Under the pieces are notes generated by a model. That model did no database searches. It was not told the DNA's origin and worked only from the letters and a program-made list of their open reading frames with translations. From Pseudomonadales bacterium (GTDB lineage: Bacteria; Pseudomonadota; Gammaproteobacteria; Pseudomonadales; Azotimanducaceae), in contig JANQOA010000023.1 of assembly GCA_028279305.1 (NCBI GenBank), forward strand, positions 21,800 through 85,799: a stretch of DNA of 64,000 nucleotides. Direction: 5' to 3'. This document shows positions 1 through 64,000 of the stretch, piece by piece. The stretch's first letter is position 1, and every line of letters begins with the position of its first letter. The position numbers and the translations under genes were made by a program.

Positions 1-772
1 CCAGCAGAGGACCTTCCAGTGCTGGCATGTGGGAGATCAAGGTGTCCGAACCGATGGGGCACAAATCTGCATGGCGTCCAAGCGCCGCGGCCACCTGATT
101 CAGAATGTCATTCCAGGTGTGGGCATCGTCGCTGGTGATGTGGAAAACTTCATCAAATGCTGTTTTGTTACCGTGCAGTTGCGCAAAGGCGTTGGCAAAA
201 TCGTCAGCGTGGGTCAGGGTCCACAAAGATTCCCCATTGTCGTGGACAATCACGGGTTTACCGTGCGTTATGCGCCAAGCCAGATGGTTGCCGTCGATCA
301 CCGTACTGGGTATGCGGGTGTCATAAGTATGACTGGGCCTTACGATAGTTGATGTGATGGAGGCTTCCAGCAACAAATCTTCACACGCAGCTTTGGCCCG
401 GCTGTAAGCCCAGAACGGATTATCAAGCGGCGTGGATTCCGTAAGCCGGCGCCCGTCATCACCTTTCCGGTAAGCGGACGCGGTGGAAATAAAGACGTAC
501 TGGCCGCATCTGCCCGAGAAGAAGTCGAGATCACGCTGTATCGTTTCAGGCATGTAGGCTAAAAATTGGCAGACGACATCGAAGTGTTGTGTTCCAAGCG
601 GTTTATAGGGTGCCCGGTTACGCAGATCACCAGCTATATAAATGGCGTCTTCGTTTAGCTGCGCTTTCTTCGTGCCTCGATTAAAGACCGTTACCTCATG
701 ACCGCGCGCGACCGAAGCCCGCACACATGAAGTTGAAATTTCGCCGGTTCCGCCGATATAAAGCACTTTCAT
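1..772 (-). CDS. NAD-dependent epimerase/dehydratase family protein (partial, runs off the window)
   Basis: The reading frame starts at an ATG at 770-772 and stays open to the window edge, giving about 257 residues without a stop. The N-terminus MKVLYIGGTGEIS is the Rossmann GxxGxxS/G nucleotide-binding loop of extended short-chain dehydrogenases, followed by HEVTVFNRG, the usual end of the second strand. The middle has FISTASAY followed by YSRAKAACE, the YxxxK catalytic pair. The family acts on nucleotide sugars or related substrates, and some members are mRNA-binding proteins; the substrate cannot be told here. It lies 25 bases after the dioxygenase gene in the same direction and is probably the last known member of that operon. 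The C-terminus lies outside the window. Confidence 0.85.
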   Translation of the reverse strand, partial: MKVLYIGGTGEISTSCVRASVARGHEVTVFNRGTKKAQLNEDAIYIAGDLRNRAPYKPLGTQHFDVVCQFLAYMPETIQRDLDFFSGRCGQYVFISTASAYRKGDDGRRLTESTPLDNPFWAYSRAKAACEDLLLEASITSTIVRPSHTYDTRIPSTVIDGNHLAWRITHGKPVIVHDNGESLWTLTHADDFANAFAQLHGNKTAFDEVFHITSDDAHTWNDILNQVAAALGRHADLCPIGSDTLISHMPALEGPLL

Positions 773-797
773 AAATTATGGCCCCGCTGAACTTCCA

Positions 798-1802
798 TCA
801 GCCGGCTGACTCTTCAAGTACCCGGGCCCCACCCACCAGGTGTGCGTCCACCGTGTGATCAAGCTTGCGGACAAAGCGGACGTTACGGCCAATGTCATGC
901 ATTGAGGGATGCCGGTCAAAAACTTCCCGGGCACTGTCCTCAAACACAAGCCGGCCATCACCCAGCTTGCCGTCATCCATCACCCGCAAGGATGAATCCT
1001 CCTTGCACCGGGCGACATCTTCAGGCGATAGATCTCTCACCAGCGTGCCGCGCCAGTGATTACCCAGCGCCGCATGAAACGTCATGGCAATCATAGGCCT
1101 GATGCGGTCCGACTTGTTGGGCATACCCCGGTGCCACATGCGCGGGTCCCTGAAACAAATGCCGCCGGCTGGAATTTCCATACGTGACGGCGGCCCCCAT
1201 TTCTCAAGCATTTCCGGATGGGTGCCGGGCCGTTCGCCTCTGGGCCACGCGGCTACCGCGGTTTCCCGGTGCGAGCCTGGATAGATTTCGGTAGCGGCAT
1301 TGCTCGCGGTGATTTCTTCGAGAGCAATCGAACAGGAAAGGGTCGTCGCCCGCGGCGGCCAGTGCTCACCATTGGCTTCAGCGTCTTCTTTTGTTTTCCA
1401 GGTGAACGGACGGTCAAAATGCAGCGGCTGGCTGGTGCTGCCCGGCATGTTAACGTTGCCGTTGTAGAAACCGAGCCAGGCATGCTCACCCAGCACACCG
1501 GCAACGATATGCTCGATCAGCGGATTAGTCAGCAGGTCCGCTCGAACGTAGGGTGCCCGGCGGCGCAGACCCAACTGCAGATGCCCTTCGCCGGTGTGTT
1601 TTTCATGTGGGGTCAACTCGTCAGCTGCATGAATGGCTTCCGCATCTTCGCGTACCGACTCCAGCAGCAGCTGCCGTGTTTCCGGGGATACAAGGTCGGC
1701 AACAACTGCGTAACCTGCTGTACCTATGTCGCTGACGATGCGGTTGAGTTTCTCAGTTTCCAGGCTGCCCGTGGATCTTTCTTCGTCTGTAATGGTGTAC
1801 AT
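798..1802 (-). CDS. Phytanoyl-CoA dioxygenase (PhyH) family protein
   Basis: A 334-residue protein of the non-haem Fe(II)/2-oxoglutarate oxygenase fold. The iron-binding HxD appears as LHFDRP near residue 128, and the distal histidine with the 2-oxoglutarate-binding arginine as MWHRGMPNKSDRIRP in the second half. Family members hydroxylate lipids, CoA esters or secondary metabolites in the cytoplasm; the substrate here is unknown. There is no signal peptide. The gene follows a VOC-fold gene by 8 bases and precedes an epimerase by 25, so the three are likely co-transcribed. The ATG at 1802 has a GAGAA element just upstream. Confidence 0.85.
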   Translation of the reverse strand: MYTITDEERSTGSLETEKLNRIVSDIGTAGYAVVADLVSPETRQLLLESVREDAEAIHAADELTPHEKHTGEGHLQLGLRRRAPYVRADLLTNPLIEHIVAGVLGEHAWLGFYNGNVNMPGSTSQPLHFDRPFTWKTKEDAEANGEHWPPRATTLSCSIALEEITASNAATEIYPGSHRETAVAAWPRGERPGTHPEMLEKWGPPSRMEIPAGGICFRDPRMWHRGMPNKSDRIRPMIAMTFHAALGNHWRGTLVRDLSPEDVARCKEDSSLRVMDDGKLGDGRLVFEDSAREVFDRHPSMHDIGRNVRFVRKLDHTVDAHLVGGARVLEESAG

Positions 1803-1810
1803 GCTGTTCT

Positions 1811-2281
1811 CTAATTATCCTGGCAGTTGTCCTGGCTGTTAGTAGTCTTGTTGTCCCGCCAGCGATGCGGGCGGTCTTCCGGCCACAGCTGGATCATCGG
1901 TGCGCCCGGGACTCCGGCTTCGACAAAGACGCGATCCGTACCTTCGCCGGTAACAGCCGCGCCGTTGGCCTTTAACGCTTCAGTCGCGGATGCGAGGTCT
2001 GTTACCTTCATGGCAAGCACGTAAAGGCCCTCACCCTGTCTTTCGATAACGCGTGCCACGGGAGACGAGATTTCTGTCGGCGCAAGCAATTCGATAAACG
2101 TGCCGTCCGGCAGAGGGAAAAAAGCCTGATCAATGCTGTGTTCTTTACTTGCGGTACGAAACTGCAGTTCAACACCCAGTTGTCCCTGCCAGAACTCAAT
2201 CGCCGGCTCCAGATCTGCAACAACAAAGACCTGATGATCAACGCCCGTAAACGGGCTGGCTGAGTTCACCTTGTTCACCAC
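1811..2281 (-). CDS. VOC (glyoxalase/bleomycin-resistance fold) family protein
   Basis: A 156-residue protein with the paired beta-alpha-beta-beta-beta modules of the vicinal oxygen chelate superfamily. GVDHQVFVV near residue 13 supplies the first metal histidine and FIELLAP in the middle a metal glutamate. The layout resembles methylmalonyl-CoA epimerase-like and lactoylglutathione lyase-like proteins, but the reaction cannot be assigned. The start is GTG; two GTG codons in a row (2281 and 2278) are possible and neither has a strong ribosome site. The C-terminal tail is Asn/Gln/Asp-rich and probably disordered. It is the first gene of the operon with the PhyH and epimerase genes and faces the TetR gene at 2507. 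Confidence 0.8.
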   Translation of the reverse strand: MVNKVNSASPFTGVDHQVFVVADLEPAIEFWQGQLGVELQFRTASKEHSIDQAFFPLPDGTFIELLAPTEISSPVARVIERQGEGLYVLAMKVTDLASATEALKANGAAVTGEGTDRVFVEAGVPGAPMIQLWPEDRPHRWRDNKTTNSQDNCQDN

Positions 2282-2321
2282 CGGTACACAGGCGGACGCT
2301 GAAACAAAGCCTTGTACCGGT
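2280..2321. repeat. 9-bp perfect inverted repeat over the VOC gene start
   Basis: ACCGGTACA at 2280-2288 and TGTACCGGT at 2313-2321 are perfect reverse complements separated by 24 bases. In the minus-strand transcript they would form a hairpin whose 3' arm touches the GTG start of the VOC gene. It could be a leader structure or a protein site; function is unproven. Confidence 0.4.
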
Positions 2322-2364
2322 TCGCAAGGCCCACTAAAAAAAGATTAGTCATCAGATAGCGTCT

Positions 2365-2387
2365 TTATTATAGTTAGACAATAATAA
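2365..2387. promoter_or_regulatory. Candidate TetR operator (AT-rich inverted repeat)
   Basis: TTATTAT at 2365-2371 and ATAATAA at 2381-2387 form a 7-bp inverted repeat with a 9-base spacer. It lies in the 225-base gap between the divergent VOC operon and the TetR gene, where a TetR autoregulator would be expected to bind. The arms are AT-rich, so chance is possible. Confidence 0.35.
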
Positions 2388-2506
2388 ACGCATTGCAGAG
2401 CGCTCAGCAAGCGATAATTATTTGTCGTTAAACAGAGTGACAGGCGTCGAAGTTGGGAGAAGAAGGGCTATAGTGGTAGCCACGCAATCGAGGTATTTGC
2501 ACTGAT

Positions 2507-3118
2507 ATGGCTGCAAAAGAAAAAGAAGTCCGCACAAAAAGAACCAGGCTCTCCCCGGCAGCGCGGCGGGACCAGATTCTGGATTCAGCCAAGCAGTCGA
2601 TTCTTGAGCACGGGCTGCAGCAACTGTCACTGAAAAAACTCGCCGTTGAAGCCGGGGTGAGTGAACCCCTGTTGTTTCACTACTTTTCATCGCGCCTTGA
2701 GCTGTTGCAACAGCTGCTCGAACGGGACTTCAACCGTTCCATCGGTTCACTTAATGAGTCACTGGACGGGGCTGAATCCCTGGCGGAAATTCTCGAAATC
2801 TATGTGGCAAACAACTACGACCGGTGTGACGAAGAGAGTGTCATCGACATACTCCTCGCCGAAACGGACATCGCTAGCGCCATTAAAGAACAACGTGAGT
2901 TGAACGCCAGGTACCGGGAACAGATTCTTATAAACACAGTCTCCGAAGCTTTGGGTATCCGGCGTAAGAAGGCGGCAATGATCACCTTGATGGCGTCAGC
3001 GGCTTCGATGTCTGCCGCCAAGTTTGCCCACGACACCAAGGTGGGCCGGGAGGAGGCGATCCGGACGGTTCTTGAGTTTGTTACCGCGGGGTTCCAGTCT
3101 CAGGCGTCCAAGGGTTAA
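2507..3118 (+). CDS. TetR family transcriptional regulator
   Basis: A 203-residue protein with a typical N-terminal TetR helix-turn-helix at about residues 20-65 (RRDQILDSAKQSILEHG, then LSLKKLAVEAGVSEPLLFHYF) and a helical ligand-binding C-terminal domain. Family members are usually repressors released by a small ligand. It faces the VOC/PhyH/epimerase operon across a 225-base gap with inverted repeats, so that operon is the likely target. The first residues are Lys/Arg-rich, as is common in the family. The start at 2507 is the ATG closest to the domain. Confidence 0.88.
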   Translation: MAAKEKEVRTKRTRLSPAARRDQILDSAKQSILEHGLQQLSLKKLAVEAGVSEPLLFHYFSSRLELLQQLLERDFNRSIGSLNESLDGAESLAEILEIYVANNYDRCDEESVIDILLAETDIASAIKEQRELNARYREQILINTVSEALGIRRKKAAMITLMASAASMSAAKFAHDTKVGREEAIRTVLEFVTAGFQSQASKG

Positions 3119-3149
3119 CAGCCGCGGCCGGGTGCGTCCAACCCGGCGA

Positions 3150-3196
3150 TGGACAACGGTTTCAACCCGGCTCTATAATGGTTCCAATATGGAGCC
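3150..3196 (+). promoter_or_regulatory. Promoter and overlapping operator of the toxin-antitoxin pair
   Basis: TGGACA at 3150-3155 and TATAAT at 3174-3179 are separated by 18 bases and make a near-consensus sigma-70 promoter. The -10 box lies inside a 28-bp imperfect palindrome at 3169-3196 with outer arms GGCTC and GAGCC and 22 of 28 positions symmetric. Antitoxins of this class usually repress their own promoter, and this arrangement fits. The predicted transcription start near 3186 rules out the longer in-frame start at 3178 for the antitoxin. Confidence 0.6.
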
Positions 3197-3201
3197 ATCT
3201 A

Positions 3202-3486
3202 ATGCCTAATCTTTCCATCAAGAACGTACCTGAGTACGTCGTTGCCAAACTGCGCCAGCGGGCGGTAAATCACCGGCGCTCGTTGCAGGGTGAACTACTG
3301 GATATTGTCTGCCGCTCCAGCGAAGAGCATGACCGGGATCCCAACCCAACCGAGCAAGCAGCCGACTCATCCGGATGGTTATCGATAGAAGAGATTGCGG
3401 CAGAACTCAAATTGCCCCGGCGAAGGGCAAACACCAACCTACCGCTCGCGGTAGATATACTCCGACAGGACCGCGACACAAGATGA
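3202..3486 (+). CDS. FitA-like ribbon-helix-helix antitoxin
   Basis: A 94-residue protein starting MPNLSIKNVPEYVV, followed by RRSLQGELLDIV. This is the N-terminal ribbon-helix-helix DNA-binding signature of FitA/VapB-type antitoxins. The C-terminal part, with WLSIEEIAAELKLPRR, should wrap around the toxin and block its active site. An in-frame ATG at 3178 was rejected because it would lie upstream of the predicted transcription start; GGAG 7 bases before 3202 supports the chosen start. The gene overlaps the PIN-domain gene by 4 bases (ATGA), so the two are translationally coupled. Confidence 0.82.
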   Translation: MPNLSIKNVPEYVVAKLRQRAVNHRRSLQGELLDIVCRSSEEHDRDPNPTEQAADSSGWLSIEEIAAELKLPRRRANTNLPLAVDILRQDRDTR

Positions 3487-3908
3487 GCCGTCAACTGTTT
3501 GTCGCTGAACCCGCGGAGGTTTACAACACGCTGCCGCCAATTGTCGTGGATTGCAGCCTGCTGGCAGCAATTCTGTTTAATGAGCCATCACAGAGAGAAG
3601 CGCTGCAGTTGCTTGCCGGCAAATCTCTACACGCACCGAATCTCATTGACCATGAAATCATCAGCGTTGCTGTCAGAAAATCCCATGCAAAAGCTGGGGA
3701 TGAGATTCAAAAGGGTCTCGAGGGTTTCAGAAAACTCCGGCTGGCCCGTCACAGCATCGACCACCAGGCCCAGTTCGAACTTGCTCTGCGGGAAAAAATC
3801 TCCGCCTACGACGCTGCTTACCTGCAGTTGGCCGTATCCATCAATGCCCCACTGGCAACTTATGATCGGGTGCTGGCTGCTGCGGCCAGGAAGGTGCTTG
3901 CCTCTTAA
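3483..3908 (+). CDS. PIN-domain ribonuclease toxin (VapC/FitB type)
   Basis: A 141-residue PIN-domain protein. The acidic residues expected to bind Mg2+ are visible in order: IVVDCSLLAA, the acidic pair in LIDHEI, SAYDAAYLQLA and ATYDRVLAAA. Relatives cut tRNA or rRNA and are held inactive by the antitoxin encoded just upstream. The start is the ATG that overlaps the antitoxin stop; a longer frame from 3375 is only the shadow of the antitoxin gene. Its stop codon overlaps the stop of the convergent gene at 3905 within the sequence TTAA. All key residues are present, so the toxin looks functional. Confidence 0.85.
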   Translation: MSRQLFVAEPAEVYNTLPPIVVDCSLLAAILFNEPSQREALQLLAGKSLHAPNLIDHEIISVAVRKSHAKAGDEIQKGLEGFRKLRLARHSIDHQAQFELALREKISAYDAAYLQLAVSINAPLATYDRVLAAAARKVLAS

Positions 3909-4354
3909 ACCGGCCGGTAGGGTTTCGGATTACTGATGACCGGATCAAGCAATGTCATGTCGCCGTCAGCCACATCGTTACCCCGCGGAAAAGGCGGCCC
4001 TTCACCACTGCCGATGCCGCGCAACACAGCATCCTGCCGGTAGTACACGGCTAACGCCTGCAGGTATATCTGGGAAAATGCCTCGGGGTGGCTGGCGCTG
4101 AACGCGCTGACGCGTTCTTCCTGCTGCGCCGGGCCGGCCTCAGCAAAATCTTCACCGAGGCTCGCGAGCGCCTCCTGCACAACACGCCCGAACTCCGGCT
4201 TCAGGACGTTGTCCATAAACGCCCGCAGCTCCATGTCCCCGGCACCAGGCAGACGGCTATCCTCACTGGCTGGAATCAACGTATGCAGCAGCGCCACAAG
4301 CGTGACCTGCTCTGGTCCTGTGAGCGGATGATCAGTGCTGATGATCTCGGACAT
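3905..4354 (-). CDS. Gluconate 2-dehydrogenase subunit 3-like small subunit
   Basis: A 149-residue protein with the pattern of the gluconate_2-dh3 family: an N-terminal helix LTGPEQVTLVALLHTLIPASEDS and a conserved PGAGDMELRAFMDNVL. These small subunits partner GMC-type flavin dehydrogenases and help their maturation or export. Many carry a Tat signal peptide; this one shows none, and neither does its GMC partner. It starts 10 bases after the GMC gene stops, so the two are co-expressed and probably form a complex. The 3' end overlaps the convergent toxin gene by 4 bases. Confidence 0.8.
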   Translation of the reverse strand: MSEIISTDHPLTGPEQVTLVALLHTLIPASEDSRLPGAGDMELRAFMDNVLKPEFGRVVQEALASLGEDFAEAGPAQQEERVSAFSASHPEAFSQIYLQALAVYYRQDAVLRGIGSGEGPPFPRGNDVADGDMTLLDPVISNPKPYRPV

Positions 4355-4364
4355 GCGCGCCTCT

Positions 4365-5984
4365 TTAGTCGAACAGATTTGCCAGATTCTTTTTCATGGT
4401 ATCAGCCACGTACAATGCCAGCGCCTGAATGGTACTGGTTGGATTAACGCCGCCGGAGGTGACAAACACACTACCGTCAATCACAAACAGGTTGCGCACA
4501 TCGTGGGATCGCCCCCAGGCGTTGACCACTGAACTGTTCGGGTTGTTACCCATGCGCGCTGTACCCAGGTTGTGCCAACCGGATTGCTGCAACAGGCCGC
4601 TGCGGTGCATCTCGATGGCGCCGGCGGCTTGCATGACTTCTTCAGCCCTATCCAGGCCATGTTCCAGCATCCGCCGGCTGTTCTCGCTGAGGGTGTAGCT
4701 GATTTTTGGCGCCGGGATGCCGTCAGAATCCACCAGCTGCGGATCAAGGGTGACGGTGTTGTGCTCCTCGGGCAGGTCTTCGCAGAGGATGCCGATGCTG
4801 GCCACGTGATCAAAGTAGCGGGCAAAGGCTGCGTGATGATCTTTGCCCCAGGGAATGCGCCCTGTTGCGAACCCCTGTGCCGCTGTGTTGAACGGCCCGC
4901 TGCCGCGGGTAATCTGCATGTTGTAGCCGCGTACAAAGCCCCTCGATTTATCTGTCTCGTAAAACTCTTTGCTGAGAATACAGCAACCTGCCGGCCCCTT
5001 GTGGCTGTCGAGCTGTTCTTCGAACACACCCTGCACAAAGCCGACCGGGTGGAACATGAGATTCTTGCCCACCAGTCCGGAGCTGTTTGCCAGACCATCG
5101 GGGAAGGCTGTGGAGCGCGAGTTCAAGAGTATGCGGGGGGTACCTATGCCGTTGCAGGCAAGCACCACCACTTCGGCCCGCTGGCGGCATTCGTTGCCGT
5201 CCGCATCGTAATAGATGGCGCCGTCTGCCATACCTTCAGCGTTGACGGTGATTTCGCGCACCCTGCAGCGGGTACGCAACTCCACCCCGGCGCGGATTGC
5301 TGCAGGCCAATAGGTGATGTCGGTACTCGACTTGCCGCCCTGAGAACACCCGGACATACACGGCCCCAGATTCAGACAGCGGTCACGTCCTTCGTAGGGC
5401 CGCGAGATGATGGCACTGTCTGATGGCCACCAGTGCCAGCCGAGGCGGTTGTAGCCGCGGGCAACTGCTTCGCCGACGCGGCCCATGGGAATTGGCGGCA
5501 GCGGCGGCTGCTTGGGCGGATACATGGGATCACCGGCCAGACCCGACACGCCCATCATCTGATCGTTCTGGGCAAAAAAAGGATCCAGGGTGTTGTAGTC
5601 GATGGGCCAGTCCGCGGCAACCCCGTCCAGACTGTGTACGCGGAAGTCGGAAGGGTGCAGGCGGGGAAAGTGTGCAGCATACATAACGGTGCCGCCGCCA
5701 ACCCCGTTAAAATTCACAACGGAAATCGGCGAGTTGCTGTTGTTGATCGGGTAGTCCGTGTCGCGGCCCCGTACGTTGGGATCAATGCTGAACGGGCCGT
5801 GTCCCAGCAATTCCCAGTCGGAACGGTTGCTCGGGTACTCCGACGGGCTCATCCAGTCGCCCTGCTCCAGACAGACGATGTGCATGCGTGTATCCGCCAT
5901 GGACCAGGCAAAAGCACCACCGGCAGCACCGGCGCCGATGATCAGAACATCAACCACCTCGTCAGTTGTACTGGCATCCGTCAT
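4365..5984 (-). CDS. GMC family FAD-dependent oxidoreductase (large dehydrogenase subunit)
   Basis: A 539-residue GMC oxidoreductase. The FAD-binding loop is VLIIGAGAAGGAFAW near residue 13, with GVGGGTVMYAAHFPRL following. The C-terminal GMC block has GWHNLGTARMG, with the catalytic histidine region, and VIDGSVFVTSGGVNPTST. Relatives oxidise sugars, choline, alcohols or lignin-derived alcohols. A cysteine-containing GPCMSGCSQGGKSS stretch is typical of the gluconate/sorbitol dehydrogenase branch. A TTG start at 5990 is possible, but the ATG at 5984 has a GAGG element 8 bases upstream and is preferred. With the small subunit downstream and a beta-propeller lipoprotein upstream it forms a three-gene operon. 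No cytochrome c subunit is encoded beside it. Confidence 0.9.
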   Translation of the reverse strand: MTDASTTDEVVDVLIIGAGAAGGAFAWSMADTRMHIVCLEQGDWMSPSEYPSNRSDWELLGHGPFSIDPNVRGRDTDYPINNSNSPISVVNFNGVGGGTVMYAAHFPRLHPSDFRVHSLDGVAADWPIDYNTLDPFFAQNDQMMGVSGLAGDPMYPPKQPPLPPIPMGRVGEAVARGYNRLGWHWWPSDSAIISRPYEGRDRCLNLGPCMSGCSQGGKSSTDITYWPAAIRAGVELRTRCRVREITVNAEGMADGAIYYDADGNECRQRAEVVVLACNGIGTPRILLNSRSTAFPDGLANSSGLVGKNLMFHPVGFVQGVFEEQLDSHKGPAGCCILSKEFYETDKSRGFVRGYNMQITRGSGPFNTAAQGFATGRIPWGKDHHAAFARYFDHVASIGILCEDLPEEHNTVTLDPQLVDSDGIPAPKISYTLSENSRRMLEHGLDRAEEVMQAAGAIEMHRSGLLQQSGWHNLGTARMGNNPNSSVVNAWGRSHDVRNLFVIDGSVFVTSGGVNPTSTIQALALYVADTMKKNLANLFD

Positions 5985-6016
5985 AGGCAATTCCTCACCT
6001 GCTTATTATTTGGCAA

Positions 6017-7171
6017 CTAGCTGCCGCTTTCGCTCAACTCGACACTCACAATCCGGTCACCGTGGGCTGTCCCCAGATACAAACGGTTGCCAACTTTGAG
6101 GGCAACCGTGGCGTAACCCATGGGTGGGCCATTGTGATTGATGACAACGTCAGATGAAAAAGTTTCGGCATTGGTCCTCACCACCTGGAACGGCAGCAGG
6201 CAGGGTCCCGCGGTCACCTGAGTGCAGGCCTGCCCAATGGCGTCATGTTGGTGAGAGGCAATCCACAACGTCCCGTCTGCGTCGATGCTGACGTTGTCGG
6301 GTTGGCGCAGCTCAATTTCCGCAATTCGTGTCTGCTTCTCGAGATCCAGGGCAAAGGTCTTGTTGCCGATATAAGCGTTGACGTACAGCACGGTGTTGTC
6401 AGCGTTAAGTGCAATGCCGTTGGGCATCAGATCGTCCGTTTCCGCCAGACGCTTAAACCCGGATGCGGGCGACCAGGCCCACACCCAGCCGGTAGCTTGC
6501 CCGTCAAGCAGCTTCGCCACCGTGTCTTCAAAGCTGCCGGACTTGTCCCACATGTGGGTGACATAGAATCCGCCATCGCCGCGCGCCGCCACGTCATTGA
6601 TAAACGGGTCTCCGGGCGGCAGGGCGCAGCCCCGCCAGGTCAGCTCACCGCTGGCTGCAACCGCAAAAAATTCCACCGATTCGCGCTTGCCGTGATTCAC
6701 AACCAGCAGCGACACCTCTCCGTCATCGCGGGTGATCAAATCTATGCCGTGGGGACTCAGCGCCGAGGCATCAGGTGGCGGGCAGCCTTCCTCACCCCAG
6801 CGGGCGCCGGTTGACGACCAGTTAATGGTCAGCGTCTCCCGGCCACCGGTTGCTGTATTCAGCAGTGACAGATTGCCGGGAGAATCAGCCATGAACTCAC
6901 CCATTTCGCTGACAATCAGCAAGTCAGTGCCGGGGATCGGTACCAGATCTTCCGGGTTCCGGTAACCACAGTGGGGTGTCATCCCAGCCATCGGCTCGCA
7001 GCTGAGCAGTGCCGTTTCAGTGACCGGTTGCGGCAGTTCTGACGCGGCGGCCAGGCCTGCACGTTCATCCGCGTTCGCTGCGTCAGCCGCATTTGCGGCA
7101 TCAGCCGGTTGGCGCTGATTACCGCAACCCGCCATCAAACAACCCATTACAAACAGTAGCAGTGCGCGCAC
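6017..7171 (-). CDS. SMP-30/gluconolactonase-like beta-propeller lipoprotein
   Basis: A 384-residue protein with a lipoprotein signal (MRALLLFVMGCLMAGC, lipobox LMAGC) followed by a low-complexity Ala/Asn/Asp linker. The rest has repeated beta-propeller blades such as DLVPIPGTDLLIVSEMG, NGIALNADNTVLYVNAY and PDNVSIDADGTLWIASH, typical of SMP-30/gluconolactonase and strictosidine-synthase-like proteins. It probably sits in the periplasm on a membrane anchor. It is 32 bases upstream of the GMC gene and likely first in that operon, so it may hydrolyse a lactone-like product or bind the substrate. The specific activity is not readable from the sequence. Confidence 0.8.
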   Translation of the reverse strand: MRALLLFVMGCLMAGCGNQRQPADAANAADAANADERAGLAAASELPQPVTETALLSCEPMAGMTPHCGYRNPEDLVPIPGTDLLIVSEMGEFMADSPGNLSLLNTATGGRETLTINWSSTGARWGEEGCPPPDASALSPHGIDLITRDDGEVSLLVVNHGKRESVEFFAVAASGELTWRGCALPPGDPFINDVAARGDGGFYVTHMWDKSGSFEDTVAKLLDGQATGWVWAWSPASGFKRLAETDDLMPNGIALNADNTVLYVNAYIGNKTFALDLEKQTRIAEIELRQPDNVSIDADGTLWIASHQHDAIGQACTQVTAGPCLLPFQVVRTNAETFSSDVVINHNGPPMGYATVALKVGNRLYLGTAHGDRIVSVELSESGS

Positions 7172-7321
7172 GATGCATCCCTTGTCTCTGCAATCTCAGC
7201 CACTAAACCACCAATTCCCCTGCCAACTCAAGAGACTGTGCACAGAATCTGCGTGAAGAGGGGTCGATTCAGATCCTTGATGCTGTCAAACTCTCGTGAG
7301 ACATCAGACAGGGGAAGAAAC

Positions 7322-8071
7322 ATGGCAGGACCAATCAACGTTTATTTCGTATGTGGCGGTAAGTACCACGATATGGACTTTGTCCGGTTGGAGATGTTGA
7401 AGCTCTTCGCTGAAGAACAGCGCTTCCGCGTCAACGTTGGCGAAGACTACTCCAAAATTGACGAGATCACCGCAGCCGACATCCTGGTCACGTATACGGT
7501 GGACGTTGTGCCCACGGAAGAAGAGACGGACCGGTTGGAAGAATGGTTGAAGTCGGGGCACAAGTGGTTTGCGTTGCATGCAACCAATTCGATTCTCGAA
7601 TTCACCGACAAGGGTGTGACGTGTCCGCGCACTGCGCCAAAATTCATGCACATGCTCGGCAGTCAGTTTGTCGGCCACCCCGCCATCGAGTATTACCCGG
7701 TGAACATCGAGCCGGGCAAAGAGGATCACCCCCTGGTTGCCGGTATCGATCCCATGCTGGTTGAAGACGAGCTCTATGTATCGGAGTTTTACGACGACGT
7801 AGAGGTCCTGCTGACCACACGCTGGGGCGGCGAATGCCCCGGTTATGTGGAGACCCCGGTAGAAGAACGGGATCATCCGATCATGTACCTGCGTCAATTC
7901 GGCGAGGGTGAAGTGTTGTTTCTGACCCTTGGCCATGCCCGCTCCAAGTACGATATGCAGCCCATGGTGGAGGTATATCCGAAGATGGAGCGTGGTGCCT
8001 GGACCGTACCGGACTTCTACGAGTTGCTGCGCCGCGGCCTCAAGTGGAGTGTGGGTGAACTCGCGGCATAA
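7322..8071 (+). CDS. ThuA-like domain protein
   Basis: A 249-residue protein of the ThuA (trehalose utilisation) / class I glutamine amidotransferase-like fold. Characteristic pieces are INVYFVCGGKYHDMDF at the start, TYTVDVVPTEEE, WFALHATNS in the middle and a late FLTLGHARSKYDM. The role of this family is poorly defined; members occur in sugar and inositol catabolism. An upstream in-frame ATG at 7238 was rejected because the ATG at 7322 has AGGGGAAG at the right distance and marks the start of the conserved domain. A long opposite-strand frame covers the gene but is a shadow. The alcohol dehydrogenase gene follows in the same direction. Confidence 0.82.
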   Translation: MAGPINVYFVCGGKYHDMDFVRLEMLKLFAEEQRFRVNVGEDYSKIDEITAADILVTYTVDVVPTEEETDRLEEWLKSGHKWFALHATNSILEFTDKGVTCPRTAPKFMHMLGSQFVGHPAIEYYPVNIEPGKEDHPLVAGIDPMLVEDELYVSEFYDDVEVLLTTRWGGECPGYVETPVEERDHPIMYLRQFGEGEVLFLTLGHARSKYDMQPMVEVYPKMERGAWTVPDFYELLRRGLKWSVGELAA

Positions 8072-8117
8072 GAAGCGCGGCAAACGATATAACATATCAT
8101 CCTGGCTTTGCAAAGCG

Positions 8118-8141
8118 GCACGGAGCCCGTATGCTCCGTGC
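8118..8141 (+). terminator. Hairpin between the ThuA-like and alcohol dehydrogenase genes
   Basis: GCACGGAGC at 8118-8126 pairs perfectly with GCTCCGTGC at 8133-8141 across a 6-base loop. A 12-bp palindrome GCTTTGCAAAGC lies just before it at 8105-8116. There is no clear T run after the hairpin, so it may be an attenuator or mRNA stabiliser rather than a full terminator. Confidence 0.45.
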
Positions 8142-8172
8142 ACCGTCAAATACATCAAGCTAAGGAGTCACC

Positions 8173-9315
8173 GTGCTTTCAGACGAGAATTTTGTTGTTC
8201 GCCCTCTGCCGACAATTGTCTTCAACAGAGGCGCCAGCCAGCAACTCAGTAATCACATTCAATCACTCGGCTTAAACGCAGCGCTGATCGTCACGGACAA
8301 GAACCTGGCTGAGAGCGGCGTTTTGGAACCTGTTCTGGATGCCCTGAAGGCATCCAATCTTCGCGTTGAGGTATTTGACGGTGTTGAGCCGAATCCAACG
8401 GATCAGAACGTCGAAGCGGGTGCCGAGAAGCTGCGCGAACTTGAAGGTGCCTGTGTCATCCCCATTGGGGGCGGCTCCTCCATGGATTGTGGTAAGTCCA
8501 TTGCGCTGCTGGCGGCAAATGGCGGTACCGTTGAAGAGCTGCAGGCGTCCACGCCGATCAATGCCACGGCACCGGTTATTGCGGTCCCCACCACGGCGGG
8601 AACCGGTTCGGAAACCAACAGCGCATGTGTCATCACCAACACCAAGCTGGGACGCAAAACGTATGTGATGCACCCAAGCATCGTGCCGGCGTTTGCAGTA
8701 CTCGACCCGGACCTTACGGTTGGGCTGCCTACCTATCCAACTTCAACCTGCGGCTTCGACGTGCTGACCCATGCGGTTGAAGCATTTGTATCCGTGGGAG
8801 CCAGCGCCTATTCAGATGCGATTGCCCTTGAAGCCATCTCCAAGGTTGCCGGGAACTTGCGTAAGGTTGTTCAGGACGGCACGGATATAGAAGCCCGATC
8901 CCAAATGCTGCTGGCGTCCGCAATGGCTGCCATGGCGTTTAACGTCTCCGGGCTGGGCTCTGTACACGGCACCGGCCACGCCATTTCAGCCAGGCTCAAC
9001 GCCGCGCATGGACAGACCCTGGCTACCATGCTGCCCCATGTCATGGAGTACAACATGCCGGAACGGGGTGGGAAATATGCTGAAGTGGCGCGCATACTGG
9101 CGCCGTCGGGACCGGCTACGGGTACCGGGGCCATCGATGCCGTGCTGCAACTGCGCAGCGACATTGATATCGACCGTTCGATTTCGGACCTGGGTGGTGA
9201 AGACGATCTGCTGGCGGTGCTGGTTGAAGATGCAACCGCAGATCCGGTGAACTTCACCAACCCGCGCCCGGTTGACTCGGACGCCCTTGAAGCTTTGTAC
9301 CGCGCTGCCTGGTAG
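8173..9315 (+). CDS. Iron-containing (group III) alcohol dehydrogenase
   Basis: A 380-residue protein of the Fe-ADH family. The NAD(P)-binding GGGSSMDCGKSIALL lies near residue 98 and TTAGTGSETNSACVI follows. The metal ligands are in FDVLTHAVEAF (Asp and His) and in SVHGTGHAISARLNAAHG (two His). The enzyme should interconvert an alcohol and an aldehyde or ketone in the cytoplasm, possibly as a maleylacetate reductase or lactaldehyde-reductase-like enzyme. The GTG start has AAGGAG 6 bases upstream. It may be co-transcribed with the ThuA-like gene 101 bases before it. Confidence 0.92.
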   Translation: MLSDENFVVRPLPTIVFNRGASQQLSNHIQSLGLNAALIVTDKNLAESGVLEPVLDALKASNLRVEVFDGVEPNPTDQNVEAGAEKLRELEGACVIPIGGGSSMDCGKSIALLAANGGTVEELQASTPINATAPVIAVPTTAGTGSETNSACVITNTKLGRKTYVMHPSIVPAFAVLDPDLTVGLPTYPTSTCGFDVLTHAVEAFVSVGASAYSDAIALEAISKVAGNLRKVVQDGTDIEARSQMLLASAMAAMAFNVSGLGSVHGTGHAISARLNAAHGQTLATMLPHVMEYNMPERGGKYAEVARILAPSGPATGTGAIDAVLQLRSDIDIDRSISDLGGEDDLLAVLVEDATADPVNFTNPRPVDSDALEALYRAAW

Positions 9316-9345
9316 GTCAAAAGTTCAATGTACATCAGCGGCCTG

Positions 9346-9372
9346 CCCTGGCGTGCGGAAAGCGCGCCAGGG
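9346..9372. terminator. Hairpin between convergent genes
   Basis: CCCTGGCG at 9346-9353 and CGCCAGGG at 9365-9372 form an 8-bp perfect stem. It lies between the ends of the convergent alcohol dehydrogenase and short-chain dehydrogenase genes, so it could end transcription from both sides. There is no long T run on either strand. Confidence 0.45.
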
Positions 9373-9402
9373 TCCGGCGCATAACAGTTGGCTTCTTAAA
9401 CC

Positions 9403-10221
9403 TTACTGTCCGGGCAAGGCCACCTGCCCCATCTGTAAAGCAGCGTTGTAACCACCATCAACCAGCAGGTTTACGCCGTTTACATAACCTGCCAGATCTG
9501 AACCGAGGAACAACAGCGCCCGCGCCTGGTCTTCCGCGGTTGCCACACGTCCCGCCCCGGCCTCAATGGCCCAGTCAATGATCTCATCGGTCATGGTTTC
9601 GCGAAATGCAGGCAACAGAGGCGTATCCACCGGCGAGGGACAGACGCTATTGATGCGCAGTGCGTGCGCGGTAGCGGTCTTGGCAGCCTGCATGGTGTAC
9701 ACCTGCACACACTCTTTCGAGAAGAAATACCCGTCCGCCACCAGCGCTTCGTTGTCACCAATCCAGGCAACCCCCTCATCCCAACTGTCTATACTCAGCA
9801 GCGCGCTGATTTGCGGCAGGTGCTCCGGCCAGCGATTACCCGCAACAGAAGCGGTGTTGACGATCGCACCGCCTGACTGCATGTTCGGCAACAGCCTGTT
9901 GGTCAAACGTTTGAGACCAAGAATGTTGACGCGCATGACGGTGTCCGCCGGCAGCGTTGCCGCTACGCCGGCGTTGTTAAACAACACATCAACCTTACGA
10001 TCAGCGGCAGCAATTGCTGCCAGCGCTGCATCAATGGACAGCGGATTACCCATGTCGGTCTCAATAAATTCATCAACCGCTGATTCGGGTTCTTTGATAT
10101 CCAGAACAGTAATCTGCTCCGCCCCGGACTGCCGGAGCAATTCCACTAAGGCTGCGCCAATGCCCGAGTAAGCGCCCGTGACAACAATTTTTTTCCCTTC
10201 GAAGCTCAAAAGCGGTTGCAT
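9403..10221 (-). CDS. Short-chain dehydrogenase/reductase (coniferyl-alcohol / 3-alpha-hydroxysteroid dehydrogenase-like)
   Basis: A classical SDR of 272 residues. TGAYSGIG near residue 12 is the cofactor loop, LFNNAGVA the structural NNAG motif, and GYFFSKE holds the YxxxK catalytic pair. An insertion around ISALLSIDSWDEGVAW before the catalytic tyrosine is the kind seen in coniferyl-alcohol and 3-alpha-hydroxysteroid dehydrogenases, which is why I lean to that branch. An ATG at 10257 would add 12 residues; the start at 10221 fits the usual distance to the cofactor loop, but neither site has a strong ribosome site. It begins soon after thrS stops and may be read from the thrS transcript. Confidence 0.85.
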   Translation of the reverse strand: MQPLLSFEGKKIVVTGAYSGIGAALVELLRQSGAEQITVLDIKEPESAVDEFIETDMGNPLSIDAALAAIAAADRKVDVLFNNAGVAATLPADTVMRVNILGLKRLTNRLLPNMQSGGAIVNTASVAGNRWPEHLPQISALLSIDSWDEGVAWIGDNEALVADGYFFSKECVQVYTMQAAKTATAHALRINSVCPSPVDTPLLPAFRETMTDEIIDWAIEAGAGRVATAEDQARALLFLGSDLAGYVNGVNLLVDGGYNAALQMGQVALPGQ

Positions 10222-10269
10222 AACTTGCCTGGTCCCCTGTTTAACTGAACGAGACATGGTACTCGAAAC

Positions 10270-12189
10270 TTACTGCAAGCTGCTCACATTCTGCTCTACG
10301 CGGGCAATAATATCGTCAACAGACATAACACCCAGGTCCTCGCCGCTCTGGGTGCGCACCGCCAGTTCGCCGTTGGCCACCTCCCGATCACCCACCACTA
10401 ACAAGTAGGGTATCGCCTGCAGGGTATGCTCACGGATCTTGAAACCTACCTTTTCATTTCTAAGATCTGAAATCACCCGGATGCCCCGCTCCTTCAGACG
10501 TTTTTCGACACTGGTGACGTACTCATCCTGCTTGTCAGTGATGGTCAACAGAGCAGCCTGCACAGGGGACAGCCAGACGGGGAATTTACCTTCGTAGTGT
10601 TCAACCAGAATCCCGATAAAACGCTCCAGAGACCCGAACAACGCCCGGTGCAACATCACCGGACGCTGGTCGCGGCCACCGCTTTCGTCCACATAAGAAA
10701 TATCAAAACGTTCCGGCAGGTTCATATCAACCTGCAGGGTGCCGCACTGCCAATCCCGGCCGATGGCATCCCGTAGCACAAACTCAAGCTTTGGCCCGTA
10801 GAAAGCACCCTCCCCGGGATACAACACGTAGTCCAATCCCATCACTTCCAGAGCGTTGCTTAATGCACCTTCGAGCTTGTCCCAGATTTCGTCGCTGCCG
10901 ATGCGCTTTTCGGGTCTGGTTGAGAGTTTGATCACCACGTCTTCAAAGCCAAAATCCCTGTAGATATCCAGAACAAGCGCCACCACGTCGATGCACTCCT
11001 GTTCCATCTGCTGCTCGGTGCAATAGATGTGTGCATCGTCCTGGGTAAAGTGCCGCACCCGCATCAACCCATGCAACGCACCGGAGGGTTCGTAACGGTG
11101 TACCTTGCCGAATTCAGCCATGCGCAAAGGCAGGTCGCGATAGCTTTTGAGACCCTGGGCAAACATGGAAACCGAACCGGGACAGTTCATGGGCTTTAAG
11201 GCAAACACGCGCTCGTCTTCAGTCTGCGTTGAAAACATGTGCTCGCGATAGTTGAACCAGTGTCCCGACGTTTCCCACAAGCTGCGGTCCATGACGTCCG
11301 GGGTATTTACCTCTACGTAATCGGCTTGTTCCTGCCGCTTACGCATGTATTCCAGCAGTTGCAGGAATAAGGTCCACCCTTTTGGGTGCCAGAATACGGA
11401 ACCCGGTGCCTCATCACTGAAGTGAAACAGATCAAGTCTGCGGCCCAGCTTGCGGTGATCCCGTTTTTCAGCCTCTTCCAATCGATGCAGATAAGCCTTG
11501 AGCTCCTTTTTGTCCCGCCAGGCGGTGCCGTATATACGCTGTAGCATTTCGTTGTCCGAATTACCGCGCCAGTACGCGCCGGCGAGTTTCATCAATTTGA
11601 ACGCCTTGGGCAGCTTGCCTGTACTGGGGAGGTGCGGACCACGGCAAACGTCGAACCACTCACCCTGGCGATAGACCGAAACTTCCTCACCCTCGGGTAT
11701 GATGTCTTCTATAATTTCGACTTTATAACTTTCACCGATCCGGCCAAACGTACCTATGGCCTGGTCACGATCCCAGACTTCCCGTTCAATCGGCAGATCG
11801 CGGCCAACAATTTCCTGCATGCGCTTTTCGATTTTTTCCAGATCATCAGGAGAGAACGGCTCTGGTCGTGCAAAGTCATAGTAGAAACCGTCTTCAATTG
11901 CCGGGCCGATGGTCACCTGCGTGCCGGGAAACAGCTCTTGCACGGCCTGCGCCATGACGTGCGCTGCATCGTGTCGAATCAGTTCCAGCGCCTCATCACT
12001 TTTTGCCGTGATGATGGCCACTTCGGCATCCTGGTTGATCAAGTATGAGGTATCAACCATCTGGCCATCCACCTTACCGGCCAGGGCGGCTTTAGCCAGC
12101 CCCGGGCCAATATCTGCGGCAACGTCGTGCACAGTGACTGCCTGCTCAAATTGACGTGAAGAACCATCAGGGAGGGTGATTTGCGGCAT
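10270..12189 (-). CDS. thrS: Threonyl-tRNA synthetase
   Basis: A full-length 639-residue class II synthetase that charges tRNA-Thr in the cytoplasm. It has the N-terminal TGS domain ([19 protein letters not shown]), the editing domain ([12 protein letters not shown]) and the catalytic core. The zinc ligands are visible in KPMNCPG, DDAHIYC and [10 protein letters not shown]. The C-terminal anticodon-binding domain contains [20 protein letters not shown]. Motif 2 reads VHRYEPSG rather than the CHRNEPSG of enterobacterial enzymes, and MNCPGS replaces MNCPGH. In most gammaproteobacteria thrS is followed by infC, rpmI and rplT; here it is followed by a dehydrogenase, so it may be a second or relocated copy. 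GAGGTG precedes the ATG. Confidence 0.97.
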
Positions 12190-12207
12190 ATAGCACCTCA
12201 GTCAGTG

Positions 12208-12228
12208 GCGGCCCTTACCAGAGGCCGC
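12208..12228 (-). promoter_or_regulatory. Leader hairpin upstream of thrS
   Basis: GCGGCC at 12208-12213 and GGCCGC at 12223-12228 form a 6-bp perfect GC stem with a 9-base loop. It sits about 10 bases upstream of the thrS ribosome site. Some thrS genes are autoregulated through leader hairpins bound by ThrRS; whether this one is, is unproven. Confidence 0.3.
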
Positions 12229-12382
12229 GTGGTTAGCTACCGTAAGATGTCAAAACGGCGCGCAGTATAGGGGGATTTACGCGGAAACGCATGCCCAAGC
12301 ACCAACAACAGCCGGTATATTGATATGTTATAACGCAAAGCTTGAATGAGAAGGACTTTCACTTAACCGGAATTGATTGAAT

Positions 12383-13468
12383 ATGGACCTGGAGCATTAC
12401 TTTTCTGCGAACTATCCACAGGCGCGCGGCAAATTCCTGCAACTCTGCCAGGACCGGGGATTTGCCATCCAGTCCTATCAGAATGAACGGGCGCAGGCGC
12501 CGGACGGCAGCAACCTATATATGGACCTGGCCACCCTGGGCCGCAAAGACGCCCGCCGGTTGCTGGTTCTGTTCAGCGGCACCCACGGCGTGGAAGGATA
12601 TTGTGGATCCGGCATCCAGGCTGCGCTGGTAGGTGAGTCTGTTTTTGCTGACTGCGATCCGGATCTGCGCGTTGCCCTGGTACACGCGGTGAATCCTTAT
12701 GGATTTGCCCATGACCGGCGGGTTAACGAAGACAACATCGATCTGAACCGTAACTTCCTCGATTTTGCCAATGAAGTACCCACCGACAATGGCTACGGTG
12801 ATATTCATGCTTACCTGGTACCCCAGGCGTGGGAAGGCGAGTTGCGGACACAGGCGGATGCGGCGCTTAAGCAGTATGCAAAAGACAATGGCCCCGCCGC
12901 TTTGCAACATGCTGCATCCGGTGGTCAGTACACACACAATGACGGTGTTTTCTATGGCGGTGCGGCGCCAAGCTGGTCGGCACAAACCGTGCTTGCGCTG
13001 GTAAAAGAACTGGCGGCAGGAGCCAGCCGAGCCTGTTTCATTGATTTCCATACCGGTCTAGGACCTTACGGTTACGGTGAGATGATTGCTGCCGGGACCA
13101 GTGCGCAGGTGGCAAGAACGTTTGAGTTTTACGCAGGTTATGAGGTGACCGACCCGGATGCGGGAACTTCCGCGTCAGCACCGATTCAGGGCACCATGGC
13201 CCACGGCGTGGAGCGCGTGCTGCCCGCCGTCAAAACGCAGTTCCTGGCACTGGAATATGGCACGGTATCTTTGCAGGAAGTGATGACCGCGGTCAGGGCT
13301 GACAACTGGTTATACCAGGCAGGTACGGTGGACAGCGTATTAGGCAAAAAGATCAAGCGCCAGATCAGGGATGCGTTCTATTGCGACGAGACAAAGTGGA
13401 AAGACATGGTCTACGAGCGAGCGCTTGATGTGGTACAAGCAACAATGCGAAATCTTGAACAGGTCTGA
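12383..13468 (+). CDS. DUF2817 (M14-like carboxypeptidase fold) protein
   Basis: A 361-residue protein of the DUF2817 family, related to zinc carboxypeptidases of family M14. The zinc motif HxxE appears as GTHGVEG near residue 68, DLNRNF near 120 supplies the substrate-binding Arg region, IDFHTGLG near 218 gives the third zinc ligand and LALEYGTV the catalytic glutamate. It has no signal peptide and should act in the cytoplasm on an unknown amide substrate. A TTG at 12377 is a possible start; the ATG at 12383 is preferred. It is 14 bases upstream of the M19 dipeptidase gene and likely co-transcribed, which suggests joint peptide or amide breakdown. Confidence 0.85.
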   Translation: MDLEHYFSANYPQARGKFLQLCQDRGFAIQSYQNERAQAPDGSNLYMDLATLGRKDARRLLVLFSGTHGVEGYCGSGIQAALVGESVFADCDPDLRVALVHAVNPYGFAHDRRVNEDNIDLNRNFLDFANEVPTDNGYGDIHAYLVPQAWEGELRTQADAALKQYAKDNGPAALQHAASGGQYTHNDGVFYGGAAPSWSAQTVLALVKELAAGASRACFIDFHTGLGPYGYGEMIAAGTSAQVARTFEFYAGYEVTDPDAGTSASAPIQGTMAHGVERVLPAVKTQFLALEYGTVSLQEVMTAVRADNWLYQAGTVDSVLGKKIKRQIRDAFYCDETKWKDMVYERALDVVQATMRNLEQV

Positions 13469-13482
13469 GGAGAAGTATCAAA

Positions 13483-14736
13483 ATGAAGCAGTCTTGGCTT
13501 GCGTTAGCGTCACTTGGGGTAGTACTCGCCGCTTACGGCGGACAGGTTCACGCCGACTCGCATGGGCAGAATGCTGCTGACTTCCACCAATCGCTGCTGA
13601 CGCTGGACGCGCACCTGGATACCCCGGCTTTGTTTCACCGGCCAGGTTATGACTTCTCCGCGCGCGGCTCGTTTGCCGAAAACGGTACAAACGTAGACTT
13701 GCCGCGCCTGCGGGAAGGTGGGCTGGACGGTGGCTTCTGGGTCATTTTTACCGCCCAGGGTGAACTGGACGAAGCCTCCTACATCAAAGCGCGCACGTCT
13801 GCACTGCTCCGCCAGATGGCCATACGGGAGCTGGCCGCCAAGTACTCTGACGAGGTGGAACTTGCATTCTCGGCTGACGATGCCCAGCGTATTCATGACA
13901 AAGGCAAGATTGTCGTCTTCCAGAGCATGGAAAACGCGTACCCGTTGGGATTGGACATATCACTGCTGGAAACGTTTTATACCGGCGGCCTGCGCATGCT
14001 GGGACCGGTACATTTCAGCAACAACCAGTTTGCCGACAGCTCCACCGATAGTGTTGTGTTGTACGAAGGGCTCAGCCCGATCGGCGAGGCGCTGGTGCGG
14101 GAAGCAAACCGCTTAGGCATCATTGTGGATGCCTCGCACGCTTCGGACGACGCGCTGCGAGACATGATGAGAATATCGTCAACACCGGTTATTTTGTCAC
14201 ACAGCGGACCGGACGGCGTTTATGAGCATGCGCGCAATGTGCCGGACAACTTGTTAAGACAACTGGCTGCAGCGGGCGGCGTTGTGCACGTTAATGCCTT
14301 CGGGGGATATCTCGAAGAACTGGTGCCCAGCCCCGAACACAAAGCCGCCATGGATGAGCTGCAAACAAAATACGGCGCGGATCTCGCATCTCTCTCCGAC
14401 AAGGAGCTTGAGGCATACCGGGGCGCCCGTGCCGAAGTTCACAAACGCTACCCGCCACCCAGGTCAAGCTTTGAGAAATACGTTGAACACCTGCTGTACG
14501 TGCTCGAGTTGGTCGGCCCGAATCACGTTGGTATCGGCGCGGATTGGGATGGCGGCGGCGGCGTTAACGGGATGGAAGACGCCGCTGCGGTACCAAAAAT
14601 CACTGAAGCACTGCTGCGGGCCGGGTACAGCCAGCAGGATATTGCTAAAATCTGGTCGGGCAACTTGTTGCGCTTGATGCGCGAGGTTGAAGCTGCAAGG
14701 GCAACGTCGCTTGAATCGCCCGATATTTTGAGATAA
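13483..14736 (+). CDS. Membrane dipeptidase (peptidase family M19), exported
   Basis: A 417-residue M19 dipeptidase, the renal dipeptidase family that cleaves dipeptides and related amides using two zinc ions. The N-terminal MKQSWLALASLGVVLAAYG with VHADS is a cleavable signal peptide, so the enzyme is periplasmic. Metal ligands are visible as TLDAHLDTP (H44 and D46), VVFQSMENAYPLG (bridging Glu), DASHASD and LSHSGP (two His), and IGADWDG (Asp). GAGGAGAAG precedes the start. It follows the DUF2817 gene by 14 bases. Confidence 0.93.
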   Translation: MKQSWLALASLGVVLAAYGGQVHADSHGQNAADFHQSLLTLDAHLDTPALFHRPGYDFSARGSFAENGTNVDLPRLREGGLDGGFWVIFTAQGELDEASYIKARTSALLRQMAIRELAAKYSDEVELAFSADDAQRIHDKGKIVVFQSMENAYPLGLDISLLETFYTGGLRMLGPVHFSNNQFADSSTDSVVLYEGLSPIGEALVREANRLGIIVDASHASDDALRDMMRISSTPVILSHSGPDGVYEHARNVPDNLLRQLAAAGGVVHVNAFGGYLEELVPSPEHKAAMDELQTKYGADLASLSDKELEAYRGARAEVHKRYPPPRSSFEKYVEHLLYVLELVGPNHVGIGADWDGGGGVNGMEDAAAVPKITEALLRAGYSQQDIAKIWSGNLLRLMREVEAARATSLESPDILR

Positions 14737-14784
14737 AAGGGCCCGCTGCTGGTCTCCACAAGAATAATTCAGCCGGAGTAGCCT

Positions 14785-15285
14785 ATGCCGCGAATGCAGA
14801 ACGATACCGCCGCAGAGTTTCTGCAACAGCCCCACATTGGTGTTATCAGCACGCTGCGTAAAAACGGCATGCCCTATACGGTGCCAATCTGGTGGCTGCA
14901 CGAACAGGGCAGCTTCTGGATTACGGGTACCACCAACCGGGTATGGTGCAAGCAGCTGAAACTGGACACCCGCTGTTCACTGTGTATCGAGGCGCTGGCA
15001 CCCGTGCCTGGTTTTATCGCCGTGGATGGCCATGCTGAAGCCTTTGAACTGCCTGAATTTGACATCTGGCCCATCTCGCGGCGCCTGGCGGAAAAGTACG
15101 TAGGCAGCCGAAATCCTGAAGATCCTGCGGCCGTAGACCGGTTTTTCGACAACATGCGCACAGAGCCGCGTTTACTGTTTAAGATCCAGCCAACTGCTTG
15201 GCGCGCCATCGACATGCGGGTTTATCGCGGCAAGCGGGCAGACCGCGAATACCAGGAAAATCAATCGGCTAACGATTCGAAATAA
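14785..15285 (+). CDS. PPOX-class (pyridoxamine 5'-phosphate oxidase fold) flavin/F420-type protein
   Basis: A 166-residue split-barrel protein. The start EFLQQPHIGVISTLRKNGMP with TVPIWWL is the classic opening of PPOX-class and F420-dependent reductase proteins, followed by FWITGTTNRVWCKQLKLD and a central VDGHAEAFE strand. Members reduce or oxidise small molecules with FMN or F420, or act as flavin or haem carriers. It lies 48 bases after the dipeptidase gene in the same direction. A luciferase-like monooxygenase is nearby at 16124, which hints at shared deazaflavin or flavin chemistry but does not prove it. Confidence 0.78.
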   Translation: MPRMQNDTAAEFLQQPHIGVISTLRKNGMPYTVPIWWLHEQGSFWITGTTNRVWCKQLKLDTRCSLCIEALAPVPGFIAVDGHAEAFELPEFDIWPISRRLAEKYVGSRNPEDPAAVDRFFDNMRTEPRLLFKIQPTAWRAIDMRVYRGKRADREYQENQSANDSK

Positions 15286-15296
15286 GTCCACACGTT

Positions 15297-15312
15297 GCTG
15301 TTTCCTAACAGC
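15297..15312. terminator. Short hairpin between convergent genes
   Basis: GCTGTT at 15297-15302 and AACAGC at 15307-15312 form a 6-bp stem with a TCCT loop, extendable by GTT/AAC across a one-base bulge. It lies between the convergent PPOX and TetR genes. There is no strong T run. Confidence 0.4.
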
Positions 15313-15330
15313 GAACCGGGACTCCGACAC

Positions 15331-15957
15331 CTAACGTTTTTGTCGCAGGTTGCCCAGCACCTGCTGTTGCACCTCGGGGATCAATCTGCTCACATCAATT
15401 GAGCGGCGATCCGCCAGGATTTCCATAGTCAGGCCCCGCATTAGTCCCACGATCATGTAGCTGCTTATGTCTGCATCAATATCGCTTCGAAACTCCCCAA
15501 GCGCAATGCCACGTTCTATTCGATCAGCCATGCGGCCACGTACACTCCGATTCAATTCTGCTATCTGTGGCCTTATTTCGGGTACTGCACTTAGTGATTC
15601 TCCCATGATGACGTACAGTGTATGTAACTGGCTTCCCCGCCTGGTCACCTCTTGCAGGTAGACATCAACGTAGTTGCGGATCGAGTCTTCCCCGCTTTCA
15701 CTTTCTGCCAGCGGATACAACTGCTCATCCACAAATCGTCTGGCAATGTCCTCTACAAGGGCCTTAAGCAAACCCTCTTTGGAATCAAACCGCTGGCCCA
15801 CAAGGCTGCCTGTATACCCCGCCTCCTTGCCGATCTGATTCAGCGTAGTGTCGCGGTATCCGTACTTGGAAAACAGTTTCTGGGCAGCCTTCAGGATCTT
15901 CCGTCGAGCTATAGCCTTACGCTCTTCATGCGTGCGCGGGGTTCGTTCCTTTGTCAC
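15331..15957 (-). CDS. TetR family transcriptional regulator
   Basis: A TetR regulator with its helix-turn-helix in ARRKILKAAQKLFSKYGYRD and TTLNQIGKEAGYTGSLVGQRF, followed by a helical ligand domain. The frame is open up to an ATG at 16023, but the extra 22 residues are hydrophobic and unlike TetR N-termini. The GTG at 15957 gives VTKERTPRTHEERKAIARR, the normal opening, and is preferred with modest certainty. It faces the luciferase-like gene at 16124, its likely target. In the second recognition helix SLVGQRF replaces the more common LYYHF, which may indicate unusual DNA specificity. Confidence 0.82.
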   Translation of the reverse strand: MTKERTPRTHEERKAIARRKILKAAQKLFSKYGYRDTTLNQIGKEAGYTGSLVGQRFDSKEGLLKALVEDIARRFVDEQLYPLAESESGEDSIRNYVDVYLQEVTRRGSQLHTLYVIMGESLSAVPEIRPQIAELNRSVRGRMADRIERGIALGEFRSDIDADISSYMIVGLMRGLTMEILADRRSIDVSRLIPEVQQQVLGNLRQKR

Positions 15958-16070
15958 GGCGCCCAATTTTAAATAGTTAATGCCCAACAAGTATAAAGAA
16001 CGGAAGCGCAGCGGCATAGCCATCAGCTGAAGATAACTATTGATAACGCTGCTTCATGTTAATATATTTG

Positions 16071-16081
16071 TTTACCGTAAA
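16071..16081. promoter_or_regulatory. Small palindrome between TetR and monooxygenase genes
   Basis: TTTAC C GTAAA is an 11-base inverted repeat in the AT-rich divergent gap, about 43 bases before the monooxygenase start. It is a possible site for the adjacent TetR protein, but it is short enough to occur by chance. Confidence 0.25.
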
Positions 16082-16123
16082 GTATTATTTTCAGCGGAAG
16101 CGCCGCTTAGCGAGGATGAACAG

Positions 16124-17065
16124 ATGGCACTGGCAGTCGATAGAGAAGCAAAATTTGGTTTCATTACCGGTATGCGCAGCTCCAGCGAAACGCGCGCCAA
16201 CGTTGATCTGGCCGAAAAGTGGGGATACCACTCGATCTGGGTGGGGGATCACATCGAGTTTCCGCTGCCGCTCCTCGACCCATTTGTCCAATTGGCACAC
16301 GCTGCGGCACTTAACAGCACGCTTACATTCGGTACCGCCGTTTACTTGTTGCCTCTGCGACATATCGTACCGGTGGCCAAACAAGTCGCCAGTCTCGACC
16401 TGCTCTCCGACGGCAGATTCATATTGGGTGCCGGTGTGGGCGGAGAATTTGCAAACGAGTGGAAAGCGTGCGGCGTACCGCGCAACGAACGCGGAGCGCG
16501 GATGTCGGAAGGCATTCCGCTGCTTAAAAAACTGATGTCGGGAGAGACGGTTGAGAATCCGCACGGCAAGTTTTATCCATTCGATGAATTGACCATGAAG
16601 CCCGCAGCCTCTACGCCTTCAGGCCCGCCGGTGTGGACAGGCGGCCGCTCCGCCGCGGCGCTGAAGCGTGCCGGGTTGATGGCAGACGGATGGATCGGCT
16701 ACTCCGTTACCCCGGGCATGTATGCTGATGCACTCTCCCAGATTGAGCGCGCCGCGAATGACGCCGGGCGCGAGATTGGACCTTTTGGTACCGGGGATCT
16801 CTTGTTCACGCAAATTGGCGACACCTATGAAGAAGCCTACGAGAAAGCCAACGCACATCTGAGTATGCGTTACGCGATGGATTTCTCCAATGCAACAAAG
16901 AAGTACTGTGCGTTAGGCCGGCCGGAAGATGTGGCTGAACGTTATAACGAATACTACCAGGCGGGCTGCAGACATTTTGTTTTGGATCTCACCAGTACGG
17001 GGCAAGACCTGAAGGTACAGATAGAACGGTTTGGCCGGGAAGTTCGGCCTCTGCTGTCGTTTTAG
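16124..17065 (+). CDS. Luciferase-like (LLM class) flavin/F420-dependent oxidoreductase
   Basis: A 313-residue TIM-barrel protein of the bacterial luciferase-like family. Typical pieces are KFGFITGM at the start, AEKWGYHSIWVGDH, RHIVPVAKQVASLDLLSDGRFILGAG split over the barrel, and PPVWTGGRSAAALKRAG. Members use FMN or F420 to oxidise organic substrates. A longer frame from 16040 exists, but the ATG at 16124 has GAGG 8 bases upstream and begins at the conserved domain. It faces a TetR gene and ends 3 bases before a convergent VOC gene. Confidence 0.88.
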   Translation: MALAVDREAKFGFITGMRSSSETRANVDLAEKWGYHSIWVGDHIEFPLPLLDPFVQLAHAAALNSTLTFGTAVYLLPLRHIVPVAKQVASLDLLSDGRFILGAGVGGEFANEWKACGVPRNERGARMSEGIPLLKKLMSGETVENPHGKFYPFDELTMKPAASTPSGPPVWTGGRSAAALKRAGLMADGWIGYSVTPGMYADALSQIERAANDAGREIGPFGTGDLLFTQIGDTYEEAYEKANAHLSMRYAMDFSNATKKYCALGRPEDVAERYNEYYQAGCRHFVLDLTSTGQDLKVQIERFGREVRPLLSF

Positions 17066-17068
17066 CCG

Positions 17069-17779
17069 TTAGACCAACCTGAACTGAAACCCGCAGATGT
17101 CTAAAGTCTCACCCGCTCTGTTGCGATTTGTCGCGACCAGATCAGCAGCGGCTAACCCGTCGCCTCGACCGTCAGCCGCAGATACAAAGCGGATGCGGGC
17201 GTCATCCAACTCGATCTCCCTGCCGTTCACCGGCCTGTCAATTGCTTTTGCCCAGCGCGCGGACATCTCATCAGGATCAGCAGCCTGCAGATCAATCGCC
17301 ACGACTTTGGAAACGACGCCGTCGAGTGAGTGGTACTGCCAGTCTTGACCAGCCCACAACCAGCTTTCCGGCGGGTCTGCCTCATCAAGTGACAAGATCG
17401 CGCCGCCGACATCCTTCGGATGCAGATGGATGCCGTGTATTGAAGCGCCGCGCTCATTCACCTCACCGTCATGTACGATGCGGATGCCGGCGCTTTCAAC
17501 TCTAGCCTTATGTTGTTCAAGCTCACTGGTCTGCAGCAGCACCATGTAGCCGCCTTCGCCGCCGCGGTGTTCGAGAAAGCGCCCCGCGGTTGTGCCCGGC
17601 TGCTTCGGAGCAACAACTTCAAGCAGCTGATCACCGATCGCATACAGACCATGCCGCAGCCCGAAGTAAGACAGTCCCGGGTCCCGGTAACAGACTTCCA
17701 GACCCAGCTGTTTGCAGATCTCCTGTTCAACGCCACGCAGTTCCGGGGTTACCAAGGCAATTTGTCGCAGTCGCATCAT
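17069..17779 (-). CDS. VOC (glyoxalase-like) family protein
   Basis: A 236-residue protein starting MMRLRQIALVTPEL, the first strand of a VOC module, with GDQLLEVVAP as a probable metal glutamate strand and a second degenerate module in the C-terminal half (SLDGVVSKVVAIDLQAADPD). It resembles glyoxalase-like proteins of unassigned function. The open frame extends to 18076, but that extension overlaps the DUF3604 coding region and has no domain; the ATG pair at 17779/17776 is the likely start. It is 64 bases downstream of the DUF3604 gene and may be the last gene of the TonB-receptor operon. Confidence 0.75.
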   Translation of the reverse strand: MMRLRQIALVTPELRGVEQEICKQLGLEVCYRDPGLSYFGLRHGLYAIGDQLLEVVAPKQPGTTAGRFLEHRGGEGGYMVLLQTSELEQHKARVESAGIRIVHDGEVNERGASIHGIHLHPKDVGGAILSLDEADPPESWLWAGQDWQYHSLDGVVSKVVAIDLQAADPDEMSARWAKAIDRPVNGREIELDDARIRFVSAADGRGDGLAAADLVATNRNRAGETLDICGFQFRLV

Positions 17780-17843
17780 AACGCCGGCCTTTGTGCTGGT
17801 AGGTTTAAACGAGTCTACCCAATCATCAGCAGCGGATGCCAGT

Positions 17844-19598
17844 TTACGGCAGATACCAGATGGGTGACGTCCAGCCGCGTTCCCGTATCCAACGCTCAGC
17901 CTCCGGATAACTGTCACACACGCCGGCACGCTGACATTGATATGCGCTCCAGCGCGGGGTTGGTACCTGTTTGACCCGGGCATACCAGAAAGCCGGGACA
18001 TACGGATCAAATGCAGGATCCTGGTATACCGTGCAGACATCGTAGGCACCTTCACCGTCCTGCCACGCGGTGACAACCTTCTCTTTCATTCCTCCCTGTT
18101 CGATAGAGCCCTTGATGATTTCGACCTGATTCAGCGGCGCATGATCAGCCTGCGCCTGGATGCGGATGTAGATCGCGTCACCATTGTTTGTGTCATCATT
18201 TTTCGTGCCATCACTACTCAAAGTGCCGCCCATTGCTACACCTTGGGCCACACCTCGGGAGAGGTTTGAGGAACTGCAGTTCACCGGACTTTGGCTTGCC
18301 TGCACACGCAACCGCATGCGCGGGCCGCTGGTGGCGTACACCTCGCGGCGCTTCAATGCGGCAAAAATGCTGGCACGCGTATTCTGCTCCGCCCATACAG
18401 CCACCAGACCGCCCGGGTTAAAGTTGATTCGAGTCATGGCGCGCTCAATATTGCCTAGTCCGAACACGGTACCGGGCCAGCGTTGCTCGTCGACAAAGCC
18501 GCCGGTGGCGCTATGGTTGTCCGTGGAGCCGATAATGCCGAGCTGTAACGGATTGAGCTTTTCAGCAGACGACTCATACGCCCGCAGACCACGCAACAAC
18601 AGGCGCCGCACGTAACCGTGACGCAAACGTGTCCATTGCTCCGCAGTGAAATCCTGCTCCGCGGTAGGCCGTGAATTCAACGTCAGATAACGCTCGAATG
18701 CGCAATCTTCGTCCGTCATGCCAAACTCCGGCAGGCACTCGCTATTGCCTTTTTCCTGGTGTATCTCTACCAGCCGCTCATAACGCGCGCGCAGTGCCAG
18801 CACTGCAGGGGGTTCAGTCTCGACGTCGAAACTTTTGCCATCACCCATATTGGTGTTGTGAGGAATGGCAATGGCTTCGCAACCGTCTTCCGCAACACAC
18901 TGCCGGTCGAGTGCCTGCCACAACGCAATTGGCGTTGGATAGCGCATGTAGTCCGCTGGATCGTCCATGACCGAGTCGCCGGCAAAAATGATATTGCGGT
19001 GGTTATGACTGAAGTCGGGGGTTGCCGACCATTCATAGCCGATAAAAGCAGTAAAGCGGCACGGCTGATTAGCTTCGTTAGCCTGCTGCTGGATCCGCTG
19101 CCACTGGGACACTACCGCGTCATCGCACAGGCCGGGTTGCGCCTTACACAGCGGGGTTGGCTGCGGGGCTGCTTTGGTAATTGTCGGCAATACATAGTTG
19201 CTGAAAACCTCGGTACCGGTCGCAGGCGAATTTTTTTCGGTCAATATGTCACAGTAGGGATCATCGCTGGCTAACGGATCGGTGCACACGTACATCAGGT
19301 TGAACCATTCCGCATGATCGGTAACCGCCATGAAGTCCAACGGCCGTTTCAGTTGCACAGCCCGGCCGTTCGCCAGGGTGAGCGGTTTTCCTTTCGCGAA
19401 GTCATACGCCCGGGCTGGAGTGGCATGAGTACCGTAACCCCAACCGTCTAAGGAATATCCCGAGTGTACGTGCAGGTCACCCCAGTACACCTGTTTGTCT
19501 GAATTCGCCTGATCGCAGGAGACTTGCGCCGCCTGCACGCCGGTACATACAACTAAAACAAGCGGGAGCAGACAGCGTAAGGTCAAGCTACTGCTCAC
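17844..19598 (-). CDS. DUF3604 family exported protein
   Basis: A 584-residue protein with a signal peptide (MSSSLTLRCLLPLVLVVCTGVQ then AAQ). The mature part starts VYWGDLHVHSGYSLDGWG, the hallmark opening of DUF3604, with a PHP-like metal site including FMAVTDHAEW and later STDNHSATGGF. The family is widespread in marine and soil proteobacteria and has no well-established reaction; a metal-dependent hydrolase role is likely by fold. Paired cysteines along the chain fit a periplasmic location. Its start overlaps the 3' end of the TonB receptor gene by 11 bases, so the two are translationally coupled and probably act on the same substrate. Confidence 0.85.
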   Translation of the reverse strand: MSSSLTLRCLLPLVLVVCTGVQAAQVSCDQANSDKQVYWGDLHVHSGYSLDGWGYGTHATPARAYDFAKGKPLTLANGRAVQLKRPLDFMAVTDHAEWFNLMYVCTDPLASDDPYCDILTEKNSPATGTEVFSNYVLPTITKAAPQPTPLCKAQPGLCDDAVVSQWQRIQQQANEANQPCRFTAFIGYEWSATPDFSHNHRNIIFAGDSVMDDPADYMRYPTPIALWQALDRQCVAEDGCEAIAIPHNTNMGDGKSFDVETEPPAVLALRARYERLVEIHQEKGNSECLPEFGMTDEDCAFERYLTLNSRPTAEQDFTAEQWTRLRHGYVRRLLLRGLRAYESSAEKLNPLQLGIIGSTDNHSATGGFVDEQRWPGTVFGLGNIERAMTRINFNPGGLVAVWAEQNTRASIFAALKRREVYATSGPRMRLRVQASQSPVNCSSSNLSRGVAQGVAMGGTLSSDGTKNDDTNNGDAIYIRIQAQADHAPLNQVEIIKGSIEQGGMKEKVVTAWQDGEGAYDVCTVYQDPAFDPYVPAFWYARVKQVPTPRWSAYQCQRAGVCDSYPEAERWIRERGWTSPIWYLP

Positions 19599-21948
19599 CG
19601 AAGCTGTACTTCAGAGATGCATACCAGGTACGCGGACGCACGGGTTGCCCGAACACCAGGCCAAACGTGGCAAAAGGTGTAGCCGACTGGTAATACTCCT
19701 CATCCGTTGCATTTCGCACACCCAACCCCAATTCCCAGTTGCGGTCCGGAAACAGATAGGTACCGCTGATGTTCAGATTGCGGTAGTCATCGATCTCCAG
19801 TTCGGGAATGTTCTCCGCACGGCTGAAGTACTCGTCTTTCAACGCGTAATCGGCACGCAACGACAACGTGCCGCCGTTTTGCAGAGTACGCTCATATTTG
19901 GCCAGCAATGACAGAGTCCAATCCGGGGTATTCGGCAAATCATTGGATTCGGTGATGACAATAGTGTTTGAAACCAGCGTACCCCGTAAACTGTCGATCT
20001 CGTCATCCAGCAAACCTATGTTCACACCCAGGGTAAGACCCGCTCCAAGCAGCGCTGAGGCTTCCAGCTCCAGACCACTGATGGTGGCATCACCCAGATT
20101 TTCTTTGGTGGAGGACGTGGTCACCTCGTCGCTGGACGCGTTGATCTGCATGTCCTCATAGTCCATCAGAAAGGCAGTTGCATTGAGCCGCATACGACCG
20201 TCCAGCAACGTGGACTTCATGCCGATTTCATAGTTGGTAACAAATTCGGGATCATAGTTCGGCAACGGCACCGGCACCGCTCCGGTGAAGCGGGCGGCGT
20301 AACTGCCGTCGCGGTAGCCTTCGGAATAGGTCGCATACAGCATCACGTCATCACTGACATCCCAGGCCAGCGATACCAGCGGCGTGAATTCTTCGGTACT
20401 CAGGTCACCAAATTGATTGGAAATTGGACCCACCCGGCGTTCCGTCACCAGTTCAAAGGATTTGTCGGTCTCGGTGTAGCGTGCTCCTACGGTCAGGGTC
20501 AGCGCGTCGGTCAGATCGTAATTAACCTGGCCAAATACAGCCTGGCTATCGTTGTCGATGAGACGATCAAGAAACTGAAAGAAGAAATCGGGCGGCCCGG
20601 ACAGCGGCGGCGGGAACGTAATCTGGTTGAAGATTGCTTCCTGACCCTCTTCTTCAAAGTAATACACGCCGACAACATAGTCCAACTTTCCGTCCATGGC
20701 CTCGCCGCTGAGCTGAATCTCCTGGGACCACTGCTCCTGGGTATACTCATCGTGATTGTTGGCGAACAGTATGAACGGCGAAAAATCAAGGTCGTTAAAC
20801 AGGCTGATGTCAAACTCCCGATACGACGTGATGGACTTCAGTTCTACCTCCCCAATCTGCCAGGTAGCCGTGACATTGCCGCCCCAGACTTCCACGTCCT
20901 GTTCCGGATCAATCTGATTGCCGGCGTTGTCCCGGTACACCGAGTTCGTCTGGTATGCATCGTTGGTGTTCCAGACCGGTCCATAACAGGCCGGGTTGGC
21001 CGCCTGGCCCGCAGCAGTGGTGCACGAAGCCGGGTCACCGCTGTAGATGACATTATGAAAGTTGGCAAAGGGCTGTGCCGGCGGTCCAAGGGTGATCACT
21101 TCACCGTTAAACCCGCCGATGCCCCCAATCGGAGTAATCGCTCCAGGGGTTTCCTCAGCCTTTGAGTAATCCAGCGCGATATCCAGGCTGAATGCATCGG
21201 TCAGTTCCGCGCGTACCGCCCCGCGTATTCCCCAGATGTCGTCACTGCCCAGGTCCAAACTATCGTGCTGCAGCGCCTCGACATACCCGTCGCGTTCCCG
21301 CGCAAACACACTCAGACGCCCTGCCGCCCGCTCCCCGAGGGGTGCATTCAGGGTGGCGCGCGCCTCGAAATAGCCGTCCTCGCCGCCGGAAAACTGAATC
21401 GATCCGCCCAGCGCATCACCCGGGGTTTTGGAAATGATATTAACGGCACCGCCAATCGTATTGCGGCCGAACAGCGTGCCTTGAGGGCCGCGCAGAACTT
21501 CCACACGTTCAATATCAATCAAATCGAAAACACTGCCGATATTGCGCCCCATGTAAATACCATCCAGGTATATTCCCACCGCGGGGTCTTCCACGGGGAT
21601 AAAATCGTTCTGCCCCATGCCGCGAATGAACAGAACCGGGGATTTAACCCCACTGGTGCCCCCCGCCGCCTCAAAGTGCACATTGGGAACGGTCTTGCCG
21701 ATCGCATCTATCTTCAAACCGCCCTGTTCAAGGAGTTCTTCCCCGGTTAACACCGAAACTGCCACGGGTATCGACTGCAGACTTTCCTCACGCCTGCGCG
21801 CAGTCACCACAATTTCTTCAAGCGTCATCGCGGGTTCCTGGTCTTGCGCCTGTACCTTTTGACCGCCGGGTGCCAGGCTTGCAACTGCGATCAGTAAGGC
21901 GCCCCCCTTAACTGCATTGTCTGACCATTTTTTGATCCCAATACTCAT
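19588..21948 (-). CDS. TonB-dependent outer-membrane receptor
   Basis: A 786-residue receptor. After a signal region comes the TonB box and plug opening TLEEIVVTARRREESLQSIPVAVSV, the plug (VEVLRGPQGTLFGRNTIGGAVNI) and a beta barrel ending in the aromatic C-terminal strand WYASLKYSFGEQ. It takes up a substrate across the outer membrane using TonB energy. There is no N-terminal signalling (STN) extension. The frame opens at 21963, but the ATG at 21948 has AGGAGAGGAA directly before it. It heads the operon with the DUF3604 and VOC genes and faces a MarR gene. The ligand is unknown. Confidence 0.93.
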   Translation of the reverse strand: MSIGIKKWSDNAVKGGALLIAVASLAPGGQKVQAQDQEPAMTLEEIVVTARRREESLQSIPVAVSVLTGEELLEQGGLKIDAIGKTVPNVHFEAAGGTSGVKSPVLFIRGMGQNDFIPVEDPAVGIYLDGIYMGRNIGSVFDLIDIERVEVLRGPQGTLFGRNTIGGAVNIISKTPGDALGGSIQFSGGEDGYFEARATLNAPLGERAAGRLSVFARERDGYVEALQHDSLDLGSDDIWGIRGAVRAELTDAFSLDIALDYSKAEETPGAITPIGGIGGFNGEVITLGPPAQPFANFHNVIYSGDPASCTTAAGQAANPACYGPVWNTNDAYQTNSVYRDNAGNQIDPEQDVEVWGGNVTATWQIGEVELKSITSYREFDISLFNDLDFSPFILFANNHDEYTQEQWSQEIQLSGEAMDGKLDYVVGVYYFEEEGQEAIFNQITFPPPLSGPPDFFFQFLDRLIDNDSQAVFGQVNYDLTDALTLTVGARYTETDKSFELVTERRVGPISNQFGDLSTEEFTPLVSLAWDVSDDVMLYATYSEGYRDGSYAARFTGAVPVPLPNYDPEFVTNYEIGMKSTLLDGRMRLNATAFLMDYEDMQINASSDEVTTSSTKENLGDATISGLELEASALLGAGLTLGVNIGLLDDEIDSLRGTLVSNTIVITESNDLPNTPDWTLSLLAKYERTLQNGGTLSLRADYALKDEYFSRAENIPELEIDDYRNLNISGTYLFPDRNWELGLGVRNATDEEYYQSATPFATFGLVFGQPVRPRTWYASLKYSFGEQ

Positions 21949-22074
21949 TTCCTCTCCTTTCACAGGTACATCCTGTGAGTTTTCACGTCATAGTTAGCAA
22001 TTTATTTGCCGACGTGCGCACCGGATACCGCAATTCATTCTAATTGCTTCCTCCGCGAGTTCAAGATACTTTGG

Positions 22075-22085
22075 ATACTAAGTAT
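22075..22085. promoter_or_regulatory. Candidate MarR operator
   Basis: ATACT A AGTAT is an 11-base perfect inverted repeat, preceded by a direct copy of GATACT at 22066-22071. It sits in the 224-base gap between the divergent TonB receptor and MarR genes, where a MarR-type repressor would act. Confidence 0.35.
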
Positions 22086-22172
22086 TTTTCATTTTCCGGA
22101 TCAGCCCGATGGCGCTGGCGCACAAATTACGGATATGCTGGCGGATTAGTTGATAAGCGAGATTGCTGCCCC

Positions 22173-22673
22173 ATGACCCATCCAGCGAAGAACGACAAAG
22201 CCAATCCCTATCTGGACCCCATGCACAGCCTGGGCTATCTGTCCCGTATTAATTTCCGCATGCTGTCTCGTGCCCTGGAACAGTTGACCCTCCCCCATGG
22301 GGTGAGCGCCGGACAGTGGCGCTTGCTGCGCGTGTTGTGGGAAAGCGACAATATTACCCAGCGGGAACTGGCCACCGAAGCCGGCCTGACCGAAGCCACT
22401 ACCACGCTGGCCGTGCGCAGTCTGGTAAATGCCGGCATGGCACGCCGGGTGCGCAGTACAGAAGACAAGCGCAAGTACTACGTTCGGTTAACGCCCAAGG
22501 CTAAACGCCTGCAAGCGAAACTCATTCCGATGATTATCGCGGTGAACGATATCGCGCTTGAAGGCATTGACCCCGAGGAGGTTGCCATCACGCGCAAGGT
22601 GATGGCGCAGAGCTATGCCAATCTTTGCCGGCACATGGACGAACCATGCAAGGTGTCCAATCCGGCGCCGTGA
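22173..22673 (+). CDS. MarR family transcriptional regulator
   Basis: A 166-residue winged-helix protein. LSRINFRMLSRALEQ, SAGQWRLLRVLWESDNITQRE, LTEATTTLAVRSLVNAGM and RRVRSTEDKRKYYVRLT are the helix-turn-helix and wing of the MarR family. Such proteins usually respond to aromatic or phenolic ligands and control the neighbouring genes. The open frame begins at 22044, but the extra 43 residues look like read-through of the intergenic region; the ATG at 22173 is chosen. It faces the TonB-receptor / DUF3604 operon. Confidence 0.85.
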   Translation: MTHPAKNDKANPYLDPMHSLGYLSRINFRMLSRALEQLTLPHGVSAGQWRLLRVLWESDNITQRELATEAGLTEATTTLAVRSLVNAGMARRVRSTEDKRKYYVRLTPKAKRLQAKLIPMIIAVNDIALEGIDPEEVAITRKVMAQSYANLCRHMDEPCKVSNPAP

Positions 22674-22751
22674 CCACCTATCAAAGTCGCGTCATTTTTG
22701 TACTGCCGCTGGCTGCACCGTCTCACTCCGGGAAGATAAACTACGACTAAC

Positions 22752-23251
22752 CTACTCCGTTAGCTTTGCAAGCTTTTTAAAGGCAGATTTCGCTTTCCCG
22801 CGAATCCAGCTATCAGGATGCTCTACGTACCCACGGACAGCGTCTAGAACCGAAGGGTCTTTTGTTTTCCCCAACGCTACTAACGTTTCACCAGCAACGG
22901 AATTGTCGTCGAGCTGAGATAACAGTGCTTTCGAACACCCGGCACGCTCCAACCGTACTAACCCATGTGCAAGCATCATCCTGGCCCCACCATATTCGCG
23001 ATTCAATCCATGTTTACCAGATCCCAAACATCGCGAACGCTGATTCCAATTTGTTTAAGCTCTGCCACCAACGCCTGTTGCTCTTGTCTGATCTTCTGAG
23101 CGTGTTTTGCACTTTCCTCACGGCGCTTCTTGATTAACGCCTTCCCTTCCTCCGTTAACCCACTGGACACAATAGCCTTCTCCAACTTAAGGATTACATG
23201 CAACAGTGGTGCTAATGGTACATCGAATAATCTTTTGGAATGCCGCATCAA
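22752..23251 (-). pseudogene. HEAT-repeat protein gene broken into two frames
   Basis: Two small minus-strand frames overlap here: 23003-23251 (82 residues) and 22752-23027 (91 residues, TTG start). The first has a charged helical region and ends LKQIGISVRDVWDLVNMD. The second has HEAT-like helical repeats, YGGARMMLAHGLVRLE, then DNSVAGETLVALGKTKDPSV and a final DSWIRGKAKSAFKKLAKL. In longer HEAT-repeat proteins that I know, a segment like the first is followed by several repeats and then one like the second. So this looks like one gene with its middle deleted and a frame change at the join. Two separate small proteins remain possible. Confidence 0.5.
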
Positions 23252-23271
23252 CCAAGCACGTCTATTGCAAT

Positions 23272-24345
23272 TTATCTGGCACTTACACTTACGCTGGATG
23301 CCGACAGAAAATCCAGGACGATACGGGTGACCTCATCAGGCGCATCCTCAGGGCTGTAGTGGCCTGCGCCTGCCAGAAGATGAACCGGTGCGCTTGGAAA
23401 AAGCTGAGTGAATAGAGGAACAAACTCATCAGCATGCAAGGTCTTGTCCTGCTCACCCCAGATCGCAATAGCAGGCTTGTTCATGATGGCGTTTTTACCG
23501 GCTGCATCGGGTACCTCAAACTGGTGTTTACCTTCGGCAAACCCTTTGGCCCAGCCGATACCGCCAACCGCATGAGCGGGTGTGGGAAATGGCGCTGCAT
23601 AGGCTCGAATCCAGGTGTCGGTGGCAATCTCGTTGCGGACAAAACCGTTCAACTTCAGGGTCGAAAGAATGTTGTAGCCCAGGTGTTCCAACACGTTATC
23701 CAGCACACCTTGCTTGTGCGCGTTTGTGATCCACTGAAACCAAGGTGATTTGGCGCCGTTTGCCATCAAGCGCTCAACAAGATCGGGCTGGCCAAACGGC
23801 GTCGGACCATTAACCGATACAATCCGGGCAATGCGGTCAGGATGCCGGGCCGCCAGGCCCATTCCCGTCGGACCGCCAAAATCGTGCATCACCAGGGTGA
23901 TGTTGCGCAGGTCCAGGGCCAGCACAAAAGCCTCGAGGTTATCGATATGATCGCCAAGCCAATAGGTTCGGTTCTGTGGTGCTTCGCTTTTGCCGAACCC
24001 CATGTGATCCGGCGCGACAACCCGCGCATGCTTTGACCACTCGGAAATCTGATGCCGGTATAGGTACCCCCAGGTGGGTTCACCGTGCAGCAGCAGCAGA
24101 ACTTCGTCGCCTGCGCCTTCGTCTACATAGTGCATCTTGAAACCGGGGGCGCTGGTGTAGTGCGCCTTGAACGGCCAGGTTCCGTCAAAAGTTTCTGCTG
24201 CCGGAACTGCAGTTTTCAGCTTTTCAGCGGGTGCTTCAGCAAAACAAGCTGACGCCCCCAAGGTGAGCGCGAACATCAGGTATTTTGTAACTGTTGCCTT
24301 TGTAACTGTCGCCTTTGTAACTGCCGCCTTTGTCACTGCTGCCAT
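23272..24345 (-). CDS. Exported alpha/beta hydrolase, haloalkane dehalogenase-like
   Basis: A 357-residue alpha/beta hydrolase. LLLLHGEPTWGYLYR holds the oxyanion-hole HGxPTW motif, VMHDFGGPTGMG the aspartate nucleophile, IWGEQDKTLHADE the acid region and LAGAGHYSPEDAPDEV the catalytic histidine. An Asp nucleophile points to haloalkane dehalogenase or epoxide hydrolase-like chemistry rather than a serine esterase. KYLMFALTLGASACFAEA is a signal peptide, so it acts in the periplasm, which is unusual for this branch. The ATG at 24345 has AGGAGA before it; a GTG at 24360 is less likely. The first residues are made by a four-copy 15-base repeat. It faces a LysR gene. Confidence 0.85.
   Translation of the reverse strand: MAAVTKAAVTKATVTKATVTKYLMFALTLGASACFAEAPAEKLKTAVPAAETFDGTWPFKAHYTSAPGFKMHYVDEGAGDEVLLLLHGEPTWGYLYRHQISEWSKHARVVAPDHMGFGKSEAPQNRTYWLGDHIDNLEAFVLALDLRNITLVMHDFGGPTGMGLAARHPDRIARIVSVNGPTPFGQPDLVERLMANGAKSPWFQWITNAHKQGVLDNVLEHLGYNILSTLKLNGFVRNEIATDTWIRAYAAPFPTPAHAVGGIGWAKGFAEGKHQFEVPDAAGKNAIMNKPAIAIWGEQDKTLHADEFVPLFTQLFPSAPVHLLAGAGHYSPEDAPDEVTRIVLDFLSASSVSVSAR
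24284..24343 (-). repeat. Four tandem 15-bp repeats in the hydrolase N-terminus
   Basis: Units at 24284-24298, 24299-24313, 24314-24328 and 24329-24343 are near-identical copies of TTTGTAACTGTYGCC, with changes in the last copies. On the minus strand they encode repeated AVTK/TVTK residues right after the start codon, lengthening the charged region of the signal peptide. Such arrays can change copy number by slippage. Confidence 0.85.
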
Positions 24346-24481
24346 AACTCTTCTCCTCACTCGTTATTCAGGACTGCCTGCTTTGCCGAACTGCATCGGC
24401 TGGATGCGTTCGCTGCCGCAGGGGGAGCCAATTTAGACCCGGCAGCTTCTCTGATAAACTGGGTAATATAAAAAACATCTA

Positions 24482-24494
24482 TGCGTATTTCGCA
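24482..24494. promoter_or_regulatory. Candidate LysR site upstream of the LysR gene
   Basis: TGCG TATTT CGCA is a short inverted repeat with a 5-base spacer, just before the AGGAG ribosome site of the LysR gene. It suits autoregulation and control of the divergent hydrolase gene, but the arms are only 4 bases. Confidence 0.3.
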
Positions 24495-24508
24495 AAGATA
24501 GGAGTTTC

Positions 24509-25432
24509 ATGATGGACAGTTTTGCGGGCATGCGGATATTTGTCCGGGTTGCGGATTCGGGAAGTTTTTCAGCAGCGGCAAGGCACCTCGGAGTTGCCCC
24601 GTCATCGGTGTCGCGTCAAATCAACGACCTCGAAGAGGAATTGGGTACCGTCCTGCTTACGCGCACAACCCGCAAACTGAGTCTTACCGAGGCAGGAGAA
24701 ATCTTTTGTGAGCGGGCGCGCAACATCCTTAACGAAGTGGATGAAGCAAAACTCGCGCTGTCGCAGCTTGGTTCACCCAGCGGCATTCTACGTGTGACGG
24801 TGCCAAGCGGTATCGGCCGCGAGATGGTTGCATCAGCCATTCCCGGTTTTCTGGATCAATACCCTGGAATTAAGGTTGTCATGTCGTTGACCGACCAGAT
24901 GGTCGACATTGTCGATGCGGCAATTGATGTTGCGATCAGAGCGGGCCGGCAACAGGATTCAAGTCTCAGGGCACGGAAAATCGGTGAGAGTCAACGGATC
25001 GTTTGTGCCAGCCCCGCATACCTGAAAAGGGCCGGCGTGCCAAAAACACCCGCTGATCTGGAGCACCATAACTGCATCACCTGGCGGGACCATCCCGGAC
25101 ATAATATCTGGACTTTTCGTGGACCTGGCGGGATTTCCAAGGTGCGCGCGTCCGGGAGCTTTTTTTCGCAAAATGCCGACGCTTTGGTTGCCGCCAGTGC
25201 AGCCGGTGTGGGGGTTTGCTTGTTGCCCAGCTGGAACATGGGCATTGAACTGAGGCAAAAGCAGCTGCGCGCGGTGCTCGCGGACTATGAAGCCGCGCCG
25301 GCAGCGGTACCCATTTACGCGGTGCACGCGCATCGTCGGCATGTGCCGCCCAAAATCCGCGTCTTTATTGACTATCTGATCGGGCAGTTTGAAGCTGATA
25401 CGTCCGGCGCGCTGACTCGCAACGCGTTTTAA
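24509..25432 (+). CDS. LysR family transcriptional regulator
   Basis: A 307-residue LysR regulator. The N-terminal winged helix is clear (MRIFVRVADSGSFSAAARHLGV, SSVSRQINDLEEELGTVLLTRTTRKLSLTEAG), followed by a periplasmic-binding-protein-like effector domain (GILRVTVPSGIGREMV, CASPAYLKRAGVPKTPADL). It groups with the short-loop branch related to CrgA/DmlR-type regulators. AGGAG lies before two adjacent ATG codons (24509 and 24512). It faces the dehalogenase-like gene, which is its likely target. Confidence 0.9.
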   Translation: MMDSFAGMRIFVRVADSGSFSAAARHLGVAPSSVSRQINDLEEELGTVLLTRTTRKLSLTEAGEIFCERARNILNEVDEAKLALSQLGSPSGILRVTVPSGIGREMVASAIPGFLDQYPGIKVVMSLTDQMVDIVDAAIDVAIRAGRQQDSSLRARKIGESQRIVCASPAYLKRAGVPKTPADLEHHNCITWRDHPGHNIWTFRGPGGISKVRASGSFFSQNADALVAASAAGVGVCLLPSWNMGIELRQKQLRAVLADYEAAPAAVPIYAVHAHRRHVPPKIRVFIDYLIGQFEADTSGALTRNAF

Positions 25433-25465
25433 TCAGATCGCGAACGTGAATGAATCCGGGCCTTA

Positions 25466-26455
25466 TCAGCCACCGGCGGAGAGCGTCAGCACTTCGTTCA
25501 AATCACTTGTCCCGCTGCCACCCGGGCTGGTAGCACCGCCAACAACATAAATACGCCCCCCGATCATACCCGCACCAAGCCCGTGTCTGGGTGTGGGCAT
25601 ATCGGGAAGCGCTTCCCAATGATCGGCGGCCAAGTTATACCGCCATACATTCGGAAACACTTTGGCTTCGGGGGAAAAAATTTCACCGCCAAACACAACG
25701 AGCGATTGGTCTACAACAACACTGGCGGTGCCGGCTTGAGGGAGCGGCATCGGCGCCGCGGTATGCCATGCGTCCGTTTTAGCATCATATATTTCGGTGA
25801 CGGAAAGATTGCCTTGCGCCGTGCGACCACCGGCCACAACAAGCAGGTTATCTATCCAGCCGCCGGTGGCACTGTTCCGCGCAGTGGGTATCGGCGCCAG
25901 ATCCCGCCATGTGTTGCCGTCCCAAGCCCAGTGTAGATGACCTTCGATGTGATCACTCCTGGCAGAATTGGCTTCGCCCTCAGGTTGTTGCCCGGTCACA
26001 ATATGGATCAAATCATTGTGATGGCTCACCACGCCCTCTGCTTGCCTGGTTGGAAGCACCGCAACTTGTATCCATCTATCGTCTTGCAACCGGTAGACTG
26101 CATCGCGCATGCGCCAGACATGGGAGTACCCGCCATTAAATCCACCCATGCCGTAAAGATTGCCGCCGTCGCTGACCAGTGCAACGTGATGCAGATCTTC
26201 GGGCAGATCGGGAACATCTTCCCAGACATCTTTGCCCGGGTCGTACGCAGCTACTTTGTTGGTGAAGTACGGCACCCCCAGACGTGCGCCGATACCGCCC
26301 GCCACGTAAAGTTTCTGCTGGTGCACAGCGGTGTAAATCTCCTGTACCCGGCGCGGCAAAGGCTCAGCCCGGGTCCAGGTTGCGGTGTTCGCGCGCGCCA
26401 ACCCCCGCAGACCAAAAAGCACTGGGAACAAGTGGATGAGACTACGTCGCTTCAT
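25466..26455 (-). CDS. Exported kelch-repeat beta-propeller protein
   Basis: A 329-residue protein with kelch motifs: repeated GG pairs followed by W and Y residues, for example KLYVAGGIGARLG, NLYGMGGFNGGY, LLVVAGGRTAQGN, SLVVFGGEIFSP and RIYVVGGATSPGG. These form a six-bladed propeller. The start MKRRSLIHLFPVLFGLRGLARA is a signal peptide, so the protein is periplasmic or exported. It follows the small lipoprotein gene by 57 bases and is probably the last gene of the operon that begins with the TonB receptor at 30399. Some kelch proteins are sialate mutarotases or oxidases, but no catalytic site is recognisable here. Confidence 0.83.
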   Translation of the reverse strand: MKRRSLIHLFPVLFGLRGLARANTATWTRAEPLPRRVQEIYTAVHQQKLYVAGGIGARLGVPYFTNKVAAYDPGKDVWEDVPDLPEDLHHVALVSDGGNLYGMGGFNGGYSHVWRMRDAVYRLQDDRWIQVAVLPTRQAEGVVSHHNDLIHIVTGQQPEGEANSARSDHIEGHLHWAWDGNTWRDLAPIPTARNSATGGWIDNLLVVAGGRTAQGNLSVTEIYDAKTDAWHTAAPMPLPQAGTASVVVDQSLVVFGGEIFSPEAKVFPNVWRYNLAADHWEALPDMPTPRHGLGAGMIGGRIYVVGGATSPGGSGTSDLNEVLTLSAGG

Positions 26456-26512
26456 CTGATTTTGTGATTGTTACCCGAGAGGCCGGCACGTAGATAGGTC
26501 CGCCTGCTTTAA

Positions 26513-26962
26513 TCAGCGGGCTTGCAGACGGTACAACCAAATTTCTTCAAGACCGTTTGGGTCCCGCTGAAACGTTGAGCGGCTCACCCAAATGGCGGCA
26601 AACTTAACAATTTCGTCATCATTGTTCACTCGAACTGCGCGCGCAGGGTAGATAATGTTGTTCACTCGAATCCGCACAAGCGGGTTCTGTTCAATATGCT
26701 GCACCCAACTGGTTCTGGTATCACCTGCATAGATGTATAAACGGCCATCCATCTGAACATAGGCCAGGTTAATCGAGTACGGGTCTTGCGGGCGGGTTTC
26801 CAACTGTGCCAGACCGGATTCTTCTGCAAACTCCCAGGGGACGGGTACATCCGCAACCGTGCCGCTCAGCTCCCCACCCGCCATAAAATGAGGCGGGCCA
26901 TCGCAAGCCGAAACCACAAAGCAGCATGCCACTATTGAGAGCAACCTTGTTAACGCGCGCAT
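26513..26962 (-). CDS. Small lipoprotein with split-barrel flavin-reductase-like domain
   Basis: A 149-residue protein with a lipoprotein signal peptide (LLSIVACCFVVSAC, lipobox VSAC). The remainder resembles the split-barrel fold of F420/FMN-binding nitroreductase-like proteins: INLAYVQMDGRLYIYAGDTRTSWVQHIEQNPLVRIRVNNI, divided by strands. Such proteins are normally cytoplasmic, so a lipid-anchored version is odd and may have lost cofactor binding. The ATG at 26962 is preferred over the TTG at 26968. It lies between the MFS gene and the kelch gene, 57 bases from each. Confidence 0.65.
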   Translation of the reverse strand: MRALTRLLSIVACCFVVSACDGPPHFMAGGELSGTVADVPVPWEFAEESGLAQLETRPQDPYSINLAYVQMDGRLYIYAGDTRTSWVQHIEQNPLVRIRVNNIIYPARAVRVNNDDEIVKFAAIWVSRSTFQRDPNGLEEIWLYRLQAR

Positions 26963-27019
26963 ATTCAACCGTGTCTGATTCGAAAAACTTAGTCGGACAC
27001 AAGGATAACGTAATCGTAT

Positions 27020-28219
27020 TCAACCCTCACCACCGCCAGCTAAACCACCTGGGGAGCACGACTTCAAGGGATTGGCCCGACCCATTCCCGGCCGCGTTGC
27101 GGCATACACGAGTCCAATCGCCGCAATCGCCAGCAGCACGGACGACCATCCCAGCACACGGTAGTTGCCGCCGAGAGCGAGTATGCCCGCACCCAGACCC
27201 GGCGCTATCGCGTTACCGATGGCAATGAAACCGCGCGCGGCGGCGGCAAGCGAGCCCGTGTCATCGAGTTTTGCCGCGAGTCCGAGCAGATAGATTGAGC
27301 AGAATCCAAGCACCGCGCTGGACAACACGATGCCCGCGGTAAAGCCAAAGGCATTTGCGGAGTGAGTAGTGAGCAGCGATGCAACAGCAAGCAGAACAAA
27401 GCCGGCACTCAGCGGCGCGAAATGGCCGAAGCGTGCGCCCATCAGATACGCGGCCACGGGAGCGACAAGCACAATAGCACTGACAAACACCAGGGCCTGC
27501 CCGACCTCAGCAAGGGTCATACCGATGTTGTGGCCGATACGCTCGATAAAATACCAGGGGGTATTCGCGCCCACATCCAACATCAATAGAGCTGCCAGCG
27601 TGCAGATGCCCGCTGCCGACCATGGTGTTCTGATTTGTTGTTTGCCTGTTGACCGGACAGACGTCGCAGGCAAGTGCCGCAACAACGGCGTGGCGGCAAG
27701 CGACAGCACGCCAATCGCCGTAAACGTGGCCGGCAAGCCAAGCTTGGCAAGCGCAGGCGGAATCGCCAGATAAGCGACAATACCAACGGATGCGATGGTG
27801 CCGGCCATCAGGGAGAAGATCTTCTCGGGCTTCTCGGCCCGGGCTGCCACCGCTGTGATCGCGGTAAGCGCCATGCCCTCGCCGATACCCAAAACTGTTC
27901 TGGCCAGCGTGTAGCCCACCGCCGACTCCGTAAGCCCGGTGAGCAGGTTGGTGATGCCGATCACAAGCATACCGAGCATGGCCAGCTTCCTGAGATCGAA
28001 GCGATGGATACTTTGTGCCAGTGCCAGTGACGTCAGCGCCAACGCAGACAGCCTGGTGAAGATGACAAAACCGACCTGCTCTTCGAGCATGCCGTAGCGC
28101 TCCATTACGTTCCCCACCAACAGCGGGACGATGAACAGGGTCAGTTCACCCACCGTCAGCCCAAGGCCCAGGGCAAGCACCGCGCCCGGCGGTTGCCCTG
28201 CAATCCTGAACCGGGTCAC
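27020..28219 (-). CDS. MFS transporter
   Basis: A 399-residue membrane protein with about 12 hydrophobic segments and major-facilitator signatures, such as YTLARTVLGIGEGMALTAI in the first half and NAIAPGLGAGILAL in the second. It should move a small organic solute across the inner membrane. The start is a GTG that overlaps the stop of the TonB receptor gene in the sequence GTGA, so receptor and carrier are translationally coupled and probably handle the same substrate. The C-terminal tail is short and Gly-rich. Confidence 0.88.
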   Translation of the reverse strand: MTRFRIAGQPPGAVLALGLGLTVGELTLFIVPLLVGNVMERYGMLEEQVGFVIFTRLSALALTSLALAQSIHRFDLRKLAMLGMLVIGITNLLTGLTESAVGYTLARTVLGIGEGMALTAITAVAARAEKPEKIFSLMAGTIASVGIVAYLAIPPALAKLGLPATFTAIGVLSLAATPLLRHLPATSVRSTGKQQIRTPWSAAGICTLAALLMLDVGANTPWYFIERIGHNIGMTLAEVGQALVFVSAIVLVAPVAAYLMGARFGHFAPLSAGFVLLAVASLLTTHSANAFGFTAGIVLSSAVLGFCSIYLLGLAAKLDDTGSLAAAARGFIAIGNAIAPGLGAGILALGGNYRVLGWSSVLLAIAAIGLVYAATRPGMGRANPLKSCSPGGLAGGGEG

Positions 28220-30399
28220 AGCGCGTAGCTGAGCCGGATTCCCGACCAGCGCGGCCGGCCCCAGATACTGATGTTCGTGTCACCGACGTTGCCGGAAAAC
28301 GAAAAGTAATCCTCGTCCGTGACGTTTTCGACAAATAGATCCACAGCGACGCGCGTCGATGGAGATGTCCACCCGGCGCGCAGGTTGACCAGCGTATAAG
28401 ACGCTTGAAATTCGATGGGGTTGTTGACCACGTGGAAGTAGTTGTCATCGACATAATTAAAATCCGCCTGCAGCGAAAACGTGCCGAAGCCGGAGGTAGG
28501 CAACGCGTAACGGACCAGACCGTTGACGGTAAATTCCGGCGCATTCGGCAGCTCGTTTCCGTCTATGGGCAGCCCTCCCACCGTTGTGCCCGGAGAATCG
28601 ATTTCAGTCTGCAGGTAACCGACACCCATCGACAGTAACAGGTTTTCCGACGCCTGCCAGGCCAGGTCGAATTCGGCGCCGTATATGTCCACTTCACCGG
28701 CGCTGATCAACGAAGAGCGCACCTCCCCCGGTAGCAGGGCCAGGGCCTGGAAGTCCTCGTAGTGGCTGCGGAATGCCGTCAGGTTTGCACGCAGACGCTC
28801 GTTGAGCCAACTCCCTTTCATACCGGCCTCCAGCGACAACACGGTTTCTTCCCCGACAGGACTGGCATCGAGACTGAGTATGGCGGCCGAGGAATTGTTG
28901 AACTGGGCGCTCTTGAAACCCGTCGCGTAGGTGAGATACACCATCACATCTTCCTGCAGCCGGTATTCAACACCCGCGCGGGCTGTTACCTTGCTGGTCG
29001 ATACGGAGTCATTGATGACACCGAGAGTTGGAGCAGACAGTGAATCAGAGAGCTGGTAGTCTTTGTCTTCGTCGGTAAAACGCAGCCCCAGGAACCCTGA
29101 CAGCGAATCATTGAGGGCGTAGTTGACATTGGCGAACAGGGCTTTCGATTCCGTTTCCTGGTTCGACTCCGACTGCAGGCCGAGGGTTGCGCCCAGAAGA
29201 TCGATCAATATGGGCAGGCGTAGGAAGATATCGTCCTTCTTGTCATCGTAGTAGTAGGCACCTACCAGCCAGTCGAGCCTGGTATCAAATGCCCTGCCGG
29301 ACAGACGCAGTTCCTGAGAAAACTGATTGGCATCCAACCCGGAATTAGTGGTGAGAAACGCAACCCCGGTTGCGTCTGCATCTTCTACGTATAGACGCTC
29401 CACCTCCTCATAAGCGGTCACCGAGACTAGCGACATTTCACCGATCTCCCAGTTAAACGTTACACTGCCGCCAAGCGTATCAATCTCGTTGGTGGCCTGG
29501 GATTCATCCTGCGCGACGGTTTCGGGATCCAGAGGCTGGCCGGGAACACCGAACGCGTTTGTACACTGCAAAGCGATAACCGCCGCCGGTTCACAAGGCG
29601 TCGGCACCGGGTCCAGCAAAGTCGCGGGATCAAGCAATCCGCGATAGGCATAGCCATGGTTTCTGCCGTCCGTGCGGCTGCCATGGATATTCAGCAACAC
29701 GGTGATGGCGTCCGAGAGATCAGCTTGCAACTGTCCGCGCAGCGCCCATACGTCGGTCTGGGTGAGATCCGGCCCGCCGGCGGTATTCTCCTGAAACCCG
29801 TCGTCTCTGTTACTCTTCAGCGAGAGCCGCCCGCGCACATGCTCTCCCATCGGTACGTTGACCATCCCCTCGAAAATGCGCTGGCCGTAGGAACCGGCCT
29901 GAAAGCTGGCAGACAGCTCAAACTCGTCTGCGGGTTTGTTGGATATGACGTGGACCAGGCCGCCGGTGGTGTTGCGGCCGAACAGGATCCCCTGAGGCCC
30001 CCGCATCACCTCGACCCTCTCCGCGTCGAAAAACTGAGCGAATTGTCCCGCAGCCGTGCCGTAGTAAACCTCGTCTACGTAAAAACCGACGGGCGCTTCA
30101 TTGGCATTGGTGAAATCGAAGAGCTGCACGCCCCGGATAGAGAAGGTGGGAATTCCGGTTCCGGGATCGGTATAGCTGACATTGGGTACCTGGGCGGCCA
30201 GCATCGGTCCATATTCGAAGTTGAAGGTGTCGATCGCATCCTCTCCGAAAGCGCTCATGGCGATCGGCACGTCCTGGATCGACTCGGCGCGTTTTTGCGC
30301 GGTCACGACTATCTCTTCGATGGTTGCGGTGTGCCCAATTTGCGTCAGCAGCAAAAAAGCGGCGGTGGCAAACAGACGCCCAACAGCATTCGTGCACAT
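28216..30399 (-). CDS. TonB-dependent outer-membrane receptor
   Basis: A 727-residue receptor with a signal peptide (LFATAAFLLLTQIGHTA), the TonB-box and plug start IEEIVVTAQKRAESIQDVPIAM, the plug motif VEVMRGPQGILFGRNTTGG and a barrel ending WSGIRLSYAL. The open frame reaches 30549, but the ATG at 30399 has GGGGAG 7 bases upstream and fits the signal peptide. It is the first gene of an operon with an MFS carrier, a lipoprotein and a kelch protein, and it faces the hydrolase and Rieske oxygenase genes. Import of their substrate is the natural inference. Confidence 0.93.
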   Translation of the reverse strand: MCTNAVGRLFATAAFLLLTQIGHTATIEEIVVTAQKRAESIQDVPIAMSAFGEDAIDTFNFEYGPMLAAQVPNVSYTDPGTGIPTFSIRGVQLFDFTNANEAPVGFYVDEVYYGTAAGQFAQFFDAERVEVMRGPQGILFGRNTTGGLVHVISNKPADEFELSASFQAGSYGQRIFEGMVNVPMGEHVRGRLSLKSNRDDGFQENTAGGPDLTQTDVWALRGQLQADLSDAITVLLNIHGSRTDGRNHGYAYRGLLDPATLLDPVPTPCEPAAVIALQCTNAFGVPGQPLDPETVAQDESQATNEIDTLGGSVTFNWEIGEMSLVSVTAYEEVERLYVEDADATGVAFLTTNSGLDANQFSQELRLSGRAFDTRLDWLVGAYYYDDKKDDIFLRLPILIDLLGATLGLQSESNQETESKALFANVNYALNDSLSGFLGLRFTDEDKDYQLSDSLSAPTLGVINDSVSTSKVTARAGVEYRLQEDVMVYLTYATGFKSAQFNNSSAAILSLDASPVGEETVLSLEAGMKGSWLNERLRANLTAFRSHYEDFQALALLPGEVRSSLISAGEVDIYGAEFDLAWQASENLLLSMGVGYLQTEIDSPGTTVGGLPIDGNELPNAPEFTVNGLVRYALPTSGFGTFSLQADFNYVDDNYFHVVNNPIEFQASYTLVNLRAGWTSPSTRVAVDLFVENVTDEDYFSFSGNVGDTNISIWGRPRWSGIRLSYAL

Positions 30400-30478
30400 G
30401 GATAATCTCCCCAGTGGATGTCGACGAGGGAGTGTCTGTCTCAACGCGTGCGTTTGAAATCCAAATTCCGTGAAACTC

Positions 30479-30498
30479 AGTTCAGACTTGGCTGAACT
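30479..30498. promoter_or_regulatory. Inverted repeat between TonB receptor and Rieske operons
   Basis: AGTTCAG at 30479-30485 and CTGAACT at 30492-30498 form a perfect 7-bp inverted repeat with a 6-base spacer. It lies in the 158-base divergent gap between the receptor operon and the hydrolase-oxygenase operon, a natural place for a regulator controlling both. Confidence 0.45.
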
Positions 30499-30557
30499 AA
30501 ACTTGCGGCGGGCTGTAGCAGAATTGTGGCCTCGCAATAAGCAAGCCACAGCCGCAA

Positions 30558-31475
30558 ATGCCCAAGATTCAATGCAGCAACATCGAAATCGACTACTTCG
30601 AACAACGAACTCCGGGACAACCCGTGGTGCTGGGGGTGCAGGGCCTGGCTGAAGGCTGGCGCTTCTGGCCGCAGTCGTTCTACGCGGCCTTGCAGGACGC
30701 GGGTTACGGTTTTGTCGCCCTAGACAACAGGGACATCGGCGGCTCGACCATCATGCACGCAGCCGGTGCCGCTGATATACCCGCCGCACTGGCGGCCCTT
30801 GCGGCGGGAGATCAACCCTCCGCCAGCTACACTGTGGAAACCCTGTGCGACGATCTCGTCGTTTTCATGGATGCCCTGCACATCGAAAAAGCGCACCTGA
30901 TCGGCTACTCGATGGGTGGAATCGTGTGTCAATGGGCGGCAATCAAGTACCCGCGCAGGGTGGAGAGCCTGATACCCCTGATGACCACCAGCGGCTATCC
31001 GCAGTTACCGCCGCCCAGTCAGGAAGCAACTGACATGGCCATGGGGCTGGCGGCGCCGCTGGCGGATCGGCACGACGCGGTGCAACGCTTGCGCCATATG
31101 TGGCGCGTTACCACAGGCAGCGGGTTTCCCGCCACCGGGGAAGAAGAAGCGGATTTCGTCTCCCTGATGCTGGAACATGGTTTCCGGCCGGAGGCGATCA
31201 GCAGGCAACTGCTGGCCGTCTATGCCGCTCCCGCCCACTACCCGCGTCTGACGGAAGTGCTGTGCCCCGCTACCGTGATTCATGGGTCGGACGATTGCTT
31301 TTTCCACGCAGAACACGGCGCCGATCTTGCCAATCGTCTGCCAAACGCACGCCTGGCAAAGATTGAAGGGGCTGGTCACAACTTTACCGAAAGTCTCATG
31401 CCAACCCTTGCCCGCACGGTGTTAGACCACCTGAGCGGATGTGCCCCACTTCAAAAAGCTCAAGCCAATTCATAA
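30558..31475 (+). CDS. Alpha/beta hydrolase
   Basis: A 305-residue alpha/beta hydrolase without signal peptide. LIGYSMGGIVCQWAA is the nucleophile elbow (G-x-S-x-G), ATVIHGSDDCFFHAEHG holds the acid and IEGAGHNF the catalytic histidine. FVALDNRDIGGST is typical of the epoxide-hydrolase/meta-cleavage hydrolase side of the superfamily. It is first in an operon with two Rieske-type oxygenase genes and so may hydrolyse an ester or a ring-cleavage product of the same pathway. The next gene begins 10 bases after it stops. Confidence 0.88.
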   Translation: MPKIQCSNIEIDYFEQRTPGQPVVLGVQGLAEGWRFWPQSFYAALQDAGYGFVALDNRDIGGSTIMHAAGAADIPAALAALAAGDQPSASYTVETLCDDLVVFMDALHIEKAHLIGYSMGGIVCQWAAIKYPRRVESLIPLMTTSGYPQLPPPSQEATDMAMGLAAPLADRHDAVQRLRHMWRVTTGSGFPATGEEEADFVSLMLEHGFRPEAISRQLLAVYAAPAHYPRLTEVLCPATVIHGSDDCFFHAEHGADLANRLPNARLAKIEGAGHNFTESLMPTLARTVLDHLSGCAPLQKAQANS

Positions 31476-31485
31476 GGAGGATGCG

Positions 31486-32583
31486 TTGAACGCTGACAAT
31501 TTGTTATACGGACAAACTCTGCCGCGCGCGCTGGCGCCGAAGTACTACACCTCACCCGGTGTTGCTGAAGACGAAGTGGAGAAGATATTCAGACGCGAAT
31601 GGCTCTGTGTTGGACGCAGCACAGATTGGCCGGCACCTTACGACTACCGGGCGTTCGACCTTGCCGGCGAGCCCGTTGTTGTCTGGCGCTCACGCAACGG
31701 CGACCTGCAGGCATTTGAAAATGTCTGCCGTCACCGCATGGCCGTCATCGCGTCCGACGGCGGCAACGCCAGAACGCTTTCATGTCCGTATCACAAGTGG
31801 ACCTACGACAGCACGGGGGCCCTGCGCGGCGCACCCGGCGTAGCTGATGAACTGGAGGGCCTGAGCATCTGCCTGCCCAGGCTGGCGCTGGAACAATGGC
31901 AGGGATTTGTATTTGTTAACGTTGATGCAAACGCGAAACCTCTTGCACCACGCCTCACCGGGCTCGATGAGCTGCTGAATGTCTATCGGCTGGCCGAGTT
32001 CGAATGGAGCACGCAGAACACCACCCGCCAGTGCAAGGCCAACTGGAAAATAGTCGCGGAAAACGCCTACGAGGGGTACCACATCACCGCCGTGCATCCG
32101 GACACCCTGGCCCCCTATGTGTCGCGCCAGGCTTCACCGCCACCCGGTGAGTACTGGAGCGTGTCTTACGAACCCCGCAAGTCCGAATTTCCACCCTGCC
32201 CCGGCGACCCTCCCGGCCTAGGCACCAGGGAAAGAACCGATGCTTACACCATCGGCATTTTTCCCAGCACCATCATCAACGTTGACGGCGACACCATCAA
32301 CTGGTTCTCAACCCTCCCCCAGGGAGCGGATGCGAGCACGATGTTCGGCGGCATGAGCAAACGCTCCCCGGCCGGCCCGCGGCGCATCGGCGACACCGCT
32401 GAACTCAGCGAGGCCGAATTTCAGAGCTGGGCAGGTGAACTGGTGCTTGAAGACGTGCTGATATGCGAGTCGATCCAGCGGGGTATGCAGGGAGCCTACG
32501 CCAGCGGAGGACCGCTTATCGCGGAACAGGAAGGCAGCCTGGCCGCCTTTCACAGCTACATCAAAAATCAACTGGGATACTAG
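31486..32583 (+). CDS. Rieske non-haem iron oxygenase, catalytic alpha-type subunit
   Basis: A 365-residue ring-hydroxylating-type oxygenase. The Rieske centre is complete: NVCRHRM gives C81 and H83, and SCPYHKW gives C100 and H103. The mononuclear iron site has ENAYEGYHITAVH with H199 and H204 and the usual preceding acidic region, and LEDVLICESIQRGMQ near the C-terminus. It should hydroxylate an organic substrate using electrons from a reductase, which is not encoded nearby. A GTG at 31441 would overlap the upstream gene; AAGGAGG five bases before the TTG at 31486 makes that the better start. It is one base away from the second oxygenase-like gene downstream. Confidence 0.9.
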   Translation: MNADNLLYGQTLPRALAPKYYTSPGVAEDEVEKIFRREWLCVGRSTDWPAPYDYRAFDLAGEPVVVWRSRNGDLQAFENVCRHRMAVIASDGGNARTLSCPYHKWTYDSTGALRGAPGVADELEGLSICLPRLALEQWQGFVFVNVDANAKPLAPRLTGLDELLNVYRLAEFEWSTQNTTRQCKANWKIVAENAYEGYHITAVHPDTLAPYVSRQASPPPGEYWSVSYEPRKSEFPPCPGDPPGLGTRERTDAYTIGIFPSTIINVDGDTINWFSTLPQGADASTMFGGMSKRSPAGPRRIGDTAELSEAEFQSWAGELVLEDVLICESIQRGMQGAYASGGPLIAEQEGSLAAFHSYIKNQLGY

Positions 32584-32584
32584 G

Positions 32585-33793
32585 ATGAACGCAACCAACA
32601 TCTACGACATTCTCACACAAGCACAGATCGATGCTTGCTCAGCGCCAATCGAACAGGCTCGCACCCTTCCCCGCCAGGCTTTTACCAGCGACCGGTTTTT
32701 CGAACTCGAAGCTGAGAAAATATTTGCCCGCCAGTGGGCGGCTTTGTGCTTCGTGCAACAGGTGGAAAACCCGGGTGATGTCCTGCCGATAGACCTCTGC
32801 GGCATGCCGCTGCTGGTTGTGCGCGGCAACGACAAACAGGTGCGCGTGTTTCATAACATCGTTCCTTACGACGGTTGTCTGGCGGCCATCGACCCCGCCG
32901 GGGAAAGCAGCGAAATTGTCACCCCCTATCACGGCTGGCGCTACGACTTGCAGGGACGCCTCAAGGCAACCCCCATCTGGAACGGAACCTGGAGCGCCGA
33001 ACCGGCTGACCTGAATGGTCATGCGGGCAATCTGACCGAAATTCAATGCGAGATCTGGGGACCGGTGGTATTCGTCAACGTCACAGGCGGAGGCGGCTCG
33101 TTCGACGAGTACATCGACCCGTTGCGAAGGGGACTGGAACAGTGGCGGGTGGATGAGATGGACATCGCCCGCGATGCGCAGCGCAATCCACTGCTGGACC
33201 CGGAGGACCTGCAGACCAACTGGAAGACGCACTACGAGAACTGGGGCATAAACGTGCTGCATGAATCATTTGTGCACCACATCTATGACCAGTCACCCGA
33301 GGTGCCAAGGCTTGACACAGCTCATAACAAGACCTGCGAGGACCACATCGACGGCGACTTCATGGCGCTGCGATTCGAAGCGGCCAGCTTCCCCGAAACG
33401 TACTCGTTACCGGCTATTCCACATCTGGGCCTGACACCCGACGCGCCGCCCTCTCTGGGTTACTTCGGCTCGCTGTTTCCCAACCTGCACATCGGCGCCC
33501 TCGGGCCGATGATTCACCTGATCATCGGACAGCCGGTATCTCCAGGACGCACAAAAACGCTGAGGGCGCAGTTCTACGACGCTGAAGTTGCGTGCTCGGA
33601 AGATCTGCTGGAGATGCGCACGGAACTCATGGGTGGACTCAGGCAGGCCGGAGACGAAGACGCCCGCATCACCCAGGCCGTACAGAGAGCGCGCCGGTCA
33701 CCGGTGTTCGACAGCCAGTTTTACTCGCCGTTCTGGGACGCCATGCATCATCGCTTCACGCGGCAAATCATCAACACCCTGGCAATGGAATGA
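32585..33793 (+). CDS. Rieske oxygenase-like protein lacking most Rieske ligands
   Basis: A 402-residue protein clearly homologous to Rieske oxygenase alpha subunits along its length, for example VFHNIVPYDG and VTPYHGWRYDLQG. However, where the family has CxH it has V93 and Y95, and where it has CPYH it has T113-PYH, so only H116 of the four [2Fe-2S] ligands remains. The mononuclear iron region keeps an H-x4-H pair (H226 and H231 in LHESFVHH), with one extra residue in the preceding motif and no obvious bridging Asp. It cannot hold a normal Rieske cluster. It starts one base after the intact oxygenase gene, so it may be a structural or regulatory partner, or take electrons from its partner's cluster. 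Confidence 0.85.
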   Translation: MNATNIYDILTQAQIDACSAPIEQARTLPRQAFTSDRFFELEAEKIFARQWAALCFVQQVENPGDVLPIDLCGMPLLVVRGNDKQVRVFHNIVPYDGCLAAIDPAGESSEIVTPYHGWRYDLQGRLKATPIWNGTWSAEPADLNGHAGNLTEIQCEIWGPVVFVNVTGGGGSFDEYIDPLRRGLEQWRVDEMDIARDAQRNPLLDPEDLQTNWKTHYENWGINVLHESFVHHIYDQSPEVPRLDTAHNKTCEDHIDGDFMALRFEAASFPETYSLPAIPHLGLTPDAPPSLGYFGSLFPNLHIGALGPMIHLIIGQPVSPGRTKTLRAQFYDAEVACSEDLLEMRTELMGGLRQAGDEDARITQAVQRARRSPVFDSQFYSPFWDAMHHRFTRQIINTLAME

Positions 33794-33803
33794 AACGCGC
33801 TAT

Positions 33804-34730
33804 TTAAGCTTCGGGTTGTTCCCTGCACCGGGCGAGGATCTTGAGAAACGCATCGAGCACCGGTGAAGACGGGGAGACATCGCGTTTAAGCATGGCGCAG
33901 TCGCCGAACTGGTAGATCCGATCAGGCCAGATCGGGCGTATCGCGCCTTGTTGCTCGAACGATGCGGCGTAGTGCTCAGGAAGGTAACCGAGCGCAAACC
34001 CGGACAGCACGAAGTGCAGCATGCCTTCCGGATTCACCGCAAAGGCTCGATCGTTCGACCGGAATTTGGGCACAACCGGACCCGAAGCTATCTGATCGTG
34101 TTCGTAGATACCCCGATTGAGTACCGACGCCGCTTCGATGTCCGCCAGAGTGATGTCCGTGTCTTCACGTACAAAAAGCGGGTGCCTGACACCGCAGTAA
34201 AGTTGATGACGTTCTTCGAAGAACTGCTGATATTGCAGGCCCGCGATTTCGTGATAGAAGAAACCGAACCCCAGATCGAGGGTCCCCTCGAGCACGCGCT
34301 GTTCCAGATCAACAGCGGACACCACCTCGATACTCAACCGCACCGCGTGATCGAGTTGCGCGAAGCGGTATATCGCCTCCGGCAGACAGTTTCCCGGGCT
34401 GGACACCAGATTGTCCTGTGTGCCTATTCTGAATTCACCACTCAGATTGTCTGTCAGGTCCACGGCCAGAGTTCGGAACTCATCCAGACGGCTCAGCAGC
34501 TCAACAGCCTCGCGGTAAATCACTTCGCCGCGGGGGGTGACCCGGAAGCCGCTTCTGCCGCGTTCACAAAGCATGTATCCCAGTCTCACTTCCAGGTCAT
34601 TCATATACCCGCTGATCTGAGATGGGCTGATGTTGAGCTCGATACAAGCTTGCTTAAAGCCTCCGGACTCGACGATCTGCACGAACACCCGCAGCAGGCG
34701 AATGTCGAGATCGTTAACTCTCCCCAGCAC
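33804..34730 (-). CDS. LysR family transcriptional regulator
   Basis: A 308-residue LysR regulator with the winged helix DIRLLRVFVQIVESGGFKQACIEL and SPSQISGYMNDLEVRLGYMLCERGRSGF, followed by an effector domain. IGTQDNLVSSPGNCLPEAI and the late ERHQLYCGVRHPLF are typical of that domain. It begins at a GTG with a weak ribosome site. It is convergent with the Rieske operon and lies 58 bases downstream of the AraC gene in the same direction. It is a candidate regulator of the Rieske or receptor operon, but has no divergent target next to it. Confidence 0.87.
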   Translation of the reverse strand: MLGRVNDLDIRLLRVFVQIVESGGFKQACIELNISPSQISGYMNDLEVRLGYMLCERGRSGFRVTPRGEVIYREAVELLSRLDEFRTLAVDLTDNLSGEFRIGTQDNLVSSPGNCLPEAIYRFAQLDHAVRLSIEVVSAVDLEQRVLEGTLDLGFGFFYHEIAGLQYQQFFEERHQLYCGVRHPLFVREDTDITLADIEAASVLNRGIYEHDQIASGPVVPKFRSNDRAFAVNPEGMLHFVLSGFALGYLPEHYAASFEQQGAIRPIWPDRIYQFGDCAMLKRDVSPSSPVLDAFLKILARCREQPEA

Positions 34731-34788
34731 CAGAGTCCGCCATGGCGTTGTTGTGCGTGTACCGCATGCCGCGAGAATAACTTACGAA

Positions 34789-35832
34789 TCAATCCGACGG
34801 TAGCCTCGTAAGCGCCACACCGTCACGGTGCGTTTGAGGAGAAACCCCCGCAAGCGCTTTGAACGCAGATGTGAAGTTAGCCGGTTCAGTGTAACCGAGC
34901 GACCATGCGATCTGTTGTACCGACATCTCTGTTTCCTCCAACAACTCCAGCGCAAGCCGGTGACGCAATTTGTTTTTAACGTCACGGTAAGAGGTGCCGA
35001 GCAACCGCAGCCTCCGCTGCAGCGTTCGTGTGCTCATCATCAGACGTTCAGCCAGGACCTCAATGGACGGCATCTCCCTGCCCGACGTGAGCAGAATACC
35101 TTCAATATGATCCACCAGATCGGCGCGCCGTAAAAGTTTCTCGACAGAGTGCTGACACTGCCTGATCGCAACCGCGTAAACACTTGGGTCCGCGCTTCGC
35201 TGCGGCGTGTCGAGAACCTCGGGATCAAAAGTAATCTCATCGTGAGGTTGCCCGAATCGCACAGGACAGTCGAACGTTTGCGCATAAACTTCAGCGTGTA
35301 CGGGCGGCGGATAACTCAGACTGATTTGCTGAATCCGGTGCTGCAGATGTGCAACACGCAGCGCCAGATAGGTTGAGGAAAGCAGGGTTTCCACACCCCA
35401 AACGCGGTGCCAGGCTTCCGGATACTCCGCCTCGTGTTGAAGCCTGCCCAGGCGCAACCTGGCAAAACCTCTGAAACGCTCCAGGGTCATTGCAACCGGG
35501 GTAGCCACCAGATTCTGAAAACGGACGTATGTGCCGAGGCTATCACCAACTGTCGCGCTGGCGGCGGCGGCGCGCCCCACTGCGTCCGCGTTGAGCAGGT
35601 GCAGGCTTTCCTCTTGCACAAACCCAACTTCCGGCATGCCGAGGTCGATAACACAGTAGCGGATGAGCACGTAGTGCTGCTCGTAGCTCACAAACTTGCC
35701 GGGCGCTGCCAGACCTTCCCTGGTGAGCCCGATTTTTCGCAACAGCGGGCCGATCGAGAACCCCGCGCGCTCGACCTGGGTAACCGGATCGAGCAGATAA
35801 CTCGCCGGAGCGCGCTGCCATAGATCCTTCAT
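34789..35832 (-). CDS. AraC family transcriptional regulator (OruR/ArgR-like type)
   Basis: A 347-residue regulator with an N-terminal arabinose-binding-like domain of the type seen in OruR and related AraC proteins (GFSIGPLLRKIGLTREGL opening) and a C-terminal double helix-turn-helix. The latter has SIEVLAERLMMSTRTLQRRLRLLGTSY followed by MSVQQIAWSLGYTEPANFTSAFK and the end GVSPQTHRD. GGGGGTG precedes the ATG. It faces the Rieske oxygenase gene at 35943, and two 21-bp direct repeats lie between them, so it is very likely the activator of that gene. Confidence 0.92.
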   Translation of the reverse strand: MKDLWQRAPASYLLDPVTQVERAGFSIGPLLRKIGLTREGLAAPGKFVSYEQHYVLIRYCVIDLGMPEVGFVQEESLHLLNADAVGRAAAASATVGDSLGTYVRFQNLVATPVAMTLERFRGFARLRLGRLQHEAEYPEAWHRVWGVETLLSSTYLALRVAHLQHRIQQISLSYPPPVHAEVYAQTFDCPVRFGQPHDEITFDPEVLDTPQRSADPSVYAVAIRQCQHSVEKLLRRADLVDHIEGILLTSGREMPSIEVLAERLMMSTRTLQRRLRLLGTSYRDVKNKLRHRLALELLEETEMSVQQIAWSLGYTEPANFTSAFKALAGVSPQTHRDGVALTRLPSD

Positions 35833-35850
35833 CGTGAGTCACCCCCGTCA

Positions 35851-35892
35851 GATTGGCATAAAACCATAAGCGATTGGCGCAAAACCATAACC
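35851..35892. promoter_or_regulatory. Two tandem 21-bp direct repeats, candidate AraC operator
   Basis: Units at 35851-35871 and 35872-35892 share GATTGGC, two variable bases, then AAAACCATAA, and end GC or CC: 18 of 21 positions match. The 21-bp period puts the two copies on the same face of the helix, two turns apart, which is how AraC-family activators bind. They lie 51 bases upstream of the Rieske gene start at 35943 and 18 bases upstream of the AraC gene, in the divergent gap. Confidence 0.7.
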
Positions 35893-35942
35893 GAATCAGC
35901 ATGGAGTTGTCATACGCTATCGCAAAATGAATGGAGACAAAC

Positions 35943-37031
35943 ATGTTTGCCAAGCAGAACTGGTACTACGCGCTGCAATCCGAGGAGTTGGGTTCGGAAG
36001 TAACAGGCGCGCGCATCGTCGAAGAAGATGTGGTGCTGTACAGAGACGAGGCCGGCAGGGCGCACTGCCTGTCGGCAATGTGCGCACACCGCGGTGCCGA
36101 TCTTTCGCTTGGACGCGTGGTGCAGGGGCGCATCGAATGCCCATGGCACGGATGGCAATACTCGGGCGACGGGCAGTGCAAACTTATCCCTTCAATCGGC
36201 GCGTGCGGAAAGATCCCCGGCCTTGCACGGGTCACAAGTTACCCAACGGTTGAGCAGCAGGGTATCGTTTACGTCTGGATGGCGCCGGAAGTCGAGCCAG
36301 CATGGCAGCCGAAACTTCATCCTTTCTTAGATGCCGCAAGACAACTCCGCAGCCCGACCCGTGTCCAGAGGGGCAGCTATATCAATACTCTGGAGGGCGC
36401 CGTTGACGACAGCCATGTGCCGTTTCTGCACCGGAACAACATAGGACGGGGCGCGCCGCGCGAACTGCCGGCCATCACCAACCTCACCATTGACGAGGAC
36501 AACCGCGGCGTAGAAGGCAGCATGATCTGGCCCGAAGAGATGAAGCGGGAAGCTTCCGCGTTTAATGCCTGGTTGGACCGCGCCGTTTTTGGCATCAACG
36601 AACCGCTGTCCACCCATGACAAGACATTTCGCATAGAAACCACCGGACTGGTGGTTCACCGGTACAAGAAGACCAATGGTACGGAGTTTCTGGTCTACGC
36701 GTTTGTCACGCCAATCGATGCAAACAACAATCGGTTTATGGCAGCCGCCGCAGACACCGGTTCCGGTTACGGCAGGCTCAGTCAGATGATGTTCCGCCGG
36801 GTGCTCAACACGCTGACGGGTGAAGTGCTCGACGAAGACGAGTACATGATTCAGAGCGCGCTGACTGAGCGATTCGGCGGCAGTCATCCACGGCCGGTTT
36901 CCGTTACCGCGGACACTTTAGGCCTGGCATACAGACGCCTTTACGGAAACCTGGTCCAGGCCGAAGGCAAAGAACCGGCGTGGCCGGTGTCCAGCAAGGA
37001 GCAGAAGCAGGTTGTACTCGCATCGGGTTAA
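35943..37031 (+). CDS. Rieske non-haem iron oxygenase (vanillate demethylase/phenoxybenzoate-type)
   Basis: A 362-residue oxygenase with an N-terminal Rieske domain: MCAHRGADL gives C47 and H49, IECPWHGWQY gives C66 and H69. The catalytic iron site is in EGAVDDSHVPFLHRN with H158 and H163. The domain order and length match the branch that includes vanillate O-demethylase and phenoxybenzoate dioxygenase, where a single alpha subunit works with a separate reductase. None is encoded nearby. The ATG at 35931 lacks a ribosome site; the ATG at 35943 has GGAG 8 bases upstream and is preferred. It faces the AraC gene across the repeat pair. Confidence 0.9.
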   Translation: MFAKQNWYYALQSEELGSEVTGARIVEEDVVLYRDEAGRAHCLSAMCAHRGADLSLGRVVQGRIECPWHGWQYSGDGQCKLIPSIGACGKIPGLARVTSYPTVEQQGIVYVWMAPEVEPAWQPKLHPFLDAARQLRSPTRVQRGSYINTLEGAVDDSHVPFLHRNNIGRGAPRELPAITNLTIDEDNRGVEGSMIWPEEMKREASAFNAWLDRAVFGINEPLSTHDKTFRIETTGLVVHRYKKTNGTEFLVYAFVTPIDANNNRFMAAAADTGSGYGRLSQMMFRRVLNTLTGEVLDEDEYMIQSALTERFGGSHPRPVSVTADTLGLAYRRLYGNLVQAEGKEPAWPVSSKEQKQVVLASG

Positions 37032-37074
37032 CAGCCCCATCGGGATTTGCGTTTTTATCGAACAATTCGATATC

Positions 37075-38394
37075 TCAACCGCGCGCATAAATTGCCTGCA
37101 GAATCTCCCTGTGCCGTTTTTCGTTGATCTCATAGTAGTAAAGTGGCCACAAGGCCAACATACCCGTAATACCGGGTACAAGGGTGACCAGTACAAATAT
37201 CCATAGCAGCGTTTCGGGCTCCTGCACAGCGTTAGGTACATACCCGATCAGCGTTAGAGAGACGCCGCCGATAAACCCTCCAATCGCGGTGGAGATCTTC
37301 GCCATGAAAGTCTGCACTGAAAAAATCACACCCTCGGAGCGCTCACCGGTTTTCCACTGCATGTATTCGATTGTGTCGGCAATCATCGCGGTCACCAGCA
37401 CAGCCCGCGAACCAACCGTCAGCGCATTTAGCGCGGTCATCACGTAAATCCACATCAGACTCTCATAACCCACGAGGAAGTAAGCGACCGAGGCAGCGCC
37501 GCTGAACGCGATTAACAACCCCATGGACAGCTTTTTGCCGAACCGCCGTACCATGAGGGGTGTGGGTAGAATGCCCAACACCATTGCTGCTGCTGAAATT
37601 GTCGCGAGGATCGGCAGCTGGCCCCGGTCACCCAGATTGTAGGTCGCAAAATAAACAAGTAACGATTGCCCAACCAGGGCGAAGACACCCAGCAGATTAA
37701 ACAGAACAATGATCTGCAGGGGACGATTCGCGGCCAGCGCCACGTAACTCTGTTTCAGACTGGGCCGTTCGGTTTTGGGACTTACCCGCTCACGCGTGTT
37801 GAAAAACGCGAGCAACATCAACAGGCATGCCATGCCCGCAAGCACCATCGCCGTGGATTGATAGCCTACCGCATCATCACCTTCCCCGAAGTACTCCACC
37901 ATGGGTATGACAAAAATCGCCGGAACCATAATCCCAACCAGCGACAACAAACGCGCCAACGTAATCAACGAGGTGCGCTCGTCGGTGTTCTGGGTGATGG
38001 CTGAGCTAAGTGCCCAAAGCGGTACATCGTTGACCGTGTAGATCATACTCCAGCTTATGTAGGTGGCGTACGCCAGCACCAACCTGGTGGTTAAAGAGAC
38101 TTCAAAAGTGGTAAAGCAAAGTACCGTCGCCAGCGCGATTGGCACCGGCGTCCACAACAGATAGGGTCGGAACTTACCCCAACGGGTGCGGGTACGATCG
38201 ACAATCAAACCCATCAGCGGATCGTTAATTGCATCCCAGGTACGGGCTACCAGAAACAACGTGCCCACAGCGGCAGAGGATATACCGTAGACGTCCGTAT
38301 AGAAGATCAACAGGTAGTTAAAGAACAACCCGTAGATGAGGTTTTGACCCAGCAGCGCAAAGCCGAACGAGTAGCGTTCCTTACCCGGTATCAC
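37075..38394 (-). CDS. GPH family (glycoside-pentoside-hexuronide) cation symporter
   Basis: A 439-residue membrane protein. The N-terminal YSFGFALLGQNLIYGLFFNYLLIFYTD and the loop ARTWDAINDPLMGLIVDRTRTRWGKFRPYLLW (split) are diagnostic of the GPH/melibiose-carrier family of sugar:cation symporters, with about 12 membrane spans. It begins at a GTG 15 bases after the sulfatase gene. As the last gene of the GH3-sulfatase operon it likely imports the sugar or glycoside released in the periplasm or taken in by the TonB receptor. Confidence 0.9.
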   Translation of the reverse strand: MIPGKERYSFGFALLGQNLIYGLFFNYLLIFYTDVYGISSAAVGTLFLVARTWDAINDPLMGLIVDRTRTRWGKFRPYLLWTPVPIALATVLCFTTFEVSLTTRLVLAYATYISWSMIYTVNDVPLWALSSAITQNTDERTSLITLARLLSLVGIMVPAIFVIPMVEYFGEGDDAVGYQSTAMVLAGMACLLMLLAFFNTRERVSPKTERPSLKQSYVALAANRPLQIIVLFNLLGVFALVGQSLLVYFATYNLGDRGQLPILATISAAAMVLGILPTPLMVRRFGKKLSMGLLIAFSGAASVAYFLVGYESLMWIYVMTALNALTVGSRAVLVTAMIADTIEYMQWKTGERSEGVIFSVQTFMAKISTAIGGFIGGVSLTLIGYVPNAVQEPETLLWIFVLVTLVPGITGMLALWPLYYYEINEKRHREILQAIYARG

Positions 38395-38409
38395 GCCATC
38401 AGCCCAACG

Positions 38410-39915
38410 CTATCGCAGGTGATCGTATTGACGGTCAAAGAGGCTTTCGTTGCCGGTAAACGAGGCGCGGTGCGCTTCTATGTCTTTCAACATATCTTTG
38501 ACTACATCAGGATGTTGTGCAGCAACGTCAAAGCGCTCGCCTGGATCATGCAACAAGTGATTCAAGACGGGTTTATCGTGCACAACCCGATCAGGAGGAC
38601 GCTGGTAGGCTCCCTCGCTGATCAAATGCAGCTTAAACGGCCCTTTGCGGTACGCCCGAAGTTCACCGCTGCGATAGTAAAACAAACCATCGCGGGGGCT
38701 CTTTTCACGCCGCAACAAAACACCGCTTAGGTCCATACCATCCAATTCATCGGGTAAGTCGGCGCCTGCAAGAGTGAGTGAAGTTGTATAGATATCCATC
38801 GCAGAGCCGATCTCGCTGACAACCCCCGGCGCTATCCGGCCCGGCCACGAGAAAATCGCAGGCACCCGCATACCGCCTTCATAGGTAGTGCCTTTGCCGT
38901 TTCGTAACAAACCCGCGCTGCCGCCGTGATTGTCCATCAACAACCAGGGGCCGTTATCGCTGGTAAACACCAACAGCGTATTCTCCGCCAGGTTCAGTTC
39001 ACGCAATGTCCGGCTGATCGCACCCACACTCCAATCGAGTTCTTCTATTACGTCACCGTAAATGCCGCCCAGGCTGCTACCCTCAAATTCGGCACTCCGA
39101 AACAGCGGCGTATGAGGCATGGAGAAAGGCATATATAGAAAAAACGGCTTGTTCTTATTGCGTTGGATAAACGAAACAGCCTCTTTTGTGTGGTTCTTCG
39201 TTACATCATGCTGGTTCGCCGGCCGTTCGACCACTTCATCCTTGAACCCTGAAACTGTCTTTTGACTGCGAACAACCGGGACATTCCAATATTCAACCTT
39301 CGGCTCCAGGTACTTCCGCATTCTCTTCGCAAAGACCTGGCTGACAGCCTGCCGGCCTTCTCTGGCTACCAATGCAGCGAGTTCCACAAAGGTCGGCTCG
39401 TCCACCCAGTCCATATCGTTGGAGTAAGGGATGCCGTACCAGTAATCGAATCCGTGACGGGTGGGATAGAATTCGGGCGCATCACCCAAGTGCCATTTGC
39501 CGACGATGCCGGTCGCATAACCTTCTGCTTGCAGCGCCTCTGCAAGCGTGTGCTCGCTGTCCGGCAGACCGTTTGATGCATTGGGGAACATCACCGCAAT
39601 CTGGCGCCCATACATCCCTGTCCGGTTGGGCAACCGGCCCGTTAACAGCGCAGCGCGGCTGGGCGAGCAAACCGGCGCAGCGACATAGAAATCTGTCCAA
39701 CGTTGCCCCTGGGCCGCTAACTTATCCAGATTCGGCGTACGATTGTACGGATGACCGTAGCTGGTCAGGTCTCCGTATCCCAGATCGTCCGCGAACAATA
39801 GAATGACGTTCGGCGGCTGCTTGGCCCCCGGCACCTCAGCAGGTGCTGCATTCGAAAAACAGCCTGCACTGAATACGATCGAAGCCAGAAACAGTATAAG
39901 ATTACGTTTCAACAT
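38410..39915 (-). CDS. Sulfatase (alkaline-phosphatase superfamily), probable lipoprotein
   Basis: A 501-residue sulfatase. CSPSR at residues 83-87 is the core C-x-P-S-R site whose cysteine is converted to formylglycine; metal ligands are in FADDLGYGD (D43, D44) and later FTSDNGPW. The N-terminus LILFLASIVFSAGC carries a lipobox, so the enzyme is probably anchored in the periplasm. It removes sulfate esters from carbohydrates or aryl compounds. No anaerobic maturase is encoded nearby; a Cys-type sulfatase can be matured by a formylglycine-generating enzyme elsewhere. It starts 3 bases after the GH3 gene ends. Confidence 0.93.
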   Translation of the reverse strand: MLKRNLILFLASIVFSAGCFSNAAPAEVPGAKQPPNVILLFADDLGYGDLTSYGHPYNRTPNLDKLAAQGQRWTDFYVAAPVCSPSRAALLTGRLPNRTGMYGRQIAVMFPNASNGLPDSEHTLAEALQAEGYATGIVGKWHLGDAPEFYPTRHGFDYWYGIPYSNDMDWVDEPTFVELAALVAREGRQAVSQVFAKRMRKYLEPKVEYWNVPVVRSQKTVSGFKDEVVERPANQHDVTKNHTKEAVSFIQRNKNKPFFLYMPFSMPHTPLFRSAEFEGSSLGGIYGDVIEELDWSVGAISRTLRELNLAENTLLVFTSDNGPWLLMDNHGGSAGLLRNGKGTTYEGGMRVPAIFSWPGRIAPGVVSEIGSAMDIYTTSLTLAGADLPDELDGMDLSGVLLRREKSPRDGLFYYRSGELRAYRKGPFKLHLISEGAYQRPPDRVVHDKPVLNHLLHDPGERFDVAAQHPDVVKDMLKDIEAHRASFTGNESLFDRQYDHLR

Positions 39916-39918
39916 TGC

Positions 39919-42408
39919 TCAAAGCCTCGCCTCCCTGTTTCTTTTCGCCTGTTTTAACAAGTAGCCCAGTGCACGTCCATACTGATGATTGAGAACGGCG
40001 ACCAGGGCATTAAGCTGATTAAAATCGACTTTGCCCTGACCGAACAACGCAAAGGCACGAATTGGCATGTCATCGATCATCGATTCAAACATGCGCAACA
40101 GCGTGGCATCCATTTTTGCTGCATCCAAATTCAGACTTCTCGTAAACTGCTGGAACGCACGGGCTCTAATACGTTTACCCAACCAGCTGTTTTGCGCCAG
40201 TTCCTGCAAACTGGAGTTGATATGAAAGGGCCGTGCCGACTCAGGCTCAGGCAGCTTGCGTCCCAGCATGCCCGCAAATTGTTCGTCCGATACCTGCATA
40301 CCATCAGAACCCAGACTGAAGTTAACAGCCCTTAACGCATCTGAAACCATGTCATCCGACTCAATGTTAAGGGTCTGCCTGAGCCGAATATCACGACTTG
40401 AGGACCCAATGCGCACCTCATATGCGCCAGCTTCGACAATCCAGCACTTCTCCTGAGGGTCGAATATCTCAAACCCCTGCCGGGAAAGCGTCAACTCTAC
40501 CCTTTCGGTTGCACCCGGATCGACAAACGTTTTGGTAAATGCTTTTAACTCCTGTGCCGGCCTGTGCACATCACTTGCCAAAGCACTGACGTAAAGCTGC
40601 ACAACTTCCGCTCCGGCGACGCCGCCGGTGTTGGTGATGTCCAGGGTTACCATGAGGTCGGACCCGCGCTTTTCGATGCCAAGGTTGCTGAATTCAAACT
40701 GGGTGTAACTCAGGCCGTGTCCAAAAGGAAAAAGCGTTGGCTTATCAGCAGTATCAAAATAGCGATAACCCACATATATTCCTTCCCGATACTGCACTTG
40801 CCGACCGGCGCCTGGAAACCAGGGGTCACTGGGCACATCGGACTGCTGCAGTGGAAACGTCTCCGCCAACTTGCCGCTTGGGTTAACCGCGCCAAACAGC
40901 AGATCAGCGGCAGCGCTGCCGCCCGCCTGGCCACCCAGGTAACATTCCAGGATAGCGCGCGGTTCGTTCACCCAAGGCATGGAGACAGGTGCGCCGTTGC
41001 ACAACACAACCACGGTGTTGGGGTTTACGCCGCACACTGACTGTATCAATCGATTGTGCTGATCAGGCAGATCCATATGCGGGCGGTCGAATCCCTCAGA
41101 CTCATAGGTTTCCGGCAACCCGGCAAACACAATTGCCAACGCCGAGTTCCGCGCTACCCGCACCGCCTCATCGATCAGGCGTTGATCCGGTTCGGAGTGT
41201 ACGGGCTCATATCCGGCTGCATAGGCGATCTGACCCGAACCGCCATGGTGCGCTGCGATGGCGTCAAAGGCACAATCAATTTGCGTGGTATTCACTCGTG
41301 AACTGCCTGTGCCCTGATAACGCGGCTGCTTCGCAAACGCGCCGATAACTGCAATATCCGCTTCACCGCTGATCGGCAGCATGCCCGCGTCGTTCTTGAG
41401 CAGCACCGCTGATTGCGCGGCCGCTTTGCGCGCCAGGCTATGATGAGCAACCTGGTCCACAGACACCGCCTGGTCAGCCAGATCACGCCCGCAAAGGCTG
41501 AGCGAGACATTACGCACAATGATCTCATCCAGCACGGATTCAGCCAGTTCGCCGGATTCAATAGCCCGCTCGATCAGCCTGTCGTTGATTCCGCCGCTCG
41601 CCGGCATCTCCAAATCAAGGCCGGCGGACACACCCTTTACCCGATCGTTGGTAGCACCCCAATCGGTCATGACCAGCCCTTTGAAACCCCACTCATCACG
41701 CAAGACCCGGTTCAGCAGCCAATCATGATCGCTGCAGTAGGTGCCGTTCACGCGGTTGTAGGCACACATGACGGTCCATGGTTGTGCTTCGCGTACCGCG
41801 ATCTCAAACCCTTTCAGGTAAATCTCGCGCAGGGCACGTTCATCTACTATGGCATCGATATACATGCGGCCTTGTTCCTGATTGTTTACCGCATAGTGTT
41901 TGATGCTGGCGCCCACGCCCTGCGACTGTATGCCCTTGATGATTGCGGCCGCCATCTTTCCCGACAGGAAAGGATCCTCGCTGAAATACTCGAAATTGCG
42001 GCCGCACAACGGATGGCGCTTGATATTCATGCCCGGCCCCAATAGGACAACAACATTTTCGGCAACACATTGTTCTCCAAGGGCAACACCAACTTCGGCG
42101 ATCAGGCGTTCATCCCAACTGGCTGCCAGGGCGCTGGCGGTAGGGAAGCAAGTCGCCGGTATCGCCTTGTCCGCACCTACGTGATCGCCCGCGGACGCTT
42201 GTTTGCGGAGGCCGTGCGGACCGTCTGTAATCATCACCGCGGGCAGGTCCAGGCGTTTGCAATCCTGCAGGTTCCAGAAACTCTTGCCTGAGGCGCATGC
42301 CGCCTTCTCCTGCAAGCTCATGCGCTGAACGAGTGCGGCTGCCTCATTGTGTTTGTTAATGAACGGCGCGGCGGGATCTTCCGGAACGTTGTGCATAGGT
42401 GTTCTCAT
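39919..42408 (-). CDS. Glycoside hydrolase family 3 beta-glycosidase
   Basis: An 829-residue GH3 enzyme. The N-terminal barrel has MITDGPHGLRKQ, substrate-binding KHYAVNNQE near 170 and the nucleophile aspartate in GLVMTDWGATND (D249). It continues with the second domain (SALAIVFAGLPETYESEGFDR, divided), the fibronectin-III-like C-terminal domain (GAEVVQLYVS) and about 100 extra residues at the end. Members remove terminal beta-linked sugars. There is no signal peptide, so it should be cytoplasmic. ATG codons at 42408 and 42396 are both possible. It lies downstream of the TonB receptor and upstream of a sulfatase and sugar symporter. Confidence 0.93.
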   Translation of the reverse strand: MRTPMHNVPEDPAAPFINKHNEAAALVQRMSLQEKAACASGKSFWNLQDCKRLDLPAVMITDGPHGLRKQASAGDHVGADKAIPATCFPTASALAASWDERLIAEVGVALGEQCVAENVVVLLGPGMNIKRHPLCGRNFEYFSEDPFLSGKMAAAIIKGIQSQGVGASIKHYAVNNQEQGRMYIDAIVDERALREIYLKGFEIAVREAQPWTVMCAYNRVNGTYCSDHDWLLNRVLRDEWGFKGLVMTDWGATNDRVKGVSAGLDLEMPASGGINDRLIERAIESGELAESVLDEIIVRNVSLSLCGRDLADQAVSVDQVAHHSLARKAAAQSAVLLKNDAGMLPISGEADIAVIGAFAKQPRYQGTGSSRVNTTQIDCAFDAIAAHHGGSGQIAYAAGYEPVHSEPDQRLIDEAVRVARNSALAIVFAGLPETYESEGFDRPHMDLPDQHNRLIQSVCGVNPNTVVVLCNGAPVSMPWVNEPRAILECYLGGQAGGSAAADLLFGAVNPSGKLAETFPLQQSDVPSDPWFPGAGRQVQYREGIYVGYRYFDTADKPTLFPFGHGLSYTQFEFSNLGIEKRGSDLMVTLDITNTGGVAGAEVVQLYVSALASDVHRPAQELKAFTKTFVDPGATERVELTLSRQGFEIFDPQEKCWIVEAGAYEVRIGSSSRDIRLRQTLNIESDDMVSDALRAVNFSLGSDGMQVSDEQFAGMLGRKLPEPESARPFHINSSLQELAQNSWLGKRIRARAFQQFTRSLNLDAAKMDATLLRMFESMIDDMPIRAFALFGQGKVDFNQLNALVAVLNHQYGRALGYLLKQAKRNREARL

Positions 42409-42422
42409 GAGGCAAATAAAAT

Positions 42423-42446
42423 CCGTCCATCAAAGGTGATGGACGG
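42423..42446 (-). terminator. Terminator or attenuator between TonB receptor and GH3 genes
   Basis: CCGTCCATC at 42423-42431 and GATGGACGG at 42438-42446 form a 9-bp perfect stem with a 6-base loop. On the minus strand the stem is followed by ATTTTATTT, so it fits a rho-independent terminator or attenuator after the receptor gene. A second small hairpin (CCC TTT GGG) lies at the receptor stop codon. Confidence 0.65.
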
Positions 42447-42468
42447 CTTCGACCACAAGCCCAAAGGG

Positions 42469-44778
42469 CTAGTTGAACCGGTAAGTAAAGGTACCGCCAA
42501 CGTATCTCTGGTAGTCCCGATTCAGAAACTGGCTGGTGCCGTCCACCGCATCGAAAACAGATTCCAGAAGGACGTTCGTGTAGTCGTCATCAAGCGCATT
42601 TTTTGCAAACAGCGCCAGGTCCCATCTACCGTCGCGGTCTTCCACACCAATCGTCAAGTCGAGTACCGAGTAGCTATCGATGTCCAAACTGGGCCTCTGG
42701 TTCACCGCGCTGACGGCATCATCCTGCCAACGAAACGCACCGGACAAGTAGAAGTTGGCAGGACCGTCCGTGAAGAAGTCGTAACGCGCCTGCAACGTAA
42801 ACTTCAAATCCGGCGAATTTGGCACTTCCTCATCCGCCAGATCCTGAACTCCGCCGATGCAGCCTTGCGCAGCAGTTTGCCCGGTGAAGCACGGGCCGCT
42901 GTCAAATTCATCGTAGAACGCATCGGTGTATGAAACGCCGCCGTTGACCAACAGGTTAGCTGTTGGCTTGGCTGTGAAGTCGACTTCCACGCCGCGGGTT
43001 ATCACGCTGCCCGCGGAAGTGAGAACAAACGCGCCCTGGCCGGCATCAAACCCTTGACCCTGGAAGTCATCGTAAGTGGTGTGGAAAGCTGTCACGCCTA
43101 AACGAAGGCGCCGATCAAACATCTCCGTACGTAGACCAACTTCGAACGAATCCGAGGTTTCCGGATCAATCGGCTCCACTCGATTTGGCGTCAGCCCGAA
43201 TACGATATCGAACCCCTGGGATTTGTAACCGCGGGTGTACGAGACATAGGCTGATGTGTTTTCACCAAGCGCCCACTGCGCCGCTACCTTACCCGATAAG
43301 TCAGTGTCGTCATCACCACCGCTGGTGGCAAAGGCCGGAACTGCCGGAAACGCGATGGGATCGGTCGGGCGGTTAAAGTCAAAATCCAGATCGTCGTAAG
43401 TGAAACGCAGCCCGGCGGTCAAGGTTAATACCTCGGATGCGTGCCAATCCACCTGCCCGAACAGGGCGGCATTTTCGAACGTGACATCGGTATCAAAAAA
43501 GCCGAATTGTGTGAGGCCAAAGGCGCAGGGTGTATCCGGCGGCAGCGCTGGATCGAAACCCGGAACTGCGCAAATCTGAATCTCACGCTGGAAGTAGCGG
43601 GTTAGATCCTGACGCCACAGAAACAGTCCGGCAGTGACGTCAAAGTGGTCAAAACCGGTTGAAGTGAAACGAAACTCCTGGGAAAACTGCTCCTGATCCG
43701 TTGTGCCGCCGTTTGAAGTAATGAGCAACCGGGCATAAGTCGGCTCGGTGAAAGGCAGGTGATCAACGTCCTGTTCCGTCTCAATTGTCCATTCGCGGTA
43801 AGCGGTAATCGAGGTGAAGGTCCAATTCTCGAAGTCGATGGTTAACTCCGCGGACACGCCCCACTGATCGGTATCTGAGAGTACATCGGTGCCCAGCAGC
43901 ACTTCATTGTTGTCATCACCCACATCAACGCCGCCGGCGGCCAGATCGAATCCCAGCAAAGGCAAAATCTGCGGGACCGCGCCAACATTACGCACGGTAA
44001 AGGCACAGCAGTCCCGCTCCTGTTCGCTGTAGTCGGCGATCAACAGCAGATTGGCGTTCTCTGCAAGGTCGATATCCAGCTTGCCCCGAATGCCCTGACT
44101 ATCATCACCATTCAGCGTATCGCCGTTAAACTCGTTATCGATAAAACCATCAAATTGTTTCCAATAGACATTGAGACGGCCGCGTACGGACTCCGACAAG
44201 GGCCCGGATAAGGAACTTTCAACAATCTGCTGATCATCATCGGTTGCGGAGAGTCGAATCATGCCTTCAAACTCTTCTGTTGGCCGCCTGGTGATGACAT
44301 TAATCAGGCCACCCGAGGCATTTTTACCGAACAAGGTACCCTGCGGACCGCGCAGCACCTCCACCCGCTCAATGTCGACCAAGTCGTTCAGGAAACTTCC
44401 GGTGCGGCCCAGAACCACTCCGTCAACCACGGTGCTGACAGTTGGTTCCACGCCCGACTGGAACGCGGTTGTACCAATACCACGAATCAAAACACCATTT
44501 CCCCGTATCCCTCCGGATTGTGTGTGTGTGATGGACGCTGACACCTGGGTCAAATCTTGAAAGTTGTCCGCCTGAATGATGTCCAGGACCTCACCGGAAA
44601 CTGTCGAAACGGATACGGGAACGTCCAGATAATCCTGTTCACGCTTCTGCGCAGTCACCACAATTTCCTCCAACGCGGCTTGTTCCTGAGCATTCGCATC
44701 AACGTGTGCAACCGACAGCACGGCTACCAGGACCGCCGCTGGTACACCTGAACAAAAATCAATTATTTGCCTTTTCAC
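42469..44778 (-). CDS. TonB-dependent outer-membrane receptor
   Basis: A 769-residue receptor. A signal peptide (AAVLVAVLSVAHVDANA) is followed by LEEIVVTAQKREQDYLDVPVSV, the plug motif VEVLRGPQGTLFGKNASGG and a barrel ending RYVGGTFTYRFN. The start is a GTG with AGGGGAAG upstream. It is followed by GH3, sulfatase and sugar symporter genes and faces a TetR gene across a perfect palindrome. It probably imports the glycoside that these enzymes break down. No SusD-like partner is present. Confidence 0.93.
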   Translation of the reverse strand: MKRQIIDFCSGVPAAVLVAVLSVAHVDANAQEQAALEEIVVTAQKREQDYLDVPVSVSTVSGEVLDIIQADNFQDLTQVSASITHTQSGGIRGNGVLIRGIGTTAFQSGVEPTVSTVVDGVVLGRTGSFLNDLVDIERVEVLRGPQGTLFGKNASGGLINVITRRPTEEFEGMIRLSATDDDQQIVESSLSGPLSESVRGRLNVYWKQFDGFIDNEFNGDTLNGDDSQGIRGKLDIDLAENANLLLIADYSEQERDCCAFTVRNVGAVPQILPLLGFDLAAGGVDVGDDNNEVLLGTDVLSDTDQWGVSAELTIDFENWTFTSITAYREWTIETEQDVDHLPFTEPTYARLLITSNGGTTDQEQFSQEFRFTSTGFDHFDVTAGLFLWRQDLTRYFQREIQICAVPGFDPALPPDTPCAFGLTQFGFFDTDVTFENAALFGQVDWHASEVLTLTAGLRFTYDDLDFDFNRPTDPIAFPAVPAFATSGGDDDTDLSGKVAAQWALGENTSAYVSYTRGYKSQGFDIVFGLTPNRVEPIDPETSDSFEVGLRTEMFDRRLRLGVTAFHTTYDDFQGQGFDAGQGAFVLTSAGSVITRGVEVDFTAKPTANLLVNGGVSYTDAFYDEFDSGPCFTGQTAAQGCIGGVQDLADEEVPNSPDLKFTLQARYDFFTDGPANFYLSGAFRWQDDAVSAVNQRPSLDIDSYSVLDLTIGVEDRDGRWDLALFAKNALDDDYTNVLLESVFDAVDGTSQFLNRDYQRYVGGTFTYRFN

Positions 44779-44793
44779 AGGGCTTCCCCTCTA

Positions 44794-44811
44794 ATTAACC
44801 ATATGGTTAAT
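44794..44811. promoter_or_regulatory. Perfect 18-bp palindrome, candidate TetR operator
   Basis: ATTAACCATATGGTTAAT is fully self-complementary. It lies 16 bases upstream of the TonB receptor start and in the gap shared with the divergent TetR gene. A repressor bound here would block the receptor promoter. Confidence 0.7.
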
Positions 44812-44982
44812 AGCGAAATCTACCATTCAACGGCGCGCAGCGCAATTGGCTGTCAACCAGGATGGGATGAAGTCAGGTGCTGAGCTATATTGTTCCTGTT
44901 TTTACCAAGCTAGATCGGGTAGCTAGTCATCAACACAACCAGCAACAAGAAAACTCGAAAACGCGATGCGGCGGAGACGCGG

Positions 44983-45558
44983 GTGAAGATCCTGGATCAC
45001 GCTTTGAAGCACTTCGCGAACTACGGCTACCGCGGCGCACGTACCCGGGAGATCGCTGAATCCGCTGCGGTAAACCACGCGCTGATCAAGTACTACTTCC
45101 AAAACAAAGAAATGCTCTGGAAGCAGGCGGTAGATCACATGTTTGCGCACCTGGTCGCTGCAATGGCGTTAGTCGACAACACCAATGCACACGAGCCGGA
45201 CCCGGTCCAGAGGTTCAGGAACTTTATACAAGGCTATGTCCGGTACTGTGCCCTGCATCCGGAACACGGGCGTATCCTCATGCAGGAGAGCAGCACCGAC
45301 AACGAGCGGCTTAAGTGGATTGTTGACAATCATTTGAAACAAACCCTGCAGCCTCTGGAAGAAACGGTTGTGGAGCTGATCAAATTGGGCGCCATACCAA
45401 GCATGCCCGTTGAGTCATTCCGCTATCTTTTTGTGGGTGCTTGTCAGAACCTCTTTGTGCTGGGCTCCGAGGCCAAACTGCTCTACGGCATAGAGTCGAC
45501 TGACGCTGAGGTCATCGAAAAACACGCGAGCGCCGTGGCTGATTTGTTTATTCGTTGA
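44983..45558 (+). CDS. TetR family transcriptional regulator
   Basis: A TetR regulator with KILDHALKHFANYGYRGARTREIA and NHALIKYYFQNKEMLWKQA (recognition helix) and a helical C-terminal domain. The GTG at 44983 is the first normal start codon in frame, but it cuts off the beginning of helix 1. The frame stays open back to a TAG at 44920 and encodes TRKRDAAETRV just before the GTG, which is the usual lead-in of TetR proteins. The real start may be a rare codon such as ATC at 44929. It faces the TonB receptor across the 18-bp palindrome and is the likely repressor of the glycoside locus. Confidence 0.85.
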   Translation: MKILDHALKHFANYGYRGARTREIAESAAVNHALIKYYFQNKEMLWKQAVDHMFAHLVAAMALVDNTNAHEPDPVQRFRNFIQGYVRYCALHPEHGRILMQESSTDNERLKWIVDNHLKQTLQPLEETVVELIKLGAIPSMPVESFRYLFVGACQNLFVLGSEAKLLYGIESTDAEVIEKHASAVADLFIR

Positions 45559-45607
45559 CTTTCAGCCAAACCGGCGATCAACGTGCCCGTTCTAATCCGC
45601 CATCCAG

Positions 45608-46375
45608 CTATGAAGCAGCAGCCAGTCCCGCAGACTTTTTTCGCCGTGATAACAGGATGCTGGCAAGCAGCGGTATGACCGGGAAACTCATCATTAACCA
45701 CATCGGCGACTCAAGGAGCACGCACAAAGGCAGCAGGGCTACGTGCCCGAACGCAGCGTAAGCCACACCGGCAGCGACCAGCCAGGGACTGACGCCGAGT
45801 ACTCGATAAGCTCGTGCCAGGTACCAGACGGCCCCGGGCAGAAACATGACTATCGAAGTGGCCAAACCCGGCGTGTACTCAAGCAGCATCACGGAGTTGA
45901 TGATGTGCATGGTGCCGTTCGCCAACGGCAGGCTTGCAGCCGCGATCCCCGCGAAGCGGTAGCGATCTCCGCCCCAGATTCCGCAAAGGAAAAAAACGTA
46001 CATGGATACCGTGTTCATGCGCATGATCTCGCCGGCGCTCAGGTCGATACCGCGGGTTTCCAACACATGGGTTTGGAAATAGAACTCGCGGCCAAGCAAG
46101 TCGATACCGTCCACCTCGAATCCATGCAGGAGGTAGGCGGAAAACAGCAGCCAAAGCGCGGGCGCCATGGGATCGCGCCAGCTACGCCGCTGCTGGGAAG
46201 CGACAAAAATCCAGATGGCCACTGCCGCACCCAGACTCACCAGCGGCCAGCGATGCTCGAAGTAATGTGCAACGTCCGGGACAGTGTTCATGGCCACAAT
46301 CGTTGCGAGCGCCGCCAGCAGCCAAGTCGCCCGGGGTTGCAAATCCGGCGTTTCCGATAGCAGTTTTTCCGGCAT
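45608..46375 (-). CDS. HXXEE-type membrane protein
   Basis: A 255-residue membrane protein with about seven hydrophobic segments. It carries the conserved features of the HXXEE family: an N-x3-H motif in NGTMHIINSV and Y-x-P-G in EYTPGLATS, with LHGFEVDG as a degenerate HxxE(E) element. The family's function is not established. It starts 24 bases after the TetR gene of the COQ4-like operon and is co-directional with it. Confidence 0.65.
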   Translation of the reverse strand: MPEKLLSETPDLQPRATWLLAALATIVAMNTVPDVAHYFEHRWPLVSLGAAVAIWIFVASQQRRSWRDPMAPALWLLFSAYLLHGFEVDGIDLLGREFYFQTHVLETRGIDLSAGEIMRMNTVSMYVFFLCGIWGGDRYRFAGIAAASLPLANGTMHIINSVMLLEYTPGLATSIVMFLPGAVWYLARAYRVLGVSPWLVAAGVAYAAFGHVALLPLCVLLESPMWLMMSFPVIPLLASILLSRRKKSAGLAAAS

Positions 46376-46399
46376 TTTTCTCTCCTTTACTGTCCCGGC

Positions 46400-47038
46400 T
46401 CAGGGCACCATAAGACTGGTAAGAAAATCAGCGTGCGCGTCGATTGCCGCTTGTTGGGACGCATCGATGCCCGTTAAACGGGAACAAGCGGGCGCAACAG
46501 CAAAAATAAGTGACGCGGCACCGGCCAGGGCGAAGAACGCGTGCCCCGCCATGCTGCTGTCCAGGCCTCTTATTTGAGCGACCCCCTCATTGATCATGAA
46601 ATCGAAACGCGGCTTGAGGTGTGTGTCTACCAGCCACTCCATCAGATCATCGGAGCGATTGCCCGCGTCCACTAGAAAGCGGAAGATTTCCGGGTGCTCA
46701 GCGAGACAACGCACGACTTCACGTAACCCGCCCCGCGCCCGTTCACGATGGGATAGATCCGCGAGCGGCTCGAGGGCTACGTTGATGCGTTCAGTGAGCT
46801 CGTTAAAGATCCTATCTGCGGCCGCAAACCATAGCGCTTGTTTGTTGGGAAAATGGTAAGTCAATAGACCCTGCTCGATACCCGCACGCCGGGCAATCTC
46901 CCGGGTGCTGGTGGCGTCGAAGCCATGCTCCGAAAAAGCTCCGATTGCAGCCTGCACAATCGCCTCGCGGCGCTCGGCGCCCCGGCGGTCTGTACCTGAT
47001 CTGGCTTTGCGTTGTTTTGTCTGCTGCATCCGTGTCAC
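46400..47038 (-). CDS. TetR family transcriptional regulator
   Basis: A 212-residue TetR protein. REAIVQAAIGAFSEHGFDATSTREIARRAGIEQG (split by the turn) and LLTYHFPNKQALW form the DNA-binding domain. The ligand domain includes LVDTHLKPRFDFM. Its ATG overlaps the stop of the COQ4-like gene (ATGA), so it is translationally coupled to it. It likely regulates its own operon through the TTTGTCA palindrome at 48074. Confidence 0.88.
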   Translation of the reverse strand: MTRMQQTKQRKARSGTDRRGAERREAIVQAAIGAFSEHGFDATSTREIARRAGIEQGLLTYHFPNKQALWFAAADRIFNELTERINVALEPLADLSHRERARGGLREVVRCLAEHPEIFRFLVDAGNRSDDLMEWLVDTHLKPRFDFMINEGVAQIRGLDSSMAGHAFFALAGAASLIFAVAPACSRLTGIDASQQAAIDAHADFLTSLMVP

Positions 47039-48021
47039 GCGGCCAGCAGCGGTTCGTCGCGGGGCGGGACAGCCAATTTTTTGCGGACCTCTTCAATCGG
47101 CTGATCGATCACTTGCCAGAAATCCCAGCTTTCTCCCAGATCACGGTTAACCCGGTTGCCCCTGGCCAGGGCCTTGAAGACCTCCAGAGCCAGGCCGGGT
47201 TGTCCGATGCGGCCTGGTAAACGGGGCATGGGAAACGGTGCCAGATTGACGCCGGCCGTGTGTATCACCAAGGCAAACAGCAGAGTGAAGAAATCCCAAT
47301 CGCCCCGGGTATATCCTGCCTGAAAGGCGGCCGCCTTCATCTCACCTTCCGGCGATGTGTCGTAACCCGCTAACACATGGGTAAAGTCGTGGTATACCGC
47401 ACCTTCAGGAAACCCGCTTTTCTCGCCGGGGAAGGCGATTCCCGCCCCGGCGCAATGATCGTGGAAGCAGCGGCCGAGCGTATCAGAGGGCAACCCCCGG
47501 AGCCCATGGTATCGAGCCGACATTGCAGCATCCTGCAGTACCCCTCGAAAAACGAGAATGCCTTTTATCACCGCCTTCGCGCCCCCCAACCGATAGGTGT
47601 TAGCAAAGTAATTACGGATATGAGACCGGCGCATGAATCCCGCGCGAAAACGGAGATGCCGATTCCGGGAGAGCTGTTCGAGCACACCGACGGCTGGTTC
47701 ATCAACGCCGAGGCCCTGGGCTATGCGTTTCGTGAGCTGCATCTGCTCCTGACCCGGCAGCCCGTCGGCAATCGCCATGACGAGCATCAGGCGTACCAAC
47801 TGCCGCCCCTCTTCCGGCTTATCCCCGAGTGCGTCCAGACTTGGCATCGCTGCTGTCGATTCACATTCGAGATTGATTTTCACGCGGTATACGACTTTTT
47901 GCAGTGCATCCAGAATCGCCCGCTGGGGTGTTACCATCCCCGTGGTACCCGCCTGCGCGACCGCGGCCAGCAGTTTTAAGTGAGCGTCGGAGACCTCTGT
48001 GTTCGGCGAAACGATGTGCAT
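47035..48021 (-). CDS. COQ4-like domain protein with TerB-like N-terminus
   Basis: A 328-codon frame. The C-terminal half has YHDFTHVLAGYDTSPEGE, matching the HDxxH-x11-E motif of COQ4 (H211, D212, H215, E227 here). COQ4 proteins bind a divalent metal and act in ubiquinone assembly. The N-terminal half has LVRLMLVMAIADGLPGQEQ, the kind of acidic helical segment seen in TerB-like domains. The combination suggests a quinone- or lipid-binding protein. The frame is open to 48126, but the upstream part contains the probable promoter and operator, so the ATG at 48021 is chosen. It is first in an operon with a TetR and an HXXEE membrane protein. Confidence 0.7.
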   Translation of the reverse strand: MHIVSPNTEVSDAHLKLLAAVAQAGTTGMVTPQRAILDALQKVVYRVKINLECESTAAMPSLDALGDKPEEGRQLVRLMLVMAIADGLPGQEQMQLTKRIAQGLGVDEPAVGVLEQLSRNRHLRFRAGFMRRSHIRNYFANTYRLGGAKAVIKGILVFRGVLQDAAMSARYHGLRGLPSDTLGRCFHDHCAGAGIAFPGEKSGFPEGAVYHDFTHVLAGYDTSPEGEMKAAAFQAGYTRGDWDFFTLLFALVIHTAGVNLAPFPMPRLPGRIGQPGLALEVFKALARGNRVNRDLGESWDFWQVIDQPIEEVRKKLAVPPRDEPLLAA

Positions 48022-48073
48022 ACGGGAGCCCAATAATTCTAGGTCAGTTGACAAGTTACGCCTCTGCTGAGAG

Positions 48074-48089
48074 TTTGTCAAATGACAAA
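48074..48089. promoter_or_regulatory. Palindrome upstream of the COQ4-like operon
   Basis: TTTGTCA at 48074-48080 and TGACAAA at 48083-48089 form a 7-bp inverted repeat with a 2-base centre. A related half-site TTGACAA occurs at 48048-48054. On the minus strand TTGACA could also serve as a -35 box. The autoregulating TetR of the operon is the probable binder. Confidence 0.5.
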
Positions 48090-48141
48090 GAACATTGGCA
48101 GGCCTCCGGTGCTCTGAATCGAGCATGACGGCAGTTCGAGG

Positions 48142-48696
48142 TTACTGCTGACGAATGCGCGGCGATGCAAGCAACACATGTACTCGATGGCCCGCCGCAT
48201 CCCGTGCGAAATTCTTACTCAAGTAGTTTCGATTCAACTCGAAGTCGTAAAAGGGCTGAACAAACCATCCATCCGATAGCTTGTCGTATTGGATCTCAAA
48301 AACGACCGTGTGTTCTTCGATATGAGACATGCTGACAAGCGCATCCGCTTCTATCTGGATAACCCCTGTCCCGGACGAAGCGTGCTCCGCGCTTGGCACC
48401 TTTATACGGGGCTCTCTCAACAGCAATGGCTGACCGTTCAGTGAAACCTTTGCACCTGCCAGAACCTCCCGAGCAAAACCGTTCGCTTCATCGACCGACA
48501 CAACGCCATCACTATCCCCGTCGATGTAATGGTGTATTTCCGCACCTTCGTCGTACGACGGAAGAATAAGAAGTTTGATGGCTATGCGCTCGAACCCTAT
48601 GGAGACCATAGCCTGCTGCTGTACATTGTCGTGGGGATGTGATGAAACAGCGCCACAGGCAAGACATGTCAGCAATACGAGTAAAACACGGAACAT
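48142..48696 (-). CDS. Exported protein with an EF-hand motif
   Basis: A 184-residue protein with a signal peptide (MFRVLLVLLTCLACGAVSSH). DGDSDGVVSVDE, around residues 59-70, matches the canonical EF-hand calcium loop (D1, D3, D5, G6, E12). The rest is predicted to be mostly beta strands (FERIAIKLLILPSYDEG at the start, HTVVFEIQYDKLSDGW later). I do not recognise the family. Its ATG overlaps the stop of the DUF3500 gene by one base (TAATG), so it is the third member of a tightly coupled operon and likely works with the DUF3500 protein in the periplasm. Confidence 0.75.
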   Translation of the reverse strand: MFRVLLVLLTCLACGAVSSHPHDNVQQQAMVSIGFERIAIKLLILPSYDEGAEIHHYIDGDSDGVVSVDEANGFAREVLAGAKVSLNGQPLLLREPRIKVPSAEHASSGTGVIQIEADALVSMSHIEEHTVVFEIQYDKLSDGWFVQPFYDFELNRNYLSKNFARDAAGHRVHVLLASPRIRQQ

Positions 48697-49823
48697 TACG
48701 GAGCAACCCAGGCGCTGCCGTAGTCGTTCGTGGGATCTCTGTACATGCTATGGGCATGGTCCGTAACGCTCGGAGATTCATCCACGTCTTGCGGCGCATA
48801 CTCAAGCACCAAAGTAGGTCCCGTTACTCTGAAATAGGCAAATCCGAGCTTCGCCGTGGGTGAACCCCACCAGGCAAAGTAGGTTTCGTCGAGATCGGAA
48901 AGTACCCTCGCCATCGCCGCCGCATTGTCGTCTTCATTAATGAAATCCAGCCGCGAATCAATCAGTGCAACCAGCAGCGGTTTCTGATCCTCAGTCAATT
49001 GCGCGCCGGGTATCCCTTCAGGGGCGACAACCGTTCCAAACTCACCCGGGCCCAGCAAGAGATCAATGGGCTGCGGCCCCCGAATTGCAACGCTCTGTTG
49101 TTCGGGTGTCAGACTATCCAAGAGTCTTTGCGCAGCCCGCGTTTCTTCCTCCGTGATAAAAACGTTGTTTCCATCGAACTGAAAATTGAGCGGCTGACCA
49201 CCCGTTAACATCGGCGAGAAAGTTACGTCAGCCCCATAGACCGTCACATTAAGCGCCAGGTGATGTCCGCCAAATTGGAACATCCATGGCTGAGATTCTG
49301 AAGGTTCGCCCAGAAACGCAACATAGTAGAACTCTGTTCCGTACTTGGCGAAACCGCCAGGTGGTAACGTGTCTTCAGCAGCTAACTGGTAGGCCGTGTT
49401 CAGAAAGCCTTTTTCACTCATGATCTCAGCGAGCAGGTCATCGAGGTTGCCGCGTTGCGCTGCAGACAGTGTGCCAAGCATCAACCCGCCACGGGGAATC
49501 ATACCTTCAGGCAAATTGGACCAATTCGACCGCTGTGCATTGTCTGAGAATTCATAACTCGCGGCGTCGCGCTGCTCATTATCCAGAGAGCCGAGGAAAA
49601 CTTGTGCCCGCGAGACTATTGCCCTGGTCTTTGTATCCGCAGATCTCTGATCAAATCTCGCAGCAACACTCAATGGCACCGGACCGGTATTCACACCTAA
49701 AAAGAAGCTGGCTGCTGCACGCGGAAACTGGCTCCACGTAAAAACCATTGCGCCAAAGAGCACAGCTAGAATGACTGCAAGTGCGACTACCGCGATTAGA
49801 AGTTTAGATACTATCGGGTTCAT
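48696..49823 (-). CDS. DUF3500 family membrane-anchored protein
   Basis: A 375-residue protein with one N-terminal membrane segment (LLIAVVALAVILAVLFGAMVF). The remainder matches DUF3500 in layout: FQFGGHHLALNVTVYG, where the GGHH may bind a metal, the LTPEQQ helices, and a late ETYFAWWG, followed by HAHSMYRDPTNDYG near the end. The family has no assigned reaction. The start overlaps the stop of the FAD oxidoreductase gene by one base (TAATG), as does its stop with the EF-hand gene. The three are a translationally coupled unit. Confidence 0.82.
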   Translation of the reverse strand: MNPIVSKLLIAVVALAVILAVLFGAMVFTWSQFPRAAASFFLGVNTGPVPLSVAARFDQRSADTKTRAIVSRAQVFLGSLDNEQRDAASYEFSDNAQRSNWSNLPEGMIPRGGLMLGTLSAAQRGNLDDLLAEIMSEKGFLNTAYQLAAEDTLPPGGFAKYGTEFYYVAFLGEPSESQPWMFQFGGHHLALNVTVYGADVTFSPMLTGGQPLNFQFDGNNVFITEEETRAAQRLLDSLTPEQQSVAIRGPQPIDLLLGPGEFGTVVAPEGIPGAQLTEDQKPLLVALIDSRLDFINEDDNAAAMARVLSDLDETYFAWWGSPTAKLGFAYFRVTGPTLVLEYAPQDVDESPSVTDHAHSMYRDPTNDYGSAWVAP

Positions 49824-51223
49824 TAGATTATTCCGAATTGACCGATAAGGCGGTCAAGTAGTGTACGCGAGCGATGCATACCTTTCTCATCAAGCACATC
49901 CGCCAAGCGCATGAGTTTCGGGATACCGCCGGCACCAATCATGCGAACCGGCTCAGGTTCCCACCGGGGAGATTGATGATTCACCCAGGGCAGGTGCACC
50001 AGTGGTGTATCTTGTTTCAAGACCAGGTCACGGACGATGCGCGCGCCTAAATTTGTCGCCGCCACGCCTTCACCGAAATACCCTCCCGCCCACGCAAATC
50101 CCGTTGATTCATCGTATCCAACCGACGGCATGAAATCTCTCGGTAATCCCATCAGCCCACCCCATCGGCGCGCCACCTTAAACTCGCTGCACCAGGGAAA
50201 GAGCTGATGCAGCTTTTTCTCCAGCAACCGATGTGCAGGATGTTCGTTGAGCGTCTTGTGAGTAATCCTGGAGTTCCAATAGTACTGCACGGCCAGACCG
50301 CCTATCGCTATACGGTTGTCTTTGGTGCGCTGGGCGTAGAGCGGCATCATTGTGTAATCCGCAAACGCAGGGCGGTCATCCAGGCCCGCTCTATCCCAGA
50401 AGGCATCACTTAGCGGTTCAGTTGCAATCATGTAGGAATAGACCGGGGCCACACTCCGCTCGTAACCGGGCAACTGAACCGAGTAGCCTTCCGTGCACTT
50501 GATGATAACCGAAGCATCGACCCGATGAGCGCCAACTTCCACACAGTGCGGGCCAAACCCTGTTGCCCCGGAATGTTCAAAAATCTCCACACCTAGTTCC
50601 GCGGCTGCACGCGCAATACCAACAACCAGTTTGTAGGGATTAATGACTGCACCATGAGGCGTGTACAAAGCCCCGTGAGTTCCTTCTATGCGGAGATGCC
50701 GGGCCATCTCGTTGGGGTTTAAGGTATAGAAGTCTCGATCGGTAATGCCTGCATCCCGATACCCGGCAACTGTCTCGTTGATGGTGTTCATGGAGCGTTC
50801 GCTTGGCGCGTAGTACAGAATCCCACCTTTGTGGTAATCACAGTCGATGCCGAACTCGCCGCACATGCGCGCCACTTCATCAACCGTGTCGTACATTGTG
50901 TGTTCCATGCGCAGGCCGCCGCCCGGCTGAATCGCATCATAATCTGCGACTTCAGGGGTGCTGGCACCCATGCACCATCCACCATTGCGCCCGGACGCTC
51001 CGTAACCCAAATAGTCTTTCTCCAACACAACTACCGACAACTCCGGTTGCGCTCGTTTGATATACAGCGCGGACCACAGACCGCTGAATCCACCACCGAT
51101 AATGGCAACGTCGCATTGGCGATTGCCATCAAGAGGAAGAAAAGACGGAGCTGTGGATACCGTTTTGTGCCACCAGGAGGAGGTGGGATCGTTCTGACTC
51201 GTCAGAGTAGAGGTGTTACTCAT
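49823..51223 (-). CDS. FAD-dependent amine/amino-acid oxidase-like protein (DAO family)
   Basis: A 466-residue flavoprotein of the DAO family. The FAD loop is CDVAIIGGGFSGLWSALYI, followed by VVLEKDYLGYGASGRNGGW, the pattern of glycine oxidase, gamma-glutamylputrescine oxidase and related amine oxidases. FAWAGGYFGEGVAATNLGAR near the C-terminus completes the FAD site. It should oxidise a secondary or primary amine. The open frame reaches 51262; the ATG at 51223 has AAGGTG upstream and is preferred. It heads the operon with the DUF3500 and EF-hand genes and faces a TetR gene. Confidence 0.9.
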   Translation of the reverse strand: MSNTSTLTSQNDPTSSWWHKTVSTAPSFLPLDGNRQCDVAIIGGGFSGLWSALYIKRAQPELSVVVLEKDYLGYGASGRNGGWCMGASTPEVADYDAIQPGGGLRMEHTMYDTVDEVARMCGEFGIDCDYHKGGILYYAPSERSMNTINETVAGYRDAGITDRDFYTLNPNEMARHLRIEGTHGALYTPHGAVINPYKLVVGIARAAAELGVEIFEHSGATGFGPHCVEVGAHRVDASVIIKCTEGYSVQLPGYERSVAPVYSYMIATEPLSDAFWDRAGLDDRPAFADYTMMPLYAQRTKDNRIAIGGLAVQYYWNSRITHKTLNEHPAHRLLEKKLHQLFPWCSEFKVARRWGGLMGLPRDFMPSVGYDESTGFAWAGGYFGEGVAATNLGARIVRDLVLKQDTPLVHLPWVNHQSPRWEPEPVRMIGAGGIPKLMRLADVLDEKGMHRSRTLLDRLIGQFGII

Positions 51224-51374
51224 GCATGCGCACCTTGAAGCCATTAGCCGGCTATCACCCACGGGTTCGCCGATTGTACCACCCTGAGCGGCTTAGCTTT
51301 TGGTCGGGTGACAGGGGCGACATCACAGTGGTCATCCTCTAACTGACGTGCCCCAGGTTCCGTTTCTGTGCTGG

Positions 51375-51392
51375 GTTTTAACTTGTTAAAAC
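51375..51392. promoter_or_regulatory. 18-bp inverted repeat, candidate TetR operator
   Basis: GTTTTAAC at 51375-51382 and GTTAAAAC at 51385-51392 are perfect reverse complements around a TT centre. It lies in the divergent gap between the FAD oxidase operon and the TetR gene, which is the standard place for a TetR site. Confidence 0.65.
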
Positions 51393-51436
51393 AGTTTAAT
51401 AGTGCTAAAAAGCCTGAATCATCAAGAGAGCTCCCT

Positions 51437-52126
51437 ATGGGTTTAGTTGCCGAGCTACAAGTCACTAAACGAAATAGAATCCTGAGTGCCACCGTCGAAG
51501 CCGTTACTGAACTTGGCTACGAAGGCATTCGAATGAGGGAGTTGGCTGAACGCTGCGGCGTTACCGTGCCCACCCTCTACAATCAATTTGGGGGAAAGGA
51601 TCAGCTCATTGCCAGAGCCCTTGAAGACGCTATTGGCATAGAAAAACGCATGGTGTCCGCACGCGGCCTGGAGCCCGGTTATGATCGCCTGATCGAACTG
51701 ATCGAGCTGAATGCTGTTTCGCTCATCGAGGGCGGGGTTAGAGGCCGCAGAATTGTGCGCAGCTATACATCTCTAGCCTGGAACGAGCAAACCAGGAACA
51801 AAAACGCTGAGTACCTGACCACGCTACTTAAAGAGTGTCTTCTTGTCATGGTTGCCAAGCGGCAGCTGGCTAAGTGGCTTGATCCCGCGCTGTTAGCTGA
51901 GCAAATGACCGCGGCTAACATTCGAACCTCAATAGAGTGGAGCTTAGAGAACTTATCTACCCGACAGGCTTTGCCGCAAATGCGATATGCCATGGGTATT
52001 GTTGTTCTTGGCGGTGTTCGAGGTTTAACCGCTGACAAATTGATCGACTGGCTGAAAACCGCCCAGAGAGCAATCAGGGAACAGTCCAAAAAAAATAGTA
52101 AACCCAAACAGAAGGTTCGGTACTGA
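51437..52126 (+). CDS. TetR family transcriptional regulator
   Basis: A 229-residue TetR protein. KRNRILSATVEAVTELGYEG and IRMRELAERCGVTVPTLYNQF, then GGKDQLIARALE, form the helix-turn-helix; the C-terminal half is a helical ligand domain with a Lys-rich tail. The frame is open from 51368, but that part contains the palindrome at 51375, so the ATG at 51437 is chosen. It faces the FAD oxidase / DUF3500 operon and is followed 106 bases later by a TonB receptor gene, either of which it may control. Confidence 0.88.
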   Translation: MGLVAELQVTKRNRILSATVEAVTELGYEGIRMRELAERCGVTVPTLYNQFGGKDQLIARALEDAIGIEKRMVSARGLEPGYDRLIELIELNAVSLIEGGVRGRRIVRSYTSLAWNEQTRNKNAEYLTTLLKECLLVMVAKRQLAKWLDPALLAEQMTAANIRTSIEWSLENLSTRQALPQMRYAMGIVVLGGVRGLTADKLIDWLKTAQRAIREQSKKNSKPKQKVRY

Positions 52127-52232
52127 TGAAACGTGCTAGGGAAGCATTATTCAGGACGATGGACCGGTCTTACGCCGTTCTGCGGAGATGTTAGTGCCGT
52201 AGTCGCAGAGCAGCAACAACTCGGAGAGAAAA

Positions 52233-54743
52233 TTGACACAATCAGATAACAAAGACTTTTTTGAGTCGTTAACGAGGTTACGGCTTGGATGGCTGCTTAC
52301 TGTCACGGCGGCAGTGATCATGTTTCTACCGTTCAGCGCCGAAACTCAGGCGGCAGAAACTGCTTCCGACGACTTCATCGAAGAGATCTTAGTCGTCGCT
52401 AGAAACGTGGAAGAATCCCTGCAGGAAGCGCCGGTAGCGGTTACAGCAATCAGCGAAGAGACTTTAGATATATTTCGCATCGACGAAGCCACAGATCTCT
52501 TGAGTCGTATACCGGCGATGAACATTTCGATTGGAGGATCGGGCGCCGGCGCGCAAATTACCCTGCGCGGTATCGGCTCGTCCTTTATTTCCAACGCCTT
52601 CGATTCAGCAGTTGCCCTCAACTACGATGGTGTTTCCGTGAGCACCCAGCGGCTTCTGCAGAGTGCGTTCTTCGACGTCGAGCAAGTTGCGGTGTTGAAG
52701 GGGCCGCAGTCTCTTTACTTTGGTAAGGCGGCATCCGCGGGCGTGCTATCACTGCGCTCCGCAAACCCCACCGAAGAATGGGAAGGCAGCATAAAAACTT
52801 CTTATGAGTTCGAAGAAGAGGGTACAACCTTCGGCGGTTATGTATCGGGTCCGCTGACGGATACCTTGGGCTTCAGATTGGCAGGCGAATACCAGGACAT
52901 CGACAAGTTTGTAGAAATCGCGGATGGCAACCCAACTATCGATCCCGACAGAGGTCTGACAAACCTGATTGCTCGAGGGACCCTGCTGTGGCAACCAACA
53001 GATCGTTTCAGCGCCAACTTAAAAGTCGACTACAACAAGCAACGGTCAGAAATCCTCAACAATGCCATCGACATCTTCTGCGGCGGCGATGGCGTACCTG
53101 ATCCGTCCGTATTGTTAGGCGGCCTTTTTGGCGCCACGCCGGGTATCGATCTTTTCTTACCTACTCATGATTGCGATATCGATGATGGCGAGTTCACCGG
53201 GCCCGACGCCAACGCTTTGATCGATACCGTACCGCCGGGTTCCCCTGGGGAAGGCCGGAATATTTTTCGGGCATATAACGACACCGACATCGTTTTTACT
53301 CGATTGCAGATGGATCTGAATCTGAATGAAAATTTCGACCTGACTTTCTTAGGCGGCTATGTAGATCTGGAAAACGAGTACAACGACACGTTTAACTCAA
53401 CCGGCCAGAACCCGGATGGCAGCGCTGCCGGCCTGTCTGCGCCGTTCGAAAACACACTTGAGCAAACCACCTTGGAATTGCGGCTGGTGAGTAACTTTGA
53501 CGGCCCGGTTAACTTCCAGATTGGCGGGTTCTGGGAAGACAGGGATATCGGTCACGAAACCTCGCAAAATGCTTTTAACCCTTCCTTGCTCGGTGTGTTC
53601 GGGCCTCCTTTCGGACCGGATCCTGTGACGGGTGCTACGTTTGATTGGCTTGCCGATAGACCCATCGAGGCAGAAGCACTTTCGTTTTTTGCAAGTGTTG
53701 ATGTACAACTCTCTGAAAAGTGGGAATTGTCCGGCGGTGTCCGCTGGACCGATGAGGAAAAAACCACGTCGGTTGCATTCCCGTTTGTGCACGCCGGGGT
53801 AGTGGCCATTTTCGGAACCGTGAGCTCAGGTTTCCAATCACCGGATATCAAGTTTGAGGATGACAACATTTCACCCGAAGTTGTCTTGCGCTATCTCGTC
53901 AATGACAACGTTTCTATTTACGGTGCTTACAAGACTGGTTTCAAATCAGGCGGACTGGACAACAACACTTTACCCACGGGATCGGTGGTCGGATTGGCCA
54001 GCCCGGATCCAGCGGTTGCTGCCGCGTCAGCAGAATTGTTGCGATTTGAATCAGAAGAATCTGAAGGCTTTGAAGTCGGCCTCAGATCGCAGCTGTTGGA
54101 ACGCGCGTTGACGTTAAACGTCACCGGCTATCGCTACGTCTATGAAGATCAACAGGTTCAGCTATTCGATGCGGGCGTTTTTGCATTCCGGACCTTCAAC
54201 GCCGGTGAGGTCACTACTCAAGGACTGGAAGTGGACTTTATGTGGTCCACCCCAGTGCCGGGACTGAGTCTCTCAGGATCCTGGGCGTTTCTGGATGCTG
54301 AAATTACCGGCGACTTTTTCCCGTCCGGCGTCACCGGCGTAGGTGAAAACACCAAGGGGCAAGACGCCGGATTCGCTCCGGATATATCCGGTAATTTGGC
54401 GATCAATTGGGAAATGGGCCTCAGTGATGGGGTCATGTTGCGCATCAGCCCCAATATCGCCTACAAAGACGAATACAGAGTCGGCGCCGGTTCGGTATTC
54501 GATCCGGTGACTAACCCGACCGGCGCTCTGGTTCAGGACAGCTACACCACTTTCGACTTGAATGTATCACTATATTCGCCCGATGAATCCTGGCGAGTAT
54601 CTTTGATAGGTAAAAACCTTGGTGACGAACAAATCTGGACCTTTGCGGGCAACGCACCGTTCCGTCCGCCCACTGGCGATGACCAATTGGTGGGTTTCAG
54701 CCGCGGCGAGCAGATTTTCTTAGAAGCAGCATTCAGGTTCTAG
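52233..54743 (+). CDS. TonB-dependent outer-membrane receptor
   Basis: An 836-residue receptor, the longest in the window. After a signal segment (LLTVTAAVIMFLPFSAETQA) come IEEILVVARNVEESLQEAPVAV, the plug motif VEQVAVLKGPQSLYFGKAASAG and a barrel ending EQIFLEAAFRF. The start is a TTG with GGAGAG upstream. The plug motif KGPQSLYFGK departs from the RGPQGTLFG of the others, so it belongs to a different sub-branch. It follows the TetR gene in the same direction and probably serves the neighbouring FAD oxidase / DUF3500 module. Confidence 0.92.
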   Translation: MTQSDNKDFFESLTRLRLGWLLTVTAAVIMFLPFSAETQAAETASDDFIEEILVVARNVEESLQEAPVAVTAISEETLDIFRIDEATDLLSRIPAMNISIGGSGAGAQITLRGIGSSFISNAFDSAVALNYDGVSVSTQRLLQSAFFDVEQVAVLKGPQSLYFGKAASAGVLSLRSANPTEEWEGSIKTSYEFEEEGTTFGGYVSGPLTDTLGFRLAGEYQDIDKFVEIADGNPTIDPDRGLTNLIARGTLLWQPTDRFSANLKVDYNKQRSEILNNAIDIFCGGDGVPDPSVLLGGLFGATPGIDLFLPTHDCDIDDGEFTGPDANALIDTVPPGSPGEGRNIFRAYNDTDIVFTRLQMDLNLNENFDLTFLGGYVDLENEYNDTFNSTGQNPDGSAAGLSAPFENTLEQTTLELRLVSNFDGPVNFQIGGFWEDRDIGHETSQNAFNPSLLGVFGPPFGPDPVTGATFDWLADRPIEAEALSFFASVDVQLSEKWELSGGVRWTDEEKTTSVAFPFVHAGVVAIFGTVSSGFQSPDIKFEDDNISPEVVLRYLVNDNVSIYGAYKTGFKSGGLDNNTLPTGSVVGLASPDPAVAAASAELLRFESEESEGFEVGLRSQLLERALTLNVTGYRYVYEDQQVQLFDAGVFAFRTFNAGEVTTQGLEVDFMWSTPVPGLSLSGSWAFLDAEITGDFFPSGVTGVGENTKGQDAGFAPDISGNLAINWEMGLSDGVMLRISPNIAYKDEYRVGAGSVFDPVTNPTGALVQDSYTTFDLNVSLYSPDESWRVSLIGKNLGDEQIWTFAGNAPFRPPTGDDQLVGFSRGEQIFLEAAFRF

Positions 54744-54757
54744 ATCAATTGCGTTGA

Positions 54758-54788
54758 CGGGCTTGATGGCGTTTGCCCATCAAGCCCG
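54758..54788. terminator. Strong hairpin between convergent TonB receptor and thiolase genes
   Basis: CGGGCTTGATGG at 54758-54769 pairs perfectly over 12 bp with CCATCAAGCCCG at 54777-54788 around a 7-base loop. It sits 14 bases after the receptor stop and 30 bases beyond the thiolase stop, so it can act in both directions. A T run is not evident. Confidence 0.7.
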
Positions 54789-54818
54789 CTTGCCGGGGAA
54801 TTTGCTGGTCCTGGCGGA

Positions 54819-56003
54819 TCAGGTCTTCCGGTATATCGTGACAACCGCGGCGCCGGGTACACCAATGTTGTGCTGGAGGGCAACTCTGGCGTTCTCGACC
54901 TGGCGGCTGCCCGCTTCCCCACGTAGCTGCGTCACCAGTTCAAAACACTGCGCCAGCCCCGTAGCACCAATGGGATGCCCTTTGGACATGAGACCACCCG
55001 ACGGATTCACCACCAGACGGCCGCCATAGGTGTTGTCGCCATCCTCAACAAACCGCGCAGCTTGGCCTTCGCCGCAGAGTCCCAGGCTTTCATAGGTGAT
55101 TACCTCATTAGGGGTGAAGCAATCGTGCAGCTCCACCACATCCAACTGCTCCGGTCCAAGCCCCGCCTGCTCATACGCGTCTTTTGCCGCACGAACGGTA
55201 TTGTCGCGGCCCACGGCATTGACGGTTCGCTCATAGATGACTTCAGTGTCGGTGGCCATACCCTGACCGGCAATCAACACGTCGGATCTTAAACCTTTCC
55301 TGCGGGCGAAATCTTCGCTGACAAAGACTGCAGCCGCGGCACCACAGGTTGGCGGGCAACACATCAACCGCGTCAGATAGCCGCCGAATACAACCTGCGC
55401 ACCTTCGACATCCGCCTGCGTAATTGGAGCCGTGAAGACCGCATGGGGATTCCTGGCGGCATGCGTGCGGCTTTTCACGGCCACCTTCGCAAAAAGATCA
55501 GGCTTGGCATCGTAAGTCTCCATGTATTCAGCACCAGCCAGGCCAAACATGATCGCCGCGGGCGGTGCATCCAGTTCGTTAGTCGGGCTCACCTGCATCA
55601 GCGCTTCAAATGTCTCCTTTGCCGGACTGGTTCTGTCGTCCCAGTGACTACCAAGGGCACCTGCCTGCATCTGCTCAAACCCGAAGGCGAGCGCACAATC
55701 GACAAGGTCCGATTCAACCGCCTGACGGGCAAGATAGATCGCCGATGAGCCGGACGAGCAGTTGTTATTGACGTTAAAGATGGGGAAGCCCGGCATGCCG
55801 AGCTCGTTGATCACCTTCTGTCCACAAGCGCTGTCTCCATAAACATAACTCGCGTAGGCCTGCTGTATGTCGGCAAGTTCCACACCCGCGTCCTCGAGCG
55901 CAAGCTGCACCGCGTTCCTGCCCATCAGCTCGTAGGGCTGCTTGTCGCTCGGTTTGGTGAATTTGCCCATGCCAACACCGCCAACAATGACTTTTCGGTT
56001 CAT
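54819..56003 (-). CDS. SCP-x/lipid-transfer type thiolase
   Basis: A 394-residue thiolase-fold enzyme. The active-site cysteine is in NNNCSSGSSAIY (C82), and the catalytic histidines in VELHDCFTPNE and GGLMSKGHPIGATG. This pattern belongs to the SCP2/lipid-transfer thiolases, which act on beta-keto-acyl-CoA or catalyse retro-aldol or condensation steps, for example in sterol or phenylpropanoid side-chain removal. It begins 9 bases after the acyl-CoA synthetase gene, as the last gene of the esterase operon. Confidence 0.92.
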   Translation of the reverse strand: MNRKVIVGGVGMGKFTKPSDKQPYELMGRNAVQLALEDAGVELADIQQAYASYVYGDSACGQKVINELGMPGFPIFNVNNNCSSGSSAIYLARQAVESDLVDCALAFGFEQMQAGALGSHWDDRTSPAKETFEALMQVSPTNELDAPPAAIMFGLAGAEYMETYDAKPDLFAKVAVKSRTHAARNPHAVFTAPITQADVEGAQVVFGGYLTRLMCCPPTCGAAAAVFVSEDFARRKGLRSDVLIAGQGMATDTEVIYERTVNAVGRDNTVRAAKDAYEQAGLGPEQLDVVELHDCFTPNEVITYESLGLCGEGQAARFVEDGDNTYGGRLVVNPSGGLMSKGHPIGATGLAQCFELVTQLRGEAGSRQVENARVALQHNIGVPGAAVVTIYRKT

Positions 56004-56012
56004 ACCGTTCTC

Positions 56013-57620
56013 CTAGGCCTTTTTCTCGATTGGCGGAAGCCGTTCTCTTAATATGGTCTTGGTAATCTTATTGAGCGTCGAGCGCGGCAGTTCATCAACT
56101 ACATATACGCTGCGGACCACCTTGAAATCGGGCAAATTTGCCCTGCAGTGCTCGATGATCAGTTTTTCGATCATTGCCGCATCCAGGCTTGCATCCGACG
56201 GGATAACAAACACCACCGGCACTTCGTCGAGCATGTAGTGTTTCTGCCCCACTACGGCAAGTTCAGAGACTAGCCCCGTCTGCATGATGACCGTTTCTAT
56301 TTCTGACGCGGCCACGTTTTCCGCACCCACCTTCAGCATGTCCTTGTCACGGTCGGAAAAGTAGAGCCAGCCATTTTCGTCGCGGCTGACAACGTCACCG
56401 GTATCGAACCAGCCGTTATCATCGAACGAAGACGCCATTGCATCGGGATTCTTGTAGTACTCCTTGAACATCGTCACGCCAGGGACACCGCGAAAGAAAA
56501 GCCGGCCCCGCTCGCCAGGTCTGCATAAATCTCCGCTGCCTTTTCGAACCTGAATCTGGTACTCCGGCGCACACCGGCCAATGTTCATCGATGGGCCCAG
56601 GTGGTCGTAATCAGCAATCGTCCCTTGCGTCACAGTTTCCGTCATGCCCCAGTAACCGATCGTTGCAACGCCAAAGTATTCTTCCACTTCCTGTGATCGC
56701 ACACCCAGCAGGAAAAAGCGTAATTGGTGCTCTGGTACGGGCTGGGTCGACATCGCCTTTAGCGAGAATCCGATCATGGTGGTCCACGTCACGTTGTGCT
56801 CGAGGATAACCTGCCAGTAGCGCGAAGATGAAAACCTCGGCTGCAGAACCAATGTGCCGCCCGTCCAATGGGTTGTCAGCATGGAATAAGACTGCGCGTT
56901 GGTATGAAACAGCGGGAAAGAGGTGGACGTGACGTCTTCGTGCCGAACCCGCAGATGTTGCGCGTTGGTTTTGGCGGCCCACACCCCGTTGCCGTGGGTC
57001 CAGAGCACCGCCTTGGGCCGTGACGTGGTGCCCGAGGTGAACTGGATGCTCAAGCTGTGAGCGGGATCCGGCGCGCGAAGTGTAATTGGCTGCGATTCGA
57101 ACAATTCATCAAACGCGACCCCCTCAATCGCTTTGATCGCCGCAGGGGCATCCTCATGAAACTCGCCGGCATCGTTGTCGGTGACCCCAATAAACGACAG
57201 ATCAGGACACGCTTCTTTGATCAACTTGGCGAACTTCGGCTGAGTCAGACTACAAACCGCCTCAGTCACTTCCGCAAAGTAACTCAGATCCCGCGCAACC
57301 GAGCGGGTGTTAGTCGAAACCGCCACGGCTCCGAGGATCGCGCAGGCATACCAGCTCACGATGAATTCAGGGGAGTTGTCCATATGCAGGATGACAAAGT
57401 CGTCGGGCTTCACACCCCGCGCGCTCAAACCCGCTGCGAGGCGTCGAGCCTGGGTAAAGAGCTCCGCATAGGTGACGTTCTGGTACTCGCCATCAAACGG
57501 ACACCAGATCAGTGCATTCTTGCCCGGCGCTCTTTCCGCCCACTGCTCAAGCATCCAGGGGATATCCAACCCTTCTACCGCGGCGGCATAGCTCTGCTCA
57601 ATCTGCGCACTCAGGCTCAT
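56013..57620 (-). CDS. AMP-dependent acyl-CoA synthetase
   Basis: A 535-residue member of the ANL superfamily. IQFTSGTTSRPKAVLWTHG near residue 193 is the P-loop-like ATP site, GYWGMTETV the motif after the hinge, WFDTGDVVSRDENGWLYFSDRDKD (divided) the A7-A8 region, and RSTLNKITKTILRE the catalytic lysine. It activates a carboxylic acid to its CoA thioester in the cytoplasm. Its neighbours suggest an acid freed by the esterase upstream and cleaved by the thiolase downstream. It starts 14 bases after the esterase gene. Confidence 0.93.
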   Translation of the reverse strand: MSLSAQIEQSYAAAVEGLDIPWMLEQWAERAPGKNALIWCPFDGEYQNVTYAELFTQARRLAAGLSARGVKPDDFVILHMDNSPEFIVSWYACAILGAVAVSTNTRSVARDLSYFAEVTEAVCSLTQPKFAKLIKEACPDLSFIGVTDNDAGEFHEDAPAAIKAIEGVAFDELFESQPITLRAPDPAHSLSIQFTSGTTSRPKAVLWTHGNGVWAAKTNAQHLRVRHEDVTSTSFPLFHTNAQSYSMLTTHWTGGTLVLQPRFSSSRYWQVILEHNVTWTTMIGFSLKAMSTQPVPEHQLRFFLLGVRSQEVEEYFGVATIGYWGMTETVTQGTIADYDHLGPSMNIGRCAPEYQIQVRKGSGDLCRPGERGRLFFRGVPGVTMFKEYYKNPDAMASSFDDNGWFDTGDVVSRDENGWLYFSDRDKDMLKVGAENVAASEIETVIMQTGLVSELAVVGQKHYMLDEVPVVFVIPSDASLDAAMIEKLIIEHCRANLPDFKVVRSVYVVDELPRSTLNKITKTILRERLPPIEKKA

Positions 57621-57634
57621 CTCAGTCTATCCCA

Positions 57635-59206
57635 TTAGTCTTCGACACACGCGAAGTTCTCCGCCTTGTCAGGCGATCCGGATCCCTTGTATTGGGCATA
57701 CTGCGGATAGGGACACAGCGGCCGCGAGAATCGCTTTGCATCCGGGTTCGCCAGGTGCGCTTCCAGCACCACTTCTGCCCAGCTCACAACCTGATCGGGT
57801 GCGATGGCGGTGGCCTCAATAAAGGTCAGCGCGCCAGGGTGCTCGGCGATGATGCGGTCGGGTGCTTTGTCGTTTTCCACCCAGTCGACGATGGCCTGCA
57901 CGTAGTCCGCAGCCCAGGCGCCGGGGCCACCGGCGCAATGCACCATGCCTGGCACCATGAACGTGCGCAGAAACTCATCGGTCTTTTCTTTTCCGTTGAT
58001 GTCCTCGGTTTCGAAGTACCATTCTTCGAGAACTTTGGCGCGGCAGGGATGGTCGTTCCAACCGTTGTAGATGATCAGCTTGCCACCGTTGGCATGGAAC
58101 GCGGAGAAGTCAGGCGTCGGGATATCAACGGCGTGCATGACACGGCCGAGCTCTTCCAAATCGGCCACCGTGTCGAACGCTTCCAGCGAAAAACCGGGCT
58201 TTCTGTGCATGACGCTTTCGATCACCGTTGCCGTCAGGTCGTTGGCAGGCTCCAGCATGAACGACGGGTTCCCCGTCACCCAGAGCTCAAAGTCCCCGCC
58301 CAGCCCCGACCCTGGGTAGTTGCCCGGCACAACCACGTTGCCGGACTCGTCCGTGATGCCGGTATAGAAAAACCGTGCGGTTTCGATCTGACCTTCCGTG
58401 AGACAGTCGGCTGCCGGAGCGCCCTGGCAGGCCAACCTGTCCAGGTTCAATAAATCCATCGTGCACTTACGCGGGTCACCGATGATGCCGTCCGCCACCC
58501 CATCGAGCATGTCGCAGGCGCGCCGGGTATTTGCATCCAATAACGCCACCGAATCCGGCGTGAGCGGGTGTGCCCGTTGCATACGGGCGCCCTCCAGTGA
58601 GAACGCCAGGAGCCCGGTGCCGTAGTCGATGGCCGGATCTCCGGCAATGATGCCGTCGAAATCATCGGGATATCGCAGCGCTTCCATGAGTGCCGCGCGA
58701 CCACCGTTGGAACACCCCCACAGGTAGGCGTGCTCGACCTCCCGTCCGTAGAAGGTGGCGATAATGTGTTTGCTGAGCTTGGTGGTCAGGTGGTTGGCGC
58801 GAAACGCAAAGTTGAGCTTGCGCTCGTCATCGCGATAGAACGTGTGATCATTCTGGGTGGGGTTCGCCGCATCGGTGGTCGCCATCGCAAACCCTTCATC
58901 GAGCAGGCTGGTGGTGTCACCGATCACACCGGCAAGCCCACCTGGCGCGTGATACATCAGTCGACCGGTCCAGCGTTCGAGAGGCATGCTCACCTGAAAA
59001 CGGATTGTGCCATCGATGACGCCATTGACCTGACAATGCTCAGGGATTTGAGCCGATGCGGCGACCAGACGCCCAGGCTCAACCAAATGTGTACCGTCCG
59101 TCAGCTGATAAAGCGCTTCACACTTCTTCGCAGCCGCTCCGGCAACACCAGGTGGCAACAGGCAAGACAGAAAGACGCAACCTAAAAACAAGATCGTTCG
59201 CCGCAC
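57635..59206 (-). CDS. Tannase/feruloyl esterase family exported esterase
   Basis: A 523-residue protein with a signal peptide (ILFLGCVFLSCLLPPGVAGA). YLWGCSNGGRAALMEA contains the nucleophile serine S166, IYNGWNDHPC the catalytic aspartate region and FMVPGMVHCAGG the catalytic histidine, with the disulfide-linked cysteines next to Ser and His that mark the tannase/feruloyl esterase family. It should cleave phenolic-acid or related esters in the periplasm. It is the first gene of the operon with the CoA synthetase and thiolase, with a shared 50-bp promoter element 57 bases upstream of its start. Confidence 0.92.
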   Translation of the reverse strand: MRRTILFLGCVFLSCLLPPGVAGAAAKKCEALYQLTDGTHLVEPGRLVAASAQIPEHCQVNGVIDGTIRFQVSMPLERWTGRLMYHAPGGLAGVIGDTTSLLDEGFAMATTDAANPTQNDHTFYRDDERKLNFAFRANHLTTKLSKHIIATFYGREVEHAYLWGCSNGGRAALMEALRYPDDFDGIIAGDPAIDYGTGLLAFSLEGARMQRAHPLTPDSVALLDANTRRACDMLDGVADGIIGDPRKCTMDLLNLDRLACQGAPAADCLTEGQIETARFFYTGITDESGNVVVPGNYPGSGLGGDFELWVTGNPSFMLEPANDLTATVIESVMHRKPGFSLEAFDTVADLEELGRVMHAVDIPTPDFSAFHANGGKLIIYNGWNDHPCRAKVLEEWYFETEDINGKEKTDEFLRTFMVPGMVHCAGGPGAWAADYVQAIVDWVENDKAPDRIIAEHPGALTFIEATAIAPDQVVSWAEVVLEAHLANPDAKRFSRPLCPYPQYAQYKGSGSPDKAENFACVED

Positions 59207-59262
59207 AGTTTTCTCTCCCGGGAATACTTGGAGTGGGAATCCTCCACAACCGGAAGGGAAAG

Positions 59263-59312
59263 CGCACTATTGTGGCCCGCTCAATGCTATGCGATTGACA
59301 CTTTTTCTTATG
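59263..59312 (-). promoter_or_regulatory. Shared 50-bp regulatory element, copy 1 (esterase operon)
   Basis: The block CGCACTATTGT at 59263-59273 and the block at 59288-59312, which includes GACACTTTTTCTTATG, recur with the same 14-base spacing at 62846-62895; 39 of 50 positions match and the two blocks match at 35 of 36. It ends 57 bases upstream of the esterase start. On the minus strand ACAAT in the first block could be a -10 box, with the longer block as an activator site. Confidence 0.7.
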
Positions 59313-59328
59313 CTTAGTGGTCGAGCCG

Positions 59329-60414
59329 CTATTTTTCCGCTCTGACCTCCGACGGGCTCGCGCCGAAACGACGACGGAAGGCAATGGTGAAGTTGCTCGG
59401 ATGCTCATAGCCACACTCGATGGCGATCTCATGCACCGGGAGCGGACTTTCTTTAAGGAGCTGATAACCTTTGCGCATGCGCAGTTCCAATGCGTAGCCT
59501 GCAACGGATTCGCCAAACACCGCTTTAAATCCTTCGGTCAACTTACGGCGATTGAGCCCTACCATGGCGCTAAGATCCGTAATGGGGATAGATTCGCCGT
59601 CGCGCTCCTCAAGAATAATTCTGGCACGAGAGAGTTTTCTGACCTCCGACAACGGAATATCAGATTGAGTGTCTTGATTTTCATCTGGCCTGACGTCACT
59701 CAACAAACAGAATAACTCACCGACCTTTAACTTCAGGTACGTCGTTCGCGCGGCACCCGATGCTGGTAGGTACGATAATGAGGCGGAAAAGTGTCTGAAC
59801 GCGTCGGTGCTAGGCAGCGCAAACACTCGGTCCGCTGGGTCCTTCGCCGCTCTCACTTCCTGGAACAGTTTCAACGGTGCAATGCCAAGCCGATGCCAGA
59901 CCTCGCGTTCACCCTCCTCGGTAATCACAAACATCGTCACCCTGATTTTCTCGCCCGCTCTCAGCTGATACCCGCTACGCCCCTTTTCCGGTCTGAAAGA
60001 AAGCACCCCCGGGGTGACCTCACTGTCGATCACGTGGTCGCCGAACTTATAGACGATCTGGCCATACTGGAATAAGCGAACCATGATCTCTTCTTCTTCC
60101 TCGACAGCTTTTTCGGCGATCTGGTGGATGGTATCGACGTCTTTCGCCACAAAGCTAACCGTGCTGACACTCAGGCCCGGAAAAACGCGATAAATCTCGA
60201 GCTCGCCGTCCATGAGGTCAGGATTCAAGAGCGTGCGCACCGCGGTGCCGTCGGCCGTTAGCGCATCAGGCATTTGCCAAACCCCAGCTTTCCCAAATGG
60301 GGAATCTGGGAGTTCTTGCTGCATCCTCTTTAGCAGCGATTGGATATCACTGAAACTTTCCACGTCACCTGCGATGGCAGGTCGAATATCCGGCTTGTCG
60401 GTTGAGGAGCCCAT
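59329..60414 (-). CDS. AraC family transcriptional regulator
   Basis: A 361-residue regulator with an N-terminal effector region and a C-terminal AraC double helix-turn-helix: ITDLSAMVGLNRRKLTEGFKAVFGES (divided), LPVHEIAIECGYEHPSNFTIAFRRRFG (divided) and GASPSEVR. The last recognition helix is canonical. The arrangement resembles PchR-type regulators. GGGAGAGGG precedes the ATG. It lies between the esterase operon and the TonB receptor gene; both carry the same upstream element, and it is the obvious candidate to bind it. Confidence 0.9.
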   Translation of the reverse strand: MGSSTDKPDIRPAIAGDVESFSDIQSLLKRMQQELPDSPFGKAGVWQMPDALTADGTAVRTLLNPDLMDGELEIYRVFPGLSVSTVSFVAKDVDTIHQIAEKAVEEEEEIMVRLFQYGQIVYKFGDHVIDSEVTPGVLSFRPEKGRSGYQLRAGEKIRVTMFVITEEGEREVWHRLGIAPLKLFQEVRAAKDPADRVFALPSTDAFRHFSASLSYLPASGAARTTYLKLKVGELFCLLSDVRPDENQDTQSDIPLSEVRKLSRARIILEERDGESIPITDLSAMVGLNRRKLTEGFKAVFGESVAGYALELRMRKGYQLLKESPLPVHEIAIECGYEHPSNFTIAFRRRFGASPSEVRAEK

Positions 60415-60574
60415 GAACCCTCTCCCGTTCAGTATGCTGGATCATTCTTACCTTATTGGTTACTAAAAGTGCAAGCGCGCTGCGTGCACGCGGATCGTCG
60501 AGCACCGAGCAATCTTCGACGAGTATTCGCATCGGCGTTGTGTTCGCACAGACAATTGGGAATTTAGAAGAACA

Positions 60575-60602
60575 GGATCCAGGACGACTCCGCCCTGGAT
60601 CC
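60575..60602 (-). terminator. Rho-independent terminator of the TonB receptor gene
   Basis: GGATCCAGG at 60575-60583 and CCTGGATCC at 60594-60602 form a 9-bp perfect stem with a 10-base loop. On the minus strand it follows the receptor stop by 10 bases and is followed by TGTTCTTCTAAATT, a T-rich tail. This separates the receptor from the AraC gene. Confidence 0.7.
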
Positions 60603-60612
60603 GAGAAGGGTT

Positions 60613-62787
60613 CTACATCTGGTAGGAAAGCTCGATGCCAAACTCACGCGGCGTGGGAATGGTCTTGAGATCTCCGGCATAAAGCGGACCTGACTGAACG
60701 AACAAACTGCCATCTTCATCCGTCAGGTTGTTACCAAAGAGCGACACCGCAAAATTCTCACCGAACAAGAGGCTGAACCGCATATTTAGGTAACTCTGCG
60801 TGTCCGCCTCATCTAACGAACCAACAGAGGCGCTGTAGCCGTCTTTATGACTGTAAGAGACCAGCAAGTCACCACCGATGGTATCGCTGATCTGCCAGCC
60901 GTAAAGTGCTGATATCGAAGCAGACCAAGGCGGCGTACCCGGTACGTCGTCGCCTTCAGAGAAGAACGGTCCCATCGCACTTTCGATCACCGGATCAAGC
61001 GAGCTGAATTCCAAGTTGTTCCAGTTGGCAGCCACAATGAGGTTTAGACCCGGCACTGCCTCGGGTCTCCAGGTGAGACCCAGGTCAATGCCGAAGCCAT
61101 CAACATCGCCCAGTTGGAACGATGTGGTAATCGTGCCAAGTCGTGCGGCACCCTGCACGTCCGTCCAGTCCTGATAGTAGAGGGACGCGTCCAGTATCAC
61201 CGCGCCATCGGCCAGAGTCTGCTTGGTGCCGATCTCATAACTCCAGAGCTCATCCGAATCTACGGTCGCAGGGCAGGCAGCAGCCAAAGGGCTCATTGCC
61301 GGAATACTTGCGCAGCTAGACACCCCGTTGAATATGCCTGACCGAAAGCCTTTTGCCGCATTGAAGTAGTAATGCCGGTTTTCGTCAGGCATGTACGACA
61401 GATTGAAGCGCGGATTCACGCTGTCAAAGGTATCTTCGCTAGTCGGATACGGGATCGGAAAACCTCCGATGTTGTCGTTTTCAGCCACCGTCCTATCGTC
61501 TTCAAACCAACGCAAACCCACCAGCGCAGTCCACTGGTCGTTCAGATCGTAGGTCACTTCGCCAAACACGGACTTCTGCTCAGACTCGATGGACGCGGTG
61601 CTCAGAATCCTCGGCACCATGAGAAGCGGAAACTCGGCAACATCAATTAACACTTCGACCTCAGCGTCGACATAATAAATGCCAGCGACAAACTGAAACG
61701 GACCATCGAAATTCGAGACGAGCCGCGTTTCGTTACTGAACGAATCTGCATCGTAGGCAACAGCCGATGGTAAACCGAAATTTGAAATGAATGAGCTTTG
61801 CCAGAGTTCCTCGTAGTCGAGCTGCGTGAAAACGGAGGTCACCGTCACGGATTCAAAGTCGTAGCTAATCTTTCCGGAATACAGATCGTAGTCCGTGTTG
61901 TCGAAAGTGAGGCTCGGGGTCGCGTCGGTTGAGGTCGGCGGATCATCGGTATCTATCCCAACAAAGCCTGTTGGAGACGTTTCGCTCTCGTTGTGCTGGA
62001 CCATAAATTCAAGAGACAGCTTGTCCGTCGGTTCCACCAGAAGCTGCACTCGGTAGTCCGTCACATCGTTCTCACCGAAGTCTTCTCGAGGCGGCCCGCT
62101 GGGTTCATAAGCAAACGTGGCAAAGTTAATCGCGTGCGGCTGCACATCGATCCAACCCCCGGTTTTTTCCATGCCAGCGGAAACTCTGAGCCCGGCTTTA
62201 CCTTCAACCAGTGGAATGCTGACTGAGGCGTCGCCGTAGTGACCATCCTCACCCTCCTCGATCGACGTGAAGCCCACATTAATCGCCGCATCAAACTCTT
62301 CGAGATCAGGCTGCTTTGGAATGACCCGTAAAACACCGCCCATGGCGCCATTGCCATACAGGGTGCTTTGAGGTCCCTTCACCACCTCGATGCGCTCAAG
62401 ACCCGAGGTGCGTACCACCGGCGCCCAGAGCATCAACGGAAAGTAGAATGGTGTATCGCCAATGTAGTAGCCAAGTGTTGGATCACCCACAATTTGTGGG
62501 ATGCCGCGCAGCTGAATTCGGGTTTGCTCAGTGCTGAGAGCCTCACCCTGAGCAGCACCGGGGATAAAATTCACCGCTTCGCGCAAACTCTTGATATTGT
62601 TTCGATCAAGGAAGTCACCGTCGGTGACCTGGATGGCGAGGGGCACGTCTTGCAGGGACTGCTCACGTTTCTGCGCCGTGACGACAACCTCCTCAATGAC
62701 GTTGTCATCCGCCGCAGCTGAACGTTGCCCGACCCCGCCAATCGTCAGAAGTGCAACCAGTACGCTTCCAATAAGTTGTTTTTTCAA
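60613..62787 (-). CDS. TonB-dependent outer-membrane receptor
   Basis: A 724-residue receptor with a signal peptide (IGSVLVALLTIGGVGQRSAA), VIEEVVVTAQKREQSLQDVP, the plug motif IEVVKGPQSTLYGNGAMGG and a barrel ending REFGIELSYQM. The start is a TTG with GGAGAGATAG upstream. The plug ends NGAMGGVLRV instead of NTxGGAVNI, placing it apart from the receptors at 19588 and 28216. It carries the same 50-bp upstream element as the esterase operon and so probably imports the esterase substrate or product. Confidence 0.93.
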   Translation of the reverse strand: MKKQLIGSVLVALLTIGGVGQRSAAADDNVIEEVVVTAQKREQSLQDVPLAIQVTDGDFLDRNNIKSLREAVNFIPGAAQGEALSTEQTRIQLRGIPQIVGDPTLGYYIGDTPFYFPLMLWAPVVRTSGLERIEVVKGPQSTLYGNGAMGGVLRVIPKQPDLEEFDAAINVGFTSIEEGEDGHYGDASVSIPLVEGKAGLRVSAGMEKTGGWIDVQPHAINFATFAYEPSGPPREDFGENDVTDYRVQLLVEPTDKLSLEFMVQHNESETSPTGFVGIDTDDPPTSTDATPSLTFDNTDYDLYSGKISYDFESVTVTSVFTQLDYEELWQSSFISNFGLPSAVAYDADSFSNETRLVSNFDGPFQFVAGIYYVDAEVEVLIDVAEFPLLMVPRILSTASIESEQKSVFGEVTYDLNDQWTALVGLRWFEDDRTVAENDNIGGFPIPYPTSEDTFDSVNPRFNLSYMPDENRHYYFNAAKGFRSGIFNGVSSCASIPAMSPLAAACPATVDSDELWSYEIGTKQTLADGAVILDASLYYQDWTDVQGAARLGTITTSFQLGDVDGFGIDLGLTWRPEAVPGLNLIVAANWNNLEFSSLDPVIESAMGPFFSEGDDVPGTPPWSASISALYGWQISDTIGGDLLVSYSHKDGYSASVGSLDEADTQSYLNMRFSLLFGENFAVSLFGNNLTDEDGSLFVQSGPLYAGDLKTIPTPREFGIELSYQM

Positions 62788-62845
62788 CTATCTCTCCAAA
62801 TGGTGCAATGACACGGGCTGCATCGTCCCGCTGGTAGAGATAAAA

Positions 62846-62895
62846 CGCACTATTGTTGGGCGACAGAACTTATGCGACTGACACTTTTTCTTATG
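62846..62895 (-). promoter_or_regulatory. Shared 50-bp regulatory element, copy 2 (TonB receptor)
   Basis: The block CGCACTATTGT lies at 62846-62856 and the second block at 62871-62895, ending GACACTTTTTCTTATG. It ends 59 bases upstream of the receptor start, almost the same distance as copy 1 from the esterase start. The conserved order and spacing point to a common activator and promoter. Confidence 0.7.
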
Positions 62896-62920
62896 TTGAA
62901 CGGCTGCTTAGCGCACCGGC

Positions 62921-63541
62921 CTACAACTCTGTTGCCTCAGGTTCCTTATGGCCCAAGACTTTGTCCCACATGACAAGGTCCGCACCTGCACCAGCTTCAA
63001 CCATGTGCGCTCTCAATTCTTCATAGGTCTGGGGTGCTTCCGACAGCCTCAGCGTTCTTCTGAAGAACACAAAGATCCCCCACAGGTTAAAGAAAACGCA
63101 CAGCGCAAGGACTTCAAGCCTGATCAGGTCCGCAAAGAACATGAAAGAGATGTACTGCAAATGGAATTCAGGGGCAACCGGTAGCATCTTCCAGGCCAAT
63201 TGCTTACACGGCGGCGCCATGCACCAGATGCTCATGTTCAATAGCGCGAGACTGATGAAGATCAGTTCTATCTCAAAACGAAAAACTGCGCCTTCCAGCA
63301 CGCCGTTGAGCGCAATCAGCCCTAACACCATGGCCAGGGAGGCATGCATCTTGTGGTTCTTTTTGTCACGGAACCAGATGTATGTGTTAAGACGCTCGTT
63401 TACGAACACCCACTTCGGAGATTTGTAATAGTAGTCATCAAACGCTTCATAGAGCCCTGTGCCGAGATAGATCACCACCTCAACCCACAACACAATCCAG
63501 AGGGTGGTCGTGAGTGGATACAGTTCTGTTGCAGTAAGCAT
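62921..63541 (-). CDS. Predicted membrane protein, function unknown
   Basis: A 206-residue protein with about five hydrophobic segments: LWIVLWVEVVIYLGTGL near residue 14, LAMVLGLIALNGVLEG near 70, LIFISLALLNMSIWCM near 93, ISFMFFADLIRLEVLALCV near 131 and NLWGIFVFF near 152. A DDYYYKSPKWVFVNERLN loop and charged tail lie outside these. I do not recognise the family. It is 34 bases downstream of the partial hydrolase gene and upstream of the TonB receptor, all on the same strand. Confidence 0.7.
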   Translation of the reverse strand: MLTATELYPLTTTLWIVLWVEVVIYLGTGLYEAFDDYYYKSPKWVFVNERLNTYIWFRDKKNHKMHASLAMVLGLIALNGVLEGAVFRFEIELIFISLALLNMSIWCMAPPCKQLAWKMLPVAPEFHLQYISFMFFADLIRLEVLALCVFFNLWGIFVFFRRTLRLSEAPQTYEELRAHMVEAGAGADLVMWDKVLGHKEPEATEL

Positions 63542-63575
63542 GCTTGTCCTCTACTTCTCTTGGATGGAGTGGGAT

Positions 63576-64000
63576 TTAAGCGGCCGCCGATTTAATAAAC
63601 GCCAAAATATCTGGGGCGATGCGCTTATCCATCGCCGCTTGCATGTGGCCCTGGCCTTCATAAAGCTTGAGTGTGCAATTCGGGATCAGGGAGGCAGTCT
63701 CCCTAGTCAACGCCTCCGGAAAGTAAGCGTCTTCATCGCCACCGATCAGCAATACCGGAACCGTGACGCGTGGCAACGCTTCCCGCGCATCAAACGTGCG
63801 TTCCGCTTCTGCCTCCACTACCACGTCATTGGCCATATGCTCATGGAAGCTACCGGCAAGGAGTTTTGTCATCGTGCCGAGCATCAGCCTGGGAAGAAAT
63901 GGAAACTTTGCGTCCGGATACAAGCTCCTAGACATAATCGCACCGGCCTCGAACAAACGACCGTCCGCAATCGCCCTGGCATACCGCTGATCAATACCCT
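63576..64000 (-). CDS. Alpha/beta hydrolase (partial, N-terminus outside the window)
   Basis: The frame is open from the window edge to a stop at 63576, giving about 141 residues of a C-terminal part. VTVPVLLIGGDEDAYFPEALT holds the acid and KLYEGQGHMQAAMDKR the catalytic histidine of an alpha/beta hydrolase; the nucleophile lies beyond the edge. A TTG at 63956 could be read as a start, but the upstream frame (DQRYARAIADGR) continues the fold, so the gene extends past 64000. The substrate is not known. Confidence 0.75.
   Translation of the reverse strand, partial: GIDQRYARAIADGRLFEAGAIMSRSLYPDAKFPFLPRLMLGTMTKLLAGSFHEHMANDVVVEAEAERTFDAREALPRVTVPVLLIGGDEDAYFPEALTRETASLIPNCTLKLYEGQGHMQAAMDKRIAPDILAFIKSAAA

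Follow-up and report, generated by a model that had tools for sequence, protein, structure and literature searches.

Anglerases are recently described domains known as fusions to HupE/UreJ permeases. In Ang-1, the anglerase of HupE/UreJ-2 permeases (RbAng-1a, 9GCE), copper is bound through His1 with nanomolar affinity (Kd ~74 nM), and three helices lie between strands 2 and 3 (PMC12537917). Neither DUF3500 nor EF-hand occurs as a term in the main text of that paper. DUF3500 itself is widespread, and hardly any functional work on it turned up in the literature that we searched. Its only solved member, 9X86 (ApmL/Amc20, from amipurimycin biosynthesis), is labelled a dehydratase, not an oxygenase, and a search of open-licence papers returned no literature on ApmL. 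Further statements on the family come second-hand from two papers: the fungal DUF3500 protein AN10530 of Aspergillus nidulans is there proposed to open 1,2,3,5-tetrahydroxybenzene in gallate breakdown (PMC12388069), and the family is listed as 'open-ring' (PMC13094099).

Here, we analysed a stretch of 64,000 nucleotides (hereafter, the window) from a Pseudomonadales bacterium of the Azotimanducaceae (GenBank assembly GCA_028279305.1, contig JANQOA010000023.1), in which a DUF3500 gene overlaps a downstream gene for a small secreted protein. The parts of this locus are of known kinds. In the open-licence literature searched, nothing connects DUF3500 with an anglerase-like domain of HupE/UreJ, and it is this link that is new within that literature.

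Architecture of the locus

The first-pass annotation had described three genes joined by one-base TAATG overlaps, with linked translation, and a perfect 8-bp inverted repeat in front of a TetR gene facing them. Both junctions indeed read this way on the minus strand, and the repeat could be located between the divergent genes (Table 1). With the layout GTTTTAAC-TT-GTTAAAAC, it lies 45 bp before the TetR start and occurs only once in the 5.7-Mb genome, even when up to two mismatches are allowed. Since repeats with arms of at least 8 bp and a spacer of at most 10 also turned up in 48 of 2000 dinucleotide shuffles (2.4%) of the TetR intergenic region, the palindrome alone is modest evidence; its uniqueness would fit a local operator. 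The regulator, whose TetR_N Pfam match scores 47 bits, probably controls the operon, likely by binding the palindrome. As to the TonB-dependent receptor gene behind it, we infer an association by position, possibly reflecting co-regulated uptake.

Table 1 Features of the locus, in window coordinates
Feature	Position	Strand	Basis
Secreted EF-loop protein P0001, 184 aa	48142-48696	-	Signal peptide, Pfam, fold model
DUF3500 protein P0002, 375 aa, N-terminal membrane anchor, predicted periplasmic domain	48696-49823	-	Pfam
DAO-family FAD-dependent oxidoreductase P0003, 466 aa	49823-51223	-	Pfam
TAATG stop/start overlap, FAD oxidase to DUF3500	49821-49825	-	1-base overlap
TAATG stop/start overlap, DUF3500 to EF-hand protein	48694-48698	-	1-base overlap
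TetR-family regulator, divergent from the three genes	51437-52126	+	TetR_N match
TonB-dependent outer-membrane receptor, directly after TetR	52233-54743	+	Pfam
Perfect palindrome GTTTTAACTTGTTAAAAC, candidate TetR operator	51375-51392		Between divergent genes

A DUF3500 gene and a small partner gene recur together

Judged from sequence, DUF3500 and a small protein with an N-terminal His form a two-gene module that is inherited together across phyla. We scanned ~85,000 species genomes with P0002 alone as the query, because the divergent DUF3500 alignment held no conserved stretches from which a degenerate pattern could be built, and recovered four DUF3500 orthologues at 52–63% identity, two from Ruegeria and two from metagenome bins. 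The EF gene stands behind the DUF3500 orthologue with a 4-bp overlap in two of the loci (L030 and L031) and is also retained in a decayed copy (L033); at L032, the sequence ends ~450 bp past the DUF3500 gene and holds no EF gene. In 58 relatives of the window genome, no DUF3500 protein more than 36% identical to P0002 was found, and the EF-hand protein has no orthologue in the 39 other sampled members of the genus. When 348 Ruegeria-family genomes were searched with a profile of the EF family, all five strong matches lay directly behind a DUF3500 gene.

At greater distances, a small secreted protein of ~180 aa with a predicted mature N-terminal His follows DUF3500 in at least five phyla, mostly with a 4-bp ATGA overlap. 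Lineages bearing the pair comprise Rhodobacteraceae, other Pseudomonadota, Deinococcus, Acidisarcina (Acidobacteriota), Spirosoma (Bacteroidota) and Paenibacillus (Bacillota), and a partner of this type was present in ~27 of the 44 distinct loci sampled, the remaining ~17 being without one. On annotated plasmids, DUF3500 is followed by a small 'hypothetical' and/or a HupE/UreJ gene (Deinococcus, Acidisarcina, Agrobacterium rubi and Spirosoma) or by a small gene (Sphingomonas, Komagataeibacter, Ancylobacter and Marinibacterium); for the partners from these plasmid loci, too, a signal peptide and then His are predicted. A loose signal-plus-His regular expression alone is unspecific, matching 43 of 520 control genes, and we therefore relied on family profiles for the claim of a partner. 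Matches to an Ang-like profile in the sampled loci adjoin DUF3500. Homologous O-methyltransferase genes adjoin the pair in Ruegeria, Agrobacterium, Ancylobacter and Marinibacterium. Two-component systems are often found next to it as well.

The small protein and the N-terminal domain of HupE/UreJ permeases

The signal peptide of P0001 is predicted to be cleaved between CGAVSS and HPHDN, which would leave His20 as the mature N-terminus, spanned by the motif SHPHD; the same holds for its relatives. Residues 59–70 (D59–E70), DGDSDGVVSVDE, make up a canonical 12-residue EF loop, D-x-D-x-D-G-x-V-x-x-x-E, inserted after strand 2 and flanked in the structural model by helices 48–58 and 68–79, and the Pfam EF-hand match is sub-threshold (EF-hand_STIM1, 22.1 bits against a cutoff of 32.2). 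The model (pLDDT 79) is an Ig-like β-sandwich in which the loop and its two helices separate strand 2 from strand 3. Its best counterpart among solved structures is Cu-bound Ang-1 (9GCE; E 4.9e-5, with TM-scores of only 0.51/0.55); the zinc proteins ZrgA and PA4063 come further down. At the sequence level, 9GCE was absent from the PDB matches listed for one partner profile (A2), and another (A5) gave no match at all.

Two kinds of partner can be told apart: one has the EF hand (HPH..., HRLDEYLQ...), the other lacks the EF loop (HALPGS..., HPMPNSVV...). Each occurs either on its own, at a length of ~180 aa, or fused to a HupE/UreJ permease, whose N-terminal part it then forms, with L128 as a fused copy of the EF kind and L024 (PF13795, 1.8e-39) and L133–L136 as fused copies of the other. 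A P0001-family profile built without L128 still finds this EF-type HupE fusion at 54 bits, and profile–profile comparison of the P0001 family with the L128 group gives a probability of 99.6% (E 6.5e-24). When partners of the EF type were aligned with those of the ANG type, hhalign returned probabilities of 6–82%, depending on the groups compared, which does not establish sequence homology; a kinship of the two types is supported only by their common layout and, for the EF type, by the fold match of the model.

P0001 had been labelled an exported calcium-loop protein. The signal peptide and the canonical EF loop bear this out, but the main body appears to be a domain of the HupE/UreJ N-terminal type. 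A more fitting description of P0001 is thus that of a putative metal-binding ('anglerase-like') domain of this type, standing alone and equipped with an EF loop.

The DUF3500 protein and a proposed role for the pair

P0002 is a member of DUF3500 (PF12006; 229.1 bits against a cutoff of 27.2, residues 64–369). Its conserved HH...E...HxH residues are H187, H188, E341, H356 and H358. Among sequences with a residue at the respective position, H187/H188 are kept in 41 of 41, E341 in 39 of 39, H356 in 39 of 40 and H358 in 40 of 40; the crystallised Amc20 has them as well. Residues of this kind hint at a site for a metal or for acid-base chemistry. The model of P0002 reaches a pLDDT of 66, is too weak around HxH to reveal a metal site, and returned only 9X86 in a fold search. 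One DUF3500 protein without a partner, L097, has a His-rich segment at its own mature N-terminus (cleavage after A, then HEAPIDEHTQLIP), and some other partnerless members are alike. With regard to the substrate, the window also encodes a protein of the tannase/feruloyl-esterase family, a CoA ligase and a thiolase, 3.5–8 kb away and beyond the TonB receptor; together with the O-methyltransferases found beside the pair elsewhere, these genes are circumstantial pointers to phenolic substrates.

What could the pair do? Our proposal, on which confidence and doubt weigh about equally, is that an exported, metal-dependent DUF3500 enzyme acts on a phenol-like small molecule and is served by a co-translated metal carrier with an N-terminal His, the flavoenzyme being a local recruit. 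We are more hesitant, leaning slightly towards doubt, about the general form of this idea, wherein DUF3500 proteins are exported metal-dependent enzymes and the neighbour, dedicated to delivering the metal to them, stems from the HupE/UreJ N-terminal domain, the two constituting a cognate enzyme/metallochaperone system in several phyla.

The mechanism that we have in mind takes the order and overlap of the genes, their co-inheritance, the homology to HupE N-termini and the conserved residues from the sequences; localisation, metal, transfer, substrate and regulation are what we infer. The N-terminal helix would anchor the DUF3500 protein in the inner membrane and place its domain in the periplasm, where the HH/E/HxH residues would hold a metal, most likely Cu or Ni. 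Made from the same message, with its translation coupled to that of DUF3500, the small protein would capture a transition metal through His1 and either hand it over to DUF3500 or keep it available; its EF loop may bind Ca2+ in a structural role. In other genomes, a HupE/UreJ permease might supply the metal or pass it on. The substrate, probably a small phenol-like compound, would enter via an outer-membrane receptor and be converted. In the window genome, a cytoplasmic FAD oxidase, added upstream, would serve the same route by oxidising an amine or amino-acid-like compound, and TetR, acting at the palindrome, would probably repress its own gene along with the operon.

Alternatively, DUF3500 may be a periplasmic metal-handling protein that captures Cu or Ni together with the anglerase-like domain and HupE/UreJ, and has no organic substrate. 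HupE/UreJ permeases as a recurrent third gene, the frequent two-component systems and the His-rich mature N-termini of partnerless DUF3500s such as L097 speak for a role in metal homeostasis. Yet Amc20/ApmL carries the label of a dehydratase in a biosynthetic pathway, PMC12388069 assigns the fungal homologue to gallate catabolism, and it is O-methyltransferases, not metal resistance genes, that recur with the EF type. We therefore regard a purely metal-handling DUF3500 as unlikely and retain an enzyme with a metal carrier as our preferred reading.

The flavoenzyme beside the pair

How does the third gene relate to this enzyme and its putative carrier? P0003 belongs to the DAO family (PF01266; 196.5 bits against a cutoff of 27.9). 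The earlier wording, 'amine oxidase-like', does not suit it well: there is no match to the flavin amine oxidase family (PF01593), and a DAO/OrdL-type FAD oxidase is the better description. Its best NCBIfam model is TIGR03329 (aminophosphonate oxidoreductase). Like the proteins of that model, PuuB/OrdL and glycine oxidase, P0003 is a DAO-family FAD enzyme, but its score lies far under the TIGR03329 cutoff (214.9 against 632.8 bits), so that it is not a member. An alternative GTG start is present at 51262, and no signal peptide was seen in the sequence.

In the genomes with the orthologous loci, no orthologue of the FAD oxidase was found: the closest family members in the Ruegeria and L030 genomes are 28–33% identical and encoded elsewhere, and the L032 genome yielded only a weak fragment. 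Across a 349-genome sample of the phylum, the best relatives of P0003 reach 34–41% identity and, where inspected, have other neighbours; nor was an orthologue of TetR found in 58 relatives (best 32%). In front of the orthologous pair lies an O-methyltransferase gene in Ruegeria (L031) and, after a gap, a gene for a VOC-family protein in L030. Ruegeria arenilitoris, isolated from a marine source, has the orthologous operon of O-methyltransferase, DUF3500 and EF genes. Although the two TAATG overlaps and the divergent TetR with its unique palindrome would favour a single three-protein pathway unit of FAD oxidase, DUF3500 and EF-hand protein under TetR, the missing oxidase and TetR orthologues, the low identity of the best relatives and the change of upstream gene from locus to locus render such a unit rather improbable.

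A conserved trio was accordingly rejected, as the FAD oxidase and TetR were not found beside the pair elsewhere and the upstream gene differs at each orthologous locus. The first-pass annotation had seen an unusual set of three and had asked whether it stays together with TetR in other genomes or occurs only here, with different neighbours elsewhere. The answer is split. The FAD gene and TetR are not found beside the pair in other genomes, the oxidase having joined only here among those sampled, whereas the DUF3500 and EF genes do stay together. The flavoenzyme is hence best read as a local recruit to the pair.

Inheritance and origin of the pair

A tree computed from 41 DUF3500 sequences places EF-type and other-type loci in separate supported groups. 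Partner labels change 8 times on this tree as compared to 21.6 times when shuffled, with none of 200 shuffles coming down to 8, and distances between DUF3500 sequences correlate with those between their EF partners (Mantel r 0.76; 0 of 5000 permutations). The DUF3500 of the window groups with sequences from Ruegeria and other sources rather than with those of its own genus (L019–L023), and this position argues that the module in the window genome was probably acquired from outside. Apart from Ruegeria, the sequences grouping with it are ones that we take to be sponge- or coral-associated, their habitats being drawn partly from record titles.

That the pair is just a horizontally moved, plasmid-borne cassette, with adjacency reflecting transfer and not joint function, would agree with several copies being on plasmids, with decayed copies (L033, L095 and L096) and with the window's genus otherwise lacking the pair, but is highly improbable: transfer alone would not preserve the same partner over a divergence across which the overlapping order is kept in at least five phyla, the type of partner goes with the DUF3500 tree and distances co-vary, and EF-type proteins away from DUF3500 were not frequent in the 348 genomes, where five of five strong matches are adjacent to it.

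Comparison with known systems

For a two-gene module of DUF3500 and a small N-terminal-His protein, ApmL/Amc20 (9X86) is the structural reference on the enzyme side. It is of the same family as P0002 (phmmer 9e-27), and HH, E and HxH are common to both; the solved chain, however, covers the domain only, without the membrane anchor of P0002, and the two are distant in the tree. We know of no metal-carrier partner of ApmL/Amc20. Fungal AN10530, by its annotation, is of the same Pfam family, but is set beside P0002 through published statements, not sequence. On the partner side, DUF1007 (PF06226) gave no match to P0001 itself; its relatives L031 and L094 give weak matches that cover their N-terminal half with the HPH start, at 25.3 and 20.1 bits, below the curated cutoff of 27.

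The nearest relation is to Ang-1. P0001 shares with it a signal peptide followed by His1, as predicted from its sequence, and, in its model, the Ig-like β-sandwich with helices placed after strand 2 and before strand 3, and homologues of P0001 are likewise fused to HupE/UreJ permeases (L128). It differs in standing alone, in its canonical EF-hand loop, in its pairing with DUF3500 and in having no sequence match to 9GCE among the PDB matches listed for the partner profiles. With the pair, DUF3500 gains a recurring partner, the first for this family, and metal a role that can be tested: a conserved partner, encoded by an overlapping gene and with a predicted fold known to capture metal, leads to the hypothesis of a metal cofactor, of export and of a delivery protein. 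In turn, the anglerases, described as permease-fused domains, would come to include proteins that stand alone, bear an EF hand and partner an enzyme family.

DUF3500 loci in other genomes

At L018, L097, L099 and L100, where DUF3500 has no partner gene, a signal peptide is predicted for the DUF3500 protein itself, whose mature form would begin with His and be rich in His at its N-terminus (for example HEAPIDEHTQLIP, after predicted cleavage behind an A). Judged from sequence, it is as if the metal-capturing end, elsewhere putatively the N-terminal His of the partner, were integral to DUF3500 itself. At L033, L095 and L096, the DUF3500 gene is decayed, with stops and frameshifts, and an EF-type gene, or a fragment of one, still adjoins it. 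In L031 (Ruegeria), L033 and L092 the module has a two-component system immediately upstream, divergently oriented and made up of an OmpR-type regulator and a histidine kinase; comparable systems are found close to the module in Deinococcus (L135), Agrobacterium rubi (L133) and Spirosoma (L134).

Other features of the window

Features around the trio
Feature	Position	Strand	Sequence
MFS sugar transporter, sulfatase, family 3 glycoside hydrolase, TonB receptor (consecutive)	37075-44778	-	
Inverted repeats on TTGTCA core	48037-48092		TTTGTCA-AA-TGACAAA (48074-48089), GTCAGTTGAC close by
Thiolase/lipid-transfer protein, AMP-forming CoA ligase, tannase/feruloyl esterase-family protein	54819-59206	-	

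The TTGTCA-based repeats, which precede a TerB-like gene located downstream together with its TetR (46400-47038), are a candidate for a second TetR operator. The sulfatase-containing row is likely a locus for the use of sulfated sugars. The thiolase-to-esterase run may serve in degradation of phenolic esters; the closest solved structures to its tannase/feruloyl esterase-family protein are MHETase and feruloyl esterases.
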